DNA of 64,000 bases, from assembly GCF_013128195.2 (NCBI RefSeq), contig NZ_CP053452.2, positions 6,262,001-6,326,000 on the forward strand. Direction: 5' to 3'. The stretch comes from Frigoriglobus tundricola. Its GTDB lineage: Bacteria; Planctomycetota; Planctomycetia; Gemmatales; Gemmataceae. The first letter of the stretch is position 1; the number at the start of each line of letters is the position of its first letter. The position numbers were made by a program, and so were the translations under genes. The notes below the pieces were generated by a model. It was not told the origin of the DNA and ran no database searches. It was given only the letters and a program-made list of their open reading frames with translations. Of the stretch, positions 1 through 64,000 are shown in pieces.

Positions 1-75
1 GAGATCGCCTCGAACTGCGACGCGCCTCTGTTTTGACGTTCCACACTGATCTGATTTTCGGGAACCATCTCAAGC

Positions 76-102
76 TGTCACAAAATCGGTGCGCCGGTCG
101 TC
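76..102 (+). promoter_or_regulatory. Candidate ECF41-type promoter
   Basis: TGTCACA at 76-82 and CGTC at 99-102 are separated by exactly 16 bases. From memory, this matches the -35/-10 signature described for ECF41 sigma factors. It lies 52 bases upstream of the cupin start, at the head of an operon that encodes an ECF41 sigma factor at 648-1502, so autoregulation is likely. The match is seen directly; the function is inferred. Confidence 0.65.
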
Positions 103-153
103 CTTGTCGCCGAACGGGGAATACGGGACGTCCAACCTGCAGGAATTGCGACC

Positions 154-579
154 ATGATCCGGACGCTATTCACGCTCGCGGCGGGTATGGGTGTCGGGGC
201 TGGTGGGACGACGGTGGCCCGCCGCCATGAGGACGGCGAGAAGGTGAAGGTGCTTTCGGCGACCGACATAAAGGAGAAGGTGGACGGCAAGGGAGCGAAA
301 GCGACGGTCGTCGAGGTGACGATCGAGCCCGGGCAATCCGGTCTTGCGCACCGTCATCCGGGGCCGGGGTTCGTGTACGTGCGAGAAGGCGAGTACGAAC
401 TGGGAATCGACGACCAGCCGACCAGGGTACTCAAGGCGGGTGAGACGTTCTACGAGCCGACCGGATGCCTCCGTCGGGTGTCGAAGAACCCGGGCCAGGT
501 GAAGACCCGTCTCATCGCGGTTGTACTTCACTCGCGAGACGCAAAGGAGGTAGCCGTCCCGGAAGCAAAGCAGAAATAG
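154..579 (+). CDS. Cupin-domain protein
   Basis: A 141-residue protein that starts with a short hydrophobic stretch (about residues 1-17), which may be a signal or anchor. A single cupin domain follows. The metal-site signature is visible as G-x5-HRHPG (about residues 60-70) followed by E-G-E-Y-E-L about 15 residues later, and the second cupin motif is around G-E-T-F-Y-E-P. It is the first gene of a probable operon with the ECF41 sigma factor and an SDR-type oxidoreductase. ECF41 sigma factors commonly control a single linked enzyme, and this cupin or the downstream oxidoreductase could be that target. The substrate cannot be told from sequence. Confidence 0.8.
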   Translation: MIRTLFTLAAGMGVGAGGTTVARRHEDGEKVKVLSATDIKEKVDGKGAKATVVEVTIEPGQSGLAHRHPGPGFVYVREGEYELGIDDQPTRVLKAGETFYEPTGCLRRVSKNPGQVKTRLIAVVLHSRDAKEVAVPEAKQK

Positions 580-647
580 TCCAGCGGGACCGGCATAGGA
601 TCTGCCCTGGGGACTTGGAATGAAAGGCGGACTGCGTGAGGGCTCCC

Positions 648-1502
648 ATGAACATCGATCCTGCGATCCTCCTCGGGCTCCAGCCCCGGATGATGTCCGT
701 CGCGTACCGGATGCTCGGGAGCGTTGCGGACGCGGAGGACGCGGTGCAGGACGCGTTCGTGCGTCTCCAGACCGCCCAGGGGGTCAACTCACCGGAGGGG
801 TTCCTGATCCGCACGACGACCCGGCTGTGCATCGACCGGCTCCGTGAACGCCGGCGTAAAGAGTACGTCGGCCCGTGGGTGCCGGAGCCGGTGGAGACGC
901 GGGCGGGTACGCGCGACGCTGTTCTGTCCGCGTCTCTGACCCAGGCGTTCCTGATGCTTCTGGAGCGACTGACCCCCGATGAGCGGGCGGCGTTCCTCCT
1001 CCGCACGGTGTTCGACTACGAGTACACCGAGATCGGTGGGGTACTGGGCAAGGGCGATGCGGCGGTTCGGCAACTGGTCAGCCGGGCGCGGGGCCGGCTG
1101 GAACTCGACGATGACCGCCGGTTTCCGGTATCCATCGCGCGGGCGGACGGGCTGGCGGAGCGGTTCGTGGCGGCGTGCCGGACGGGAGACGTAAAAGCGG
1201 TCGAGGCCATGCTCGCCGAGGACGCAGAGGCCCATTCGGATGGCGGCGGCAAGGTGTCGGCGGCCCGGGTGGTGATCCGCGGCCGGGACAAGGTGGCCCG
1301 GTTCCTGACCGGGGTGTTCCGCAAGCGGTGGTTCCAAGAAGTGGGCATGACGACGGTGAACGGCGAGCCGGGGTTAGTGTTCCGGTCCGGCGGCACAGTC
1401 GTGTCGGTGCTGTCCGTGCGGATCGAGGGCAACGTGCGGGCAGTGTACATCACAGTAAACCCGGACAAGCTCGGCCGCTGGGCGGCGGCTGAGGTCGAAT
1501 AA
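648..1502 (+). CDS. sigJ: ECF41-family RNA polymerase sigma factor (SigJ-like) with SnoaL-like C-terminus
   Basis: 284 residues. Sigma-70 region 2 (about 1-70, with D-A-E-D-A-V-Q-D-A-F) and region 4 (about 105-160) are followed by a SnoaL/NTF2-like domain. The three ECF41 hallmarks are visible: V-P-E-P in the linker after region 2, D-G-G-G-K in the SnoaL-like domain, and N-P-D-K-L near the C-terminus. In this family the C-terminal extension, rather than a separate anti-sigma factor, modulates activity. The start is the ATG at 648, preceded by GAGGG; a GTG at 636 is also in frame but poorly placed. The gene lies between a cupin and an NAD(P)-binding oxidoreductase, the usual ECF41 type of neighbourhood. 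Confidence 0.9.
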   Translation: MNIDPAILLGLQPRMMSVAYRMLGSVADAEDAVQDAFVRLQTAQGVNSPEGFLIRTTTRLCIDRLRERRRKEYVGPWVPEPVETRAGTRDAVLSASLTQAFLMLLERLTPDERAAFLLRTVFDYEYTEIGGVLGKGDAAVRQLVSRARGRLELDDDRRFPVSIARADGLAERFVAACRTGDVKAVEAMLAEDAEAHSDGGGKVSAARVVIRGRDKVARFLTGVFRKRWFQEVGMTTVNGEPGLVFRSGGTVVSVLSVRIEGNVRAVYITVNPDKLGRWAAAEVE

Positions 1503-1526
1503 CTCGAGTCACAAGGAGAATCATCC

Positions 1527-2282
1527 ATGAAGATCATCGTGATCGGCGGGAGCGGTCTCATCGGGAAGAAGCTGGTGCCGCTGCTCCGCCAGCAGGGCCA
1601 TGAGGCGGTGCCAGCGTCCCCGTCCACCGGCGTGAATGCACTCACCGGCGAGGGACTGGCCGCGGCACTGACCGGTTCGGATGTGGTTGTGGACGTGTCG
1701 AACTCGCCGTCATGGGATGACGCGGCGGTGATGGAATTCTTCGACAAAACCACCCGGAACTTGTTGGCGGCAGAGGAAGCCGCCGGGGTCAAGTATCACG
1801 TCGCGCTGTCGGTGGTCGGGGCGGACCGCATGACGGGGAGCGGATATATGCGGGCCAAGGTAAACCAAGAGAACCTGATCAAGGACGGCAGGGTGCCGTA
1901 CTCGATTGTCCGGGCCACACAGTTCTTCGAGTTCCTCGGCTGGATCGCGGGCGAAAAGGGCGACGGCGACACTGTTCGCCTCCCGTCGGCGCCGATGCAG
2001 CCACTGGCCGCCGACGACGTGGCCGCCGCGCTGGCGGACATTTCCATCGGAGCGCCGTTGAACGCGACCATCGAACTGGCCGGACCCGAGAAAATGCCCA
2101 TCGCCGATTTCGTGGGGCGATTCCTCGCCGCGAAAGGGGACACGCGGAAGGTTGTCGCGGACCCAAAGGCCCTCTACTCCGGTGTGATGCTGGACGACCG
2201 GGGTATCGCACCCGGAGCCGATCCGCGACTCGCAACAACGAAGTTCACGGATTGGGCCGCACGCGCCGGCTTGACTAGCTAG
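1527..2282 (+). CDS. SDR/NmrA-type NAD(P)-binding oxidoreductase
   Basis: 251 residues. It opens with a Rossmann dinucleotide motif, G-G-S-G-L-I-G (residues 7-13), on a typical NmrA/atypical-SDR scaffold of this length. The region I-V-R-A-T-Q-F-F-E is the usual atypical-SDR core. An AAGGAG ribosome binding site lies 9 bases before the ATG. It follows the ECF41 sigma gene by 24 bases and is the most likely member of the 'oxidoreductase/epimerase' group that ECF41 factors control. The substrate is unknown. Confidence 0.85.
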   Translation: MKIIVIGGSGLIGKKLVPLLRQQGHEAVPASPSTGVNALTGEGLAAALTGSDVVVDVSNSPSWDDAAVMEFFDKTTRNLLAAEEAAGVKYHVALSVVGADRMTGSGYMRAKVNQENLIKDGRVPYSIVRATQFFEFLGWIAGEKGDGDTVRLPSAPMQPLAADDVAAALADISIGAPLNATIELAGPEKMPIADFVGRFLAAKGDTRKVVADPKALYSGVMLDDRGIAPGADPRLATTKFTDWAARAGLTS

Positions 2283-2495
2283 GCCAACGGACACGGGTTT
2301 TCGTCTTGTCGTCGGGCGGGAAGTCCTCCACCCCGGCCACGGCCTTACGGAGCCGCTTCGACTCGGCGCCTGCGCGCCCCGCGTCCGCTCGAGGACGCGT
2401 ACGGCGAGCAGGAGTTGATCCCGTGCGGCGTCCGGTCCGGTCCGGCAGGCGGTGGCTGAGCAATAGCTCCGCGGCCCCGATCTCGCCCGCATGCA

Positions 2496-4409
2496 TCAGT
2501 TTGTGCCCCCCTCGTCCCCGCTGCGACCATCCGCCGGCTTGTCGGTCCGCTTCGCTTTCGGCGCGGGAGCCGTTTCGGGCTTCTCGCCGATGCGAAGCGC
2601 CGCTCGCTTCAGGTCGAAGTACAGTTGTTCGGGCTCGTAGTCTTCTGTCGTGGGAATGAAGTCCATCGGCCGCGCCCCCCGTTTGCCGCTCAGACCCAGC
2701 ACGAGTTGCAACCCGGCGCGTGTGACCTCGTAACTGCCGTACAAATGCTTCACGTTGCCGGGTAGCGGGTCGAACAAGGTGATGTCGATGCCGGGCGGGT
2801 TGCGGGTCGTGTCGAGCGTATAGGACCCGCCGAGCCAGTCACTGCCGTCAGTCGTGAAGTGCGGCAAGTTACCAATGAAAATGAGGCTATCGTACACCTC
2901 CACGCGTGCGGTCATCGACTTCCCTCCGGTCCCGAGGATAGGGACCGCACAACCCGGGCGCTTGAACCTAGTTACAGGTTGTTCCCACGAGCCGAGCAGC
3001 GCGGGGACACCGGCCGCAGGGCCGAGTTTCTGGCGCTGGTACACCAGAGAAAGAAGTTTCGTGTCCTCGTCCCGTGGGTTGAACTCGGCCGGACGGTGCC
3101 GCGCGAAATTCGAGATCACCGTGAGTTGGTCCTTCTGTGCGGCCGGTTCAAAAAGGTACAGGCGTTTGTCGGACATCCCGATCGGTCGCCCTGGGGTGTC
3201 GCTCAGCGGCCGCATGTCGAGCCATTTCGGGGCCTTACCGGGGGACAGCGTCGCGATGCACGGCCGGATGTTGCCATTGTCCGGGAGCGTGCAGATTTCC
3301 CACCAGACATCTCCCGCGATGAACAGTTGCTGCCTCTCCTTGAAGCCGTAATACTGAGCCTCTTCGTGGAGCGCTTTCGTCGTATCGAATCGGACGACGG
3401 ACCACAGCCCTTGGACCGCCTTCACGTCATCGACCGGAGCCGTGCCGGCGAGGTCCTTCGGTGCCGGCCGTGGTGGCGCAACAGGTGCCTCCGTCGTGAG
3501 CCCGAGGCCTTGCGGAATACCCCTCGCTACTGCCGGGACGGCGGGCGTGCCTGCCGGAAGCGCGGCCGCGGCCAAGCCGACCACTGCCAGGGCGAGTGCG
3601 GTCAGCACCGCGCCGGTCGTCCGCAGTTTCGTCAGGAACATGCTTTTCAGTACCTCGTCCGTGAGTTGGGCCGCGCCGACCGGCATCGCCCCGGCGGGTG
3701 CCGCGCCCGTTGCCACCTTCGCCAACTCGGAAGTCCGTGCAATTAGTGCCGCGGCGACCGTCGCCCGGCCGACGCCGTTCGCGCTGAACAGCGCCGCGAG
3801 CCCACCTGCCGGGAGCAGCGTGCCGTGCTTCAACAGCCGCCGGCGCAGCATTTCGCGCCCGCGGGCCAGTCGGCTGGAGAGCGTGCCCTCGGGCACGCCG
3901 AGTGTTCTCGCTGCCTCCGTGCGCGAGGCGCCTTGCAGTTCGCAGAGCACTATTGGGTCGCGGTACTTCGCGGGGATGGCGGCCAGTTCCGCGTCCAGAA
4001 TCGGGAGCCAGTCCGGTGCGCCGGAGGGCACGTTCGGGTCGGGCATCATGTCCGTTACCTCCCTCCGGAAGTTCGCGATGCGCAGAGCCCGCGTGCGGGC
4101 CTTGAGCGCGACCCGGTACGCGACCCCGTAGAGCCACGCCCCCAGCCTCTCGCCCCGGAGTTCTCGGGCCTTGCGGATGAGGACGAGGAAGGTGGCCTGG
4201 AACGCATCGTCGGCGTCGGCGGCGAGCATCCGGCGGCACACGCCGAGAACCATCGGGCCGTGCCGGCGGAGGAGCACCTCGAAGGCCGGGTGGTCGGCGT
4301 ACCGGGTGAAGCGGCCGAGCAGTTCAGCGTCCGGCAGTGCGTCGAGGTCGGAGCGGAGCGCCTCACGCAACTGAGCGGTGGGTAGCGGACTGATGCGAAG
4401 CCGATTCAT
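2496..4409 (-). CDS. ECF sigma factor with transmembrane segment and C-terminal TIGR03067-like region
   Basis: 637 residues from the ATG at 4409, which has GGAGG 7 bases upstream; the frame stays open further upstream without a better start. Region 2 (about 25-110, D-A-D-D-A-F-Q-A-T-F) and region 4 (about 125-190, L-G-V-P-E-G-T-L-S-S-R) are clear. One strongly hydrophobic helix follows (about 265-290), then a proline-rich linker and a large beta-rich C-terminal region with a W-S-V-V-R-F-type opening, resembling the TIGR03067-type domain often attached to planctomycete sigma factors. The layout suggests a sigma factor tethered to the membrane that senses through its C-terminal part. It is divergent from the redoxin/cytochrome gene starting at 4568. 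Confidence 0.85.
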   Translation of the reverse strand: MNRLRISPLPTAQLREALRSDLDALPDAELLGRFTRYADHPAFEVLLRRHGPMVLGVCRRMLAADADDAFQATFLVLIRKARELRGERLGAWLYGVAYRVALKARTRALRIANFRREVTDMMPDPNVPSGAPDWLPILDAELAAIPAKYRDPIVLCELQGASRTEAARTLGVPEGTLSSRLARGREMLRRRLLKHGTLLPAGGLAALFSANGVGRATVAAALIARTSELAKVATGAAPAGAMPVGAAQLTDEVLKSMFLTKLRTTGAVLTALALAVVGLAAAALPAGTPAVPAVARGIPQGLGLTTEAPVAPPRPAPKDLAGTAPVDDVKAVQGLWSVVRFDTTKALHEEAQYYGFKERQQLFIAGDVWWEICTLPDNGNIRPCIATLSPGKAPKWLDMRPLSDTPGRPIGMSDKRLYLFEPAAQKDQLTVISNFARHRPAEFNPRDEDTKLLSLVYQRQKLGPAAGVPALLGSWEQPVTRFKRPGCAVPILGTGGKSMTARVEVYDSLIFIGNLPHFTTDGSDWLGGSYTLDTTRNPPGIDITLFDPLPGNVKHLYGSYEVTRAGLQLVLGLSGKRGARPMDFIPTTEDYEPEQLYFDLKRAALRIGEKPETAPAPKAKRTDKPADGRSGDEGGTN

Positions 4410-4567
4410 GGGTGCCTCCGTGCGGGTTCGCTTATACTGCCGGCAGCACCCCCGGCGCGTCCACGATTTTCTTGACCGCCCCGGTGCGCCGGGCAACCCC
4501 GCGCGAAACCGCTCCGGCGCCGCGTGGGTACAATGAACGCCGCCCACTTCGCCAATGGGAGTTACGG

Positions 4568-6877
4568 ATGATCCGCTCATTCTTCGCCGTTCTCGCGTTC
4601 TGCGGTTTTTCGGTCGCGTGCGCGGCCGAAACGCCGGCGGCGGTTTCACTCACCGCGCTCGATGGCAAACCGACGACGCTCGCCACACACGGCGGGAAGT
4701 CCGTAACGGTGGTCGTGTTCACGTCGTTCGATTGCCCGGTGGCGACGTCGTACCTCGCCCCGCTCGATGAGTTCGCGAAGCGCCACGCCGAGAAGGGCGT
4801 CCGGGTGGTGCTGGTGTGCCCCACGGACGACAAGCGCGACGCGGTGGCGAAGGCCGCGGCCGGGTTCAAGCTCGTGGTGCCCGTGCTGCTCGATCCGAAG
4901 AAGGAACTCGCGGGCCTGCTCAAAGCCGAGATCACGCCGGAAGCGTTCGTTCTCGATACCGACGGCAAGGTGCTGTATCGCGGGCGGATCGACGACGGCT
5001 ATTCCGCTCGCCTCAAGAAGAACCCGACCGTCACCTCCCATGATCTCGCCGACGCCGTGACGGCCGTACTCGCGGGCAAGTCCGTTACCGCGGCGCGGAC
5101 CAAGGCCATCGGGTGCCCCATTGATTACGACACGACCGTGCGGGGCGGGGCGGTCACGTTTCACAAGCACGTGGCGCCGATCCTGAACGCGCAGTGCGTG
5201 GTGTGTCACCGTGCCGGGGAGGTCGGGCCGTTCAGCCTGACAACTTACCAACAAGCGAAGAAATGGGCCGCGGACATCAAGGAGTACACGGCCAACCGCA
5301 CGATGCCGCCGTGGATGCCGGCCGCGGGCGTCGCCATGAAGGGCGAGCGGAAGTTGACCCGTGAAGAGGTCGCAACGCTCGCGGCGTGGGCCGACGGCGG
5401 CGCGCCCGAGGGCGACCCGAAGGACGCGCCGAAAGCACCCGACTTCGGTGACGGCTGGCGGCACGGCAAGCCCGACCTGATCCTCGGCGCGCACGACGAC
5501 TTCACCCTCGGCCCGACCGGCAACGACCTGTTCCGCTGCTTCGTCCTCCCGACCGGCTTGACGGAGGACCGGTGGATCGTCGGGTACGATGTGAAGCCGG
5601 GCAACCCGCGGGTCGTCCACCACACGCTGCACTTCTTCGACACGTCGGGCCAGGGCCGCGCGCTGGAGCAGAAGCAGCAGGCCCGGGACAAGTCCCGGCT
5701 GGTGGACATCGGGCCGGGATACACGTCCGCAATGGGCGTGGGGTTCGTTCCGGCGCCGAGCAAGGCGGGCGAAGGGCCGAAGTTCGGCGGTCTGGGCGGC
5801 TGGGCACCGGGGCAGGCGCCACAGTTCGTGCCGGCGGGAGCCGGTTGGTTGCTACCGAAAGGCGCCGACTTCATCATCCAGACGCACTACCACCGCGACG
5901 GCAAGTTCGGCACCGACCGCACGCAGGTCGGGCTGTATTTCGCAAAAGGGCCGGTGGAGCAGCCGTGGCAGACGCTCATCATCAACGGCATGAAGGCGTG
6001 GGAGAAGATCCCCGCGGGTAAGAGCGCCTACACCGCCCGCGGCGGCTTCTACCTGCACGCCGACGCCGTTCTGCACAACGTGTTGCCGCACATGCACCTG
6101 CTCGGCAAGAGCGTGACGGTGACGATGACCCCACCGGGGGGCAAACCGGTGGTGCTGGTGGACATCCCGGCGTGGGACTACAAGTGGCAGGAGACGTACT
6201 GGTTCGCGGAACCGATCCGCGCGAAGGCCGGCACGCGGCTGGACGTGACCGCGACCTTCGACAACTCGGCCGCGAACGCGAACAACCCGACGAAGCCGCC
6301 GCGCGAGGTACCCTACGGCGAGGAGACGACGGACGAGATGCTGTTCGCGTTCTTCGGCGCGACGAGCACCACGAAGCCGTCGTCGCCGATCAAGACCTAC
6401 GCGTTCCCGCCGGACGGCGCCCTCGCCACCGGTCCCGTCGCGGGCAAGCTGACGCCGGTACTGGAGGGCCTGGTCGGCACCTGGGACACGACGATCGACT
6501 TCAAACTGGGCGGTCGCACGATCAAGCTGACCGGGAACGAGGTCGCCGAAACCGCGTTCGGGGGGAAGTACATCCGCGCGCTGGCGAAGAACTCAGCAGA
6601 CGAACGCGGCGCCATCTTCTTGATCACGTTCGACCCGGCCGCCAACACGTACCGGAACTGGATGTACGACTCGCTGGGCACGGAGATCGCCTGGACCGGC
6701 ACGCACGACGCCAAGACGAACGAGATCACCTGGGCGGCCGACATCGCGGACGGCATTAGGGGCGAGATGAAGTGGAAGTTCGTCGCGTCCGGCGGGTTCA
6801 CATGGGACCTGGTCATCGGCCCGCGGGACAAGCCGATGCTGGAAATGAGTGGCGACCGCTCCGCGAAGAAAAAGTGA
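4568..6877 (+). CDS. Exported redoxin - cytochrome c - copper monooxygenase-like - DUF1579 multidomain protein
   Basis: 769 residues. The ATG at 4568 is followed directly by a signal peptide (residues 1-20, ending A-C-A-A-E); the frame is open upstream but is not needed. Domain order: a redoxin/AhpC-TSA fold (about 25-175) with only one Cys, in D-C-P-V; a haem-binding Q-C-V-V-C-H motif (about residue 215) of planctomycete cytochrome type; a copper type II ascorbate-dependent monooxygenase-like region with H-H-T-L-H-F, T-H-Y-H and P-H-M-H-L; and a C-terminal DUF1579-like domain (L-V-G-T-W-D). Periplasmic or exported redox chemistry is likely. The combination is frequent in planctomycetes but the reaction is not established. 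Confidence 0.8.
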   Translation: MIRSFFAVLAFCGFSVACAAETPAAVSLTALDGKPTTLATHGGKSVTVVVFTSFDCPVATSYLAPLDEFAKRHAEKGVRVVLVCPTDDKRDAVAKAAAGFKLVVPVLLDPKKELAGLLKAEITPEAFVLDTDGKVLYRGRIDDGYSARLKKNPTVTSHDLADAVTAVLAGKSVTAARTKAIGCPIDYDTTVRGGAVTFHKHVAPILNAQCVVCHRAGEVGPFSLTTYQQAKKWAADIKEYTANRTMPPWMPAAGVAMKGERKLTREEVATLAAWADGGAPEGDPKDAPKAPDFGDGWRHGKPDLILGAHDDFTLGPTGNDLFRCFVLPTGLTEDRWIVGYDVKPGNPRVVHHTLHFFDTSGQGRALEQKQQARDKSRLVDIGPGYTSAMGVGFVPAPSKAGEGPKFGGLGGWAPGQAPQFVPAGAGWLLPKGADFIIQTHYHRDGKFGTDRTQVGLYFAKGPVEQPWQTLIINGMKAWEKIPAGKSAYTARGGFYLHADAVLHNVLPHMHLLGKSVTVTMTPPGGKPVVLVDIPAWDYKWQETYWFAEPIRAKAGTRLDVTATFDNSAANANNPTKPPREVPYGEETTDEMLFAFFGATSTTKPSSPIKTYAFPPDGALATGPVAGKLTPVLEGLVGTWDTTIDFKLGGRTIKLTGNEVAETAFGGKYIRALAKNSADERGAIFLITFDPAANTYRNWMYDSLGTEIAWTGTHDAKTNEITWAADIADGIRGEMKWKFVASGGFTWDLVIGPRDKPMLEMSGDRSAKKK

Positions 6878-6939
6878 CACCGAACGAGCCGCACCGCAGG
6901 GAGACGCGACTCGTGATCATTCGCACGAGCGGCTATTCC

Positions 6940-6957
6940 CGACGCTCGTGAGCGTCG
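6940..6957. terminator. Palindrome between convergent genes
   Basis: An 18-base perfect palindrome (stem CGACGCTC, two-base centre) lies in the 119-base gap between two convergent genes. It is a plausible bidirectional terminator, although no T-run follows it. Confidence 0.4.
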
Positions 6958-6996
6958 CGCGCCCCCCGCGTCGTCTGCCACTGGGGCCACCGCGGC

Positions 6997-8451
6997 TCAC
7001 GCCAGAACGTCCTTCACCACGGTGCCCGCGACGTCCGTCAACCGGAAGTCGCGGCCGTTGTAGCGGTACGTTAGCTTCTTGTGGTCCAGGCCCATCAGGT
7101 GCAGCACGGTCGCGTGGAAGTCGTTGACGCTCACGCGGTTCTCCGCCGCCTTGAAGCCGATCTCGTCGGACGCGCCGTAGCTCGTGCCGGCCCTCACCCC
7201 GCCGCCGGCCAGCCAGTAGGTGATCGCGTGCGGGTTGTGGTCCCGGCCGGCGTTCCCCTTCTGCACGATGGGCAGGCGGCCGAACTCGCCGCCCCAGATC
7301 ACCAGCGTGCTGTCGAGCAAGCCCCGTCGCTGGAGGTCGTCGAGCAGCGCGGCGATCGGCTGGTCGGTTTCCTGCGCGAACCCGCCGTGGTTCTTGGCGA
7401 TGTCGTTGTGCCCGTCCCAGGACAGGTCGTTTTCCATGCCGCCCGAGTAGATCTGCACGAAGCGCACGCCGCGCTCGACCAGCCGCCGGGCGATGAGGCA
7501 CTGCTTCGCGAAGTGCGTCGCCTTCGGGTTGTCGAGCCCGTAGAGCTTGTGCGTCTCCTTCGTTTCTTTTGCCAGATCGAGCGCGTCCGGCGCCGCCATC
7601 TGCATCCGGTACGCCAGCTCGTACGACTCCACGCGGGCGGTCCAGTCGGCCTCGCCGGGGTGCTTCTCCGTGCCCGTCTTGTTCAGCTTCGCGAGCAGGT
7701 CGAGCTGGCTCCGCTGGCGCTCCGAGGTGACGTCCGCCGGCCGCAAGAGGTTGTCGATCGGTTCGCCCTGCGGCTTGAACGCGGTGCCCTGGTACACGGT
7801 CGGGAGGAACCCGGCGCCCCAGTTGAGCGCGTGCCCCTTCGGGATGCCGCGGCCGAGCGTGTCGTACATCACGCAGAACGCCGGCAGGTCGCGGCTCGCG
7901 CTGCCGAGGCCGTAGGTGACCCAGGAGCCGACGCACGGGTAGCCCATCCGCCCCATGCCGGTGTTCATCTTGAACAGGGCCGGGGAGTGGTTGTTGGAGT
8001 CGCTCCAGAGCGAGTGGACGAACGCCATCTTGTCCACGTGTTTCGCCATGTGCGGGAAGATCTCGCTGACCATCTTCCCGCACTGCCCGTGCTTGGACCA
8101 CTTGAACGGTGACTTCATCAGCGGCCCGACCTGCCCGGTGAAGAACCCGGTGTTCGGGTCGAAGCCCTTCAACTCCTGGCCGTCGCGCTTCTCGAGTTCC
8201 GGCTTGTGGTCCCAGGTGTCCACGTGGCTCGGGCCGCCGTTCATGAACAGCCAGATGACGGCCTTGGCCTTCCCGCCGAAGTGCGGCTTCTTGGGCGCGA
8301 GCGGGTCCTCGGCGTGCGGCGGCTTCTCGTCCGCGCGCAGCAGGTCGGCGAGGGCGAGCATCCCGAGCCCGCCGCCCGCGCGGCTGAGGAACTCGCGGCG
8401 CGAGCGGTAAGCGGCGTCCGGCGGCGCGAACAGGCGGGAACGGTTCAGCAT
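6997..8451 (-). CDS. DUF1501 family (sulfatase-like) Tat-exported protein
   Basis: 484 residues. The ATG at 8451 gives a typical planctomycete DUF1501 N-terminus with a twin-arginine signal (S-R-R-E-F-L-S-R-A-G-G followed by a hydrophobic stretch, about residues 16-40). The alkaline-phosphatase/sulfatase-fold core shows M-N-G-G-P-S-H-V-D-T-W-D, W-G-G-E-F-G-R and D-H-N-P. It is the last gene of a minus-strand operon after the Rpn-like gene (22-base gap) and the PSCyt1/DUF1549/DUF1553 gene. DUF1501 and DUF1553 proteins are nearly always paired in planctomycetes; their reaction is unknown. Confidence 0.9.
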   Translation of the reverse strand: MLNRSRLFAPPDAAYRSRREFLSRAGGGLGMLALADLLRADEKPPHAEDPLAPKKPHFGGKAKAVIWLFMNGGPSHVDTWDHKPELEKRDGQELKGFDPNTGFFTGQVGPLMKSPFKWSKHGQCGKMVSEIFPHMAKHVDKMAFVHSLWSDSNNHSPALFKMNTGMGRMGYPCVGSWVTYGLGSASRDLPAFCVMYDTLGRGIPKGHALNWGAGFLPTVYQGTAFKPQGEPIDNLLRPADVTSERQRSQLDLLAKLNKTGTEKHPGEADWTARVESYELAYRMQMAAPDALDLAKETKETHKLYGLDNPKATHFAKQCLIARRLVERGVRFVQIYSGGMENDLSWDGHNDIAKNHGGFAQETDQPIAALLDDLQRRGLLDSTLVIWGGEFGRLPIVQKGNAGRDHNPHAITYWLAGGGVRAGTSYGASDEIGFKAAENRVSVNDFHATVLHLMGLDHKKLTYRYNGRDFRLTDVAGTVVKDVLA

Positions 8452-8473
8452 GGTACGGCTCGCTAAGGTGGGG

Positions 8474-9436
8474 TCAGGCTTGCGGCTGTGGCGGGAGCAT
8501 GGCGCGGAACGCGCCGAGGTCGGACACGGACTTACTCGCACGGAGCAGTTGCTCCAGAACGACCGGATCAGTGATGTGCCGAATCTGCGGCACGAGGGCA
8601 AGGCCCTCGGCGCCGAAGCGGATGTCGAGCGCCACTTCGATCCCCGCGTAGATGCCTCGGGCCATCCCGATTGCGATCCCGTCTTCCTGCCACATCTGTT
8701 CGGTCGGTGAAAGTAACGGCATCTGCCTCTCCCGCTCAAAAGCCTCGATTTCCTGTGAAAACAGCCGGCGCTGCACCTTCGGGAGCTTGATGACCCAGTC
8801 GATCAGGCGGAACAAGCGGACCACCCGGACCCGATCGAACCCGCGGTCGTAAAGCCCCTTCACCAACCGCATCTTCCAGTCGTATCGGGTAACCGGGTCA
8901 CTTTTCGTTTCTTGTGCCTTGAGATGGGCGAGGGTAACGGCCGCGAAGGGATTCGTGTCCGCTTCTAATACCGCGTCCCGACCCGTATAGTCTACCAGCT
9001 TCACGGTCGGGAAGGTGAACCGCACTTCGCAGCCCCATTGCCCTTCGCGGTGCGTGTCCGGGCGCCAACTCCGGCTCTCGTCGCCCAGCACCGCGAGGCT
9101 CACCGGCATCCGGCCGTACCTGTCACGCAGGCGATGGTTGTACGTATACATCCGTTCGGCAAACGCCGGGTCGTGCTGGCTCTGCACTTCGATGTGAACC
9201 AGAACCCACGTCTCGTGTCCCGCCGCCGTCCACACCTTCACCAGTTTGTCCACCGTCCCGCGACCTGTAGCAGCTTCTGGCACGACCTGTTGAAGTTCCT
9301 TGTCCATGAACTCGTAGCTGCGATTCCAGTCGATGGTTCCGTACACGTTCGGGAAGAAGAACGCGAGGAACGGTTCGAAGAACCACTCCAGTGCCTCCTT
9401 CCATGCGGTGTCGAACTCGCTCGCCAGTTCGTCCAC
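8474..9436 (-). CDS. Rpn/YhgA-like PD-(D/E)XK nuclease-family protein
   Basis: 320 residues. It starts at GTG 9436, only three bases after the stop of the upstream DUF1553 gene, with GGAG in the end of that gene; the nearby ATG at 9440 is out of frame. It opens with a W-K-E-A-L-E-W-F-F-E-P-F-type stretch and carries V-H-I-E-V-Q-S (about residues 80-86), the E-x-Q core of the Rpn/PDDEXK_2 transposase-nuclease families. The C-terminal part is helical. Such genes are abundant and mobile in planctomycete and cyanobacterial genomes. Its position inside a DUF1553-DUF1501 pair that is normally adjacent suggests later insertion. Confidence 0.8.
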   Translation of the reverse strand: MDELASEFDTAWKEALEWFFEPFLAFFFPNVYGTIDWNRSYEFMDKELQQVVPEAATGRGTVDKLVKVWTAAGHETWVLVHIEVQSQHDPAFAERMYTYNHRLRDRYGRMPVSLAVLGDESRSWRPDTHREGQWGCEVRFTFPTVKLVDYTGRDAVLEADTNPFAAVTLAHLKAQETKSDPVTRYDWKMRLVKGLYDRGFDRVRVVRLFRLIDWVIKLPKVQRRLFSQEIEAFERERQMPLLSPTEQMWQEDGIAIGMARGIYAGIEVALDIRFGAEGLALVPQIRHITDPVVLEQLLRASKSVSDLGAFRAMLPPQPQA

Positions 9437-9439
9437 GCA

Positions 9440-12400
9440 TCACTCCGCGTTCAGGAACTCGTTCAGGCAGAACAGCACCTGGCACAGGTCGGCCAGCGCG
9501 GCCTCGCGCGCGGTCCCGGTGTGGCCCTTGAGGAACGCGACGGCGTCCGCCAGTTCGTCCTTCGTCGGTGCGCGGCCCAGTGCGATCGTGTACGCCCGCG
9601 TGACCGCTTCGGCGTCCGTGGCGTTGCCGGCGCCCGCGGCGCGTTTGGCGAGCCCGTGGGCCGCGGCCCGCACGTGCGGATTGTTCATCAGGTGCAGCGA
9701 TTGCGGGGCCACGGTCGTACTCGGCCGCTCGCCAACGCCCGTCGTGCCGTCGGGGGCGTCGAACACGACGAGCGACGGGATCAGCTTGCTCCGCTTCATC
9801 GTGAAGTAGATGCTCCGCCGCGGGCTCTCCTCCGAGAGCGTGCCGGGGCCGTACATCGTTGTGTTGAGGCGCCCGCCGACGGCCAGGATGCTGTCGCGGA
9901 TCACTTCCGCTTGCAGGCGCCGCACCGGTTGCCGCCACACCAGCTTGTTCTCCGGGTCGAGCTTGGCCTTCGCCTCGTCGCGCGCGGAGCTTTGTTGGTA
10001 CGCGGCGCTCGTCAGGATCAGCTTGTGAATCGGCTTCAGCTTCCAGCCGTTGCGGATGAGTTCGCCGGCGAGGAAGTCGAGCAATTCGGGGTGGCTCGGC
10101 GGATCACCGCGGGTGCCGAAGTCGCTCACCGTGGCGACCAGCCCGCGGCCGAAGTGTTCGGCCCAGAGCCGGTTCACGATCACCCGCGCGAGCAGGTGGC
10201 CCGCCCCGCCGTCCGTGTCGGTGAGCCAGTTCGCGAACGCCGTGCGCTGGTAACTCAGGCGCGAGCCCGCGGGCGCGGGCTTTACCCATCGGGTCTGGGC
10301 TTCGGCGTCGGGCATGAGCGTTTGCAGGAACGCGACCGACGCCACCCCGGACTTCTGCCCCGGGTCGCCGCGGCGGAGGAAGTGCGTTTCCTTCAGGAAG
10401 TCGTCGCCCTGCGTGTGCAGCCGGATCGCCGGTAACCCCTCGCTGGAAACCAGCGCCTTCACCTTGTTCGGCTTCGGCGCTTTCGCGAGGTGGTCGCGCT
10501 CGTCCTTCTGGAGCTTCAGATACTCCGCGTCCTGCGGGGCGTACCAGCGCAGCAGGGTCGCGGCTTGTTCCGGCGCGCGCTTGTCGGCGGGGAGCGCCAG
10601 CGCCGTCCGAACGGCCTCCGCGGTCGCGGCGGCGGTGAGTTCGGGCTTTTTGCTCGCGCTCACGCTGAACCGCGGGCGGCCCATGCCGTGACCGGTGTTG
10701 TTGTTGAACGCCAGCGTGACGGTGAGCTTCGTGCCGCCCCGGAACTCGACCGGTTTCTCGAAGTCGAACGCGGCGGCGTGGTCCTTGCCGAACTGCGGAT
10801 CGACGGCCCATGCGCTCGTGGTGTTGTCATCGATCGCCGCCGAAACCGGTAGCCCTTTCTGCTCGAACGTCGCGCGAGCGCCGGTCAGCTTTACGCGTAC
10901 CGGCGGCGCGTCCTTCGGGTTCACCGGCTCCGCCAGCACGCGGACATCGGACAGCGCGAAGTTGCCGTTGGTGGCCCGACCCGGTCCGCCTTTCACAAGG
11001 GACGGGTGCGTGAGTGCTTCCACCCGTAGCGACCGGATACTCTCCAGATCCGTCACCAGTTCGAAGGTGAGCGTCTCGGTGGTCGGGTTCTTGCCGGACA
11101 CCAGCACGCTGCCATCAGCCTGAGTAACGAGTGTCGCGCCGCCGGCCGATTTGCTCGCCGCAACTTTCGGCAGCACCCAACCGCTAGCAGGGAGCGGTTT
11201 GCCCGCCCGGTCCTTCTCCCACGCCGCGAACCGGGCCGGGAGCTGCTCCGCTTCAAACTGTGCGAGTGCGTCCGTGAACCGCTTGTGTTCCGCATCGAAC
11301 GTGGCCTTTGCGGTCGCGTACTTTTCGGGCTCCAGATCGAGATCGACTTCCGTGCGCACGGTGGTGGTGAACGCGGCGAGCATGCGGTAGTAGTCGCGGG
11401 CGGGGATCGCATCGTACTTGTGATCGTGGCACCGCGCGCAGCCGACCGTGAGACCGAGGAACGTGGTGCCGATGTTCCCGAGCACGTCGTCGAGCTCGTC
11501 GTACCGGTGCTTCTCGACCTCGTTCTTGGTGATCTGAGTGCTGTGGACCCCGGCCGCGAGGTAGCCGGTCGCCATCAGCGCAAGCGGGTCGTTGGGGCGG
11601 ATCTCGTCGCCCGCGAGTTGCCACTTCGCGAACGTGTCGAAGGGCAGGTCCGCGTTCAGCGCCTTGATGACGAAGTCGCGGTAGTGGTAGGCGGTGGGGC
11701 GGTCGTAGTCGTGCTCGAACCCGTGACTCTCGGCGAACCGCACGAGGTCGAGCCAGTGCCGCGCCTGCTTTTCTCCGAAGTGTGGCGATGCGAGCAGTCC
11801 GTCCACGACCTTGGCGAAGGCGCCGGGCGAATCGTCCTTGAGGAACTGATCGACCTGCTCCGGAGTGGGGGGTAAGCCGATCAGACCGAGGTACGCGCGG
11901 CGGACGAGTGTGCGTTTGTCCGCCGCGGGGTTCGGCTTGATGCCGGCGGCGTCGAGTTTGGCTTGCAGGAAGCCGTCGATCGGGTTCTTCAGCTCCGGCC
12001 GCGGGTTCTGGATGTCTTTCAGGAGCGGCTGATAGGCCCAGTGCTTCTTGCCTTCGGCGGGCGTGACCTTTCGTGTCCACGCGGTTTCGTCGGTCGCGAT
12101 GAACGGCTTGTCGTAGGGCGCGCCGAGGTCGATCCATTCGGCGATCCGGGCGATGTCCGCGTCGGGCAACTTGGCCCGCTCGTGCGGCATGTGCGGTTCT
12201 TTCTGGTGCGCCGTGAGCTGGTAGATCAGGCTCTTTTTGTGGTCGCCGGGCACGATCCCGGTGCCGCGTGCGCCGCCCTTGAGGAGCGCTTCGCGGGTGT
12301 TCATGTCGAACTCGCCCTCGACGCGCTCGCCGCTGTGGCACTTCACGCACTTCGCTTGAAGGATGCCGCGCACGCTGGCTTTAAAAAGCGCGGTGCCCTT

Positions 12401-12538
12401 CGCCATCTTCGCGACGTGGTCGGGATCGACCTTGTCCTTGTCTTTGGGCTGTGCGCGGCCGGGCGCGTGGAGCCCCGTCAGGAGCGCCGCGGTGACAGAG
12501 ACAAAAACGACTGCGGGGCGGAGAGTAGAAAGGCGCAT
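9440..12538 (-). CDS. PSCyt1 - DUF1549 - DUF1553 planctomycete cytochrome protein
   Basis: 1032 residues, with an N-terminal signal peptide (about 1-29). A planctomycete-type cytochrome c domain carries C-V-K-C-H-S-G (about residue 65). The DUF1549 domain follows (A-R-H-W-L-D-L-V-R-F-A-E-S-H-G and a second site C-A-R-C-H-D-H-K), then a long middle region, then DUF1553 (R-V-I-V-N-R-L-W, D-F-G-T-R-G-D-P-P-S-H-P-E-L-L). It is the first gene of an operon with the Rpn-like and DUF1501 genes. Length and order are typical. A role in periplasmic degradation or electron transfer has been proposed for the family but is unproven. Confidence 0.92.
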   Translation of the reverse strand: MRLSTLRPAVVFVSVTAALLTGLHAPGRAQPKDKDKVDPDHVAKMAKGTALFKASVRGILQAKCVKCHSGERVEGEFDMNTREALLKGGARGTGIVPGDHKKSLIYQLTAHQKEPHMPHERAKLPDADIARIAEWIDLGAPYDKPFIATDETAWTRKVTPAEGKKHWAYQPLLKDIQNPRPELKNPIDGFLQAKLDAAGIKPNPAADKRTLVRRAYLGLIGLPPTPEQVDQFLKDDSPGAFAKVVDGLLASPHFGEKQARHWLDLVRFAESHGFEHDYDRPTAYHYRDFVIKALNADLPFDTFAKWQLAGDEIRPNDPLALMATGYLAAGVHSTQITKNEVEKHRYDELDDVLGNIGTTFLGLTVGCARCHDHKYDAIPARDYYRMLAAFTTTVRTEVDLDLEPEKYATAKATFDAEHKRFTDALAQFEAEQLPARFAAWEKDRAGKPLPASGWVLPKVAASKSAGGATLVTQADGSVLVSGKNPTTETLTFELVTDLESIRSLRVEALTHPSLVKGGPGRATNGNFALSDVRVLAEPVNPKDAPPVRVKLTGARATFEQKGLPVSAAIDDNTTSAWAVDPQFGKDHAAAFDFEKPVEFRGGTKLTVTLAFNNNTGHGMGRPRFSVSASKKPELTAAATAEAVRTALALPADKRAPEQAATLLRWYAPQDAEYLKLQKDERDHLAKAPKPNKVKALVSSEGLPAIRLHTQGDDFLKETHFLRRGDPGQKSGVASVAFLQTLMPDAEAQTRWVKPAPAGSRLSYQRTAFANWLTDTDGGAGHLLARVIVNRLWAEHFGRGLVATVSDFGTRGDPPSHPELLDFLAGELIRNGWKLKPIHKLILTSAAYQQSSARDEAKAKLDPENKLVWRQPVRRLQAEVIRDSILAVGGRLNTTMYGPGTLSEESPRRSIYFTMKRSKLIPSLVVFDAPDGTTGVGERPSTTVAPQSLHLMNNPHVRAAAHGLAKRAAGAGNATDAEAVTRAYTIALGRAPTKDELADAVAFLKGHTGTAREAALADLCQVLFCLNEFLNAE

Positions 12539-12631
12539 CAGCGGAGGACCTCGGCAGGCGGGATACTACCGAGGTTACCAGCGAATGCCATCCGTGGGAA
12601 GTGAATGACCAATCCCGGCGCGGAACGCGAC

Positions 12632-12865
12632 TCAGGCGCGGTTCTCGGCCTCGTACTTCTCGATGGCGGCCGTCGCCCGCTCCGCGTCCTCGCTTTTCAC
12701 CCACAGCTCGACGGAGTCCGGTATCGCGCTGCCGAAACTGGCGCTCAGGTTCAGCCCGACAACGTTGCTCGAGATGCCGGCTTCTCTGAGGGCCTGTTGG
12801 TACAGTTCCACCGTGACCACCGGGCCGGAATACACCTTGACCACATCGTGTTCGCCGTGGCTCAT
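12632..12865 (-). CDS. DUF2007-like small signalling protein
   Basis: 77 residues from the ATG at 12865, which has AGGAG 7 bases upstream; the frame runs further upstream but without a ribosome binding site. The pattern is that of DUF2007 ('putative prokaryotic signal transducing protein'): V-K-V-Y-S-G-P near the start, a helix L-Y-Q-Q-A-L-R-E-A-G-I, then E-L-W-V-K-S-E-D-A-E-R-A near the end. Cytosolic, with no signal or membrane segment. Confidence 0.75.
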   Translation of the reverse strand: MSHGEHDVVKVYSGPVVTVELYQQALREAGISSNVVGLNLSASFGSAIPDSVELWVKSEDAERATAAIEKYEAENRA

Positions 12866-13261
12866 GATCGCTCCTGTCGGATGAAGTTGTCGCCGCGTCC
12901 ATTCTATTCGGTTGACATCCGGTTCCGCGCACTTACGCGACCGAAATGCCATCGGTGGCGTTCGAAAAGATCTGACCGGATTGAGCGAAGTAGCAGGTGG
13001 TGAGTAGCGACCAACGATTTCGGCGAGTGGAAGCCGTACAACGAGATAATTGGTCGCTCGGAGAGAAAATCGTCCGTGGTAAGCCCCCGAGTTACCGGAA
13101 ACACACCCGGATCATCAGAGGCAGCACTGAGCTACCGAGAGACACGCGGGAGCGAAACGAGGACCCGGGGGGGCTTACGCCCCCCGCTCGCCAAGTCCAC
13201 TTCCCACTTTTCCCGGCACAGATTAACCTGACTACGCTCAAAACGAGCCTGAGGATTGGGC
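12866..13261. other. 396-base gap with a G/C hairpin
   Basis: No gene can be supported here. The only structure is a hairpin at 13168-13185 (seven-base GGGGGGC stem, TTAC loop). A related fragment, GTAAGCCCCC, lies at about 13079, which suggests a short dispersed repeat. The remainder is presumably the promoter region for the membrane protein at 13262 and the upstream region of the DUF2007-like gene. Confidence 0.5.
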
Positions 13262-13702
13262 ATGACCGAGCCGTCCAGCACGCCGCCACCTGAACACGCA
13301 CCAGAGCCGCCCGTCCCGGCGTCGCGGGTGTTGCCCCTCATGCGCTTGCTCCCGCCGCCGCCGGACGGCACGATTCTGGTCCCGCCGGAGCCGAGCGAAC
13401 AGCCCCGGCGTGGGTGGTTCTTCGCGCAGATATGGGCCGAGATGAGCCTCGCGGCGCAGATGTACTTCGACCCGCGGTACCGCGTCAGCCGCACGGCCCA
13501 GATCGCGTTCCCGCTGTTCGCCGTGCTGCTCGTGTTGAACTACTTCTTCTTTGCGGTGTGGTTCTCCCTCGCCGTCGTCAGCCCGGTCGCCGAGCGCCTG
13601 ATCGACGTGACCCTCGCGGTCCTCGCGTACCGGGTGCTGGTCCGCGAGCTCGACCGCTACCGGGCCGTTCTCGATTACCTCGCCCGTTACGCCCCCAAAT
13701 AG
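13262..13702 (+). CDS. Small membrane protein of unknown function
   Basis: 146 residues starting at the ATG at 13262, with GAGG 7 bases upstream. The N-terminal 50 residues are proline-rich and probably disordered. A strongly hydrophobic segment follows (about 83-110, rich in F, L, V), then a second weaker amphipathic or hydrophobic helix (about 113-130) ending in charged residues. No family is recognised. It sits 53 bases before pdxJ on the same strand and may be co-transcribed with it. Confidence 0.7.
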   Translation: MTEPSSTPPPEHAPEPPVPASRVLPLMRLLPPPPDGTILVPPEPSEQPRRGWFFAQIWAEMSLAAQMYFDPRYRVSRTAQIAFPLFAVLLVLNYFFFAVWFSLAVVSPVAERLIDVTLAVLAYRVLVRELDRYRAVLDYLARYAPK

Positions 13703-13755
13703 CTCCCGCTTCCGGGCCGTGAGCCCGGGGCGGAAGCGTGACTCGGAACTCAGCA

Positions 13756-14493
13756 ATGATTCGCTTAGGTGTGAACATCGACCACGTGGCGACCGTGCGG
13801 CAGGCGCGACGGGCGAACGAGCCGGACCCGGTCGCGGCGGCGGTGCTGGCCACGCTCGGCGGCGCCGACGGCATCACCGTTCACTTGCGCGAGGACCGCC
13901 GGCACATTCAGGACCGCGACGTGTACCTGCTGCGCGAAACCGTCACCACGCGGCTCAACCTGGAACTGGCGGCTTACGACGAGATCATCGCGATCGCGCT
14001 CAAGGTGAAACCGGACGAAGCGACGCTCGTACCGGAGAAGCGCCAGGAACTGACCACCGAGGGCGGGTTGGACGTCACGGCGAACGTCGCGAGCGTGAGC
14101 GCCGCGACCGAGCGCCTGAAGGCCGCGGGCATCCACGTCTCGCTATTCATCGACCCGGACCCGCGCCAGATCGATGCCGCCCACCGGCTCAAGGCCGACG
14201 CGATCGAGTTCCAGACCGCGAGCTACTCCGAAGCGAAGGGCGAGACCGCGGTGGCCCGCGAACTGGAGAAGCTCCGCAGCGGGACGGCGCAGGCGGTCGG
14301 CCTGGGGCTCCACGTCCACATGGGCCATGGGCTGAACTACTGGAACGTGCAACCGGTGGTGCGCATTGCCGGCGTCGAGGAGCTGAACATCGGCCACAGC
14401 ATCGTGTCGCGTGCGGTGCTGGTGGGCATGGACCGCGCCGTCCGCGAGATGAAGCAGGTGATGCAGGAGCACTACCCGAACCCGCGGAAGTGA
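13756..14493 (+). CDS. pdxJ: Pyridoxine 5'-phosphate synthase
   Basis: 245 residues from the ATG at 13756; a GTG at 13738 is also in frame. It is a TIM-barrel enzyme that condenses 1-deoxyxylulose 5-phosphate with 3-amino-2-oxopropyl phosphate in vitamin B6 synthesis. Family signatures are visible in order: [29 protein letters not shown]-x2[11 protein letters not shown], [19 protein letters not shown], and E-L-N-I-G-H-S-I-V near the end. Length and motifs are complete. Confidence 0.97.
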
Positions 14494-14552
14494 GGCGGAT
14501 GGCGGGCAACACCGAAACCGAGATGCGGTGGGTGGACGCACGGGCCGAGTTC

Positions 14553-14800
14553 GGGAAAGTAGGCGAGTCGCGCCCGGCCATTTGGAGTCGGCCGCGGGCG
14601 CCAACGCGCCCTTCCCGTTGGGAGTCGGTGGCCGGCGTCACTCGCGGAGCGAGTGACCTACTTTCGGGAAAGTAGGCGACTCGCTCCGCGAGTCGCGCCC
14701 TTGGCTACTCGGTCTTCGGAGTCGGCCGCGGGCGCCAACGCGCCCTTCCCATGTGGAGTCGGTGGCCGGCGTCACTCGCGGAGCGAGTGACCTACTTTCC
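14553..14800 (+). repeat. Left REP array flanking the RAYT gene
   Basis: Two tandem units (14553-14665 and 14666-14800). Each begins with GGGAAAGTAGGCGA and ends with a palindrome-bearing GCGGAGCGAGTGACCTACTTTC. The interior shares GTCGGCCGCGGGCGCCAACG. Each unit is therefore a pair of inverted REP-like palindromes bounded by complementary heads. It is nearly identical to the array at 15577-15836. Confidence 0.85.
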
Positions 14801-14878
14801 GGCGACGCGCTCCGCGAGCCGCGGGCGCTCATGTGGGATCGGTGGCGTACCAAAGATGCCCAATCTCCCCGTGCCGCT

Positions 14879-15571
14879 ATGAGCGAACTGTTTAGGTTCT
14901 TCGATCCGGACGAAGACGTGGCGGTTACAGCGCGACGACTCCCGCACTGGGCGCAAGCTGGCGCGCTCTGCTTTCTCACCTGGCGAACCTGGGACTCGAT
15001 TCCCGCGCCCGCTCTCGACTCGTGGTTCCGAACCCGGTCGTCGTGGCTCGCGGGTCGGAACATCAGTCCGACCGACCCGCACTGGCGCGAGCGCGTGCGC
15101 GGCCTGACGGAACCCGAACGATGCGAATTCCACCGAACGGTTTCGACCCGGTGGCACGAACTACTCGACTGCTGTGAGGGTGAATGTGTGCTCCGGCGGC
15201 CGGAACTGGCCGGGATCGTCGCCGCGAGCATCCGGTATTTTGACGGCGACCGGTACCGCGTTACGGACTTCGTTGTGATGCCCAACCACGTCCATCTGCT
15301 CGTTTCATTTCCGTCCGAAACGCAAATGCTCGCACAATGCGAGAGCTGGAAACACTACACCGCGGTTCGGCTGAACAAGGCGCTTGGTCGGAAGGGACGG
15401 TTCTGGCAGGTGGACGGGTTCGACCATCTCGTTCGGAGCGACCAGCAGTTCGACGTCCTGCGCGATTACATCGCGACAAATCCAGTCCGGGCAAAACTTC
15501 GCTCCGGCGAATTCGTTCACTACGCACTCGCACTCGATCCGTTCGAGGTTGGCGACGCGCTCCGCGCATAA
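14879..15571 (+). CDS. REP-associated tyrosine transposase (RAYT)
   Basis: 230 residues from the ATG at 14879; the frame is open upstream into the REP array. It is a Y1_Tnp/IS200-type HUH protein. The H-V-H pair sits in V-V-M-P-N-H-V-H-L-L-V (about residues 133-143) and the probable catalytic Tyr in D-Y-I-A-T-N-P-V-R-A-K-L (about 197-208). The N-terminus F-F-D-P-D-E-D-V-A-V and the W-R-T-W-D segment are typical of planctomycete RAYTs. Such proteins nick and move REP/REPIN hairpins. All catalytic residues look intact. Confidence 0.9.
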   Translation: MSELFRFFDPDEDVAVTARRLPHWAQAGALCFLTWRTWDSIPAPALDSWFRTRSSWLAGRNISPTDPHWRERVRGLTEPERCEFHRTVSTRWHELLDCCEGECVLRRPELAGIVAASIRYFDGDRYRVTDFVVMPNHVHLLVSFPSETQMLAQCESWKHYTAVRLNKALGRKGRFWQVDGFDHLVRSDQQFDVLRDYIATNPVRAKLRSGEFVHYALALDPFEVGDALRA

Positions 15572-15576
15572 CGGTC

Positions 15577-15836
15577 GGGAAAGTAGGCGACTCGCGGAGC
15601 GAGTCGCGCCCGGCCATTTGGAGTCGGCCGCGGGCGCCAACGCGCCCTTCCCGTTGGGAGTCGGTGGCCGGCGTCACTCGCGGAGCGAGTGACCTACTTT
15701 CGGGAAAGTAGGCGACTCGCTCCGCGAGTCGCGCCCTTGGCTACTCGGTCTTCGGAGTCGGCCGCGGGCGCCAACGCGCCCTTCCCATGTGGAGTCGGTG
15801 GCCGGCGTCACTCGCGGAGCGAGTGACCTACTTTCC
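15577..15836 (+). repeat. Right REP array flanking the RAYT gene
   Basis: Two tandem REP units (15577-15701 and 15702-15836), nearly base-for-base the same as the left array. The first unit here has an intact palindrome (GACTCGCGGAGCGAGTCG) where the left array has lost 12 bases. It starts five bases after the RAYT stop codon. Confidence 0.85.
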
Positions 15837-15943
15837 GGGCTTCGGTCAGCGTGGGGTGATTGCGTCTCGTAGGCAGGTGTGAGCAGAATTCGTTTTCAAG
15901 TCACGACTACGCGAAGAAAACCCTTCGGTTCCCGGTGAGCCCC

Positions 15944-16393
15944 ATGCGACACATCGATAGGCGTGCCCTGTGGATCGGAACCGCGCGCGACGCGCGGGAT
16001 ATGCGAGCGGTCCTGGACGCGGGCATCGAGGCCGTTGTCGATCTGGCGAAGATGTGCGAGCCGGTCCAACCCACACGCGAGCTGGTGTACCTACGATACC
16101 CGCTCGTGGACGGCGCCGGTAACCCGCCGTGGCTGATCGGCACGGCGGCGCATGCCGTTGCGGACTTGCTCCGGCGCGGCGTTCCGACGCTCGTCGCGTG
16201 CGACGGCGGGATGAGCCGCTCGGTGGTGATCGCAGCCATAGCAGTTTGGCACGACGCGCCCGACGTTTCGCCTGACGAACACCTGCGACGGATCGCGGCG
16301 AACGGCCCCGCGGACGTTCAGCCGACTCTATGGGCTGAGGTGAAGCAGCATGCATGCTCTGCATCGGGTGCGGGCTACCAGCGGAGCGAGTGA
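15944..16393 (+). CDS. Dual-specificity/tyrosine-type phosphatase-like protein
   Basis: 149 residues from the ATG at 15944. The P-loop C-D-G-G-M-S-R-S (C86 to R92) fits C-x5-R with the conserved S/T after R, and D56 in P-L-V-D-G could be the general acid. The His that usually precedes the catalytic Cys is Ala here (V-A-C). The scaffold (L-W-I-G-T near the start, A-V-V-D-L-A) is that of DSP-like phosphatases. The C-terminus runs into low-conservation sequence just before a dispersed repeat. Substrate unknown. Confidence 0.75.
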   Translation: MRHIDRRALWIGTARDARDMRAVLDAGIEAVVDLAKMCEPVQPTRELVYLRYPLVDGAGNPPWLIGTAAHAVADLLRRGVPTLVACDGGMSRSVVIAAIAVWHDAPDVSPDEHLRRIAANGPADVQPTLWAEVKQHACSASGAGYQRSE

Positions 16394-16420
16394 TACGCAA
16401 TCGTGACGGGAGGGCGAAAA

Positions 16421-16547
16421 ACCTACCCCCAGCCCCCCCCCTGAAGGGAGGGGAGCAAGACCTACGGAACTCCGATGCTTCGGGAGCGTCGGAGGAGGCT
16501 TCGCGCGTCGGCACCCCCTCCCTTCAGGGAGGGGGCTGGGGGTGGGT
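16421..16547. repeat. Dispersed C/G-rich inverted-repeat element
   Basis: The ends are inverted: CCTACCCCCAGCCCC...GAAGGGAGGGG on the left (16421-16453) and CCCCTCCCTTCAGGGAG...GGGGGTGGG on the right (16514-16547). Copies of the same family lie at 48959-49051 and 63803-63980. The three copies sit in gaps between genes. Confidence 0.75.
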
Positions 16548-16631
16548 CCGCTTCGCGCGAGGAAGACCCGGCCCCGGACAGGAGAGGGCCAAGACCGGAC
16601 CTTCGCCTTTCAGTGGCCGCCCCCACCACCC

Positions 16632-19600
16632 TCACGACAGCAGCAGTTCCAGGTCCTCGCGCTTCAGGTCGGTGATCAGGTTGCCGCCGCCGCCCAGGAT
16701 CGCGTCGGCCAGTTCCCGCTTGCTCTGCTGGAGCGCCAGCACCTTCTCCTCGACCGTGCCGCGGGCGATCAGCCGGTACGCGAACACCGGCTTGGTCTGG
16801 CCGATGCGGTGGCTGCGGTCGATCGCCTGCGCCTCCACCGCCGGGTTCCACCACGGGTCGAGCAGGAACACGTACTCGGCGGCCGTCAGGTTCAGGCCCA
16901 CGCCGCCCGCCTTCAGACTCACCAGGAACAACTTACAGTCGGGGTCCGTCTGGAACCGCTCGACGCGGGCCGCCCGGTCGCGCGTCCGGCCGTCGAGGTA
17001 CTCGTACGTGATTCCCGCGTCGTCGAGCCGTGACTTCACGATGCTGAGCAGGCTCGTGAACTGCGAGAAGACCAGCGCCTTGTGGCCGCTCTCGGCGAGT
17101 TCCGCGAGCTGCGGGAGCAGCACGTCCAGCTTCGCGCTCCCCTCCTTCAGGCGCTTCTTGTCCAGCAGTCCGGGGTGGCAGGCCGCCTGGCGCAGCCGCA
17201 ACAGGGCCTCCAGCACTTGAATCTTCGAGCGCCCCATGCCGACCGAATCCACCTTGGCCAGCAGCGACTGCCGGTAGTGCTCGCGCAGCTCATCGTAGAG
17301 CTTCCGCTGGTCCGCTTCGAGGTCGCAGTACACCGTCTGTTCGGTCTTGGCCGGCAGGTCCTTCGCCACCTGGTCCTTGGTGCGGCGCAGGATGAACGGG
17401 CGCAGCGCCTTCGCGAGGATCTCGCGGGTCTCGGCGTCCGGGTTGCGGACCGGCCCCGTGCCGACGAGGGCCGCCCGGCCGAGCATCCCGGGGTTCAGGA
17501 AGTCGAACAGCGTCCACAGCTCGCCGAGGTGGTTCTCGACCGGCGTGCCGCTGAGCGCGAGCCGGTGGTCGGCGTTGATGAGGCGCACCGCCTTGGCCGT
17601 TTCGGTGCTGGCGTTCTTGGCCGCCTGGGACTCGTCCAGCACGCAGGTGTCGAAGCGGAACGCGGCGAACACCGCGGCGTCGTTGCGGAGCGTGCCGTAA
17701 GTGGTCAGAACGATGTCGTAGTCCTTGAACGGCGGGGCCGTCTTCTCTCGCCCCACGCCGAAGTGGACGAGCACCTTCAGGTCCGGGGCGAAGCGGGCGG
17801 CCTCCTGCTTCCAGTTGAACACCAGCGACCGGGGCACGACCACCAGCGCCGGCCCCTTGCGCTTGCCGGCCAGGAGCGCGAGCACCTGAACGGTTTTCCC
17901 CAGCCCCATCTCGTCGGCCAGGCACCCGCCGAACCCGAAGGTGCGGAGGAACTGGAGCCAGCCCAGCCCCTCCCGCTGGTAGCCCCGCAGGTCGCCCTGG
18001 AACTTGGCGGGCGGGTCGGCCGGGGAGACGCCCTCGAACTGCTTCAGCCGGTCGCGGGCGCGGGCGAACTGCTTGTCGAACGTCACCTCCGGGCGCGACG
18101 ACAGGAGCGCGTCGAGCACCCCGACCTGGGCCTGTGAGAAGCGGACGTTGTCCCCCTCGACGGTGCCCATGCGGGTGAGCAGGCCGTACTTCTTGAGCCA
18201 GTCCTCCGGCACCATCCCGACGCTGCCGTCGTCGAGGGCGACGCTGGACTCGCCGCGGCTCAGCGCCGCGAGCAGCCGCGGGAACGGCACCGCGTGGCCG
18301 TCGAAGTTGGCGGTCGCCTTGAGGTCGAACCAGTCGTTCTCGCTGTGCACGTCCAGTTTGAAGTCGCTGACGTGGCGGTACAGCTTGCCCTCCGCCTCCA
18401 CTCGCCAGCCGGCGGCGGACAGCTCGCGCACGAGCCGCGGGAGCACGGTCGGCTTGATCTGGAGCCGCTGGCCGCCCTCGGACCAGCCCGGGCGCGCCGA
18501 GGCGGCTCAGGTGCTGCGCGGCGGCGGCTTCCGCGGCGGGGTCGCACGACGAACCGCTTGTCGTCGGCCAGGAAGACGCCCCGCCCGGCCGCGCCCGCGG
18601 GGATGACCTGGCCGGCGTAATCGAACGACAGGTCGGTGTTCAGCACCGCGTCGCCGTAGCGGTGCTTGGGCGCTTTGATCTTGAGGAGCGGCCGGGGCGG
18701 GACGGTTTCTTCGGTGTAGTGCAGCTCCGCGGGCAGGTCGAGCTTGGGCAGCCGGGGCATCTGGAGCAGCTGGCCGAGGAACTCCTGCGACTTGTTGACC
18801 GGAACGGCGATGGTGCCGGCGCGGCGCAGGATCGGCACCCACGGGAACGCGCCGGCGTCGTCCAGCCGGGAGAACCGGCCGTCCCAGAACACCAGCCCCG
18901 GCACGATGAGCGCCGGCTCGGTCAGCGCCATCGTCCGGTCGCCGCGCTTCAGGCCCCCCGCGAGCACCCACTTCTTTTTGGCCGCGTCGTGCGTGACACC
19001 GACACTCAACTGCCAGGGCGGGTCGAGATCGGGAACGGCGTCCTCCAGGACGACCGGCGGGTGCGGGTTGCGCTGGAGCTTCACGCGCCCGGACGCGGCG
19101 AGGAGCGGCAGGACGGAATCCAGGAGCAGCCCGGCGAGGCGGTAGCGCAGCACGCCGTAGCCGTACCCGTAGCTGGAGTAGTTGTTGTAATACCCGTAGT
19201 TGTCGCCGCGCTCGGCGCCGCCGAGGAGCGAGAGGAGCTGCCGGTCGGCCGGGTCGGTCAGCGCCTCGATCTGCGCCGGGCTCAGGGACTGCGCTTTGGG
19301 CTTGCCCCACTCGCCGTTTTTCTTGCGCTCCTGAATGTTGACTTCCAGCACCAGCTTCTTCGCGATGTCACTGGCCGGGGCGTCGGCGACATAGAGCAAC
19401 TGCCGCTCGGCCGTGCGCCGGGGGTCGGTCACCGGCGCCGGGGGTTGAACCTCGCGACTGAGGGCCGCGAGCTGGTTCTTCCAGTCGTTGCTCGGGGACC
19501 GCGCCGGCGGGGCAGTGGGGGGGGCGACGGGGAACCGGAACGGGGACGGATCAACGTAGTCGTCATCGACGTCCCCCGTGTCTTCGAGAACGAGCCGGAG

Positions 19601-19891
19601 CGGCCCGCTGACGCCGTTGGCGAACTTGCGCGTGTCGGCGGCCAGTACGGTTGCCCAGATGTGCCGGCACAACGTCCCGTGGTTACTCACGGTGGGGCAG
19701 GTGCAGTAGGCGTAAATCGTGCGCCCGTCGAGGTTCAGATCGACCTCGCACGTCTCGGTCCCCTCGACGGTCGCGAGCACCTGTCGGGAGTTGATTTCGT
19801 CCAGGAACACGGACCCGGAGCGGTAGTCCTCTTGTCCACGGTCGCGGACGGTCGCGGGGACTTGTGACGAGAGCCGCGCGGTGAGATTCAT
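16632..19891 (-). pseudogene. SWIM zinc finger - SNF2 family helicase, frameshifted
   Basis: The N-terminal part (19891 down to about 18545) has a SWIM zinc finger, C-T-C-P-x8-C-R-H (about residue 55-70), then the domain found before SNF2 cores. The C-terminal part (about 18500 down to 16632) carries a full SNF2 helicase: L-A-D-E-M-G-L-G-K-T, D-E-S-Q (box II), S-G-T-P-V-E-N, and S-L-K-A-G-G-V-G-L-N-L with W-W-N-P and R-x2-R-I-G-Q. The two parts are in different frames. The reading breaks at about 18541 and again near 18490; in the C-terminal frame a TGA lies at 18507-18509. Both halves are highly conserved, so the break is recent or is a sequencing error. Chromatin-remodeller-like ATPases of this class act on DNA. 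Confidence 0.8.
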
Positions 19892-20093
19892 GCCGACATT
19901 CTAAGAAACTGGTAAGGGGAAGTGAAACCCAAAGGCGCCCGTAACGGTGCGGCTCGCGCACGGGCCAGGATTTCATCTCCTCCCGTTACAGCAGCGCCGC
20001 AACCGCATCGATCGCGGCCCGCGCGAACCTCGGCGGTGGGGCGCCGGGTCGGGTTTGTGGAGAAGTCGCGGTTCCCACAGCGGCGGAAGCCGA

Positions 20094-20099
20094 TAAAAT
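20094..20099 (+). promoter_or_regulatory. Possible -10 element of the tRNA gene
   Basis: TAAAAT lies 10 bases before the tRNA gene in an otherwise GC-rich stretch. No good -35 hexamer is visible at the expected distance. Confidence 0.3.
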
Positions 20100-20109
20100 G
20101 CCGCCGCGG

Positions 20110-20181
20110 GGGTCTGAAGCTCAACGGTCGAGCAGGGCGCTCATAACGCCTTGGAAGTGGGTTCGACTCCCACCGGACCCA
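20110..20181 (+). tRNA. tRNA with CAT anticodon (Met or Ile2 type), atypical
   Basis: The cloverleaf can be drawn completely: acceptor GGGTCTG/CGGACCC, D stem GCTC/GAGC, anticodon stem GGGCG/CGCCT with loop CTCATAA (anticodon CAT), and T stem GTGGG/CCCAC with loop TTCGACT. No CCA is encoded. Position 8 is A rather than the near-universal T, and the D loop is one base short. It may therefore be a diverged copy or a gene altered by integration. An integrase remnant lies 110 bases downstream. Elongator Met, initiator and lysidine-modified Ile2 cannot be separated with certainty. Confidence 0.85.
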
Positions 20182-20290
20182 CTGGAAATTGTAGGGTTTT
20201 TCAGGCGAAAAGCCGCTTCTGATGGTGTGCGGGCTTGATCTAAAAAGTATCGCCGGGCAGCTCCGGGTATCACACTTCACCCCAAGAAAG

Positions 20291-20413
20291 TCACGTCTTC
20301 CCGCCCCGCTTCAGCTTCGCCACGTCGGCGACCATCTCCGCAGCGTCCGGCTTGTGGTAGTGCTTCGCCGTGAGCGCCGGCGTGCTGTGCCGTATGAGCG
20401 TCTGCGCCCGATG
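20291..20413 (-). pseudogene. Tyrosine recombinase (integrase) C-terminal remnant
   Basis: Reading minus from about 20413 to the TGA at 20293-20291 gives a peptide ending in L-I-R-H-S-T-P-A-L-T-A-K-H-Y-H-K-P and a short charged tail. This is the C-terminal box of phage-type integrases: the R-H-S segment, then the catalytic Tyr about ten residues on. Sequence further upstream in this frame no longer resembles an integrase, and there is no start. Together with the tRNA next to it, this marks the scar of an integrated element. It is too short to be listed as an open reading frame. Confidence 0.7.
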
Positions 20414-20682
20414 CGCGGCCAACGGAATCGGACGCTGGACCGGTTCGTGATGAAGGGGTGGTCAGGACCGTGGGGAGGACGTCATAAGTGGGCGAAGAAT
20501 AGGTGAAAGGGCTCGGCGGTCAATTCGATCGGCCATAGATCAGAATCGTCACCGGTTCGCCCGACCGGTGACTCTCCATCTCCCGCTCCTCTTCCGTAAT
20601 CCGAGACGTCGTTCCCGGCCGCTCGCGCACTGTTTGCGCGCCGAGCGCGTCGGTCTTTTTCAACCGACGAGGTGTTGTTTCG
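20294..20682. other. 389-base region with integrase remnant and no intact gene
   Basis: Apart from the integrase remnant at its left end, no coding signal is seen. The right end (about 20560-20682) is presumably the promoter region of the DUF1559 gene. Confidence 0.4.
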
Positions 20683-21492
20683 ATGCGCCGCGGGTTCTCG
20701 ATGATCGAGGTCCTTGTCGCCCTCGCGATCGTCGCACTGACCGTCAGCTTGTTGCTCCCGGGCGTGCAAAAGGTGCGCGAATCGGCCGCGTGTCTCCGGT
20801 GTGCGAATAACCTGAAACAGCTCGGGCTCGCGCTCCATACGCACCACGACCAGTACGCCCGCTTCCCGTCGGGTGGCACGCTCTGGAACGTGCCCCCGAC
20901 GTATCTGTCCGGTACCCCGGCCCTCGCCCCGGTCCAGAACGCCGGCTGGGGGTTCCAGTTGCTGCCGCTCATCGACCGGGCCGACCTCTATGGGAGCCCG
21001 GCCCTCGTGGTGCCGACTCCTGTCACCCTGTACTTCTGCCCCAGCCGCCGCGCGCCCCTGGCACCCGCGGACCGCGGCCTGATCGACTACGCGTCGGCCA
21101 CGGGGCCGGGCGGTGGCGCGACCGAGACGGGGCCGTACTACGGGGTGATCGCGCGCAACCCGAATCGGGTGACCGGCGCCGATGTGACCGACGGGCTCTC
21201 CAACACGTTCGTCATCGGTGAGAAGGGGCTGGACCCGGCCAAGTACCTCACCGGGTGCTGGTACGACGACACCGGCGCGATGGCCGGTTGGGACAACGAC
21301 ATCGTTTGCGTCACGGCCCTCGGCCTCGCTCGTGACAGCGCCGAGAGCGTCGCGTACCGGTTCGGGTCCGCACACCCGAGCGGGATGAACGCGGTTTGGG
21401 GTGACGGTTCGGTCCGGGCGATCCGTTACACGATCACGCCGGCGGTATTAACCGCCCTCGGCGACCGCCGCGACGGGGCGGTTGTGAATTGA
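20683..21492 (+). CDS. DUF1559 type II secretion pseudopilin-like protein
   Basis: 269 residues with a classic type IV pilin/pseudopilin N-terminus: G-F-S-M-I-E-V-L-V-A-L-A-I-V-A-L at residues 4-19, with the prepilin-peptidase cleavage after G4 and E at +5. The DUF1559 (SBP_bac_10-like) core follows: R-C-A-N-N-L-K-Q-L-G-L-A-L-H, G-W-G-F-Q-L-L-P, T-D-G-L-S-N-T-F-V-I-G-E-K, and near the end H-P-S-G-M-N-A-V-W-G-D-G-S-V-R. These proteins are hugely expanded in planctomycetes and are probably exported by a type II-like system; individual roles are unknown. Confidence 0.93.
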   Translation: MRRGFSMIEVLVALAIVALTVSLLLPGVQKVRESAACLRCANNLKQLGLALHTHHDQYARFPSGGTLWNVPPTYLSGTPALAPVQNAGWGFQLLPLIDRADLYGSPALVVPTPVTLYFCPSRRAPLAPADRGLIDYASATGPGGGATETGPYYGVIARNPNRVTGADVTDGLSNTFVIGEKGLDPAKYLTGCWYDDTGAMAGWDNDIVCVTALGLARDSAESVAYRFGSAHPSGMNAVWGDGSVRAIRYTITPAVLTALGDRRDGAVVN

Positions 21493-21617
21493 GGCGGATC
21501 GCCGCGCGGGCGTCGCGGGCTGCCGCTTTGCGCGAACGGCCCGCCTCGTCTGTAGCTCCTCCCATCGCAGACGAACGCGCACGCCCGCACGGGTCGAGCG
21601 CGGCCGTCAGCGGGATG

Positions 21618-22340
21618 TCACTTCGCCTTTTCGCTTTTCGGCTTTTCGATCGTGAACTTGTCGAACGTGGCGTGCCCGAACTGGTAGGTCGAGTGCGAGA
21701 CAAACACGCCGACGGTGAGTTCGTCGGGAATGCCCATATCGAGATTGGCGAACGGGTTGTTCGGCTCCGACCACTTCTCGCCGTCGACGCTGTTCGACAT
21801 CGTGACGACTTTGCCCCTGCGAATGAGCCGCAGGAAAGGCAATTTGCCGTCTTCAACGGAGCCCATCATGCCGGAGGCCCCGCCGTTGGGGAAGTTGGCT
21901 TCGAGCCCCACCCACCGCCGGAGGTCGGTGCCAACGGCCCCGCCGGCGAACTGATCGTAGCTCTGGTTCAGGTAGTAGCGCAGAGTGGTGTTGGCGCCGT
22001 GAATGTACAGCCCGGCGCTGGTTGACGGCGCCCCGTGATCGACCTTCGCATCCTTCCGGGGGGTGGCGGCCTCCAGAACCTGCACGGTGATCTCGAAGTC
22101 GCCTTTGACGGGGCGGCCCGTCCGCGGCACGGCGATGGGCTCCTCCCACCACCCGTAATGATTGGGTTTACCGACGGTCGAGCGCACCGTGAGTTGCTTG
22201 CCCTTGAGTTCGAACTCCCCGCCGCCGTCGGTCGTGCCCCAGTACTTCGCGAGCCGTTCCTTTTCGGTCGGCGGCGGGGCCGGGGCGGCGACCACGGCGG
22301 CGGCGGAAGCGAGTGCGAGAACCGTTGCGGTGCGGAGCAT
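21618..22340 (-). CDS. Exported DUF1349/LamG-like carbohydrate-binding-fold protein
   Basis: 240 residues from the ATG at 22340. A signal peptide (about 1-20, ending V-V-A-A-P) is followed by a beta-rich domain that looks like the concanavalin-type fold of DUF1349/DUF1080 proteins (K-G-D-F-E-I-T-V-Q-V, S-A-G-L-Y-I-H, G-L-E-A-N-F, F-L-R-L-I-R-R-G-K-V-V-T-M-S-N-S-V-D-G-E-K-W). Secreted or periplasmic; binding of sugars is possible but not shown. Confidence 0.7.
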   Translation of the reverse strand: MLRTATVLALASAAAVVAAPAPPPTEKERLAKYWGTTDGGGEFELKGKQLTVRSTVGKPNHYGWWEEPIAVPRTGRPVKGDFEITVQVLEAATPRKDAKVDHGAPSTSAGLYIHGANTTLRYYLNQSYDQFAGGAVGTDLRRWVGLEANFPNGGASGMMGSVEDGKLPFLRLIRRGKVVTMSNSVDGEKWSEPNNPFANLDMGIPDELTVGVFVSHSTYQFGHATFDKFTIEKPKSEKAK

Positions 22341-22392
22341 GAGTGCGGTCCCTTGTGACGGGAATTCGACACCGGATCGCGCCGGTTCCGCC

Positions 22393-23027
22393 TCAAACGA
22401 CCGGCGCTCCAAGCGCCGCGAACAAAGCCCGTATCGTGTCGCCGGATGCTTTGTCCGCGGGGCACGTGAACGCGCCGCGTTCGAGCCGGAAGCCGGCCCA
22501 GTTGTCGCGCTTCAGGAGCGCAAGAGCCCCAGGATGATACACCAATTCGGCGCGCCAATTCACGACAAAATCGGCACGTACGAAAGAATTGATCCAGCCC
22601 ATCGACTTCCGGTGCCGCCCGATCACGCGGACGCGGTCGAATCGCTCCGGCGCGCCTGACAGCACCAGGTGGGCGCGCCACAAATCCGCGAGGTACACCT
22701 TTGAGTTCGGCTTGAAGAGTCGGGTGCCGTGGCGCGTCTCCGCGCCACCGGTGCCGAACGGGCGTGATCCGATGACGTTACCGGCGAGGCACCACACCGG
22801 ACCGTCGAGCTGAACCAGCCACGTCGGCGGAGCGGTCTTCTCCAACTCGCTCAGCCGCTCGCGCCCCGTGGCCGAACTTTCCTCTGTTGCGGCGAGCTGG
22901 ATTTTGAGCCGTACGATCTCCGCGCGCGGATCGTCCCGATCGGCCAGCCAGCGGCGTAAACTCGCTTCGCGGTCAGGTCCTCCGGCTGCGCCATGATCGC
23001 AGTGAGAAACGCTTTCTCCTCGGACAC
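22393..23027 (-). pseudogene. TIGR02996-domain protein, frameshifted
   Basis: Starts at GTG 23027 with V-S-E-E-K-A-F-L-T-A-I, the opening of the TIGR02996 planctomycete domain, which normally continues to Y-A-D-W-L-A-D-R-x-D-P-R-A-E. The reading Y-A-(shift)-W-L-A-D-R-D-D-P-R-A-E-I-V-R-L-K needs one extra base near 22951: GC where GAC is expected. After that the frame is open to the stop at 22393, with a C-terminal region of unknown function. It lies 15 bases downstream of a DUF1501 gene, so it was probably its operon partner. Confidence 0.75.
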
Positions 23028-23042
23028 GGCGCGGCCCCGATT

Positions 23043-24368
23043 TTAGTACAGCTTGTCCACCGGGAGGACGCCGCCGGGCAGGATCGGGTTCGGCCGGTTC
23101 GACACGTCGTACACCATCGCGTGCGGGTCGAGGCCCAGGTTCTTGTACACCGACGCCAGCACGCCGGCGTAGGGGACCGGGTCGTCCTTGGCCTCGGCCG
23201 CGGCGCTGTCCGTGCTGCCGATCACCTGGCCGGTCCTCATGCCGCCGCCGGACATCAGCGCGAAGTTCACCCGCGCCCAGTGGTCGCGGCCGGCGTCCTT
23301 GTTGATCTTCGGCGTGCGGCCGAACTCGCCCCACACGCACACCGTCACGTCCCCGTCCAGCCCGCGGGCGTAAACGTCTTCGACCAGCGCGGAGATGCCC
23401 GTGTCGAACAGCGGCAGGTGGTCCTTCAGGTAGCGGAAGTTGCCCCCGTGCGTGTCCCAGAAGCCGTAGGCGACCGTGACGACGCGGCACCCGGCCTCGA
23501 CCAGCCGCCGGGCCATCAGCAGCTGGTCGTTCCACATCGGGGCGCCGTCGCCCAGGTGCTTCGGGGAGCCCTTGCCGTACCGCTCGCGGGTGCGCGCGGG
23601 CTCCTTCGTCACGTCGAGCGCCTCGACCAGCTTGCTCGACGTGAGGACGTCGAACGCGCGGTCGTGGAACGTGTCGGCGCTGACGGCGTTCGTGTGCCCG
23701 GCGGCCCTGCGGAACGCGTCCATCTGCTCCAGGAGCGCCTTGCGGTTCTGGAGTTCGGCCGGCGTGACGGCGAGGTTCTTCATCACCGCCAGTTCGTCGC
23801 CGTCGACCTTCGCCGGGGCCGCCGAGCGGCCCAGGTTCGCGGGGCCGGGCGAGTTGTACGGCTTGTGCTGCATCGTCGGCGACAGGTCGACGAAGGCGGG
23901 CACGGTGGGGTCGGTTTGCCCCTGCACCCGGGCGACCACGCTGCCGAAGTGCGGCTTGTTCTCGCGCTTGGCGGCGTCCATCGTGGTGCCGGTCATACTC
24001 TGCCACGAGCTGTGCTCGTCGCGCTGGCCGACGAGCGAGCGGATGACGGCGAGTTTGTCGGCGCACTGCGCGAGCTTCGGCAGGTGCTCGCCGAACTGGA
24101 TGCCGGTCACGTTGGTCGGGATGGGCTTGAACTCGCCCTTGAGTTCGGCCGGGCCGTTGGGTTTCAGGTCGAACGTGTCCTGGTGGGCCATGCCGCCCGA
24201 CAGGTACACCATGATGACCGATTTGTGCGACTTCTTCCCGCCGGCCGCTTCCGCCCGCAGCAGTTGGGGCAGCGTGAGGCCGCCGACACCCAGGGCGCCG
24301 ACCTTGAGGAACGAGCGCCGCGATACGCCGTCGCAGTAGCGTGCGTGGGGACCGAAGACGGTGAGCAT
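23043..24368 (-). CDS. DUF1501 family (sulfatase-like) protein
   Basis: 441 residues from the ATG at 24368; frame open upstream, no better start. A Tat signal (S-R-R-S-F-L-K-V-G-A-L-G-V-G-G-L, about 18-35) precedes the DUF1501 core: Y-L-S-G-G-M-A-H-Q-D-T-F-D, V-W-G-E-F-G-R-T-P, and R-D-H-W-A-R-V-N-F at the metal-site position. It ends in V-D-K-L-Y. It is a paralogue of the protein at 6997-8451 but is not next to a DUF1553 gene here. Confidence 0.9.
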   Translation of the reverse strand: MLTVFGPHARYCDGVSRRSFLKVGALGVGGLTLPQLLRAEAAGGKKSHKSVIMVYLSGGMAHQDTFDLKPNGPAELKGEFKPIPTNVTGIQFGEHLPKLAQCADKLAVIRSLVGQRDEHSSWQSMTGTTMDAAKRENKPHFGSVVARVQGQTDPTVPAFVDLSPTMQHKPYNSPGPANLGRSAAPAKVDGDELAVMKNLAVTPAELQNRKALLEQMDAFRRAAGHTNAVSADTFHDRAFDVLTSSKLVEALDVTKEPARTRERYGKGSPKHLGDGAPMWNDQLLMARRLVEAGCRVVTVAYGFWDTHGGNFRYLKDHLPLFDTGISALVEDVYARGLDGDVTVCVWGEFGRTPKINKDAGRDHWARVNFALMSGGGMRTGQVIGSTDSAAAEAKDDPVPYAGVLASVYKNLGLDPHAMVYDVSNRPNPILPGGVLPVDKLY

Positions 24369-24843
24369 CGGACGAACTCCGTTGAAGCTCGCAACTGTCG
24401 CCGCAGAAAAGCGGGGGGATTCACGGCGACTCAACGAGCGGAGCAGGAAGGCGGGTGGGCGCGAGGGAGGGCAGAAGAGAGTGTAGCCTGAAGCCAAAGT
24501 TCGTGCAACACCCGGCCTGGAATCGCGCGAGGTGAATTCCGGAGGCACGAAGAGCCACAGATGACGCAGCCAACGCAGATGAAGACGAAAACCTCTTCAT
24601 CTGATCGACGTTTTGTGCGTAACCTGCGGCTCGGGCGGCCTCGGCACCGGTCACAGGCATGCGAAACGTGTGTCCGCCACCGCGTCTGAATCGTGTTTGA
24701 GCGCGAGCGGATTTGCCTTCTCCGCAGGGCGTCGTGGGAATACGGTTGGGAGAGGGGGCGTGCCAATCGTAGCAACGGATCGGGTGCCGGGCGCGGCCGA
24801 TTGGTACACAAGCACGGGACCGTCAGAAGCGGGGAGGTGGACC
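24369..24843. other. 475-base region between divergent genes with a dispersed repeat
   Basis: No supported gene. A short dispersed repeat beginning GAGCCACAGATGACGCAG lies at 24552-24600; copies occur at 29932 and 61645. The right end, just before 24844, is the promoter region of the nikR-like gene. Confidence 0.5.
24552..24600. repeat. Dispersed GCCACAGATGACGC repeat, copy 1
   Basis: GAGCCACAGATGACGCAG followed by an A-rich tail. The same head is found at 29932 and 61645, each time in a gap between genes. The copies are short and without inverted ends. Confidence 0.55.
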
Positions 24844-25302
24844 GTGTCGGAACTCGTTCGGTTTTCGGTGTCGCTGGAGTCCGATCTGCTCGAACGCTTC
24901 GACGCGTTCTGTGAGGCGGGCAAGTTCGCCACCCGTAGTGAAGCCGTGCGGCAACTGATCCGCGAGCGGCTGACCACCCACGCGATTACCGCCGACGCCG
25001 CCAACGTGGCTGCCAGCCTGACGCTGGTCTACGACCACCACAAGACCCGGCTGACGGACCGGATGCTCGACGTGCAGCACGCGCACTCCCAGTGGGTCGT
25101 GTCGAGCATGCACGTTCACCTGACTCACGACCTGTGCATGGAAGTGATCGTGTTGCGCGGGCCGGCGGCGGACCTTCAATCACTGGCCGCCGAACTCAGC
25201 GGGATGAAGGGCATTCACCAGGCCCAACTGGTCATCATCCGCGCCGACGAGTCGGGCACCCCGCACCACCACGGAGACGGCCCCCATTCCCACACCCACT
25301 GA
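24844..25302 (+). CDS. nikR: Nickel-responsive transcriptional regulator NikR
   Basis: 152 residues from GTG 24844, preceded by a GGAGG site. The N-terminus is a ribbon-helix-helix DNA-binding domain (residues 1-45; R-F-S-V-S-L, R-S-E-A-V-R-Q-L-I-R). The ACT-like C-terminal domain has the nickel site: H79, H90, H92 and C98 in Q-H-A-H and M-H-V-H-L-T-H-D-L-C, each offset by 3 from E. coli H76/H87/H89/C95. A His-rich tail (H-H-H...H-S-H-T-H) may add metal affinity. No nickel transporter gene is next to it, so its targets are elsewhere. Confidence 0.92.
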   Translation: MSELVRFSVSLESDLLERFDAFCEAGKFATRSEAVRQLIRERLTTHAITADAANVAASLTLVYDHHKTRLTDRMLDVQHAHSQWVVSSMHVHLTHDLCMEVIVLRGPAADLQSLAAELSGMKGIHQAQLVIIRADESGTPHHHGDGPHSHTH

Positions 25303-25607
25303 CGGGGCGATGCCGAGCTTGTGCCCATCGTGCGCGAACGTACGGGAGGTACGCACGCCGCGTTCGTGCTTCTGGCTCTGCGAATTGTCCCGAACGAACG
25401 ATGACTTTCCCAAGTACCCGCCACAACCCGTGGTGCGGTGCGCCGGGTACCGGCCGAGAAGCGGTCCGGGGCCCGACGAGTCGCACGGTGCCGAATCGCG
25501 GGGGTGAGCTGCTTCCCGGGGCCGCGGCCGTCTCGGCCGCACCGCGGAGAGCGGCCGGGACGGCCGCGGCCCCAGGGAAAGGCACTTCACGAGATCCCGC
25601 GGCCCGG
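25303..25607. other. 305-base region dominated by a long hairpin
   Basis: No gene. It contains the 25510-25584 inverted repeat. Convergent transcription from both sides makes a terminator role plausible. Confidence 0.5.
25510..25584. repeat. Imperfect 30-base inverted repeat (hairpin)
   Basis: The arms GGGGCCGCGGCCGTC... and ...GACGGCCGCGGCCCC are nearly complementary over about 30 bases, with a 10-base loop (25541-25550). It lies between nikR and a minus-strand gene. Confidence 0.7.
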
Positions 25608-25991
25608 CTATTTGGCCGGGTGCGCGACGGCCGTCAGGAGGACCGCACCGTCCTTGCCGGCCTCGGCGTACACCACCGCGACCGTCTGGCCCGTGACCAG
25701 ATCCTTCGCGTCGGCTTCGCGCTGCGTCAGGACCGTTTTGTCACCGCGCTTTTGCGGCGCGAGGACCGCCACTTTGCTCGTACCCGTCACCTTGAGGACG
25801 AGCGTCTTCTGGAACTTCCCGTCCGCGCCGCGCGGCTTCACCGACAGCGACTCTTTATCCGCCTTATCGACAAGGCCCGTGGCGGTGAGCAGCGCGGGTA
25901 GGTCGTCGGCCGCCTTCTTATCCTGAGCGGACGCGACCGCGGCGAGGGCGATCAGCAGGGCGAACGATCCGAGAGCGCGAACGAGACGCAT
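25608..25991 (-). CDS. Exported protein of unknown function
   Basis: 127 residues with a signal peptide (1-22, cleaved after A-S-A). The mature part is beta-rich and lysine-rich, with K-T-L-V-L-K-V-T-G and V-T-G-Q-T-V-A-V-V-Y-A. No family is recognised. The start at 25991 is an ATG. It faces nikR across the hairpin at 25510-25584. Confidence 0.75.
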   Translation of the reverse strand: MRLVRALGSFALLIALAAVASAQDKKAADDLPALLTATGLVDKADKESLSVKPRGADGKFQKTLVLKVTGTSKVAVLAPQKRGDKTVLTQREADAKDLVTGQTVAVVYAEAGKDGAVLLTAVAHPAK

Positions 25992-26158
25992 GGACGGTCC
26001 TCGTGGGGTGACGGGCGCGGTTATCGTAGCCCGCCGGTGGCGCGCGGGCCATGTGGCGCCGCCGACCGCCGCCCACCGGCCCGATGTCGGTGCCGGTTTG
26101 TAGAATGTCCCGCCCTGACTTCCCGGCCGCGCACGTCACACAACCGAGGGTTCCCCCG

Positions 26159-26855
26159 ATGCCGCACCCCCCCGCACGTCGAGAAGCACTTTACTTCGTC
26201 CGAAACGATTCGAGACATCGTGATCGGCATGTCGGACGGGCTGACCGTGCCGTTCGCGCTCGCGGCCGGTTTGTCCGGGGCGGTCGAGGCGACGGGAATC
26301 ATTGTTACGGCGGGGCTGGCCGAAGTCGCCGCCGGGGCGATCGCGATGGGACTGGGCGGCTTCTTGGCAGCGCGGACGGACGCCGAACACTTTGCGGCGG
26401 AGAAGGCCCGCGAGGAGCGAGAAACGGTCGAGTTGCCGGAGGAGGAAGCGGCCGAGGTGGCCGGGATTCTGCGGGGCTACGGGCTCACCGAGGACCTGGT
26501 GGCGGCCGTGGTGACGGCGATCCGCTCCGATCAGAAACGGTGGGTGGACTTCATGATGCGGTTCGAGTTGGGGCTGGAGGAACCGGACCCGCAGCGGGCG
26601 CGGAACAGTGCTTTGACCATCGCCTTGTCGTACGTCGCCGGCGGACTGGTGCCTCTGGCCCCGTACATCGTCTTCGGCTCGGTCCACACCGCGCTCATCG
26701 GGTCCGTGGCCGTGACGCTGCTCGCGCTACTCGTGTTCGGTTACGTGAAGGGGCGGTTCACCACCACCCGACCGTTCCGCAGTGCGTGGCAGACGGTGGT
26801 CGTGGGCGGGCTGGCGGCGACGGCGGCGTTCACCATAGCGAAGCTCGTCGGCTGA
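26159..26855 (+). CDS. VIT/CCC1-family metal transporter, start frameshifted
   Basis: The body (from about 26185) encodes a VIT1/CCC1-type iron/manganese transporter: H-V-E-K-H-F-T-S-S-E-T-I-R-D-I-V-I-G-M-S-D-G-L-T-V-P-F-A-L-A, then two hydrophobic hairpins and a C-terminal membrane helix pair, with an E-rich cytosolic loop between. The ATG at 26159 with M-P-H-P-P is the natural start, but a run of seven C (26167-26173) puts it one base out of frame with the rest. In the right frame there is no close start; the nearest options are GTG 26037 or ATG 26229. The C-run suggests an indel or phase-variable start. Membrane protein; the transported metal is not certain. Confidence 0.75.
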
Positions 26856-26952
26856 ACGCTGTGTAAGGCGGGACAAATCTTTGCGATGTCACGCAAATTT
26901 TATCTTATGGAGCGGAACAAGGATTTATCCAGACCTAAAATGCTTCACCTGG

Positions 26953-27315
26953 TCACTCCTCATCGGTCGCCTCGTTGTTCTGCTCCGCCAACTGTTTCAG
27001 CAGTTCTTTCGCCCGGATCGGGTCGCCGCACTCGTTCAGGACGCCGGCCGCCCACTGCACCAGATCCTCTCGCCAGCCGGACAGTTCGCACGCCCGCCGC
27101 AGATCGGACGCGCCTTGTTCCTCGTCTCGCACCGTCGGGTCCGGGCACACCAGATAGAAGGTGCCCCGCTTGCGGAACAGCTTGAAGCAGTCGGGGTGGA
27201 ACCGGACCGCGTGGTCCAGAACGTCGAGGGCGTGGGCGTGCCAGCCCCGCACCCAGGCGGCATCGGCCCAGCGGCGCGCGTGGCGGCTCACGGCCTCGCG
27301 ATCGTCCGGTGGCAT
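26953..27315 (-). CDS. Tetratricopeptide-like hypothetical protein
   Basis: 120 residues from the ATG at 27315; the frame runs further but with no better start. Helical, cytosolic. Repeating helix pairs resemble TPR-like units: A-L-D-V-L-D-H-A-V-R-F-H-P, D-L-R-R-A-C-E-L, A-A-G-V-L-N-E-C-G-D-P-I-R-A. A D-D/E-rich C-terminus. It lies 53 bases downstream of the DUF1990 gene on the same strand. Function unknown. Confidence 0.7.
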   Translation of the reverse strand: MPPDDREAVSRHARRWADAAWVRGWHAHALDVLDHAVRFHPDCFKLFRKRGTFYLVCPDPTVRDEEQGASDLRRACELSGWREDLVQWAAGVLNECGDPIRAKELLKQLAEQNNEATDEE

Positions 27316-27368
27316 GACATCTCTCCTCGATCCGATTCCGAAATGGTATTGGCGCCGGCGGCGCAGGT

Positions 27369-27944
27369 TTACCGCCGCACCGCCGCTTGCATGGCCCGGG
27401 CCGAGTCCCGGGCGAACCGCCGCTGCGTGCGGCGGGTGAGCGGGTAGCCCAATCGGGCCAGCGGGTGCCGCGGGCGCGAGAAGGCGAGGACGTCGTACCA
27501 CACGCCGTCACTCGCCCGGTCCCACTCGATGAGGAACCGCTCCTCCCCCGATTCCGCGTGCCCCGGCAGGGTGCCGTAAGCGAACCCGGACCGGCGCACC
27601 GGTCCGTCGTCGTCCACGACGTAAACGATCCGACAGGCGTTCAGCCACCACACCCCCATCACGCGGGCGGCGACCGCCACGACCGCCCCGACTTCAATGG
27701 GCGTGTCCGCGGGAGCCGCTTCGACCCAGCCGAGTCCGAAATGGTCCCACCGCGCGAGCGCGGCCCGGGCCGCGCGGAACGTGTCCTCACCGGCACCCAA
27801 CTCGACGCGCGTGCGGTCCACAACGTAGCCGGGCGGCGGCTCGGAGGCCGTTGCCCCGAGCGCCGGGTAGGTATAGTCGAGCCGGGCCTGCGCTGCGATG
27901 AAGTCCCGGACGACATCACGCGACGGTTTGGACAAGAACGGCAT
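27369..27944 (-). CDS. DUF1990 family protein
   Basis: 191 residues from the ATG at 27944. The DUF1990 pattern is present: L-D-Y-T-Y-P-x-L-G near residues 22-30, A-L-A-R-W-D-H-F-G-L-G-W-V, R-I-V-Y-V-V-D-D-D-G, F-A-Y-G-T-L-P-G-H-A-E-S-G-E-E-R-F. Cytosolic; the family has no established function. Followed downstream by the TPR-like gene; divergent from the gene at 28104. Confidence 0.85.
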   Translation of the reverse strand: MPFLSKPSRDVVRDFIAAQARLDYTYPALGATASEPPPGYVVDRTRVELGAGEDTFRAARAALARWDHFGLGWVEAAPADTPIEVGAVVAVAARVMGVWWLNACRIVYVVDDDGPVRRSGFAYGTLPGHAESGEERFLIEWDRASDGVWYDVLAFSRPRHPLARLGYPLTRRTQRRFARDSARAMQAAVRR

Positions 27945-28103
27945 CGCGAATTCCGCCTGCGAGTCGCCGAGCGCGCGCCGCGGCCGTGTGAGCATCTTAG
28001 GGAAGCTTGGGGCCGAAAGGTGGAAGGCCGGACCCGCCCCGCCGTTCGACTTTCCGACTCGCGCCGGACAACCCGCAACTTCGGTTCTCCCCGAGAATGG
28101 TGT

Positions 28104-28736
28104 ATGCCAAAGCAGAACCGGGTGACGCCGTTCGGTGAAATTGTCGCCGTCCCCGCGTACGGCACGCTCATGGGCAACCGCGGCGTGCTGCACGACGCCG
28201 CGGGTACGATCCGCCGCGCGTGGCACCTGCGGCGGTGGATCGTGTGCGTGCTGGAGTTCAACGGGCGCAAGCGGACGGTGATGGCTCCGGGGCGGTACAC
28301 CGAACTGTTCTTTCTGGACGAGGCGACCGCCCTGGCGGCGGGTCACCGGCCGTGCTTCGAGTGCCAGCGGCAGCGGTTCCGCGCGTACCGCGCCGCCTGG
28401 ACGGCGGGCCACGCCCTCCCGCACGCTCCGACGGCGGGAGGAATCGACGACACGCTGCACGCCGAGCGCACCGGAATGAACCGAGAGAAGTTGTGCCACT
28501 CGGCCAACCTCGACAGCGTGCCGGACGGCGCGCTCGTCACCCTCGAAGGGGACGATGCGATTCCTTATCTACTGTGGCGCGGCGAACTGCTCGCGTGGTC
28601 CCCGGCGGGGTACCGCGAGCGCCGCACCCGACCCACCGGCGCGCGGGTGTCAGTGCTGACTCCGGCACCGACGGTGACCGCGATCCGTGCGGGCTACGTT
28701 CCCGCCGTACACCCTTCGGCACGTTCGGCATCATAG
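28104..28736 (+). CDS. Conserved hypothetical protein with GHRPCFEC motif
   Basis: 210 residues from the ATG at 28104. The centre carries R-Y-T-E-L-F-F-L-D-E-A-T-A-L-A-A-G-H-R-P-C-F-E-C, whose C-x2-C resembles half of an Ada-type metal-binding site. No membrane segment or signal. The potassium channel gene starts 7 bases after its stop, so the two are probably translated together. Function not assigned. Confidence 0.7.
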   Translation: MPKQNRVTPFGEIVAVPAYGTLMGNRGVLHDAAGTIRRAWHLRRWIVCVLEFNGRKRTVMAPGRYTELFFLDEATALAAGHRPCFECQRQRFRAYRAAWTAGHALPHAPTAGGIDDTLHAERTGMNREKLCHSANLDSVPDGALVTLEGDDAIPYLLWRGELLAWSPAGYRERRTRPTGARVSVLTPAPTVTAIRAGYVPAVHPSARSAS

Positions 28737-28743
28737 AGTAACG

Positions 28744-29895
28744 GTGCGACTCTTGCGCCCCGACCCCCCGGAGTTCCGCTTGCTCGCTCTCGTCGCCGGT
28801 CTCGTGCTCGTCGTCACGGTACTCGTGGAGGTGTTCGAGGCTCTCGTCTTGCCGCGTCAGGTGACCCGGCGGTACCGGTTCTCGCGCCTCTATTACCGCT
28901 TCGGGTGGCGCGTGTGGCGCAACGCCGCTCACGTATTCCGCGCGCCGCACCGCGAGCAGACCGCGCTGAGCGTGTTCGGCCCCCTGTCGCTGCTCGGACT
29001 GTTCGCCCTGTGGGCCGCCGGGCTGGTACTGGGGTTCGGGTTGATGCACCACGGCGTTGCGCCGCGCGCGGCGGGGTTCTGGGAGGCCGTGTATCTGAGC
29101 GGGACGACGTTCACCACTTTGGGGTACGGCGACGTAACCCCGACCACGGCGCTCGACCGCATGCTGGCCGTGGTCGAGGCGGCGATGGGCTTCGGCTACT
29201 TCGCCATCGTCATCGGCTACCTGCCGGTTCTGTACCAGGCGTTCGGCCGGCGCGAGAACCTGATTGCGCTCCTCGACGCCCGCGCGGGCTCGCCGCCGGC
29301 CGCCGGGCGGATGCTCCTCCGCACCCCGCCGGGCGCCGACGGGGGCACCCTGACCGATTTCCTGGCCGGGGCCGAACGGTGGGCCGCCGAAGTGCTGGAG
29401 GCGCACCTGTCGTTTCCGGTTCTGAGTTACTACCGGAGCCAGCACGATAACCAGTCCTGGCTGGCCGCGCTGACGTGCGTTCTGGACACGTGTGCGCTGC
29501 TTCTGACGGTCGTCGAGGGGGTGGACCGGGTCCAGGCCCGGCTGACGTTCGCGATGGCCCGGCACACGGCGGTCGATCTGGGGCTCGTCCTCCGCCAGCG
29601 CCCCGAAACGCCGGCCGAGGACCGGCTCCCGGAGGCCCGGTTGACCGAACTGTTGGCCGCACTGAGTAAAGCCGGGGTCAAGGTTCGTAACGACGCGGCC
29701 GCCCGGACCCGGCTCGCGGAACTGCGGGCACTGTACGAGCCGATCGTGGTCGGGATGGCGCGCTACTACCTGCTCACGGTCCCGGTCGTATGGCCCGCGG
29801 ACAACAAGCCGGACAACTGGCAAACGAGCGCGTGGATGCGCCGGGCCGATCCGCTGCACGCCCTGGGGTTGCCCGCCGACGACCACTTCGAGTGA
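28744..29895 (+). CDS. Two-pore-helix potassium channel protein
   Basis: 383 residues from GTG 28744. Two membrane helices (about 12-35 and 75-100) and a pore loop with the selectivity filter T-L-G-Y-G-D (in G-T-T-F-T-T-L-G-Y-G-D-V-T-P), then a third hydrophobic stretch (about 140-165). The C-terminal 200 residues are a soluble helical domain with no RCK/TrkA-N motif visible. This is a K+ channel of the 2TM ion-channel family with an unusual cytoplasmic part. No strong ribosome binding site; the start overlaps the upstream gene region. Confidence 0.85.
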   Translation: MRLLRPDPPEFRLLALVAGLVLVVTVLVEVFEALVLPRQVTRRYRFSRLYYRFGWRVWRNAAHVFRAPHREQTALSVFGPLSLLGLFALWAAGLVLGFGLMHHGVAPRAAGFWEAVYLSGTTFTTLGYGDVTPTTALDRMLAVVEAAMGFGYFAIVIGYLPVLYQAFGRRENLIALLDARAGSPPAAGRMLLRTPPGADGGTLTDFLAGAERWAAEVLEAHLSFPVLSYYRSQHDNQSWLAALTCVLDTCALLLTVVEGVDRVQARLTFAMARHTAVDLGLVLRQRPETPAEDRLPEARLTELLAALSKAGVKVRNDAAARTRLAELRALYEPIVVGMARYYLLTVPVVWPADNKPDNWQTSAWMRRADPLHALGLPADDHFE

Positions 29896-29931
29896 GTGGC
29901 ACTCGGGTCAGACGGGCAACGGGCCACAGAT

Positions 29932-29980
29932 GACGCCGAAAACACGATCCCTTCTCCTCTCTTGATCTGCGTAATTGCCG
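29932..29980. repeat. Dispersed GCCACAGATGACGC repeat, copy 2
   Basis: Starts GGCCACAGATGACGCCGAAAA and continues to a segment containing GATCTGCGT. Shares its head with copies at 24552 and 61645. Confidence 0.55.
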
Positions 29981-30017
29981 GAGTGTGGTCCGCTCGCGGA
30001 GCGAGCGGACCACACTC
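29981..30017. repeat. Perfect 17-base palindrome
   Basis: Arms GAGTGTGGTCCGCTCGC and its exact reverse complement, with a three-base loop. It shares the CGCTCGCGGAGCGAGC core with the RAYT-linked REPs but lacks their GTAGG heads. Confidence 0.75.
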
Positions 30018-30197
30018 TGCGCCAACTCCCTCTCTTCTTCCTCAGCAGCGGTCGCAGACGCACGAACCCGACCGCCCGCCCCGCTCGGCCCTTGGGAGCC
30101 GAAGCCCGCCACGGTCGGAATTCCCATTTTTGCGCGACGCGCCGCTCCCCATCCGGGCAAGATGACCAGCAGGCCGTGGTGGCCCGGGAGACCCCGA

Positions 30198-32060
30198 ATG
30201 ACAACGGAATCGCTCTCCGCGACCGTCGCCCGGCTCGGGCACGCGGTCCGGGCACGTGCCCCCGCGCCCGGCGCGACCGACGGGCAACTGCTCGGCCGGT
30301 TCGTCGGCGCCCGCGACGAGCCCGCCTTCGCCGAACTGGTCCGGCGCCTCGGCCCGATGGTGCTGGGCGTCTGCCGCCGGGTGACGGCCGATGCGCACCT
30401 GGCCGAAGACGCGTTTCAGGCCGCGTTCCTGGTCCTCGCCCGCCGCGCCGGGGACGTGCGCCCGCGGGAGTCCGTTCGCGGGTGGCTCTACGGGGTCGCC
30501 GCCCGCACCGCAAAAAAGGCCCGCGTCATGTCCGCACGCCGCCGCGCCCGTGAGGTGTCTGATGTGGCCCTGCCCGATGCCCCGGCCCCGGTCCGCGAGG
30601 AACCAGACGGCGACGCCGTTCGTGCCCTCGACGAGGAACTGGCCGCGCTTCCCGACCACCTGCGGGCTGCGGTCGTCCTGTGCGAACTCGACGGGCTGAG
30701 CCGCAAGGCTGCTGCCCAGCGGCTCGGGCTCCCGGAGGGCACGCTCTCCAGCCGGCTGGCGAAGGCGCGGGACGTCCTGGCCGACCGGATGCGGAAACGG
30801 GGTATCGTCCTGGGTGCGGCGGGCGTGAGTTGGGTGTTCGGGCAACTGGCATCCGCCGCGGTCCCACCGCGGTTGGTGTCCGCCACCGCCGCTCTGGCGG
30901 ACGGGACCGTCCCCGTCCCGGCGTCGGTGGCCGGTCTCTCGCACGGAGTCTTACGAACCATGTTCCTGACCAAACTCGGCGCCGCCTTCGGCGCCCTTCT
31001 GATCGCGGTCGCGTGTGCCGCGCTGCTCCCGGGCGTCGCGGCACAGGAGCCCCCGAAACCGCCAGTGGTCTCCGCGCCACAAGAGAAACCCGCGGACGAT
31101 AAGAAGCCCCGACCGGCCCCGCGGCCCGCCGGCCCGGGCACGCTCCTCCTCGCCCGCGCCAGTGGCCTCGTGACCCTGACCCCGGACGGAAAGGAAGCGG
31201 ACGAATGGACCGCACCGAAGGGCACGTCCACGAGCCTCGACGGCCGGCTCTCGCCCGACGGCAAGCGGATCGTGTTCCTCGTCACCGAGGACGGCCCCCC
31301 GCGGGTCGAGCCGCCCGAAGCGTGGCCCTACAAGGTGGTGGTTCACACGGCGGGTGAGAAAGAGCCGGTGATCGTGGACACGCCGGCCAAATGGGCGAGT
31401 GCGTGTTGGACCGCCGATGGGTCACGGGTGGTGGTGACGAAGAAAGTCGGGGACACGCTGGGCGATGTCGAGAACGTGGTCCTCGATCCCGCGACCGGGA
31501 AGACCGAGGCGCTCGCCCTGCCGGAGGGCGCACGGGTGCTGGACTGCGGGCGGGACGGGAAGACGTTCCTGGTCGCGCGGTGGGTCGGCAAGAAGGGCGC
31601 CATCGGGCTGGCGGAGAAGGGGGACAAGGAGGTACGGGTGCTGGCCGAGTTAAAGGGGTGGACCGGACGACACGCCGGCCGGCTCTCCCCCGATGGCAAA
31701 AGGGTGCTGTACACCGATGCCGACCCCGAACAGAAAGACGCCAACAAGTGGGGCTCGAGCGCCAGGCCGTACCTGCTGGACGTGCCGAGCAAGAAGCGCG
31801 AGGAGCTGGGCGAGTTCCCGGACAACGCGCAGTGCCTGGGTGTGGCGTGGGCTCCGGACGGTAAGCGGGTGGCGTACACCTGGAAGCAGCTCCACGCCGA
31901 ACTGCTCAAAAAGGACACGCTGAACGTGAACGACGCCCAGATCGAGACGGAAGCGTTCCTGGTCGTTGCGGACGCGGACGGGAAGAACGCGAAGACCGTG
32001 GCCTCGGCCAAGTTGGAGAACGCGATCAACATGATTTTCGGTACGATCGACTGGCGATAA
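30198..32060 (+). CDS. ECF sigma factor with membrane segment and WD40/beta-propeller-like C-terminus
   Basis: 620 residues from the ATG at 30198; an in-frame ATG lies 36 bases upstream. Sigma region 2 (about 28-110: L-A-E-D-A-F-Q-A-A-F-L-V-L) and region 4 (about 145-200: L-G-L-P-E-G-T-L-S-S-R). A hydrophobic helix at about 258-280 is followed by a proline/lysine linker. The C-terminal 300 residues carry repeating L-S-P-D-G-K-R units (three or more), the signature of TolB/WD40-type propellers. The planctomycete design of a tethered sigma factor with a sensing propeller is inferred from the layout. Confidence 0.88.
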   Translation: MTTESLSATVARLGHAVRARAPAPGATDGQLLGRFVGARDEPAFAELVRRLGPMVLGVCRRVTADAHLAEDAFQAAFLVLARRAGDVRPRESVRGWLYGVAARTAKKARVMSARRRAREVSDVALPDAPAPVREEPDGDAVRALDEELAALPDHLRAAVVLCELDGLSRKAAAQRLGLPEGTLSSRLAKARDVLADRMRKRGIVLGAAGVSWVFGQLASAAVPPRLVSATAALADGTVPVPASVAGLSHGVLRTMFLTKLGAAFGALLIAVACAALLPGVAAQEPPKPPVVSAPQEKPADDKKPRPAPRPAGPGTLLLARASGLVTLTPDGKEADEWTAPKGTSTSLDGRLSPDGKRIVFLVTEDGPPRVEPPEAWPYKVVVHTAGEKEPVIVDTPAKWASACWTADGSRVVVTKKVGDTLGDVENVVLDPATGKTEALALPEGARVLDCGRDGKTFLVARWVGKKGAIGLAEKGDKEVRVLAELKGWTGRHAGRLSPDGKRVLYTDADPEQKDANKWGSSARPYLLDVPSKKREELGEFPDNAQCLGVAWAPDGKRVAYTWKQLHAELLKKDTLNVNDAQIETEAFLVVADADGKNAKTVASAKLENAINMIFGTIDWR

Positions 32061-32129
32061 GGCGCCGGGCCGGATGGGGCTGTTGCCTGTGCGGGAAGTC
32101 GAGAGGGGCGTTGCTCCGTTGAAATGGTC

Positions 32130-32184
32130 GGTCAGTGTGGCTGTGTTTTCAGCCCGCAGGGCTGAAAACACAGCCACACTGACC
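32130..32184. terminator. Perfect 26-base palindrome
   Basis: The arms begin GGTCAGTGTGGCTGTG and are exact complements over 26 bases with a three-base loop (GCA). It lies between the convergent sigma-factor and radical SAM genes, where a two-way terminator would be expected. No T-run follows. Confidence 0.65.
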
Positions 32185-32274
32185 CCATTAACAAAGCAGA
32201 GCGGCGTGACACCAATCGTGAGGGCGTTGCGCCGCTCGTGCCGTTCCCGGGCGTGGTCCCAACCCGTATTCGTT

Positions 32275-33867
32275 CTACCGCTTGGCGAGTTGCATCACTT
32301 CGGGCACCGGCGCGGCGCAGCCCTCGTCTGCTGGCAGGAGCGTTGGGGGAACGTCGAGCGCGCCGGTGAGCAGATCGCGTTCGAGCTGAATGCCGGTCAT
32401 GCGGCGGATATCCGCCACCGATTCTGTTCCGAACCGGCGCTCCACCATTTCGAGGTAGCCGGCGTCGGTGTAATACTCCGTGAACGCGGCGTCGCGGAAC
32501 CGGAGCACTTCGCGGGCCGGCAAGTAGCGGGTCGGCAGTGGCAGGCTGTCGCGCGAGTGCTGCGAATAACCCGACCACCGTTGCGGCAGCGGCACGCCGC
32601 GCTTCGTCGCGAGCGCGTACAGCGGTGAGCCCGGGTACGCCATCGCCGAATAGAAGTTGGCGAACTCGCACTTCAGGTCGAGGGCGAGGTCCAGGGTCGC
32701 CCGCATGGTGGCGTGGTCGTCTTCCGGCAGGCCGAAGATGTAGTTCCCGATGACGCTGATGCCGGCCGCCTGGATCGCACGCACGACGGCGTACACCTGT
32801 TCCTGCGAGAACGCCTTATCGACGTCCGTCCGCACGCGGTCGGCGCCGGCCTCGATCCCGACCGCGAGCCAGTTGAACCCGGCCGCCTTCAGCTTGTCGA
32901 GCATCCCGTCCTTGATCGTGTCCACGCGGGTGTACGCCCAGATGTTCAGGTCGTACCCGCGGGCAATGATGCCGTCGCAGATCCCGACGACGTGCCGCCG
33001 GTTCAGCACGAACATCTCGTCGGCGATCTTGATGTTCCGCACGCCGTAGTCGTTCACGAGCGTGTCGATCTGCGCGAGGACGTGATCGACGCTCCAGAAC
33101 CGGTAGCTGTTCGGCGCCTGCTTCTCACCCGGCAGGGCGACTTCGCCGTTCTTGAACGGCGCCTGGATGCAGCAGAACGAGCACTGGTACGGGCAGCCGA
33201 GTGTGGTGTAGATGGCCGCATAGGGCTGGCGCGCCTGTCCGCCGAGGCAGTGCCAGTTGTGGGCGCGGTAGCGGCTCATCGGGAGCCGGTCCCACGCGAC
33301 GCCGGGCATCTCGGTGTCGAGCGTCGTGACCAGCGGGGCTTCCGGTCCCCGCTGGACGCGCCCGCCCGCGCGATACCACAGGCCCGGCACGGTACTCGGA
33401 TCGGCCGCGGGCGCCTTCAGGGCCTCGACCAGGCCTACGAGCGTGTGCAGCCCCTCGCCGGCGGCGACGAAGTCGGCTTCTTCCTCGCGGAGCGTGCGCT
33501 CGGGCAGTGCCGCGACGTGCCCGCCCAGCAGGAGCACCGGCTGGTCCGGCGCCGCGACTTTCACGGCGGAGCAGGTGCGCCCCACCGCGGACATGATCTG
33601 CGTCGAGGCCGACGGCTGGTGCCCGTAAGCCACCACCGCCGCGAGCACCGGCTTGAGGTACGCGACGCGGTCCGCCACCTCCGACGCCGACAGGCACTCG
33701 GCCTCGGCGTCGATGATTTCGACCGACAGGCCGCGCGCGCGGCAGTAGGTCGCCATGAGCCCGGCCCACACCGGGTTCTCGACGGCTGCGAGGTCCGTAC
33801 CGAGCGCCTGGTACACCTGCGCGCGGCTGCTCGGGTTGATCAGAACGATGTCGAGACGATTCGCCAT
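32275..33867 (-). CDS. B12-binding-type radical SAM protein
   Basis: 530 residues from the ATG at 33867 (AAGGAAG upstream). An N-terminal cobalamin-binding-like domain (about 1-150; L-L-L-G-G-H-V-A-A-L) is followed by the radical SAM core, with the 4Fe-4S motif C-P-Y-Q-C-S-F-C-C (C-x3-C-x2-C). Next come E-M-F-V-L-N-R-R and G-I-E-A-G-A-D. Class-B radical SAM methylases and related enzymes have this layout. It is the last gene of the minus-strand sugar cluster, separated from the aminotransferase-fold gene by a palindrome. The substrate is unknown; modification of a sugar or of the finished product is a guess from context. Confidence 0.85.
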   Translation of the reverse strand: MANRLDIVLINPSSRAQVYQALGTDLAAVENPVWAGLMATYCRARGLSVEIIDAEAECLSASEVADRVAYLKPVLAAVVAYGHQPSASTQIMSAVGRTCSAVKVAAPDQPVLLLGGHVAALPERTLREEEADFVAAGEGLHTLVGLVEALKAPAADPSTVPGLWYRAGGRVQRGPEAPLVTTLDTEMPGVAWDRLPMSRYRAHNWHCLGGQARQPYAAIYTTLGCPYQCSFCCIQAPFKNGEVALPGEKQAPNSYRFWSVDHVLAQIDTLVNDYGVRNIKIADEMFVLNRRHVVGICDGIIARGYDLNIWAYTRVDTIKDGMLDKLKAAGFNWLAVGIEAGADRVRTDVDKAFSQEQVYAVVRAIQAAGISVIGNYIFGLPEDDHATMRATLDLALDLKCEFANFYSAMAYPGSPLYALATKRGVPLPQRWSGYSQHSRDSLPLPTRYLPAREVLRFRDAAFTEYYTDAGYLEMVERRFGTESVADIRRMTGIQLERDLLTGALDVPPTLLPADEGCAAPVPEVMQLAKR

Positions 33868-33879
33868 CTTGGTGACTTC

Positions 33880-33938
33880 CTTGTGGTGCAGGCGTCCCGC
33901 CTGCTGGCGCGATGCAGGCGGGACGCCTGCACCACAAG
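33880..33938. repeat. Perfect 25-base palindrome
   Basis: Arms CTTGTGGTGCAGGCGTCCCG... are exact complements across a nine-base loop. It lies just upstream of the radical SAM start and may attenuate or separate transcription from the preceding gene. Confidence 0.7.
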
Positions 33939-33959
33939 AGGAAAACGCCGGGGCCGCCG

Positions 33960-35165
33960 TCAGCCCGCGAGGCCGTTCAGCAGGTCGCAGAGCCGGAGGA
34001 TGCGGTCCGCGTCCAGGGTCGGGTAGTTGCCGATGTAGAACCCGTAGAAGTGGACGTGGTCGGCCCGCGGGCACTGCTTCCAGGCGTCGTCGCCGAGCAC
34101 CCGGCGCAGGTACGGCTGGCGGAGCTGGTTGCCGCCGCCGGCGGTGCCGCGGCGGAACTCCACGCCGGCCCCGCGCAGCGCCGCGACCACCCGCTCGTAG
34201 AGCGCCGGGTCGGCGTCCTTCAGGACCAGCGTGAAGGCGTAGTTGCTGCTCCCCTCGGTGTCGAAATCGGTGCGGTACAGGTTCGGGTCGAGGTTCCGCA
34301 GGAACAGCATGAAGTTCGCGGTGCGGCGCTGGTTGTTGTCGTCGAGCCGGCGGAGCTGGGAGCGGCCGATGACGGCGTTGATCTCGGTGCTGCGCACGTT
34401 GTACGCGGGGAACGCGAAGATGAAGTCCGGGTTCAGGTCCGGGAACTCTTCGACGTAGTCGAACTTGCGCCCGTCGCTGCTCAGCTCCCGCACCATGCCG
34501 TGCGACCGGAGCATCCGCACCGTCTCGTACACGTTCTCGTCGTCGGTGCAGACCATCCCGCCTTCGATGGTGCTGAGGTGGTGCGCGTAGTAGAAGGAGA
34601 AGTTCGACGCGAGCCCGAAGGTGCCGAGCTTCCGGTCGTTGAACGTGGCCCCGTGCGACTCGCACACGTCCTCGATGAGCGGGACGCGCCGGGCCTTGAG
34701 TTCGTCAAGCAGCTTCTGCGTCAGCGCGTTGTAACCCAGAACGTGCGTCAGGAACACGGCCCGCGTGCGCGGGGTGATTTTCGAGAGGATCTCGTCGGTG
34801 CCCATGCCGAGCGTGCGCGGGTTGATGTCCGCGAACACGGGGGTGAACCCGCACTGGAGCACGGCCGCGATGTCCGACACCCAGGTGATCGCGGGGACGA
34901 TCACTTCGCCGCCGCTGCCGTGCAGCTCCTTCAGCGCGGCCAGCGTGACCAGGTTGGCCGACGACCCGGAGTTGACGAACACGCTGTACTTTACGCCGAG
35001 CCAGCGCGACCACTCCTCCTCGAACGCGCGGACGTTCTTGGACTGCGTGAGGACCGGGTCGTCCTGCTGGAGCAGTTCGATCACCGCGTTCAGGTCCTCG
35101 CGGGCGATGTTGTTCTTCATCAGCGGCCAGTTCAGCCGGGCCGCGGCGGGTGTGGTGGTCGGCAT
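33960..35165 (-). CDS. DegT/DnrJ/EryC1-fold enzyme lacking the PLP lysine (3-dehydratase-like)
   Basis: 401 residues from the ATG at 35165, with GGAGGAG upstream. PLP-fold motifs: N-S-G-S-S-A-N-L, I-E-D-V-C-E-S-H-G, and at the position of the internal aldimine lysine S-F-Y-Y-A-H-H-L-S-T-I-E-G-G. The usual form there is F-x-P-x-K. His in place of this Lys is the hallmark of ColD and of the CDP-4-keto-6-deoxyglucose E1 dehydrase (S-F-Y-P-A-H-H), which remove the C-3 hydroxyl of nucleotide sugars instead of transaminating. A 3-deoxygenation role is therefore inferred. A REP pair lies between it and the E1 beta gene upstream. Confidence 0.85.
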   Translation of the reverse strand: MPTTTPAAARLNWPLMKNNIAREDLNAVIELLQQDDPVLTQSKNVRAFEEEWSRWLGVKYSVFVNSGSSANLVTLAALKELHGSGGEVIVPAITWVSDIAAVLQCGFTPVFADINPRTLGMGTDEILSKITPRTRAVFLTHVLGYNALTQKLLDELKARRVPLIEDVCESHGATFNDRKLGTFGLASNFSFYYAHHLSTIEGGMVCTDDENVYETVRMLRSHGMVRELSSDGRKFDYVEEFPDLNPDFIFAFPAYNVRSTEINAVIGRSQLRRLDDNNQRRTANFMLFLRNLDPNLYRTDFDTEGSSNYAFTLVLKDADPALYERVVAALRGAGVEFRRGTAGGGNQLRQPYLRRVLGDDAWKQCPRADHVHFYGFYIGNYPTLDADRILRLCDLLNGLAG

Positions 35166-35187
35166 GGTGCTCCTCCGTGAAGGTCTT

Positions 35188-35274
35188 GGAAAGTAGGTCA
35201 CTCGCTCCGCGCGTGACCCCAGCCACTGTCCCCGAATGGAAGGGTGCGACTCGCGGAGCGAGTCGCCTACTCTC
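35188..35274. repeat. Solitary REP pair (REPIN-like), cognate to the RAYT arrays
   Basis: GGAAAGTAGGTCACTCGC at the left end and GCGACTCGCGGAGCGAGTCG...CTACTCTC at the right end face each other, as in each unit of the RAYT arrays at 14553-14800 and 15577-15836. The inner sequence differs. It lies between the aminotransferase-fold gene and the E1 beta gene. Confidence 0.8.
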
Positions 35275-36373
35275 AAAACGGCCCCTTGAACTCGATGCTC
35301 TGCAGGTCGGCCCGCTCGGCCGGGAGCCAGCCGCACGCGCGGCCCTCGACCAGGTCCCGCGCCGCGGCGGCGATGGTCCGCGCGTTCGGGTAGAACAGGT
35401 TCTCCAGCCCCGGCGTCGTCGGGCAGGTGGTCGGGGCGAAGCCCATGCGCTTGAACCGGAAGTCGCGGACGCCCTGGAGCCGCTCCGCGACCTGGGCCGC
35501 GATCTCGGCCGCCGCCCCGCAGTTCGTCCAGCCGGTGTCCACCACCAGCAGCCGACCGGTCCGGCGCACCGAGTCCGTGATGGTGTCGATGTCCAGCGGG
35601 TTCAGCCAGATCGGGTCGATCACCTCCGCCCGCACGCCCACGTCTTCGAGGTACTTCGCCGCCCGCAGGGCCTCGACCTGCATGTACGAGATGCCCACGA
35701 CCGTCACGTCGTCGCCCGCGACCGCGATCCGGGCCTTCCCGGGCGCCACGGTGTACGCCTCGGCCGGCACCGGCCCCTTCTGGAAGTGCAGGAGGCGGTG
35801 CTCGACGTACAGCACAGGGTCGTCGTCGCGGACCGCGGCCGCCAGACACCCCTTGGCGTCGTAGGGCGTGGACGGGGCGACCACCTTGATGCCCGGAACG
35901 TGCATGAAGAAGCTGTGCAGCCCCTGCGAGTGCTGCGCGCCCTGGCCCCAGCTCTTGCCGATCATCGCCCGGACGACCATCGGCACGTTCACCCGGCCGC
36001 CGTACATGTACCGGCTCTTCGCGGCCACGTTGAGGAGCTGGTTCACCGCGAGCAGCAGGAAGTCCATGCGGATGTGGACGTGGATCGGCCGCAGGCCGGC
36101 GAGGGCCATGCCGATCGCGGCGCCGGTCATCGCGTCTTCCGACAGCGGCGTGCCGAACACGCGCTCCGCGCCGAACGCCTCGGGCAGCCCGAGCGTCGTG
36201 CCCTGGATCGCCTTCGGGTCGTCCACGTCGAGGCCGAACAGCACCACGTTCGGGTCGCGGGCCATCTCGAGTTCGGTCGCCTCGCGCACCGCCTCGACGA
36301 ACGTCCGCGTGCGCTCCCCCATTTTGGGGGCCGGGCGCGGGGCGGCTTTAGCGCTGGCAAGCGGCGAGCTCAT
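35273..36373 (-). CDS. Thiamine-diphosphate E1 beta subunit (transketolase-like, C-terminal half)
   Basis: 366 residues from the ATG at 36373 (GGAGG upstream), overlapping the end of the alpha gene by 26 bases. Beta-subunit signatures: G-E-R-T-R-T-F-V-E-A-V-R-E-A, V-F-G-T-P-L-S-E-D-A-M-T-G-A-A-I-G (catalytic Glu), G-G-R-V-N-V-P, H-S-Q-G-L-H-S-F-F, P-G-I-K-V-V-A-P-S-T-P-Y-D-A-K-G. Related subunits are found in acetoin or pyruvate dehydrogenase complexes, but also as the AviB1/AviB2-type pairs that add a two-carbon unit to sugars. No E2 or E3 gene is in the window. Confidence 0.88.
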   Translation of the reverse strand: MSSPLASAKAAPRPAPKMGERTRTFVEAVREATELEMARDPNVVLFGLDVDDPKAIQGTTLGLPEAFGAERVFGTPLSEDAMTGAAIGMALAGLRPIHVHIRMDFLLLAVNQLLNVAAKSRYMYGGRVNVPMVVRAMIGKSWGQGAQHSQGLHSFFMHVPGIKVVAPSTPYDAKGCLAAAVRDDDPVLYVEHRLLHFQKGPVPAEAYTVAPGKARIAVAGDDVTVVGISYMQVEALRAAKYLEDVGVRAEVIDPIWLNPLDIDTITDSVRRTGRLLVVDTGWTNCGAAAEIAAQVAERLQGVRDFRFKRMGFAPTTCPTTPGLENLFYPNARTIAAAARDLVEGRACGWLPAERADLQSIEFKGPF

Positions 36374-37313
36374 CGGCGTCCTCCGTGAAGATGTCGGTCA
36401 TGAGTTCGGACGGGTGCGGGAACGGGCTCGTCTCGGCGTACGCGAACGCCTCGGCCACCTCCCGTTCGACGGCGGCGACGATCATGCTCCGGACCTCCGG
36501 GGCCAGGAGCTCGCCGATCACGCGCACGGAGTCGTTGGCCTGCCACGGCTCGCATTCCGCCTGTGCGCGGTAGCCCAGGTGGTAGTCGGCGCCGGGGCCG
36601 ACGTGCTCGCGCCACCGGTACGTCGTCGCCTCGATGAACTGCGGCCCCGCGCCGGCCCGCATCCGGGCGACCGCGGCTTCGGCCCGCGCGCGAAGGGTGA
36701 GCACGTCGTTGCCGTCGAGGCGCTCGGCCGGCATCCCGTAGGCCCGCGCCCGGGCGCAGATGTCGGCGAGCCCCTGCCGCTTGGCCTGGGCGGTGTGGAT
36801 CGCGTAGCCGTTGTTCTCGCACACGAACAGTACCGGGAGGCGCTTCAGAACGGCGAAGTTCAGCGTCTCGGCGAACACGCCCTCTTCCGTCGCGCCGTCG
36901 CCGAAGAAGCTGGCGACGACCGCGTCCGACCGCCGGACCTTCAGCGCGTAAGCGTAGCCCGCGGCGTTGGCGATGGTCGTGCCGACCACCGCGGACGTGC
37001 CCATCACGCCGCACTCGGTGTCGATCAGGTGCATCGACCCGCCCTTACCGCGCGTGCAGCCGGTCACCTTGCCGTACAGCTCCGCGACCATCGCGCTCAT
37101 GTCCCCGCCCTTCGCGAGGTACAGGGCGTGGCCGCGGTAGGTGCCGAATACCACGTCGTCGGTGCGGAGGACGTCGCACACGCCGACCGACACCGCCTCC
37201 TGCCCGATGGAGAGGTGAACCGGGCTCTTGATCTTGTCGCTCGCGTACACGCGCGCGACCTCTTCTTCCACCCGGCGGATGCGGTACAGCGATCTAAATA
37301 GCCCGGCGTGCAT
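36348..37313 (-). CDS. Thiamine-diphosphate E1 alpha subunit
   Basis: 321 residues from the ATG at 37313 (GGAGG upstream). The ThDP motif is G-D-G-A-T-E-E-G...E-N-N, about 27 residues apart. Other alpha-subunit landmarks: S-I-G-Q-E-A-V-S-V-G, G-T-Y-R-G-H-A-L-Y-L-A-K-G, G-K-G-G-S-M-H-L, E-A-T-T-Y-R-W-R-E-H-V-G-P. Forms a heterotetramer with the beta subunit encoded immediately downstream. The start overlaps the epimerase gene by 20 bases, so translation is coupled. Confidence 0.9.
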   Translation of the reverse strand: MHAGLFRSLYRIRRVEEEVARVYASDKIKSPVHLSIGQEAVSVGVCDVLRTDDVVFGTYRGHALYLAKGGDMSAMVAELYGKVTGCTRGKGGSMHLIDTECGVMGTSAVVGTTIANAAGYAYALKVRRSDAVVASFFGDGATEEGVFAETLNFAVLKRLPVLFVCENNGYAIHTAQAKRQGLADICARARAYGMPAERLDGNDVLTLRARAEAAVARMRAGAGPQFIEATTYRWREHVGPGADYHLGYRAQAECEPWQANDSVRVIGELLAPEVRSMIVAAVEREVAEAFAYAETSPFPHPSELMTDIFTEDADELAACQR

Positions 37314-38256
37314 GTCCGGTGCCCTCCGTGGCGCGGTGGTGCAGGAACCAGTCGTACGTCTCGGCCAGGGCGGCGCGGAAGTCTGCTTCCGCCCGCCAGC
37401 CCATCTCCCGAAGTGGAGCCGAATCGAGCGCTTTCAGCGGCGCGCCGTCCGGGTGGGCGGCGTCGAACCGGATGCGGCCGCGGAAGCCGACCACATCGGC
37501 CACGGCGCTCGCGACGTCGGCGATGCTCACGTCCGTGCCGCCGCCGAGGTTGATCGGGGCGTCGCCCTCGTAGTTCTCGGCGACGAACAGGCACGCGCGG
37601 GCGAGGTCGCGCGCGTACACGAACTCCCGGCGCGGGGTGCCGGTGCCCCAGACCACCAGTTCCGCGTCGCCGCGGACCTTGGCGTCGTGCGCCCGGCGGA
37701 TGAGGGCGGGGATCACGTGGCCGCTGTCCGCGCCGAAGTCGTCGTGCGGGCCGAAGGCGTTGGCCGGAAACCCCGTGACGAACCGGCAGCCGTACTCGCG
37801 GCGGTAGGCGGCGCACAGCTTCCAGCCGGCGAACTTGGCGGTCGCGTAGGCCTCGCTCGTCGGCTCCATCGGCCCGGTGCCGAGCGCGCCGACCGCGAGC
37901 GGTTGCGGGGCGTGCTTCGGGTACGCGCACGAACTCGCGAGGTAGAGCAGCCTCGCCGTGCCGGCCCGGTGGGCGGCGTGGAGGACGTTGGTCGTCGCGA
38001 GCAAGTTGTCGCGCATCAGTTCGACCGGGTAGGCCCGGTTCAGACCGATGCCGCCCGACTTGCCGGCGCACAGGAACACGTATTCGGGCCGGGCCGCAGC
38101 GAAGAACGCCTCCGTGGCGGCGGCGTCCGTCACGTCGGGTTCGTCCGCGCCGATACCGACGAGGCGGGTGAACCGCTCGGCGCGGAGCACGTCGATGAGC
38201 GCGCGGCCGGGGAGGGTCGTTCCGCCGGCGACGAACACGCGGGCGTCCCGCTTCAT
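37294..38256 (-). CDS. GDP-L-fucose-synthase-like NAD-dependent epimerase/reductase
   Basis: 320 residues from the ATG at 38256 (GGAGG upstream). Extended-SDR fold: V-A-G-G-T-T-L-P-G near the start (middle Gly of the usual G-x2-G-x2-G is Thr), V-F-L-C-A-G-K-S-G-G-I, A-S-S-C-A-Y-P-K (GDP-fucose-synthase signature), and Y-A-T-A-K (catalytic Tyr and Lys). The closest well-known relatives are GDP-fucose synthase and ColC, the colitose synthase. In a cluster with a ColD-like dehydratase, a ColC-like role is an attractive inference. The start overlaps the kinase by 4 bases (ATGA). Confidence 0.88.
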   Translation of the reverse strand: MKRDARVFVAGGTTLPGRALIDVLRAERFTRLVGIGADEPDVTDAAATEAFFAAARPEYVFLCAGKSGGIGLNRAYPVELMRDNLLATTNVLHAAHRAGTARLLYLASSCAYPKHAPQPLAVGALGTGPMEPTSEAYATAKFAGWKLCAAYRREYGCRFVTGFPANAFGPHDDFGADSGHVIPALIRRAHDAKVRGDAELVVWGTGTPRREFVYARDLARACLFVAENYEGDAPINLGGGTDVSIADVASAVADVVGFRGRIRFDAAHPDGAPLKALDSAPLREMGWRAEADFRAALAETYDWFLHHRATEGTGHARRAI

Positions 38257-39329
38257 GCCGCCTCCGTGGGGCGGGTGGAGCGGACCAGTTCCTTGAACTG
38301 GCGGCGGCGCTGGCCGCGCGCCCGGTCGGCGGCCTCGTAGTCCGTGCCCGGCTCGTAGAAGATGATCTGGCTGCCGGCCGGCTCGAACTCGAACGGCACG
38401 TGGATGCAGCCGCTCAGCGCCTCGACCACGCTCGCCCGGCGCTCCGGCGGGACGAAGAGCAGGAGGAACCCGCCGCCGCCGGCGCCGGTGAGCTTGCCGC
38501 CGATCGCGCCGGCCGCGAGCGCCGTCTCGTACAGCCCGTCCACGTCGGCGTTGGACACCTCGGGGCTGAGGCTCCGCTTGGCGAGCCACGCCTCGTGCAA
38601 CAGCTCCCCGAACGCGATCAGGTTCACGCCGCCCGTCAGGATCTCGATGGCCTCGTCCACCATCTCCTTCATGATCCGCAACTGCCGGCGCCGGCTCTCG
38701 ATCCCCGGCACGTAGCTCTCCGCCACGTCGGCCGCGGTCCGCACGATGCCGGTGTAGACGAGCATCAGGTTCGATTTCAGTTCGGCGATCCGCCCGGCCG
38801 GCAGGACCAGCGGCGACACCTCGATCTCGCCGTCGGTCTGGAACCGGATGTGGCGCAATCCGCCGTGCGCGGCCACGGTCTGGTCCTGCGAGCCGACCGT
38901 CTCGCCCAGCACGTTCTGTTCGAGGTGAATGGCCTCTTTGGCGAGCTGGTGCTTGGTGGGCATCTCGCCGCGGAGGGCGTGCAGCGCGTGCAACAGGCCC
39001 ACGGTGAAGGCCGAACTGGACCCCATGCCGCTGCGGGCCGGGAGGTCGCCGTCGTGGTGGATCTCGACGCCGCGGTCGATCCGCAGGCTCCGGAGCGCCT
39101 CGCGGACGACCGGGTGCGTGATCTCGTCCACCGACGTACACGTTTCGATCTGCCGGTACACGACGCGGATGCGGTGCTCGAAGAACGGCGGCAGGTGCCG
39201 GCACGTGAGGTAGCAGTACTTGTCGATGCTGGCGGCGAGAACGGCGCCGCCGTGCTGGCGGTACCACGCCGGGTAGTCGGTACCGCCCCCGAAGAAGGAA
39301 ACGCGGTACGGCGTGCGGGAGATGATCAT
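38253..39329 (-). CDS. GHMP-family sugar kinase (heptose kinase/HddA-like)
   Basis: 358 residues from the ATG at 39329. Start motif R-T-P-Y-R-V-S-F-F-G-G-G-T-D-Y-P is typical of D-glycero-D-manno-heptose 7-phosphate kinases and fucokinase-like GHMP enzymes. The ATP motif is P-A-R-S-G-M-G-S-S-S-A-F (about 97-108), and G-G-K-L-T-G-A-G-G-G-G-F is the C-terminal GHMP motif. It phosphorylates a sugar at C-1, feeding a nucleotide-sugar route. First gene of the minus-strand cluster. Confidence 0.88.
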   Translation of the reverse strand: MIISRTPYRVSFFGGGTDYPAWYRQHGGAVLAASIDKYCYLTCRHLPPFFEHRIRVVYRQIETCTSVDEITHPVVREALRSLRIDRGVEIHHDGDLPARSGMGSSSAFTVGLLHALHALRGEMPTKHQLAKEAIHLEQNVLGETVGSQDQTVAAHGGLRHIRFQTDGEIEVSPLVLPAGRIAELKSNLMLVYTGIVRTAADVAESYVPGIESRRRQLRIMKEMVDEAIEILTGGVNLIAFGELLHEAWLAKRSLSPEVSNADVDGLYETALAAGAIGGKLTGAGGGGFLLLFVPPERRASVVEALSGCIHVPFEFEPAGSQIIFYEPGTDYEAADRARGQRRRQFKELVRSTRPTEAA

Positions 39330-40158
39330 TCCTTGATCCGTGGGCCGAGGGTGCAGGTCCGTCTGCGTCTCTGGGTGGCCGACCGACGACTCGGAATCGT
39401 TACCGGGACGGAATGTTCACATACGGCCGCCGCCCCTGTCAACCCCAGCGGCGCCGGCGCGGGCGCGGGCGGCGGTGCCGTCTGCGGCGAGCGTCCCGAT
39501 GCCGGCCCCGTCCGCCGCGTCCGATCCCGTTACAGGTGCCGGCATAAATCTGTGCCGAACGGGGAATTCGCGCGAGCACGGGGCACCACGCCGGCCGCCG
39601 TCGCGCGGAAGGCGCGTGCCGAGCGACTCGCGTCGCGGCGCCCCGCGCGAGTGGAACTCATCGGCCACGGTAACTCAATCGCCGTACGCGAAATCCCGTC
39701 GTCCAACCAGCCGATTGTGTCAAATCGCGCACCCCGGGCGGCCTGCGGTTCGGTCCCGAGTGCAATACTTGAGCCGACCCGCCATTACGCCGCTGTTCCC
39801 GATCCCCACGACCCGCGGCCGCTCGCGGCCGGAACGGGGCGCGCGCCGGGACGAGGTTACGTTCGCGCGTGTCGGCTGCCGCACACCCGCGGGCGACTCG
39901 CGCCTCTTTCACCCCACGCGTGAAAGGGACGCAAAACTTTCCGAACCGTCACGATGATGGTGACATGTGTTGGCAGATAGCAATCGGCCCCACCTCGCTT
40001 TCCGGTGCTTGAGGCAACGTCGGCCCGCATCGGGGCGGCGGAATTTTGCGACCCGCTGGTGGGGCCGCTGCACCGCGGGGCCAGGGCCGCGCCGGACGCG
40101 GTCGCGCGCGGGCGTCCGAGGCGACGACCGGATCTCACGTACCGGGGAACGAGCACCC
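39330..40158. other. 829-base intergenic region between divergent operons
   Basis: Open frames here have low-complexity, compositionally random translations and no family match; none is supported. It must contain the promoters for the minus-strand sugar cluster (left end) and the plus-strand chemotaxis operon (right end). No clear hexamers or long palindromes are visible. Confidence 0.5.
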
Positions 40159-40470
40159 ATGAGCCCTGACGAAACGCCGCCCAACGAGGAACCCGCCGCC
40201 GACGCGCTGCGCCCGACGTGCGAGCTGACCGTCGCAACGGCCGCCGAACTGCGCGCAGAACTGATGCGCGTCACGGCCCGCGGCTCCGATGTCCTCATCG
40301 ACCTCGCCGCCGTGCCGCACGTGGACGCCGCCGCCCTCCAACTGTTCGCCGCGGCGGCCGCCGCGGTCCGCCGGGCGGGCCACCGGCTGCTCCTCGTGGG
40401 GGGCCGGCCCGCGGTCGCGGAAACCGTCCGCCTGGCCGGGTTCGCGGACCTACTTTCGACCGGCCCATGA
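40159..40470 (+). CDS. STAS-domain protein (anti-sigma-factor-antagonist type)
   Basis: 103 residues from the ATG at 40159. The STAS core spans about 20-100 (D-V-L-I-D-L-A-A-V-P-H-V-D-A-A-A-L-Q-L-F). The residue usually phosphorylated (Ser/Thr after D-S) is not obvious: the loop reads H-V-D-A-A. First gene of the chemotaxis operon, followed 37 bases later by the soluble MCP-like protein. Confidence 0.8.
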   Translation: MSPDETPPNEEPAADALRPTCELTVATAAELRAELMRVTARGSDVLIDLAAVPHVDAAALQLFAAAAAAVRRAGHRLLLVGGRPAVAETVRLAGFADLLSTGP

Positions 40471-40507
40471 CCGCTTCAGTGCCACCGCTTCTTCACGGGA
40501 GTTGCCA

Positions 40508-41494
40508 ATGACCGCGCCTGATGGGGCCGCCGTGGAACCCTTCTTCGCCCCACCGGACGACGCGGGCGACGAGCGGTTGCGGGAGGTCGAGGCCGAACTG
40601 GCCGACGCGCTACCGGTCCTCCCCCTGGTCTGCCGGCAGTTGACGGAATCGGTGGAGTGCGTGGAGCGCGCGGTGACGGGGGTCTGCGGGGAGTTCCAGT
40701 CGATCGCCGACAAAGCGATCGCCGGCGTCGGGGGCGGCGCCGCCGGGGCCGGCGGTGAGGACCACATCGCCGCCGCGAGTGTGACGATCTCCCGGCTGCT
40801 CGGGCGCGCCGAGGAGGCCCACAACCGCCTCGGTGACACGGCGCGGCGGGTCGAATCGGTCGAGGCCGACGTCCAGGCGATCCAGGCGGTCGCCCGCACC
40901 ATGGACTCGCTCACCCGGGCGCTGAAGGTGCTGTCCATCAACGCCCGGATCGAGGCGACCCGCGCGGGCGACGCCGGCCGGTCCTTCGCGGTCGTCGCGG
41001 GCGAGACCGGTAAGGTCGCGGTCGACGCGGCCCGCATGAACCAGTCGATTCACGAGATGGCCGACCGGCTCGGGCGCGGGGTCCGGGAGAGCGCCGCCGA
41101 GATCCGCACGCGGGTCGCCGAGGGGCGCCGCGACGTCGAGGTGGCCCGGGCCGAGGTCGAGGGCACGCTGAAGCTGCTGGCCCAGACCTCCGAGGGGCTC
41201 CGCGGCGCGGTCGCCGCGGCCGCCCGCGAGGCGGAGGAGCTGAACCGGATGATCGGCCGGGCGGTCGTCGCGCTCCAGTTCCAGGACACCGTCTCCCAGC
41301 GGGTCGGGCACGTCGTCGCGACGCTCCAGGAACTGAACGCCGAACTCGCCCGCCTGGTGCCGGACGGGGTCGGCGAGGAGCCCGGCGGCGCGTGGCGCGA
41401 GCGGATGAGCCGCTGGTTCACGATGGCGGAGGAGCACCGCGCCCTGGAGGGCGGCGGCGGGGCCCGGACCGTCGGCGACATCGAACTGTTCTGA
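40508..41494 (+). CDS. Soluble methyl-accepting-type protein
   Basis: 328 residues from the ATG at 40508. No membrane helix. The centre is a coiled coil with an MCP-like tip: S-I-N-A-R-I-E-A-T-R-A-G-D-A-G-R-S-F-A-V-V-A (about 138-160). The hairpin is shorter and the tip is divergent from the membrane MCPs nearby. It could be a cytosolic chemoreceptor or a regulatory partner of CheA. Confidence 0.75.
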   Translation: MTAPDGAAVEPFFAPPDDAGDERLREVEAELADALPVLPLVCRQLTESVECVERAVTGVCGEFQSIADKAIAGVGGGAAGAGGEDHIAAASVTISRLLGRAEEAHNRLGDTARRVESVEADVQAIQAVARTMDSLTRALKVLSINARIEATRAGDAGRSFAVVAGETGKVAVDAARMNQSIHEMADRLGRGVRESAAEIRTRVAEGRRDVEVARAEVEGTLKLLAQTSEGLRGAVAAAAREAEELNRMIGRAVVALQFQDTVSQRVGHVVATLQELNAELARLVPDGVGEEPGGAWRERMSRWFTMAEEHRALEGGGGARTVGDIELF

Positions 41495-41516
41495 GCGTGT
41501 CACACCCGAGGACCTC

Positions 41517-41882
41517 ATGGCCAAGACCGTACTGATCGTCGATGACTCCGCGAGCATGCGGCAGATGGTGGCGTTCGCGATGCGCGGGGCCGGGTTCGCC
41601 GTCCTCGAGGGCGGCCACGGGCAGGAGGCGCTGGACCGCCTCAGCGGGCAGAAGGTGGACCTGGTGATCACCGACCTGAACATGCCGGTCATGGACGGGA
41701 TCGCGCTGATCAAGCAGATCCGCGCGCAGCCGGCGAACAAGTACACCCCCATCCTGATGCTCACGACCGAGTCGCAGGACGCCAAGAAGCAAGAGGGGAA
41801 GGCGGCCGGCGCGACCGGCTGGGTGGTCAAGCCGTTCGACCCGCAGCAACTGTTGCAAGTGGTAGGCAAACTGGTCCGCTGA
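41517..41882 (+). CDS. cheY: CheY-type response regulator
   Basis: 121 residues, a single receiver domain. Acidic pair D9/D10, phosphoacceptor D53 in V-I-T-D-L-N-M-P, switch Thr in L-M-L-T-T-E-S and Lys105 in V-V-K-P-F-D. No output domain. It sits between the soluble MCP-like gene and cheA, as expected for the CheA substrate. Confidence 0.93.
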   Translation: MAKTVLIVDDSASMRQMVAFAMRGAGFAVLEGGHGQEALDRLSGQKVDLVITDLNMPVMDGIALIKQIRAQPANKYTPILMLTTESQDAKKQEGKAAGATGWVVKPFDPQQLLQVVGKLVR

Positions 41883-41896
41883 CCCGGAGAGGCGCC

Positions 41897-44062
41897 GTGC
41901 AGATCGACATGAACCAGTTCCGGGCCGTGTTCTTTTCCGAAGCGGCGGAACACCTGGACGCCATCGAGTCCGGACTGCTCCGGCTGGAGGCCAACCCGGC
42001 CGACCGCGACGTCCTCGACGCCGTGTTCCGCGGCGCCCACACGATCAAGGGCGCCGGCGGGACGTTCGGGTTCCCCGAAATCGCCCGGTTCACCCACGGG
42101 ATGGAGAACCTGCTCGACCGCGCCCGCGACGGCACGGTGGCGCTCACCCGCACCGTCATCAACGTGCTCCTGCGCGCGACCGACGTGCTCGGGGGGCTGA
42201 TCGAGTCGGCGCAGACCGGGGCCGCCCCGCCGCCCGCGACGAACGCGGTCCTGGACGAGTTACAGGCCGCCGTCGGGGCCGGCGCGGCGGCCGCCGCGGG
42301 CGCCGCCGAGCCGCCCCCGGTCGCCGCTGCGGCGCCCGCCGAGCCGCGCCGGTACCGGGTCACGTTCGCCCCGGGGCGCGACGTGTTCCGCTGCGGGGCC
42401 GACCCGATCAACCTGCTCCGCGACCTGGCCGAGCTGGGGCCGCTGGGCGACGTCGCGGCCGACGTGTCCGCCCTGCCCGCGCTGGGCGACCTCGACCCCG
42501 ATACCTGTTACCTGGGCTGGAGCACCGAACTGACCACGACCCGGACGGCGGCCGCCGTCCGGGACGTGTTCTGCTTCCTCCCCGAAGACGGGCGCGTTTC
42601 GGTCGATGAGATCGGGGCCGCCGGGCCACCTGCCAGCGCCATCGCCCCCGAGCCGCTGCCCCCGGCAGCCGCCCCACCCGCCCCACCCGCTCCTGCCGCT
42701 TCAGCCGCCGTTCCGGCCGCGCCGGCCCCGGCCCCCGGGGAGTCAACATACCCCGGCGTGGAGCGGCGGGCGCCCGACCGGTCCTCGATCCGGGTCCCGG
42801 TCGAGAAGGTGGACCGGCTGGTGAACCTGATCGAGGAGCTGATCGTCTCCCAGTCGATGCTGAACCAGCTCGTCGGCCGGCTCTCGCCCGAGGCGATGTC
42901 GTGGTTGTGGGAGGCCGCCTCGGCGCCCGATGCGCCGCACGAACTCATGGAGTCGGTGGTGGGACTGGACCGCCACCTCCGCTCCCTGTGCGAGGTGACC
43001 ACGTCGAGCGACCGCAACCTGCGGGAGCTCCAGGAACGGGTGATGGCCGTGCGGATGGTCCCGATCGGCACGATCACCGGCCGCTTCCCCCGGCTGGTGC
43101 GCGAGCTGTCCGGGACGCTCGGCAAGAAGATCCGGTTCGAAATCGCCGGTGAGGACACGGAACTGGACAAGCAGGTGATCGAGCGGGTCGGCGACCCGCT
43201 CATGCACCTGATCCGCAACTCGGCCGACCACGGGCTGGAGTCGCCGGCCGAGCGGGCCGCCGCGGGCAAGCCCGAGGAGGGCGTCATCCGGCTGACCGCC
43301 GCGCAGCGCGGGGACAGCGTGCTGGTGGAGGTCTCCGACGACGGCCGGGGGCTCGACCTGGCGCGGATCCGGGCCAAGGCCGTCGCCCGCGGGGTGATCG
43401 CCCCGACCGACACGCTGACCGACGACGAGGTGCGGGAGCTGATCTTCCGCCCCGGGTTCTCCACCGCCGAGGCCGTGACCGACGTGTCCGGGCGCGGGGT
43501 GGGCATGGACGTGGTGAAGAGCAACATCGCCGCGCTCAACGGGTCCGTGGCGGTCGCCAGCGAGCCGGGGCGCGGCACCCGCGTGCGGATCAAGCTGCCG
43601 CTGACGATGGCCATTCTCGACGGCCTGTGCCTGGGGATCGGCGAGGACGTGTACGTCGTGCCGCTGCTGAACGTCGTCGAGTCGCTCCGCCCCCGCCCGG
43701 CCGAGGTCAAGTCGGTGCTGGGCCGGGGGACGGTGGTGATGGTCCGCGGCGAGCCGGTCCCGCTCTGGTCGCTGGCCGCCCTGGTCGACCGCCCGGCCGC
43801 GATCACCGACCCGGCCGCGGGCCTGGTCGTCATCGTCGAGGGCGACGGGAAGCGGTACGGGCTCCTGGTCGACGAGCTGATCGGGCAGTCGCAGGTGGTG
43901 ATCAAGACGCTGGAGGCGAACTACCGCCGGGTGGACGGGATCGTCGGCGCGACCATCCTGGGCGACGGCCGGGTGGGCATGATCCTCAACGTTCACGGGC
44001 TGCCGGGCCTGGGCGCGCGGGGGCTCCCGCCCGCGACGGCCGAGCCGGCGACATCGGCCTGA
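41897..44062 (+). CDS. cheA: Chemotaxis histidine kinase CheA (first system)
   Basis: 721 residues from GTG 41897 (GGAGAG upstream). HPt with H48 in R-G-A-H-T-I-K-G-A-G-G; an Ala/Pro-rich linker with a beta-domain of unknown type; dimerisation and kinase domains with N-S-A-D-H-G-L-E (N box), D-D-G-R-G-L-D and G-R-G-V-G-M-D-V-V-K (G boxes); and a CheW-like C-terminal domain. Frame intact from start to stop. Confidence 0.95.
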   Translation: MQIDMNQFRAVFFSEAAEHLDAIESGLLRLEANPADRDVLDAVFRGAHTIKGAGGTFGFPEIARFTHGMENLLDRARDGTVALTRTVINVLLRATDVLGGLIESAQTGAAPPPATNAVLDELQAAVGAGAAAAAGAAEPPPVAAAAPAEPRRYRVTFAPGRDVFRCGADPINLLRDLAELGPLGDVAADVSALPALGDLDPDTCYLGWSTELTTTRTAAAVRDVFCFLPEDGRVSVDEIGAAGPPASAIAPEPLPPAAAPPAPPAPAASAAVPAAPAPAPGESTYPGVERRAPDRSSIRVPVEKVDRLVNLIEELIVSQSMLNQLVGRLSPEAMSWLWEAASAPDAPHELMESVVGLDRHLRSLCEVTTSSDRNLRELQERVMAVRMVPIGTITGRFPRLVRELSGTLGKKIRFEIAGEDTELDKQVIERVGDPLMHLIRNSADHGLESPAERAAAGKPEEGVIRLTAAQRGDSVLVEVSDDGRGLDLARIRAKAVARGVIAPTDTLTDDEVRELIFRPGFSTAEAVTDVSGRGVGMDVVKSNIAALNGSVAVASEPGRGTRVRIKLPLTMAILDGLCLGIGEDVYVVPLLNVVESLRPRPAEVKSVLGRGTVVMVRGEPVPLWSLAALVDRPAAITDPAAGLVVIVEGDGKRYGLLVDELIGQSQVVIKTLEANYRRVDGIVGATILGDGRVGMILNVHGLPGLGARGLPPATAEPATSA

Positions 44063-44110
44063 CGGGGCGCACCGGCCGGGCGGGTCCGGCCGCACACACG
44101 CGAGGGGCAC

Positions 44111-44581
44111 ATGAGTTCGACCAACACCGCGGGGGCTTCGGCCGCCGGGGACCAGTACCTGACGTTTGCCGTGGACGGGTGCGAGTACGGCCTGGAGATC
44201 CTCCGCGTCCAGGAGATCAAGGGCTACTCACGGGTGACGCCGATCCCGCGAACCCCGCCGCACGTCAAAGGCGTGCTCAACCTGCGGGGGACGATCGTCC
44301 CGGTCATCGACCTGCGGGCCCGCTTCGCGCTGCCCGAGATCGAACACACCCGGTTCAGCGTCGTCATCGTCCTCACCGTCGGCACCCGGGTGATCGGCCT
44401 GCTGGTCGATGCCGTCTCGGACGTGCTCACCGTCGGGGCGGCGGACCGAGGCGCGGTACCCGATCTGGGCGGCACGGTGGACACGGCGTTCGTCGCCGGG
44501 ATGGCCAAGTCCGGCGAGCGCCTGGTTACGCTCCTCGACGTCGATCGCCTGGTCGGCGGCGACGCCGCACTAGCCGGCTGA
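44111..44581 (+). CDS. cheW: Chemotaxis coupling protein CheW (first system)
   Basis: 156 residues. CheW fold: Y-L-T-F-A-V-D-G-C-E-Y-G-L-E-I-L-R-V-Q-E-I, H-V-K-G-V-L-N-L-R-G-T-I-V-P-V-I-D-L-R, and G-L-L-V-D-A-V-S-D-V-L-T. Couples the CheA encoded upstream to the MCPs encoded downstream. Confidence 0.95.
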   Translation: MSSTNTAGASAAGDQYLTFAVDGCEYGLEILRVQEIKGYSRVTPIPRTPPHVKGVLNLRGTIVPVIDLRARFALPEIEHTRFSVVIVLTVGTRVIGLLVDAVSDVLTVGAADRGAVPDLGGTVDTAFVAGMAKSGERLVTLLDVDRLVGGDAALAG

Positions 44582-44655
44582 CCGCCGCCGCGGCCGCGAC
44601 TGACCGACCCGCACACTTCGCGGCACGCCCGTGCCGCGACACCGAGGTAGTTCGC

Positions 44656-46860
44656 ATGAACTGGTTTTATAACCGCAGAATCGGCACCAAGTTGCTGCTC
44701 GGCTTCGGGACCGTTTGTGCCCTGATGGCCGCAACCGGGGCCGTGGCCCTGTATGGGATGCGGGCGATCTACGACAACACGGAGGTCATTTACGAGAAGC
44801 ACCTCAGGGGCTTACACGCGGTGGACGAAGCGAACGTTCACCTCGTCATGATCGGCCGGGCGTGCCGGATGACGGTTCTGGCCAAGACGCCCGAGGAGCG
44901 GAAACGGTACCGGACCCAGGCCGACGAGGCCGCCGGAAAGTTCCTCGAGGGGATCGAACACACGGACCAGTATCTGGTCACCGACGCGGCCAAGAGAGTT
45001 TTGAACGACATCCGGGCCATCGCCCCCGCGTGGGTGGAGGAGATGCGAGCGATCGCTCAACTGGCCGAGGCCGGACGGAGCGCCGAAGCGGCCGAGCGGT
45101 TGCAGGCCACGATCGCGCCGGCGACCCTGATCGTGGCCAAAATGGGGGAACTGCGGGAATCCAAGTTTCGCGTCAGCCAGGAGGCGTTCGAACGGGCCAC
45201 GGCCGCTCACCGGGACACGCGCGCCACCATGTTGGGCGTGATCGTCGGCGGGGTCGCGGCCGGGCTCGTGCTCGGGTACCTGATCGCCCGGCTGATCGCC
45301 CGCCCCCTGCAGCGGTCCGTCGCGATACTCGAGGCGGTTGCGCAGGGCGACTTCACGCAGAAGCTGGACGTGACCACGCGAGACGAGGTGGGCCAGATGG
45401 CGGCGGCGCTGAACACGGCGTCGGAGTCGCTGGGCCGGGCCTTGGGCGAGACGGGGGCGGTGATGGCGGCGGTCGCGGCCGGCGACTTCACCCGCCGCGT
45501 TACCTCCGAAACCCGGGGCGAGGTGCGGAAGATGGCCGAGGCGGTGAACGTGGCGTCGGAGTCGCTGGGCCGGGCCTTGGGCGAGACGGGGGCGGTGATG
45601 GTGGCGGCAGCGTCCGGGGACCTGACGCGGCGGATCACGTCGGAGACGCGGGGCGAGGTGCGGAAGATGGCGGAGGCGCTGAACGCGGCGCTGGACAAGA
45701 TGGGCTCGGCGATGCGTGAGGTGCGTGCGTCGTCGGGGGCGGTGGCGGAGGCGAGCACGCAGCTGGCGGCGGCGAGCGAGGAGATCAGCAGCGGGGCCCA
45801 GGAGCAGGCGTCGAGCCTGGAGGAGTGCGCGAGCAGCCTGGAGGAGATGACGAGCGCGGTGCGGCAGAACGCGGACAACGCGCAGCAGGCGCGTCAGCTG
45901 GCGGAGGGGGCGCGGGACGCGGCGGAGAAGGGTGGCAAGGTGGTGACGCAGGCGGTGACGGCGATGAGTGGGATCAACCAGTCGTCCAAGCGGATCGCGG
46001 ACATCATCACGACGATCGACGAGATCGCGTTCCAGACGAACCTGTTGGCGCTGAACGCGGCGGTGGAGGCGGCGCGTGCGGGGGACCAGGGCCGGGGGTT
46101 CGCGGTGGTGGCGGCGGAGGTGCGTTCGCTGGCGCAGCGCGCGGCGGCGTCGGCGAAGGAGATCAAGGGTCTGATCCAGGACTCGCTGCGGAAGGTGGAG
46201 GGCGGCTCGGAGCTGGTGAACCAGTCGGGCCAGTCGCTGGCGGAGATCGTGTCGGCGGTGAAGCGTGCGGCGGACATCGTGACGGAGATCGCGGCGGCTT
46301 CGAAGGAGCAGGCGGCGGGGGTGGAGCAGGTGTCGAAGGCGGTGGCGCAGATGGACCAGGTGACGCAGGCGAACGCGGCGCAGACGGAGGAGCTGAGCGG
46401 TACGGCGCAGGGCCTGACGGGTCAGGCGGACCAGTTGCGGGACCTGGTCGCCTGGTTCAAGCTGGACGACGGGTCCGCGGACGAACCGGTCCGGCGAACC
46501 GCCGCCGCACCCGCTTCCGCGCCGCGGTCGGCCAAGCCGACGGCCCGGCCGGCCAAGCCCGCCGCGCGCCGCCCCGCCCCTGGACCTGGTCGGCGCGTCG
46601 GTGAACGGGCACCACGCGACCCACGGCAACGAGGACGGCTTTGTCGAAATGTGACGCCGTGCGCGGCGGCGGGTGGCCCCGCCGCCGGACGGTCCCAGCG
46701 CGAACTCTCTCGTCATGAGGTTGCCGGTCGTCCGGTCGAGGGCCGGCTCACCCGAGACCGTTGGCGTTCCGACACGCGATTCCGCGAGCTGACCGTCGCG
46801 TGCGGCGCGGCCGCGACTGATCGACCCGCTTCCACACCCTGCGGCACCACGGTGCCGTGA
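44656..46860 (+). CDS. Methyl-accepting chemotaxis protein 1, C-terminus frameshifted
   Basis: 734 residues from the ATG at 44656. First membrane helix about 12-32, periplasmic 4-helix sensor, second helix about 195-215. Three HAMP-like repeats follow (each with G-D-F-T/G-D-L-T...S-E-T-R-G-E-V), then a signalling domain with the tip [17 protein letters not shown]. After the linker the frame shifts near 46575 relative to MCP2. The tail therefore loses the D-G-F-V-E-M ending of MCP2 and instead reads through about 80 unrelated residues to 46860. The original tail can be read in another frame up to 46653. Confidence 0.85.
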
Positions 46861-46877
46861 CACACGAGGGCTTTCGG

Positions 46878-48749
46878 ATGAACTGGTTTCATAACCGCAG
46901 GATCGGTACCAAGTTGCTGCTCGGCTTCGGGACCGTTTGTGCCCTGATGGCCGCCATCGGGGTCTTCGCCCTGGATCGGCTTTCACGGGTGAACGAATCG
47001 ACAACCGACATTGCCACCAACTGGATGCCCAGCATCAAGTTCGTGCAAATGGTGAACATTGAACTGTTCAGCTTCCGGCGTGCCGAACTCCAGTACCTGC
47101 TCACTAGCTCCGAGCAGGAGCAGGCCAATTTTATCACGCGGATGGAAGCGACGAAGGTGACCCTGGAAAAGGCCCGCCAGAAGTACGAGCCGCTGATCGC
47201 CAGTGAGGAGGAGCGGCGCATGCACGAGGACTTCCGGGCGCTTCTGGCGGCGTACTACGCCGAGAACCAGAAGATCATCGCCCTGACGCGCGCGAAGAAG
47301 ATGGAAGAAGCGAGGCAACTGGGCCGGGAGGAGTCGATGCGCGCGCTGAACGCCACTGCCGCCAAGCTCCAGGAACTCGTGGACCTCAACGAGCGGGGCG
47401 GGCTGGACGCGGAGGCCCGGGCGTCCGCGACCTACGCGAGTACCCGCTGGACGATGATCGGCGTCGTCGGGGCGGGAATATTCCTCTCCCTGGTGATTGC
47501 CGTTTCGATCAGCCGCCTGATCGCCCGGCCGCTCGCGAAAGCGGTCGAGGCGCTGGACAAGGTGGCCGCGGCCGACTTTTCGGCCCGGCTCGACGTGTCC
47601 AGCGAGGACGAGGTCGGGCGGCTGGCGGTGGCGGTGAACGCGGCGTCGGAGTCGCTGGCGCGTGCGCTGGCCGAGACGGGGGCGGTGATGGCGGCGGCGG
47701 CGTCCGGGGACCTGACGCGGCGGATCACGTCGGAGACGCGGGGCGAGGTGCGGAAGATGGCGGAGGCGCTGAACGCGGCGCTGGACAAGATGGGCTCGGC
47801 GATGCGTGAGGTGCGTGCGTCGTCGGGGGCGGTGGCGGAGGCGAGCACGCAGCTGGCGGCGGCGAGCGAGGAGATCAGCAGCGGGGCCCAGGAGCAGGCG
47901 TCGAGCCTGGAGGAGTGCGCGAGCAGCCTGGAGGAGATGACGAGCGCGGTGCGGCAGAACGCGGACAACGCGCAGCAGGCGCGTCAGCTGGCGGAGGGGG
48001 CGCGGGACGCGGCGGAGAAGGGTGGCAAGGTGGTGACGCAGGCGGTGACGGCGATGAGTGGGATCAACCAGTCGTCCAAGCGGATCGCGGACATCATCAC
48101 GACGATCGACGAGATCGCGTTCCAGACGAACCTGTTGGCGCTGAACGCGGCGGTGGAGGCGGCGCGTGCGGGGGACCAGGGCCGGGGGTTCGCGGTGGTG
48201 GCGGCGGAGGTGCGTTCGCTGGCGCGCGCGGCGGCGTCGGCGAAGGAGATCAAGGGTCTGATCCAGGACTCGCTGCGGAAGGTGGAGGGCGGCTCGGAGC
48301 TGGTGAACCAGTCGGGCCAGTCGCTGGCGGAGATCGTGTCGGCGGTGAAGCGTGCGGCGGACATCGTGACGGAGATCGCGGCGGCTTCGAAGGAGCAGGC
48401 GGCGGGGGTGGAGCAGGTGTCGAAGGCGGTGGCGCAGATGGACCAGGTGACGCAGGCGAACGCGGCGCAGACGGAGGAGCTGAGCGGTACGGCGCAGGGC
48501 CTGACGGGCCAGGCGGACCAGTTGCGGGGCCTGGTCGCCCGGTTCAAACTGGACGACGGGTCCGCGGACGAACCGGCCCGGCCGGCCGCTCCCGCGCCGC
48601 GGCCGGCCAAACCGGTGGCCCGGCCCGCGGCCAAGCCGTCCAAGCCGGCCAAGCCCGCGCGTCCCGTCCCGTCCCTGGACCTGGTCGGCGCGTCGTCGAA
48701 CGGGCACCACGCGACCCACGGCAACGAGGACGGCTTCGTCGAAATGTGA
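46878..48749 (+). CDS. Methyl-accepting chemotaxis protein 2
   Basis: 623 residues from the ATG at 46878. The first 25 residues nearly match MCP1; the periplasmic sensor (about 35-190) is different; two HAMP-like units follow. The signalling domain is almost identical to MCP1 at the DNA level from about 47701. One residue is missing within the coiled coil: R-S-L-A-R-A-A-A-S where MCP1 has [10 protein letters not shown]. It ends with an intact [16 protein letters not shown] tail, perhaps a tether for CheR or CheB. Confidence 0.92.
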
Positions 48750-49125
48750 CGCCGTGCGCGGCGGCGGGTGGTCCCGCCGCCGGACGGTCCCAGCGCGAAC
48801 TCTCGTCATGAGGTCGCCAGTCGAGGGTCGGGGCACCCGAGCCCCTGAGGACCAGTGGGGCGCCGGCGTCAAAATGCGGAGTCGATTCGGTCAGTGTTCA
48901 CGTGGATTTTGACCACCAACGCTCGGCATTTCGGCCGTGGCGGGCCACAAGCAGACAGAACCTACCCCCCGGCTCCCCTTCCCTAAGAGGGAAGGGGGAT
49001 GAAGCCTGCGTTCGTAAGTCCCTCTCCCCTTGGGCTCGGAGAGGGGGGCTGTCCGGTCGTCCTTCGCGTTACGACGCGTGGCCCCATGACGGGAGACTTC
49101 ACTTGTTACCGAATCGAGGCTACTT
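48750..49125. other. 376-base region with a dispersed repeat copy
   Basis: No gene. It carries a copy of the C/G-rich element (48959-49051). The right end is the region upstream of the CheR frame. Confidence 0.5.
48959..49051. repeat. Dispersed C/G-rich element, copy 2
   Basis: Left end AACCTACCCCCCGGCTCC followed by a CCCCTTCCC/GGGAAGGGG hairpin, and on the right a CCTCTCCCC/GGAGAGGGG hairpin. Same family as 16421-16547 and 63803-63980, with a different interior. Confidence 0.6.
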
Positions 49126-51497
<2,372 letters not shown>

Positions 51498-51511
51498 GTG
51501 CAGAAAATGCA

Positions 51512-51592
51512 CGGGTTCCGCGCGGCCGGGCGGCGTGACGGTGAGGGCCATTGGGCCAATCACCGTCACGCCGCCCGGCCGCGCGGAACCCG
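51512..51592. repeat. Perfect 33-base inverted repeat (hairpin)
   Basis: Arms start CGGGTTCCGCGCGGCC and are exact complements over 33 bases, with a 15-base loop (51545-51559). It begins 14 bases after the CheB stop, a likely terminator position. Confidence 0.85.
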
Positions 51593-51784
51593 GATCTCTG
51601 TAAGGCCGGTGCGACACAAGGCTCACTCGCGCCGACCGGTCAGGCACAAGAGCGAATGACACATTGTGCGTCCAAGAGTGAAGCGTTTTCCCGCGTCTGG
51701 AAGATGCGGGCCATCCGGCAGGTGGTTTGCCCGGAGGCACCGAGAAGCGTCGAGAACCACGTCCTGCGATCCGGGGCGATCGTC

Positions 51785-52182
51785 GGGTAGGTCGCTGCCT
51801 CCGACGGCACGCGGGTCGCTTCGAGAAGAAACGGCTTCGGGTGGGTCGCTGTCTCCGACAGCGACGGTGACGGCACGCGGGCCGCTTCGAGAAGAAACGG
51901 ATAACGACACCCGAGGTGCGATCCCCGACGGTCGGAGACAGCCGGCCGGCCGAAAATGGTCCGGCTCGTGGCACTCCAGGGGTGTCGAGAATCGCGTCAC
52001 GCCATCCCAGAAAACGGCGTTATCGGGTGGGTCGCCGTCTCTGACAGCGACAGGGACGGTGGGCGGGCCGCTTCGAGAAGAACCGTGTTGCGACACCCGA
52101 GGTGCGATGACCGACTCTCGGAGCGAGTCGGTCACCCGAAAAACGGCCCGCCTGGTGCCACTCCAGGGGGCGAGAATGACTC
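51785..52182. repeat. Tandem imperfect repeats of about 186 bases
   Basis: Three copies of a unit starting GGGT(A/G)GGTCGC and containing GCCGCTTCGAGAAGAA: a partial at 51785-51834, then 51839-52024 and 52025-52182. The last two also share CGACACCCGAGGTGCGAT and a CACTCCAGGGG segment. It holds a GACTCTCGGAGCGAGTC palindrome related to the REPs. Confidence 0.7.
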
Positions 52183-52200
52183 CGACGGCACCGCACCCGT

Positions 52201-54912
52201 TCAGCGTCGCGCTTTGGCGGTGTGGTGGCCGTTGGGCGCGCCGTTGCGCCCCTTGTTGGGGTGCCCGCCGCGGCCGTTGGTGGGGGCCTCCGGCGCGGAC
52301 TGGCGGGCCGGGTGCTCCGGGCTCGGGGCCGGCTGCGCCGGGGGCTCGTGGTCCTCGACGCGGAACCGTCCGACCATGTTCTGGAGCTCGGCGGCCATGC
52401 GGCGCAGCTCGGCGGCGGCGTCGCGGGTGCTGTTGGCCCCGGCGGTGGTGTCCTGGGCCGCCTGGGCCACGGACGTCACGTTCTGGGCGATCTCGGACGA
52501 CCCGCGGGCCGCTTCGGACACGTTGCGGCTGATCTCGGCGGTGGTGGCGGTCTGCTCCTCGACGGCGGCGGCGATGGCGCCGGAGATGTCGTTGATCTGG
52601 TTGACGATGTCGGTGATCTCGCGGATCGCGGCGACGGCGCTGCCGGTGTCGGCCTGGATGGCGGCGATCTTCTCGCCGATCTCCTCGGTCGCCTTGGCGG
52701 TCTCCTTGGCCAGCTCCTTGACCTCGTTGGCCACCACGGCGAACCCCTTGCCGGCCTCGCCGGCGCGGGCCGCCTCGATGGTGGCGTTGAGGGCCAGCAG
52801 GTTGGTCTGCTGGGCGATCGAGGTGATCACCTTGACCACCTGGCCGATCTCGGCGCTGGACGTGCCGAGCTTGGCAATGGTGGCGTTGGTGTGCTGGGCG
52901 ACGGTGGCGGCGCTGGTGGCGATCCGGGCCCCGTCGCTGGCGTTCTTGGCGATCTCCTTGATGCTGGCGCCCATTTCCTCGACGGCGGCGGCGACCGTTT
53001 GGACGCTCTGGCTCACCTGCTCGGCGGCGGCCGACACGGTGCCGGCCTGGGCCGCGGTTTCCTCAGAATTGGCGCCCATCTGGTGGCTCACGGCGGCGAG
53101 CTGCTCGGAAGCCCCGGTGAGGGCGTTGGCGGTCCCGGCGATGCCGCGGACCCGGTCCCGGAGGTCGCCGAGGAACCCGCTGAGCCCGTCGCCCATGCGG
53201 CCGATGGAGTCGGCGCCGGTGACGGTGACGGGGCGGGTCAGGTCCCCGTCGGCGGCCGCGTCCACCGCCGACAGCATCGCGTCCACCTTCACGCGCAACT
53301 CTTCGGCGTCCTTCTGGCCCTGGAGTTCCATTTTCTTGGAGGCGGTGATGTCGGTGGCGAACTTGACCACCTTGAAGATCTTGCCGTGGAGATCGGGGAT
53401 GGGGGTGTAGGCGCCACGGATCCACACCTCCTTGCCGCCCTTGGCGAGGCGGCGGAAGTCGGCGGTCACGGTCTCGCCGCGGTTGAGCCGGGTCCAGAAC
53501 TCGCGGTACTCGGGCGTGGCGGCGTGGGCCGGGTCCACGAACAGGCGGTGGTGCTGGCCCTGGATCTCGGCCAGGGTGTAGCCCAGGGCGGCGAGGAAGT
53601 TGTCGTTGGCGGTGACGATGGTGCCGTCGGGCTTGAACTCGACCACCGCCTGGGTCTTGTCGATGGCGGCCAGTTGGGTGGCCCGGTCGGCCATGAGGGC
53701 TTCGCTGGCGAGCCGCTGGGTGATGACCTCCCAGTTCACCATCAGCCCGAGGTACGTCTTGTTCTCGTCGTAGATGGGGCTGATGCTCAGGTCGAGGGTC
53801 TCGTCACCGAGGCGGATGTTGGCGCGGTGGGGCAGGTTGGCCGGGTCGGCGAGCAGCTTGCGTTGCATCTCGGGGCGCTTGTGGAACACGTCGATGGATT
53901 GCCCGACGACGTCCTCGGGCTTGACCGGGAGGAGCTTGGCGATGGTCCTGAGGGCCTTGAGCGAGGCGGCGTTGATGTACCGGATCTTCAGCTCGCGGTC
54001 GGCGAACATGATGGCGACCGGCGACTGTTCGACGATGCTGCTCAGGCGCGCGGCCTCGGTCCGCTGGCGGCCGACGGCGTCCCAGTCTACCTGCTTGAGA
54101 TGGAGTGCGGTTTCGATGCCGGTGACGGTGGCGTTGAGGGCGGCCGCGAGCTGCCCGACCTCGTCGCGGCCGGTCCCGGCGTGGGTGCTCAGGTCGCCCC
54201 GGGCCACGTTCTGAAGGACCGAAACGGTCTCGTGGAGCGGCCGGGTGACCGAGCGGGTGATCAGGAGACCGAACAGGACGGCGATCAGGACGGCGCCCAC
54301 CGAGATCCCGATCAGCGCGTCACGCGCTCCCGCGTATGTCCGCCGCCCGTTTTCCAGCTCCTCCTGGGCCACCGTTTCTTGGATGCCGACCAGCTCGTTC
54401 AGATCGGCGATCACGGGCTCCGCGGCGCTCGCGCTGGCCTCGATCCGCGCGGCGGCCCCGAGCGGGTCGCCGGACCGGGCGGCCGCAACGGCGGCGTCGT
54501 GGTCCCTCTTCCACTTCTCGTAACGGCCGACGCACCGCTGCCACACCATCTTTTCCGTCTCGACCATCGGCAGGTTTTCGTAGATCGACTTCCCGTCCTG
54601 GTAGTGTTTGTGCTGGTCCGCCAGGTCCGCGAGGATCGCGGCCTGGGCCTTCTCGTCCCCCTTCCGGGTGGCGGCGACGAGCGCCTGTTCGCTCCGGATG
54701 GCGGTGTATATAGACGCACGCATTTTCGTCAAGTTGATAACTGATGGAACCAGGTTATTGTTAGCGTTTTCGAGGAGATTGTTAGACATTGATATTGACC
54801 GGATGCCAATGTAGCCGACGAGCGCCGAGAGCAGCGCGACGAGGGCGAACGCGCCGATGAGGCGCGGGGCGAGGCGGATGGTCCGGATCCGTGAAACGAG
54901 TGCGCCAGTCAT
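52201..54912 (-). CDS. PAS-containing methyl-accepting chemotaxis protein 3
   Basis: 903 residues from the ATG at 54912. First helix about 15-40, 4-helix periplasmic sensor (four-helix-bundle_MCP type), second helix about 200-222 followed by HAMP. Two PAS domains (about 275-400: [13 protein letters not shown]; about 400-520: [18 protein letters not shown]). Signalling domain with tip [21 protein letters not shown]-terminus is Gly/Pro/Arg-rich. Start codon preceded by the cheW2 stop 45 bases upstream. Confidence 0.93.
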
Positions 54913-54957
54913 GGGGCAGCTCTCCGAGCAAGGGGTTAAGGGGCTGTGGGTCAACCG

Positions 54958-55401
54958 TCAGAGCGCGAGCAGGCGGTCGGTGTCGAGGAGCAGGAGGAGC
55001 CGGGCGTCGAGCTTGAACGCGCCGCGGATCAGGTCCCGGCACCGGCCGGTGAGGGTGTCCGGGGGGGGCTCGAACGCGTCGGCCCCGACCTCGATGACGT
55101 CCCCGATCTCGTCCACGAGGAGGCTGTACAGGTCGGCCCCGGCCCGCACCACCACGTTGGTGGGCCGGGCCCCGGGCGGGGCCGGGGGCAGGTCCAGGGG
55201 CTGCCGCAGGTCCAGCGCGGTGACGATCTGGCCCCGCAGGTTGATGAGCCCGCGGACGAGCGGCGGGGCCAGCGGCACGGCCGTCATCTCCTGGTGCCGG
55301 ATCACCTCCTGGACCCGCCCCACGGGCACCCCGAAGTGGTGCCCGGCGAGCGTGAACGTGCACAACTGGCCGCGGGTCGCGGCGGGTCCTTCGGTACTCA
55401 T
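54958..55401 (-). CDS. cheW: Chemotaxis coupling protein CheW (second system)
   Basis: 147 residues from the ATG at 55401, which overlaps the stop of the CheA gene (ATGA). CheW fold: C-T-F-T-L-A-G-H-H-F-G-V-P-V-G-R-V-Q-E-V-I, V-R-G-L-I-N-L-R-G-Q-I-V-T-A-L-D-L-R, and L-L-V-D-E-I-G-D-V-I. Minus-strand operon with CheA and the PAS-MCP. Confidence 0.93.
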   Translation of the reverse strand: MSTEGPAATRGQLCTFTLAGHHFGVPVGRVQEVIRHQEMTAVPLAPPLVRGLINLRGQIVTALDLRQPLDLPPAPPGARPTNVVVRAGADLYSLLVDEIGDVIEVGADAFEPPPDTLTGRCRDLIRGAFKLDARLLLLLDTDRLLAL

Positions 55402-57671
55402 ACGGGCACCCCCTCGGCGCATTCGGGTACGACCGCGCGGACGATCTCCGGCAGGTCCAGCATGTCGGTCACCTTGCCCTGGACCACCCCGGACCCGAGC
55501 ACCCCGCGGCGCCGCGACGGGGCCGTCAGCTCCGGGGCCGCCTCCGCGACGTCGTAGATCGCGTCCACCACCAGGCCCACCTGGCGCCCGCCCGCGGCGT
55601 ACACGATCACCTGGAGCAGGGCGTCCGGGCCGGGCGCCGGGCCGGCCCAGCCGAGCACCTCGCCCAGGCGCACCAGGGGCATGATCCGGTCCCGGTACTG
55701 GATCACCTCCTGCCCGTCGGCCAGTTCCACGGCCCCCGCCGGGACCTCCTCGAGCCGGGACACCAGGTCCAGGGGGATGGCCACCCGGCGCGGCCCGGCG
55801 GCGGCCAGGAGCAGGTGCCGGGCCGGGGCCCCGGGGCCCCGGGGCGGCCCGCGGGTCGTCCGCCGGGGGCCGCGGGTCCCGGCCCCCGGACAGCACCGCG
55901 GACTCCTTGGCGAGCCCGAGCAGGTCCAGGATCAGGGCCACCTTGCCGTCCCCCATGATCGTGGCCCCGGCGAACACGGGGACCCCCTTGAGGGGCCGGG
56001 CCAGGGGCTTGACCACGATCTCCTCGGTGTCGTGGACCCCGTCCACGACCAGCCCGAACGGGCGCTGGTCCGCCTGGACCACGACGATGTTGACCTCGTC
56101 CCGGTCCGCCGCCGGGTCCCGGCCCAGGAGCTTGTGGCCCAGGTCCACGAGCGGGAGCAGCCGGTCCCGGAGCCGGTACACGGGGGCCGCGTGGACCGCC
56201 TCGAGCCCGCGCCGGGCCGCGTCCCCGCTGAGCCGCACGAGCTCGAGCAGGTTCACCTGGGGGATGCAGTACCGCTCGCCCCCGGTGGTGACGATCAGGG
56301 CCGGGATGATGGCCAGGGTGAGCGGGATCTTGATCCGCACGGTGGTCCCGTGGCCGAACCGGCTCTGCAGGTCCACGGTGCCCCCGATCTTCTCGATGTT
56401 GGTGCGGACCACGTCCATGCCGACGCCCCGGCCGGAGATGTTGCTCACCTTCTCGGCGGTGGAGAACCCGGGGAGGAACAGGAGCTGGGTGATCTCGCGC
56501 TCGGTGAGCCGGGCGGCGGCGGCGGGGTCGATGAGGCCCCGCTCCAGGGCCTTGGCCCGGACCCGCTCGGGGTCCACCCCGCGGCCGTCGTCGGTCACGT
56601 CGATGTTCACCTGGCCGCCCTCGTGGAACGCGCGCAGGGCGAGCCGCCCCTCGGGGGCCTTGCCGGCCGCGTGCCGGGCCCCCGGGGCCTCGATCCCGTG
56701 GTCGATGGCGTTGCGGACCACGTGGGTGAGGGGGTCCTTGATGGCCTCGATGATGGTGCGGTCCAGTTCGGTGTCCTGGCCCTCCATGTCCAGGCGCACG
56801 TGCTTGCCGCACTGGGCGGCCAGGTCGCGGACCACGCGGGGGAGCCGGTTCCAGACGGTGGCGATGGGCTGCATGCGGGTCTTCATGACCCCTTCCTGGA
56901 GCTCGCTGGTGATCAGGTTCAGGCGCTGGGTGGTGCGGGCCAGGGCCGGCTCCTTGCGGACCGCGGCGTGCTGGAGGATCTGGTTGCGGGCCAGGACCAA
57001 CTCGCCCACGAGGGTCATGAGCCGGTCCAGGAGCGCGATCCCGATGCGCACGTTGCCCTCGGCCCCGTCGGGCCCCGGGTCCCGGGCGGGGGCCGGTTCG
57101 GGGCGCGGGGCCGGTGCGGGGGCGGTTTCGGCGCCGGGCGCGGGTCGGGTGGGCGTGGGTCGGCTCCTCGGGGGCCGGCGCGGCGGGGGGCCGGTGCGGG
57201 CGCCGGTTCGGGGGCCGCGGCGGCCGGGTGCGCCGCGGGGGCCGCGGCGGGGGCCGGCTCGGGCGCGTGTTCGCAGGGGGCCGCGGGCGGTTCGGCGAGC
57301 CGGGTCAGTGTGGCGACGAGGGCGGCGTAGTCGCCGGTGCCCTCCGCGCCGGTCCGGGCGATGTGGTTGAGCATGCCGCGGACCGCGTCGACGAGGGCCA
57401 GCAGGGCGGTGGCGCTCTCGGGGGTGAGGAGCAGCTCGCCGTCCCGGAGCCGGGACAGCAGGTTCTCGCCCACGTGGGTGACCGCTTCGAGGGCGCCGAA
57501 CCCGAAGAACCCGCACGTGCCCTTGATCGTGTGGATGGTGCGGAACACGCTGCTGAGCCGGGCCCGGTCCGTGGGGCACTGCTCCAGGGCCACGAAGTCC
57601 CGGTCCAACTGGTCCAGGTTCTCCGCGCTCTCCGCCAGGAAGTCGATGAGCTGCGGGTCGAGTTCGGGCAT
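55398..57671 (-). pseudogene. cheA: Chemotaxis histidine kinase CheA (second system), frameshifted
   Basis: The first part starts at the ATG at 57671: HPt with H47 in R-T-I-H-T-I-K-G-T-C-G and an Ala/Pro-rich linker. The frame then changes near 57185, where a run of six G lies. The middle part carries dimerisation, kinase (N-A-I-D-H-G-I-E, D-D-G-R-G-V-D, G-R-G-V-G-M-D-V-V-R) and CheW-like domains. A second change lies in the GGGGCCCC stretch near 55835, after which R-H-L-L-L-A-A-A-G...V-A-I-P-L-D-L-V-S-R-L-E-E-V-P gives a second CheW-like domain. The stop at 55398 overlaps the cheW start, as in an intact operon, so the breaks are probably recent or artefactual. Confidence 0.8.
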
Positions 57672-58423
57672 TTTCGCCTCTCAGTCACGCACCCGGTGGT
57701 GCGTTCGCGTCTTCTCCGGAGTACGAGGCTCCGGACGAGTCGGAGCGATACGGCTCAACCGGAGCCGCACTCCCGAGAAATGGCACGCCGCCAGCGGGGG
57801 CGCATCTGTCCGTTCAACCCCCATCCGCTCTCGCGGGTCGTTCTGTTTCAAACGTAAAGATCGTGAGCCCTAGGCAAACATTGCACACGGTTGCGACGGG
57901 CCAATAAATTCGTCCGAGTTCATCTAACGGGCAGAGAAAACCGGTCAGAGAATGAACGGGAGCGGAAGACAGGAGAATAGGATTGAGGTGAGAGCCAAAA
58001 ACCGGAACTAATTTTGTATTTGCGACGGTTCAATTCTACTGTGCTGCGATTATCTAGATTGATAGATCAAGAAAATATTCTTTTGTTTGGCCGCGCTCTC
58101 TGGGCCGTGTCGGGGGGGGCGGGAGGGCGTCGTTTCGCTGAGCGACCGGGTGTCGCGCACCCCCGCCGCGCGATCCCGCGGGGGACGCCGGGCTGCGGAC
58201 TGCGGTACCCGCCCATCGGTCGCGTGGCCCGGGTACACGCCCCCGGTGCTGATGTTTGAGCAGAAGCATTGAGACGTGGTGAGCGCTCGGCCGACGACGT
58301 TCCGCTCTCGTCCCTTCGCTACGGGACCGGCACACGTGGTCGTGACACCGGTCTCGATCGAGTGTATCGCTCCGTGTGGGCAGGACTGGTGAAGGTGCCC
58401 ACACAGCGGTTCGTTCGTATTCG
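57672..58423. other. 752-base low-GC intergenic region
   Basis: No supported gene. A notably A/T-rich part (about 57860-58090) upstream of the CheA operon is the probable promoter region for it. No RNA structure recognised. Confidence 0.5.
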
Positions 58424-58678
58424 TTACCCCGCCAGGGTGGCGGTGCGGGTGAGGGACGTGAGCTCGACCCACACAAATGGCGGCTCGCGCCGGACCCGGA
58501 CGATTAACCCGTCCGTCGGCTCGGCGCCGGGCAGCGCGATCCGCACTCGCAACCCCTCCACCACGTCCAACCGATCCGCTTCGTCCGCCGACACGCGCAC
58601 GCGGGTGACACCCGTGCTCGTGGTGAAGTACGCGTACACGACCTCGCCGCCCCACGTAACCGGACCCGTCCCGCGCAT
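58424..58678 (-). CDS. Small hypothetical protein
   Basis: 84 residues from the ATG at 58678, with GAGGGG 7-8 bases upstream; the frame is open upstream. Beta-rich, with V-V-Y-A-Y-F-T-T and R-V-R-V-S-A-D-E-A-D-R-L-D-V-V-E-G-L-R-V-R-I. No signal or membrane segment. Family not recognised. Confidence 0.5.
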   Translation of the reverse strand: MRGTGPVTWGGEVVYAYFTTSTGVTRVRVSADEADRLDVVEGLRVRIALPGAEPTDGLIVRVRREPPFVWVELTSLTRTATLAG

Positions 58679-58983
58679 GACCGTTCCCCTCGCCCTGTGA
58701 TGACCGATGGAGAGGTTCGCACGGCGGGTGCCGGCGATCAACAACCGAGGTCGTGATCCGGGGCGCCCGTCGGCGCGCCGGCCCGCGCGGCCCCTACCAC
58801 TATCCCGGTCGGCCCGACCGCTACGGCCCGGACCGCGGGTTAGTAGAGCTAGCTAATGGACAACAGTGCGATAGTCGCGCGCGGTTCGCACCATTTGACC
58901 CATAACGGCTCGAAATTTGGGCCGGCACGGCGTGCCTCGCACATGCGCCCCGCGCGCCTTTTCTCCGAGTGGCCTCCCCGCGC
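58679..58983. other. 305-base gap with no gene seen
   Basis: Nothing coding or clearly structured is seen between the small hypothetical protein and the SdrD-like gene. Confidence 0.4.
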
Positions 58984-60261
58984 TCAGCACGCGAGTGACC
59001 CCCACCCGCCACCGGCGCCGGTGCTCCCGCCCCCCGCTTGGGCACCGCCGGCGCAACCGGTGTGAACACCGCTGCTCGGGTGGCTGGGCCCGCAGGCGGG
59101 GCCGCTTTCCGGACCGCCCGACCCGCAGATGCCGGTGCCCACCGAACGGCTCGTGCCGCACGTCCACAGGCTGTGCGTTCCGCAGTTATTGGTGTCCACG
59201 CCCCCGCACACGCCGGTGTGGACCGAACCGCTCGAAGCGCACGTCCACAGACTGCCCCAGGCCCCGGACCCGCCCGTGCTGCCCGAGCCACAGGCGCCGG
59301 TGTGGACCGACCAGACCGTGTTGCAGGTCCAATCGCTTCCCGCCCCACAGTGGCCGTGGGTGTCCGTACCGCCGCCACACGCCGGGTGACCGCCGGTGTC
59401 GCACGACCGGGTTTCCCCGAAGTTGTAACCGACGAGGGCCGTGCTCCCGACCACAACGCCGCTGATGACGTCCCCGTTCGCGGTCCCGTCGGTCGGGGTA
59501 CCGGGCGCGGTGGCGCCCTGGGTGTAACCGGCCGGTGGGGCCTCGGTGATCGTGTACGTACCGGCGATCAGGTCGGTGAATTCGTACCGGCCGGAGGAGT
59601 CCGTGGTCGCGGTCCGCGTGCCGCCGGGGCCGGTCAGGGTGATCGTCACACCCGCGATGCCGGAATCGCCGTTATCGAACACGCCGTCCTTGTTGCAGTC
59701 GAAGTAGACCACGCCGGAGAGGGACCCGGTCGGCGTCGTGCAGGGCGGCGGGGGGACCGGGGGCGGCGGCGAAACCGGCGGCGGGGTCGGGGTCAGTTCC
59801 GCGAAGTTGTTGTCGGTCCCGTTCACCGACTGCCCGAGGAAGATGCCGCTGATCTGGTCGTGGCCGGCCGTGCCGTAGCCCTGCGTGCCGACCGCGTCTT
59901 TTCCGTCGATGTACCCGCTCGGCGGGGTCTCCGTGATCGTGTACGAGCCGACGTCCAGGTTCGTGAATGAGTACAGTCCGCTGGCGTTGGTCGTGGTAGT
60001 CAGGCTCACCGTGGTGTTGTCTTCGAGTGTGCCCGTCAGTGTGACGGTCACCCCGCTGAGGGGCGTTTCACCCGAATCGAACACGCCGCTGTCGTTCGCA
60101 TCGACGTACACGTAACCGCTGAGGCTGGAGGGCGCGAACAGGGCCGGCACGTCCCGGCGCTGCAACTGCTCGACGGTCGGACGGAAGTGCCGGGGGCGGG
60201 AGGCCGCGGCGGGGCGGGGTGCGAGGTTCCAGCGGCGGGCGAAGCGGTTGAGCCAGGTCAC
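58984..60261 (-). CDS. SdrD B-like surface protein with Cys-rich repeat tail
   Basis: 425 residues from GTG 60261. The N-terminus has the planctomycete exported-protein motif R-P-T-V-E-Q-L-Q-R-R-D-V-P-A-L-F (residues 27-42). Two SdrD/Cna-B-type beta domains follow (about 46-150 and 175-285), each with a D-x-N-x-D/G calcium-type segment (D-A-N-D-S-G-V-F-D, D-C-N-K-D-G-V-F-D). They are separated by a Pro-rich linker. From about 290 there are four loose repeats with paired Cys and S-V-H-T-G-x-C-G-x-G cores. No LPXTG anchor. A cell-surface or extracellular role is likely. The GTG start is inferred. Confidence 0.75.
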   Translation of the reverse strand: MTWLNRFARRWNLAPRPAAASRPRHFRPTVEQLQRRDVPALFAPSSLSGYVYVDANDSGVFDSGETPLSGVTVTLTGTLEDNTTVSLTTTTNASGLYSFTNLDVGSYTITETPPSGYIDGKDAVGTQGYGTAGHDQISGIFLGQSVNGTDNNFAELTPTPPPVSPPPPVPPPPCTTPTGSLSGVVYFDCNKDGVFDNGDSGIAGVTITLTGPGGTRTATTDSSGRYEFTDLIAGTYTITEAPPAGYTQGATAPGTPTDGTANGDVISGVVVGSTALVGYNFGETRSCDTGGHPACGGGTDTHGHCGAGSDWTCNTVWSVHTGACGSGSTGGSGAWGSLWTCASSGSVHTGVCGGVDTNNCGTHSLWTCGTSRSVGTGICGSGGPESGPACGPSHPSSGVHTGCAGGAQAGGGSTGAGGGWGSLAC

Positions 60262-60665
60262 GGGCGAAGTCTCCGGTCGAGCAGTAAATGAGCCGTACGG
60301 CGTGCGCGCCGGCACGGGCACGGCACCGCCGTAATCGGGTCCAGGGGGGAACGGTCGCACACCAGAAGCGATTGACGTTCCGGACGCGGAGAAGAAATGG
60401 AAAAGGCGAAAACATAGAGCAGAAAACGCGGGTGTCAAATTTTCTGCTCGGATTTTCTGTTCGCGTTTCGCAACAAGTGTGTTTAGCCGGTTAACGGCGC
60501 GCGTCGCGTCGCGTCGCGAACTCGCGGACCCGGTTGGTCGGAACTCCAGCCCGCTCAGTGCTCTTGTCGGATCTGAATTGCCCGGTCCAAGCAGACTCCT
60601 CATCCACCGCAACCGTGTGGATGCGTGCGGGTGCCGGTCCAGTCAGAAACCACGACGGGCCCGTG
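60262..60665. other. 404-base upstream region of the SdrD-like gene
   Basis: No gene. A/T-richer patch at about 60380-60480 is the likely promoter of the SdrD-like gene. Confidence 0.4.
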
Positions 60666-61343
60666 TCACTCGGTTCCGGAGGACCGGGTCACATGGACCC
60701 GTGCGAGCGAGCAACAGTAGCCCGGGGACCAGTCCAGCGTCTCTTTTTCGGCCGGGTCGACCAGCGCGCGGACGACATCCTTGTACTGCGTCGCGTAGTT
60801 GCCGTGGAAGAAGATGAGTTGAATGTGCCCGTCTGTACCGAGGTGGAACCGCAGGCTGTACGGTCGGAGCAGGGCGACCCGCCGATCGCGTGTCTGGCGT
60901 TCGGCCCACCAGTGGCCGCTCGCGTGGGCGGACTCTTCGACGCGGGCCATGAGCCCGTCGATCAGGAAGCGGAACTCGCGGATGCTGTCGCCGTCCACGA
61001 CCACGGTGGGCACGGGCGGGATCTGGCCCCGCGCGCGGAAACCGGGTAGCCGCCGGCTCGCGTTCCAAGCCGCGATCCACTCGTTGAGCCGCGAACTCCA
61101 CTCCGGCTTGTCGTAACCGGTCTGCACCACGATCACGGGCTGGCTACTGATGAGAGCCGTTTCGAGAAGTGCGTCGAACCCGTCCGCATCGACGTAGTCC
61201 ACGCGCGTGACCTGCGGCTGCAATGGGTCGGACGCGCCAGCGGCGGATGTCGTACTCCGGTCTGGTTTTGCGGTTTTGCAACCGACCGCGATCGCGAGGC
61301 AAAGGCCAACGAACACGCCGAGCGGAGACAGAGCGGGTTTCAT
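60666..61343 (-). CDS. Lipoprotein of unknown function
   Basis: 225 residues from the ATG at 61343. Lipobox L-A-I-A-V-G-C (Cys22) after a hydrophobic stretch, then a soluble domain containing P-V-I-V-V-Q-T-G-Y, V-P-T-V-V-V-D-G-D-S-I-R-E-F-R-F-L-I-D-G-L and Q-L-I-F-F-H-G-N-Y-A. No family recognised. Membrane-anchored on the periplasmic side. Confidence 0.78.
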   Translation of the reverse strand: MKPALSPLGVFVGLCLAIAVGCKTAKPDRSTTSAAGASDPLQPQVTRVDYVDADGFDALLETALISSQPVIVVQTGYDKPEWSSRLNEWIAAWNASRRLPGFRARGQIPPVPTVVVDGDSIREFRFLIDGLMARVEESAHASGHWWAERQTRDRRVALLRPYSLRFHLGTDGHIQLIFFHGNYATQYKDVVRALVDPAEKETLDWSPGYCCSLARVHVTRSSGTE

Positions 61344-61644
61344 GGCAAGTCCCCGACGCCTGCTCAACGCAGGTACCCCCAGCGTCGGGCCTCTTCAGGA
61401 GTCCGGGCCAGACATACCCCCACGGAACGGAGTCTCGAGTCGTAACGCCGGCCGCCATCAAGCCGCGGACCGGGTTGGCCACGGCCTTTGGCGCGAGGAC
61501 TTGCAACCTTCGGACTCAAGAGTCCATTCCACCGCGCTGGTACCACAAATCCGGCGCGTTTACCAGAGCCGTTTTTGACGCAGAGGCTGGAATTTGTGCA
61601 CAGAGCGGGGTAGGGGCAGCGTGTGCCCGCTGCCAGGACAGAAA

Positions 61645-61687
61645 GAGCCACAGATGACGCAGACAGCGCAGATCAGAGAAGAAAATT
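61645..61687. repeat. Dispersed GCCACAGATGACGC repeat, copy 3
   Basis: GAGCCACAGATGACGCAG followed by CAGCGCAGATCAGAGAAG. Same head as copies at 24552 and 29932. Confidence 0.55.
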
Positions 61688-61842
61688 GAAACGTTCTTGC
61701 TCGATGCGGCTCGCGGTACGTCGGCCCTGCCGGTCGGTCCGGAGGACCGGGCTTCCTGAGTCCCGACTAACGGCTGGGGTTGGGGGCACCGCATGAAGAA
61801 CGGAATGAATTGCTGCGCCCGCTCGACCTGTCAGGTGCAAGG

Positions 61843-61981
61843 CGAACGGCGCGGCGTGAGCCCGCTGGTGCAATGCGCCGCGAGGCGCATACGCGGTTTG
61901 TCGTGATAGGGGCCGGATGTCGATTGCCCCGGCCGGTGGTTTGAGTTGTGTTGCACCGGCGGGCTCACGCCGCGCCGCTCG
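61843..61981. repeat. 31-base imperfect inverted repeat bracketing 77 bases
   Basis: Arms CGAACGGCGCGGCGTGAGCC... (61843-61873) and ...GGGCTCACGCCGCGCCGCTCG (61951-61981) match at 29 of 31 positions. It lies 12 bases after the ABC ATPase stop (gene on minus), a terminator-like position; the wide spacer is unusual for one. Confidence 0.7.
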
Positions 61982-61993
61982 ACGGAACGGGCG

Positions 61994-62785
61994 TCACGCA
62001 GCGGCGAGTTCGGGTACGCGTTCGACCGGTGCGGGGCCGGCCGGCTTGCGGGTCGACGCCTCGACGTAGCGATCGATGATCTCGCGCGGCGGCCCCTGCG
62101 CGACGATCCGCCCGTGCTGCATCCAGACCACGCGCGTACACATGTTGGCGATGGTCTTCAGGTCGTGCGCGACGATCACCATGAGCCGGGAGGTGTTCAT
62201 CAGCTCCCGCATCCGCGCCTGGGCCTTGCTCGTGAAGGCGAGGTCGCCGACCGCGAGGATCTCGTCGACCAGCAGCACCTCGGGGTTGATGGCGGTGGCG
62301 ATGGAGAACGCCAGACGCATCTGCATACCGGCGGAATAGTTCCGCACGGCGATGTTCAGGAAGTCGCCCAGTTCGGAGAACGCGGCGATCTCCTCCAGCT
62401 TGCTCCGCACGCTGCGCGACGATTCGCCCTGGAGGTAGGCGCGGTAGCGGATGTTGTCCCAGCCGGTCGCCTCGAACTCGAAGCCGAGGGTGATGTCGAA
62501 CAGCGAGCAGATTTTGCCCTCGACCGTGCATGTACCGGCGGTCGGCGGGTACACGCCGGCGAGCGTCTTCAGGAGCGTACTCTTGCCGGCCCCGTTGTGG
62601 CCGATCACGCCGATCCGCTCCCCGTCGCGCGCGGACAGGTTGATGCCCTCCAGCGCGCGGACCCGCATCATCGGGTTCGCGGCCCGGCGGAAGAGCCCGC
62701 GGATCATGTACTCCTTGAAACTGACCCGCTTCTGCTGGTGAACGTTGAACGTGACGCCGACGTTACGGAGTTCGATTTTCGCCAT
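61994..62785 (-). CDS. Polysaccharide/polyol phosphate export ABC transporter ATP-binding protein
   Basis: 263 residues from the ATG at 62785. Walker A G-H-N-G-A-G-K-S-T-L-L (about 59-69), signature Y-S-A-G-M-Q-M-R-L-A, Walker B L-L-V-D-E-I-L-A-V-G-D, H in V-A-H-D-L-K. The D-E-I-L-A-V-G-D form and Y-S-A-G-M signature are those of Wzt/KpsT/TagH export ATPases. The permease gene is divergent, 220 bases away. Exports surface glycan precursors across the inner membrane. Confidence 0.92.
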   Translation of the reverse strand: MAKIELRNVGVTFNVHQQKRVSFKEYMIRGLFRRAANPMMRVRALEGINLSARDGERIGVIGHNGAGKSTLLKTLAGVYPPTAGTCTVEGKICSLFDITLGFEFEATGWDNIRYRAYLQGESSRSVRSKLEEIAAFSELGDFLNIAVRNYSAGMQMRLAFSIATAINPEVLLVDEILAVGDLAFTSKAQARMRELMNTSRLMVIVAHDLKTIANMCTRVVWMQHGRIVAQGPPREIIDRYVEASTRKPAGPAPVERVPELAAA

Positions 62786-63005
62786 GAACGCGAGTCTCGG
62801 GTGGGTGGACCGCCGCGAACCCGGGCCGGGGTCGGATTCGCGGCGCGGAACACTACCGCTCGGCGTTGCGGAGTGCTAGCTCAATTCCGGGCTTTCGCAC
62901 GTTCGCGCAGCGGCGGGGATTTGGGGTTTCGTCATTGGCGGGGCGTTGCTAGAAGCCGTCCGGAAGTGATGCGCCGCCAGAGCGACCTCTCGTTCGAGGT
63001 TACGG

Positions 63006-63791
63006 ATGCTGCACCAAATAACCGCGATCTGGAAGTTCCGAAGTTTCCTGATGGCGCTCGTCCAGCTCGACTTCCGGCTGCGGTACAAGCGGTCGTGGCT
63101 CGGGGGCGGGTGGTCGCTGGTCCACCCGATCGCGATGGCCGCCGCGTACGTCATCGTGTTCAGCGGCGTACTCATGCAGTCGCCCGCGTCGTACGCCACA
63201 ACGCTCCTGTTGCACCTGGCCGTCTGGGGGTTCTTTCGGGATTCGGCGGTGGGCGGGTGCCTGGCACTCATCTCCCACGAGTCCTACATCCGCCAGCACC
63301 CGCTGCCGTTCGGCCTGTACCCGCTGCGGTTCGTCATCGGGTACGCGATCCAGGCCCTGTTCGCGCTGGCGGTCGCGATCGCCGCGGTCATCATTGTGGA
63401 CGGGAACCCGTCCAAGCTCGGGATGCTCTGGGCCGTGGTGCCCGCGCTCGGCATGGTGTTCGTCGCGGGCTGGGCGGTCGCGACGATCGTCTCGTTCGCA
63501 CAGGTTCACTTCCACGACACCCAGCACCTGTTGGAGATCGGCGCGCAGGTTCTGTTCTTCCTGACCCCCATCGTTTATCCGCCCAGCCTGCTGGTGAACA
63601 AGGGGCTGGGGTGGATGGTGCGGTTCAACCCGCTGAACCTTTACCTGGAACTGGTCCGCTACCCGCTCACCACCGGGGAACTGCCGCAAGCCAAACTGTA
63701 CCTGTACGGAGTGGTGTGTACCGGGATGCTGGTCGGCGTCGCCGCCGCGACCGCTTCGCGCTTCCAGAAGAGGGTCGTGTTCCACCTGTGA
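63006..63791 (+). CDS. Polysaccharide export ABC transporter permease (ABC-2, Wzm/KpsM type)
   Basis: 261 residues from the ATG at 63006. Opens with V-Q-L-D-F-R-L-R-Y-K-R-S-W-L-G-G-G-W-S, then six hydrophobic helices, and the conserved F-L-T-P-I-V-Y-P and R-F-N-P-L-N-L-Y-L-E-L-V-R-Y-P segments of the family. Partner of the ATPase encoded divergently at 61994-62785. The divergent layout is unusual for this pair. Confidence 0.92.
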   Translation: MLHQITAIWKFRSFLMALVQLDFRLRYKRSWLGGGWSLVHPIAMAAAYVIVFSGVLMQSPASYATTLLLHLAVWGFFRDSAVGGCLALISHESYIRQHPLPFGLYPLRFVIGYAIQALFALAVAIAAVIIVDGNPSKLGMLWAVVPALGMVFVAGWAVATIVSFAQVHFHDTQHLLEIGAQVLFFLTPIVYPPSLLVNKGLGWMVRFNPLNLYLELVRYPLTTGELPQAKLYLYGVVCTGMLVGVAAATASRFQKRVVFHL

Positions 63792-63802
63792 TACCAAGAA
63801 GA

Positions 63803-63980
63803 CCCGCCCCCCCCAGCCCCCTCCACTTCCTCCCCGGCCCTGTCAGCAAAGCTTCTCGCGGGCCGGGGGAAGGGAGGGGGTGAACGCGCGCAACCCCTCC
63901 TCTGATCCTCCCGATGCCTCGGAGTTCCAAGGGCCTTCCTCCCCCTTCCCTTCAAGGGAAGGCGGCTGGGGGTAGGTTCT
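63803..63980. repeat. Dispersed C/G-rich element, copy 3
   Basis: Left end CCCGCCCCCCCCAGCCCC, right end CTTCCCTTCAAGGGAAG...GGGGGTAGG. Contains CCTCGGAGTTCC, the reverse of the interior GGAACTCCGATGC of the 16421 copy, so it is inverted relative to it. Confidence 0.65.
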
Positions 63981-64000
63981 TCTTTCTGGCGCCCCTCCCT

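Follow-up and report, generated by a model that had tools for sequence, protein, structure and literature searches.

A six-gene cassette of Gemmataceae that probably serves the synthesis of a branched, heptose-based surface sugar

A group of six genes in Frigoriglobus tundricola may represent a widespread cassette, here in its Gemmata form, whose product would be a branched and deoxygenated higher sugar for a surface glycan, and we put the probability of this reading at slightly under 0.6. The sugar is probably undescribed, branched and heptose-based, and would be destined for the cell surface. The whole stretch of DNA that was analysed, 64,000 nucleotides long, is called the window below. The first-pass annotation had taken the locus for a sugar cassette, and in this it was right; its proposal stands for the most part, the probable heptose backbone and the uneven occurrence of C3 deoxygenation being the exceptions.

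Results

Organization and conservation of the locus

All six genes described earlier are present on the minus strand, and the expected domains exceed the Pfam cut-off in each of them (Table 1). The overlaps of 4, 20 and 26 bases between the first four genes were also correctly given; the last one depends on the upstream ATG of the E1 beta gene, which is backed by matches in several relatives that begin at residue 1 of that reading. PADLOC returned a single weak radical-SAM-core match on the locus.

Table 1. Genes of the cassette, with positions in the window
Gene product	Position	Strand	Basis
GHMP sugar kinase, HddA-like (proposed heptose 7-phosphate C1 kinase)	38253..39329	-	Pfam GHMP_kinases_N and GHMP_kinases_C
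GDP-fucose-synthase-like epimerase/reductase (EPI)	37294..38256	-	NCBIfam best match GDP-L-fucose synthase
ThDP enzyme alpha subunit, E1-alpha type	36348..37313	-	Pfam E1_dh; loop EHVGP, not H[ST]
ThDP enzyme beta subunit, E1-beta type	35273..36373	-	Pfam Transket_pyr and Transketolase_C
Lys-less DegT-fold protein, ColD-like (proposed 3-dehydratase)	33960..35165	-	Best solved match ColD/WbdK
Radical SAM protein, B12-binding type	32275..33867	-	Pfam Radical_SAM and B12-binding

An ortholog of the DegT protein occurs in 25 of 95 genomes of the family, the host included, at 69-100% identity, and the next full DegT match below this group stands at 34%. All six genes lie in the same order in 17 of these 25 loci; seven others are interrupted by contig ends, one (L053) is without a kinase match, and an alternative gene order was seen in none of the 25. 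By the ortholog set and the constant order, the grouping of the six genes is more than chance.

The gene set is not confined to planctomycetes; in reshuffled form it was found across many phyla (80 loci retained out of at least 306, of which 43 are longer than 19 kb, here called long, and 37 are shorter). The kinase is present in 42 of the 43 long loci. Against the branched-heptose reading we counted that the radical SAM gene is missing from 6 and EPI from 14 of the long loci, that locus L150 holds DegT and radical SAM genes only, and that no SDR1 or HddC match (see below) was found in L099. As a context control, nine ColD-like DegT loci of other planctomycetes (32-39% identity) were inspected: seven had no kinase, ThDP, SDR1, HddC or radical SAM matches, L083 contained the full cassette including a split transketolase, and L068 (3 kb) had an E1 beta, an SDR1 and an HddC-like match. 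The P0005 search gave no plasmid match at E 1e-60, yet plasmid cassettes exist, and the DegTs compared (n=3) are 29-36% identical. DegT relatives were also met in 63 phage records, the best of them 39% identical; the single phage locus inspected looks colitose-type, carries a GDP-mannose dehydratase, and was rejected as a cassette member.

Heptose-type partners

The partners of the cassette include relatives of HddA, HddC, GmhA, GmhB, L-2-hydroxyglutarate oxidase and a dehydrogenase termed SDR1, whose gene in the host sits 4.6 kb past the window edge. SDR1 (the L074 copy) matches PDB 6vo6 over the full length with 395 bits, as a C4-dehydrogenase of the Cj1427 type should, and the second entry scores 79; we take 6vo6 to be Campylobacter Cj1427, a GDP-heptose C4-dehydrogenase. 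An L-2-hydroxyglutarate oxidase match was found in 10 of the 43 long loci, and the three checked scored 501-614 bits (cut-off 299). The cassette resembles a heptose-nucleotide route. The HddA-, HddC-, GmhA- and GmhB-like proteins tested all score below their NCBIfam cut-offs: the window kinase, with HddA as its best model, reaches 131 bits, far under 600, the HddC-like protein 149 (300), the GmhA-like proteins 187 and 154 (209) and the GmhB-like proteins 162 and 167 (178). One HddC-like protein scored higher as a mannose-1-phosphate guanylyltransferase than as HddC, and the heptose-precursor genes of the host are scattered, with a weak GmhA match and an HddC-like match spanning two frames; these facts and the scores under the cut-offs count against the branched-heptose reading.

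One slot, several two-subunit ThDP enzymes

A two-subunit ThDP enzyme was found in 42 of the 43 long loci, as a split transketolase (17), an E1-type pair (13), a truncated 'mini' E1 (11) or a divergent E1 (1). The pair and DegT lie on the same strand, at most 700 bases apart in 30 of the 42. In a second sample, picked by SDR1, the pair was present in six of seven plasmid loci; in the Sinorhizobium fredii locus no ThDP enzyme was found, which was counted against a branched heptose. Such swapping of ThDP types in one slot would be expected if two-carbon transfer is what matters.

Alternatively, the role of the pair might be confined to precursor supply (sedoheptulose 7-phosphate, for instance), in which case an unbranched 3-deoxy-heptose would result. 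The heptose route does begin at sedoheptulose 7-phosphate, a transketolase product, transketolase-type pairs account for the 17 loci named above, and EPI, likely a C4 reductase, would complete such a sugar; as a reductase it would also compete with the ThDP pair for the same ketone, which speaks against branching. However, all 25 TktC proteins have Gly in place of a His of two reference transketolases, a phosphate-binding residue of these enzymes, and the E1-type and mini pairs that occupy the same slot are not known as makers of ketose phosphates. We hold the precursor role to be unlikely.

DegT, EPI and the radical SAM protein

The DegT protein carries the motif AHHLSTIEGG, with His at the position of the PLP lysine as in ColD, and its best solved match is 2gms (WbdK/ColD; 188 bits, residues 11-389). 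Kinship to ColD is upheld by the motif and the full-length match, and the protein is proposed to be a ColD-like 3-dehydratase; its structure model is poor (pLDDT 55, 12 rows), so that the similarity is a sequence-based one. The lysine position is His in 90 of 90 cassette-type DegTs, divergent ones included, which agrees with the predicted 3-deoxy product. C3 deoxygenation is nevertheless not universal, since two Azospirillum plasmid loci with a C4-dehydrogenase and a split transketolase had no DegT match within 10 kb.

EPI reaches 352 bits against the NCBIfam GDP-L-fucose synthase model (cut-off 500), and the catalytic Cys, His, Tyr and Lys of that enzyme are kept in 46 of 46 relatives. EPI and DegT are nearest to two hexose enzymes, and the host has GDP-mannose-dehydratase-family genes elsewhere; this would suit a hexose version, close to the view of the first-pass annotation, in which GDP-mannose is turned into a colitose- or yersiniose-like branched hexose. 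On the other hand, a GDP-mannose 4,6-dehydratase-like protein was found in none of the 43 long loci and in one of the 37 shorter ones (L129); the loci carry instead relatives of a heptose-type kinase, phosphatase, isomerase and C4-dehydrogenase. A heptose is the more probable backbone, and the hexose version appears improbable.

The radical SAM protein was correctly described as B12-type: it contains CxxxCxxC, conserved in 61 of 61 relatives, and a B12-binding-type domain (36.1 bits, Pfam cut-off 32.1). Among the structure matches listed, its model is nearest AprD4 (Z 29.1), followed by B12-dependent methylases (MgmA 27.1, OxsB 26.3, CysS 25.7, TsrM 25.4). A methylase of this kind and an AprD4-like diol dehydratase are both candidate functions.

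The E1 pair of the window

With its E1 fold, two subunits, no E2 partner and sugar-nucleotide neighbours, the pair is by fold and gene context a candidate for the E1 alpha/beta carboligases that branch keto sugars (alpha-KADH2). Its architecture, E1_dh plus Transket_pyr/Transketolase_C, differs from the single-chain decarboxylase-superfamily architecture of the YerE type.

An E1 pair with the identical EHVGP loop is found in a Streptomyces plasmid cluster where no sugar genes are annotated nearby, and the target of the pair might be, instead of a nucleotide sugar, a substrate such as a side-chain aldehyde, an acyl group or a lipid, the sugar being decorated and not branched; the sugar-nucleotide enzymes that constantly accompany the pair in the cassette argue against it, and we give it little credence. 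That the pair is the E1 of a 2-oxo-acid dehydrogenase complex lying among sugar genes by chance is highly improbable, as had been foreseen: the best NCBIfam models are indeed PDH E1 alpha, at 293 bits where 394 are required, and E1 beta, at 261 where 321 are required, and E1 beta matches the PDH E1 beta 3duf with 216 bits, but no E2 gene was found in the window, adjacent to the pair, or in 138 other loci and sequence sets, the sole match being the L182 control, a distinct set of E1alpha, E1beta and E2 genes lies at 4.04 Mb in the host, with 26% identity, and where the window protein has EHVGP, all 29 further planctomycete E1 alphas compared have H[ST], as against 0 of 39 cassette rows. These 29 sequences, taken without regard to E2 neighbours, form one side of a branch (97/88) in an E1-alpha tree from which row L212, a fused frame, was left out.

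Discussion

For a branched heptose we infer the ThDP, EPI and radical SAM steps, the donor and the product as follows. The Cj1427-like SDR1 would oxidize C4 and pass the hydride to 2-oxoglutarate, yielding L-2-hydroxyglutarate, and the Lys-less DegT would take off the C3 hydroxyl. The C4 ketone could then receive a two-carbon acyl unit from the two-subunit ThDP enzyme; the result would be a nine-carbon tertiary alcohol that bears an acetyl or glycoloyl group as its branch. EPI might epimerize C5, reduce a ketone (the branch ketone, perhaps) or do both, and the radical SAM protein might methylate or rearrange the product. More tentatively, and with doubts that outweigh our confidence, a class of surface monosaccharides with nine or ten carbons, hitherto unrecognized and spread by horizontal transfer, can be imagined, in which interchangeable two-subunit ThDP enzymes place a two-carbon unit on C4 of GDP-heptose and radical SAM methylation or ring closure follows, as in higher sugars of unexplained origin (bradyrhizose, caryose).

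In surface glycans, branched sugars made with ThDP have been described for YerE-type enzymes acting on hexoses. E1-type and transketolase-type sugar branching is placed mainly in antibiotics, according to the accessible part of PMC12247030. If our reading is true, one reaction slot filled in many phyla by different two-subunit ThDP enzymes would be a natural experiment in carboligase evolution, and undescribed branched heptoses are predicted in Gemmata, Nitrospira, Azospirillum and others. They could be sought in the culturable strains Solidesulfovibrio magneticus RS-1 (plasmid pDMC1) and Azospirillum lipoferum 4B.

Comparison with known systems

In yersiniose synthesis, Lys-less C3 dehydration is followed by branching with a two-carbon unit at C4, and in colitose synthesis by epimerization and reduction; the cassette would be alike in this order of events (YerE; ColD, ColC). 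The differences are the hexose backbones, the CDP linkage of yersiniose, and YerE itself, which is neither an E1 nor a transketolase and belongs to the decarboxylase superfamily (PMC12247030, in part). Caryophyllose of M. marinum is attributed to a YerE-like enzyme in the same part of that source. For bradyrhizose no link to the cassette is shown, since PMC4743980, as far as its accessible text goes, gives the genes behind it as unknown and mentions a dTDP-glucose 4,6-dehydratase. The accessible text of PMC4703794, PMC12507525, PMC9912281 and PMC3684757 yielded nothing decisive.

The alpha-KADH2 carboligases, compared by description only, are likewise two-subunit E1-like ThDP enzymes adjoining sugar-nucleotide genes. 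They branch keto sugars of antibiotics (aldgamycin, kibdelomycin with KbDH, and others), and KbDH couples pyruvate to ketones in vitro (PMC12247030, accessible part), whereas the Gemmata cassette is of a surface type, probably for a heptose, and comes with a kinase, a C4-dehydrogenase and a radical SAM protein. Two-gene split transketolases are proposed to place a hydroxyacetyl unit on a keto sugar of miharamycin and amipurimycin, and the 13 listed in that text, their role being predicted, are all from Streptomycetes; the 17 of 43 long cassette loci with such enzymes lie outside this group.

C4 oxidation and C3 deoxygenation on GDP-heptose have been shown by others with Campylobacter enzymes (for the Cj1427 chemistry see PMC10680097, accessible part). 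The GDP-heptose modification of Campylobacter jejuni (Cj1427, the HS:5 C3-dehydratase, C4 reductases) differs from the cassette in that the accessible text describes neither a ThDP nor a radical SAM step for it, and its C4 reductases are without the Cys/His dyad that the EPI of the cassette keeps.

The six genes in the host genome

The first-pass annotation had described six minus-strand genes and the overlaps between them, and both were borne out when the open reading frames of the window (bases 6262001-6326000 of the contig, in a genome of 9.86 Mb) were read again. Pfam confirmed GHMP kinase, NAD epimerase (in EPI, the GDP-fucose-synthase-like protein), E1_dh, Transket_pyr with Transketolase_C, DegT, and B12-binding with radical SAM domains. 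Three inverted repeats, which look like small palindromic repeat elements, sit in the intergenic gaps of the operon and directly past its end. Elsewhere in the window two adjoining chemoreceptor-like genes have near-identical stretches in common, which suggests a tandem duplication.

Positions of the features discussed
Feature	Sequence	Position	Remark
Inverted repeat	window	32130-32184	arms 26 nt, complementarity 100%
Inverted repeat	window	33880-33938	arms 25 nt, complementarity 100%
Inverted repeat	window	35186-35277	arms 29 nt, complementarity 83%
Chemoreceptor-like gene	window	44656-46860	
Chemoreceptor-like gene	window	46878-48749	
ABC exporter pair, polysaccharide-type	window	61994-62785 and 63006-63791	by eye; at window edge
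SDR1 ortholog	host genome	6330642-6331580	4.6 kb past window edge
HddC-like match adjoining GmhB-like gene	host genome	1.96 Mb	split across two frames
Second set, L183	host genome	2.834-2.848 Mb	by eye
DegT relative, dehydratase, epimerase	Synechococcus phage ACG-2014f (L179)	10080-13197	
E1 pair	Streptomyces griseofuscus pSGRIFU1 (L215)	11986-14032	

Nature of the ThDP enzyme

E2 genes beside the locus in relatives, named earlier as evidence against a sugar pathway, were not found: with the host E2 as query, the predicted proteins of 139 sequence sets (the window and loci of differing lengths, some overlapping) gave none save the control L182. The host's own E1alpha-E1beta-E2 set sits elsewhere in the genome and is 26% identical. 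In a 79-row alignment all 29 E1 alphas from elsewhere in planctomycetes had H[ST] in the presumed phosphorylation loop, versus none of the 39 cassette rows (36 distinct). The same 29 proteins formed one side of a branch (97/88) in the E1 alpha tree and the window protein grouped with cassette sequences in a 30-row clade (93/86); the cassette E1s make up several lineages rather than a single one, and certain branches are weak.

In other loci a split transketolase is encoded, one part of which (TktC) carried Gly at the position of a presumably phosphate-binding His of two reference transketolases in all 25 proteins found (24 without an opposite-strand copy), with a nearby Arg retained in 9 of the 25. 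The TktC proteins are unlikely to be ordinary transketolases. The pSGRIFU1 E1 pair has the same EHVGP loop as the window alpha, its alpha being about 50% identical, and lies within a polyketide/peptide-type cluster, where sugar genes are not annotated nearby.

Gene content and spread of the cassette

A profile search of genome contigs with a 12-row DegT alignment confirmed at least 306 relatives, of which the best 80 (62-87%) were kept. By record titles these 80 belong to Planctomycetes, Verrucomicrobia, Nitrospira, Nitrospinota, one cyanobacterium, several proteobacterial classes, Anaerolineae, Elusimicrobia, Omnitrophota, Chlorobiaceae, Lentisphaeria and others, the majority being metagenome bins; certain taxon labels look doubtful. 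Because best matches were retained and many loci are akin, locus counts do not represent independent events. Among the 43 loci longer than 19 kb (tblastn, at least 60 bits) a kinase was found in 42, a two-subunit ThDP enzyme in 42, SDR1 (a dehydrogenase relative of PDB 6vo6) in 38, radical SAM in 37, HddC-like in 35, EPI in 29, GmhA-like in 12, and GmhB-like and L-2-hydroxyglutarate oxidase genes in 10 each. The ThDP slot was taken by an E1-type pair (13 loci, L124 having a transketolase pair besides on the opposite strand), a split transketolase (17), a truncated pair whose halves are about 200 and 178 residues long (11, with the beta half alone found in L131) or a divergent E1 (1); it was empty in L150, where DegT and radical SAM were the sole cassette genes at this threshold. 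The beta half of the one truncated pair scanned matched the pyrimidine-binding domain only. The distance between DegT and the ThDP genes is at most 700 bases in 30 of 42 loci.

Residue counts covered a subset of the loci: His stood at the lysine position in 90 of 90 cassette-type DegT proteins (three Lys-bearing proteins from L111 and L138 represent other genes), and all 46 EPI proteins retained Cys, His, Tyr and Lys. The predicted radical SAM model (pLDDT 87.8) came closest to AprD4 (Z 29.1, rmsd 3.2, 416 aligned), followed by MgmA, OxsB, CysS and TsrM, a ranking that leaves the choice among deoxygenation, methylation and ring chemistry undecided.

Within Gemmataceae a DegT ortholog (69-100% identity) occurs in 25 of 95 genomes, host included, the next full match being at 34%. 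All six genes stand in one order in 17 of these 25 loci in longer stretches, contig ends truncate seven others, and one has no kinase match; no other order was seen among the 25. Close relatives in the genome collection, records named Gemmata among them, show 81-87% DegT identity. In the phylum sample, 16 of 392 genomes (host included) matched at E of 1e-45 or below; identity was 61-67% in six from outside Gemmataceae and 32-39% in nine. A split transketolase replaces Gemmata's E1 pair in four of the six (L074 and L076-L078), L075 has E1, and L079 has E1 in a reshuffled order; among the nine, L083 holds a full cassette with a split transketolase.

Heptose or hexose

SDR1 from L074 matched PDB 6vo6/6vo8, which we take to be Campylobacter jejuni Cj1427, over its full length with 395 bits (next entry 79). 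The L-2-hydroxyglutarate oxidase genes, three of which scored 501-614 bits (cut-off 299), fit a Cj1427-like role of SDR1. By sequence, the GmhA-, GmhB-, HddA- and HddC-like proteins would likewise point toward heptose, though every one tested was below its NCBIfam cut-off, and for one HddC-like protein mannose-1-phosphate guanylyltransferase outscored HddC. A GDP-mannose 4,6-dehydratase-like protein was found in none of the 43 long and one of the 37 shorter loci. In the proposed pathway the ThDP enzyme, not EPI, would take the C4 ketone of the GDP-heptose intermediate (step 4), the most doubtful link of the proposal.

Seven plasmid records with an SDR1 relative were selected independently of DegT. 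A two-subunit ThDP enzyme is encoded in six of them, E1-type in four and transketolase-type in two; a kinase occurs in five, and five show a DegT-like match. The transketolase pair is present in Azospirillum sp. B510 and A. argentinense, yet neither shows a DegT match within 10 kb; the Sinorhizobium fredii locus has no ThDP pair, and kinase, HddC-, GmhB- and DegT-like matches are present. Solidesulfovibrio magneticus pDMC1 carries, in a row, radical SAM, NUDIX, kinase, E1 pair, GDP-fucose-synthase-like, DegT, SDR1 and nucleotidyltransferase genes.

The host SDR1 ortholog is 84% identical to the Gemmata sp. IIL30 copy, and its neighbours, judged by eye, would encode glycosyltransferases, a sulfotransferase and an ABC exporter. 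The putative exporter pair at the window edge runs on into the glycan gene cluster (L180) that contains this SDR1 ortholog. The best GmhA match of the host, at 96 bits, falls short of the cut-off (209). The second set, L183, comprises, by eye, a GHMP kinase, nucleotidyltransferase, SIS protein, HAD phosphatase, transaldolase-like and GDP-fucose-synthase-like proteins.

Comparison with known systems

DegT relatives occur in 63 phage records, most of which (54) are named Synechococcus phages; in the one opened, ACG-2014f, the gene adjoins those for a GDP-mannose dehydratase and an epimerase, a locus resembling the colitose pathway. In the Campylobacter C4 reductases DdahC and MlghC the Cys/His dyad is replaced by T/H and Y/R, as stated in PMC7949155, whereas it is intact in the cassette EPI. 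A review from 2025 (PMC12247030) describes E1 alpha/beta pairs by which keto sugars of antibiotics gain C2 units (KbDH tested in vitro), proposes the same for 13 split transketolases, all from Streptomycetes, and assigns YerE-like enzymes to LPS. Since about 120 gene clusters with such E1 pairs are mentioned there too, some of the present cassettes may be among them. Within an open-access library, no description of this gene combination was found.
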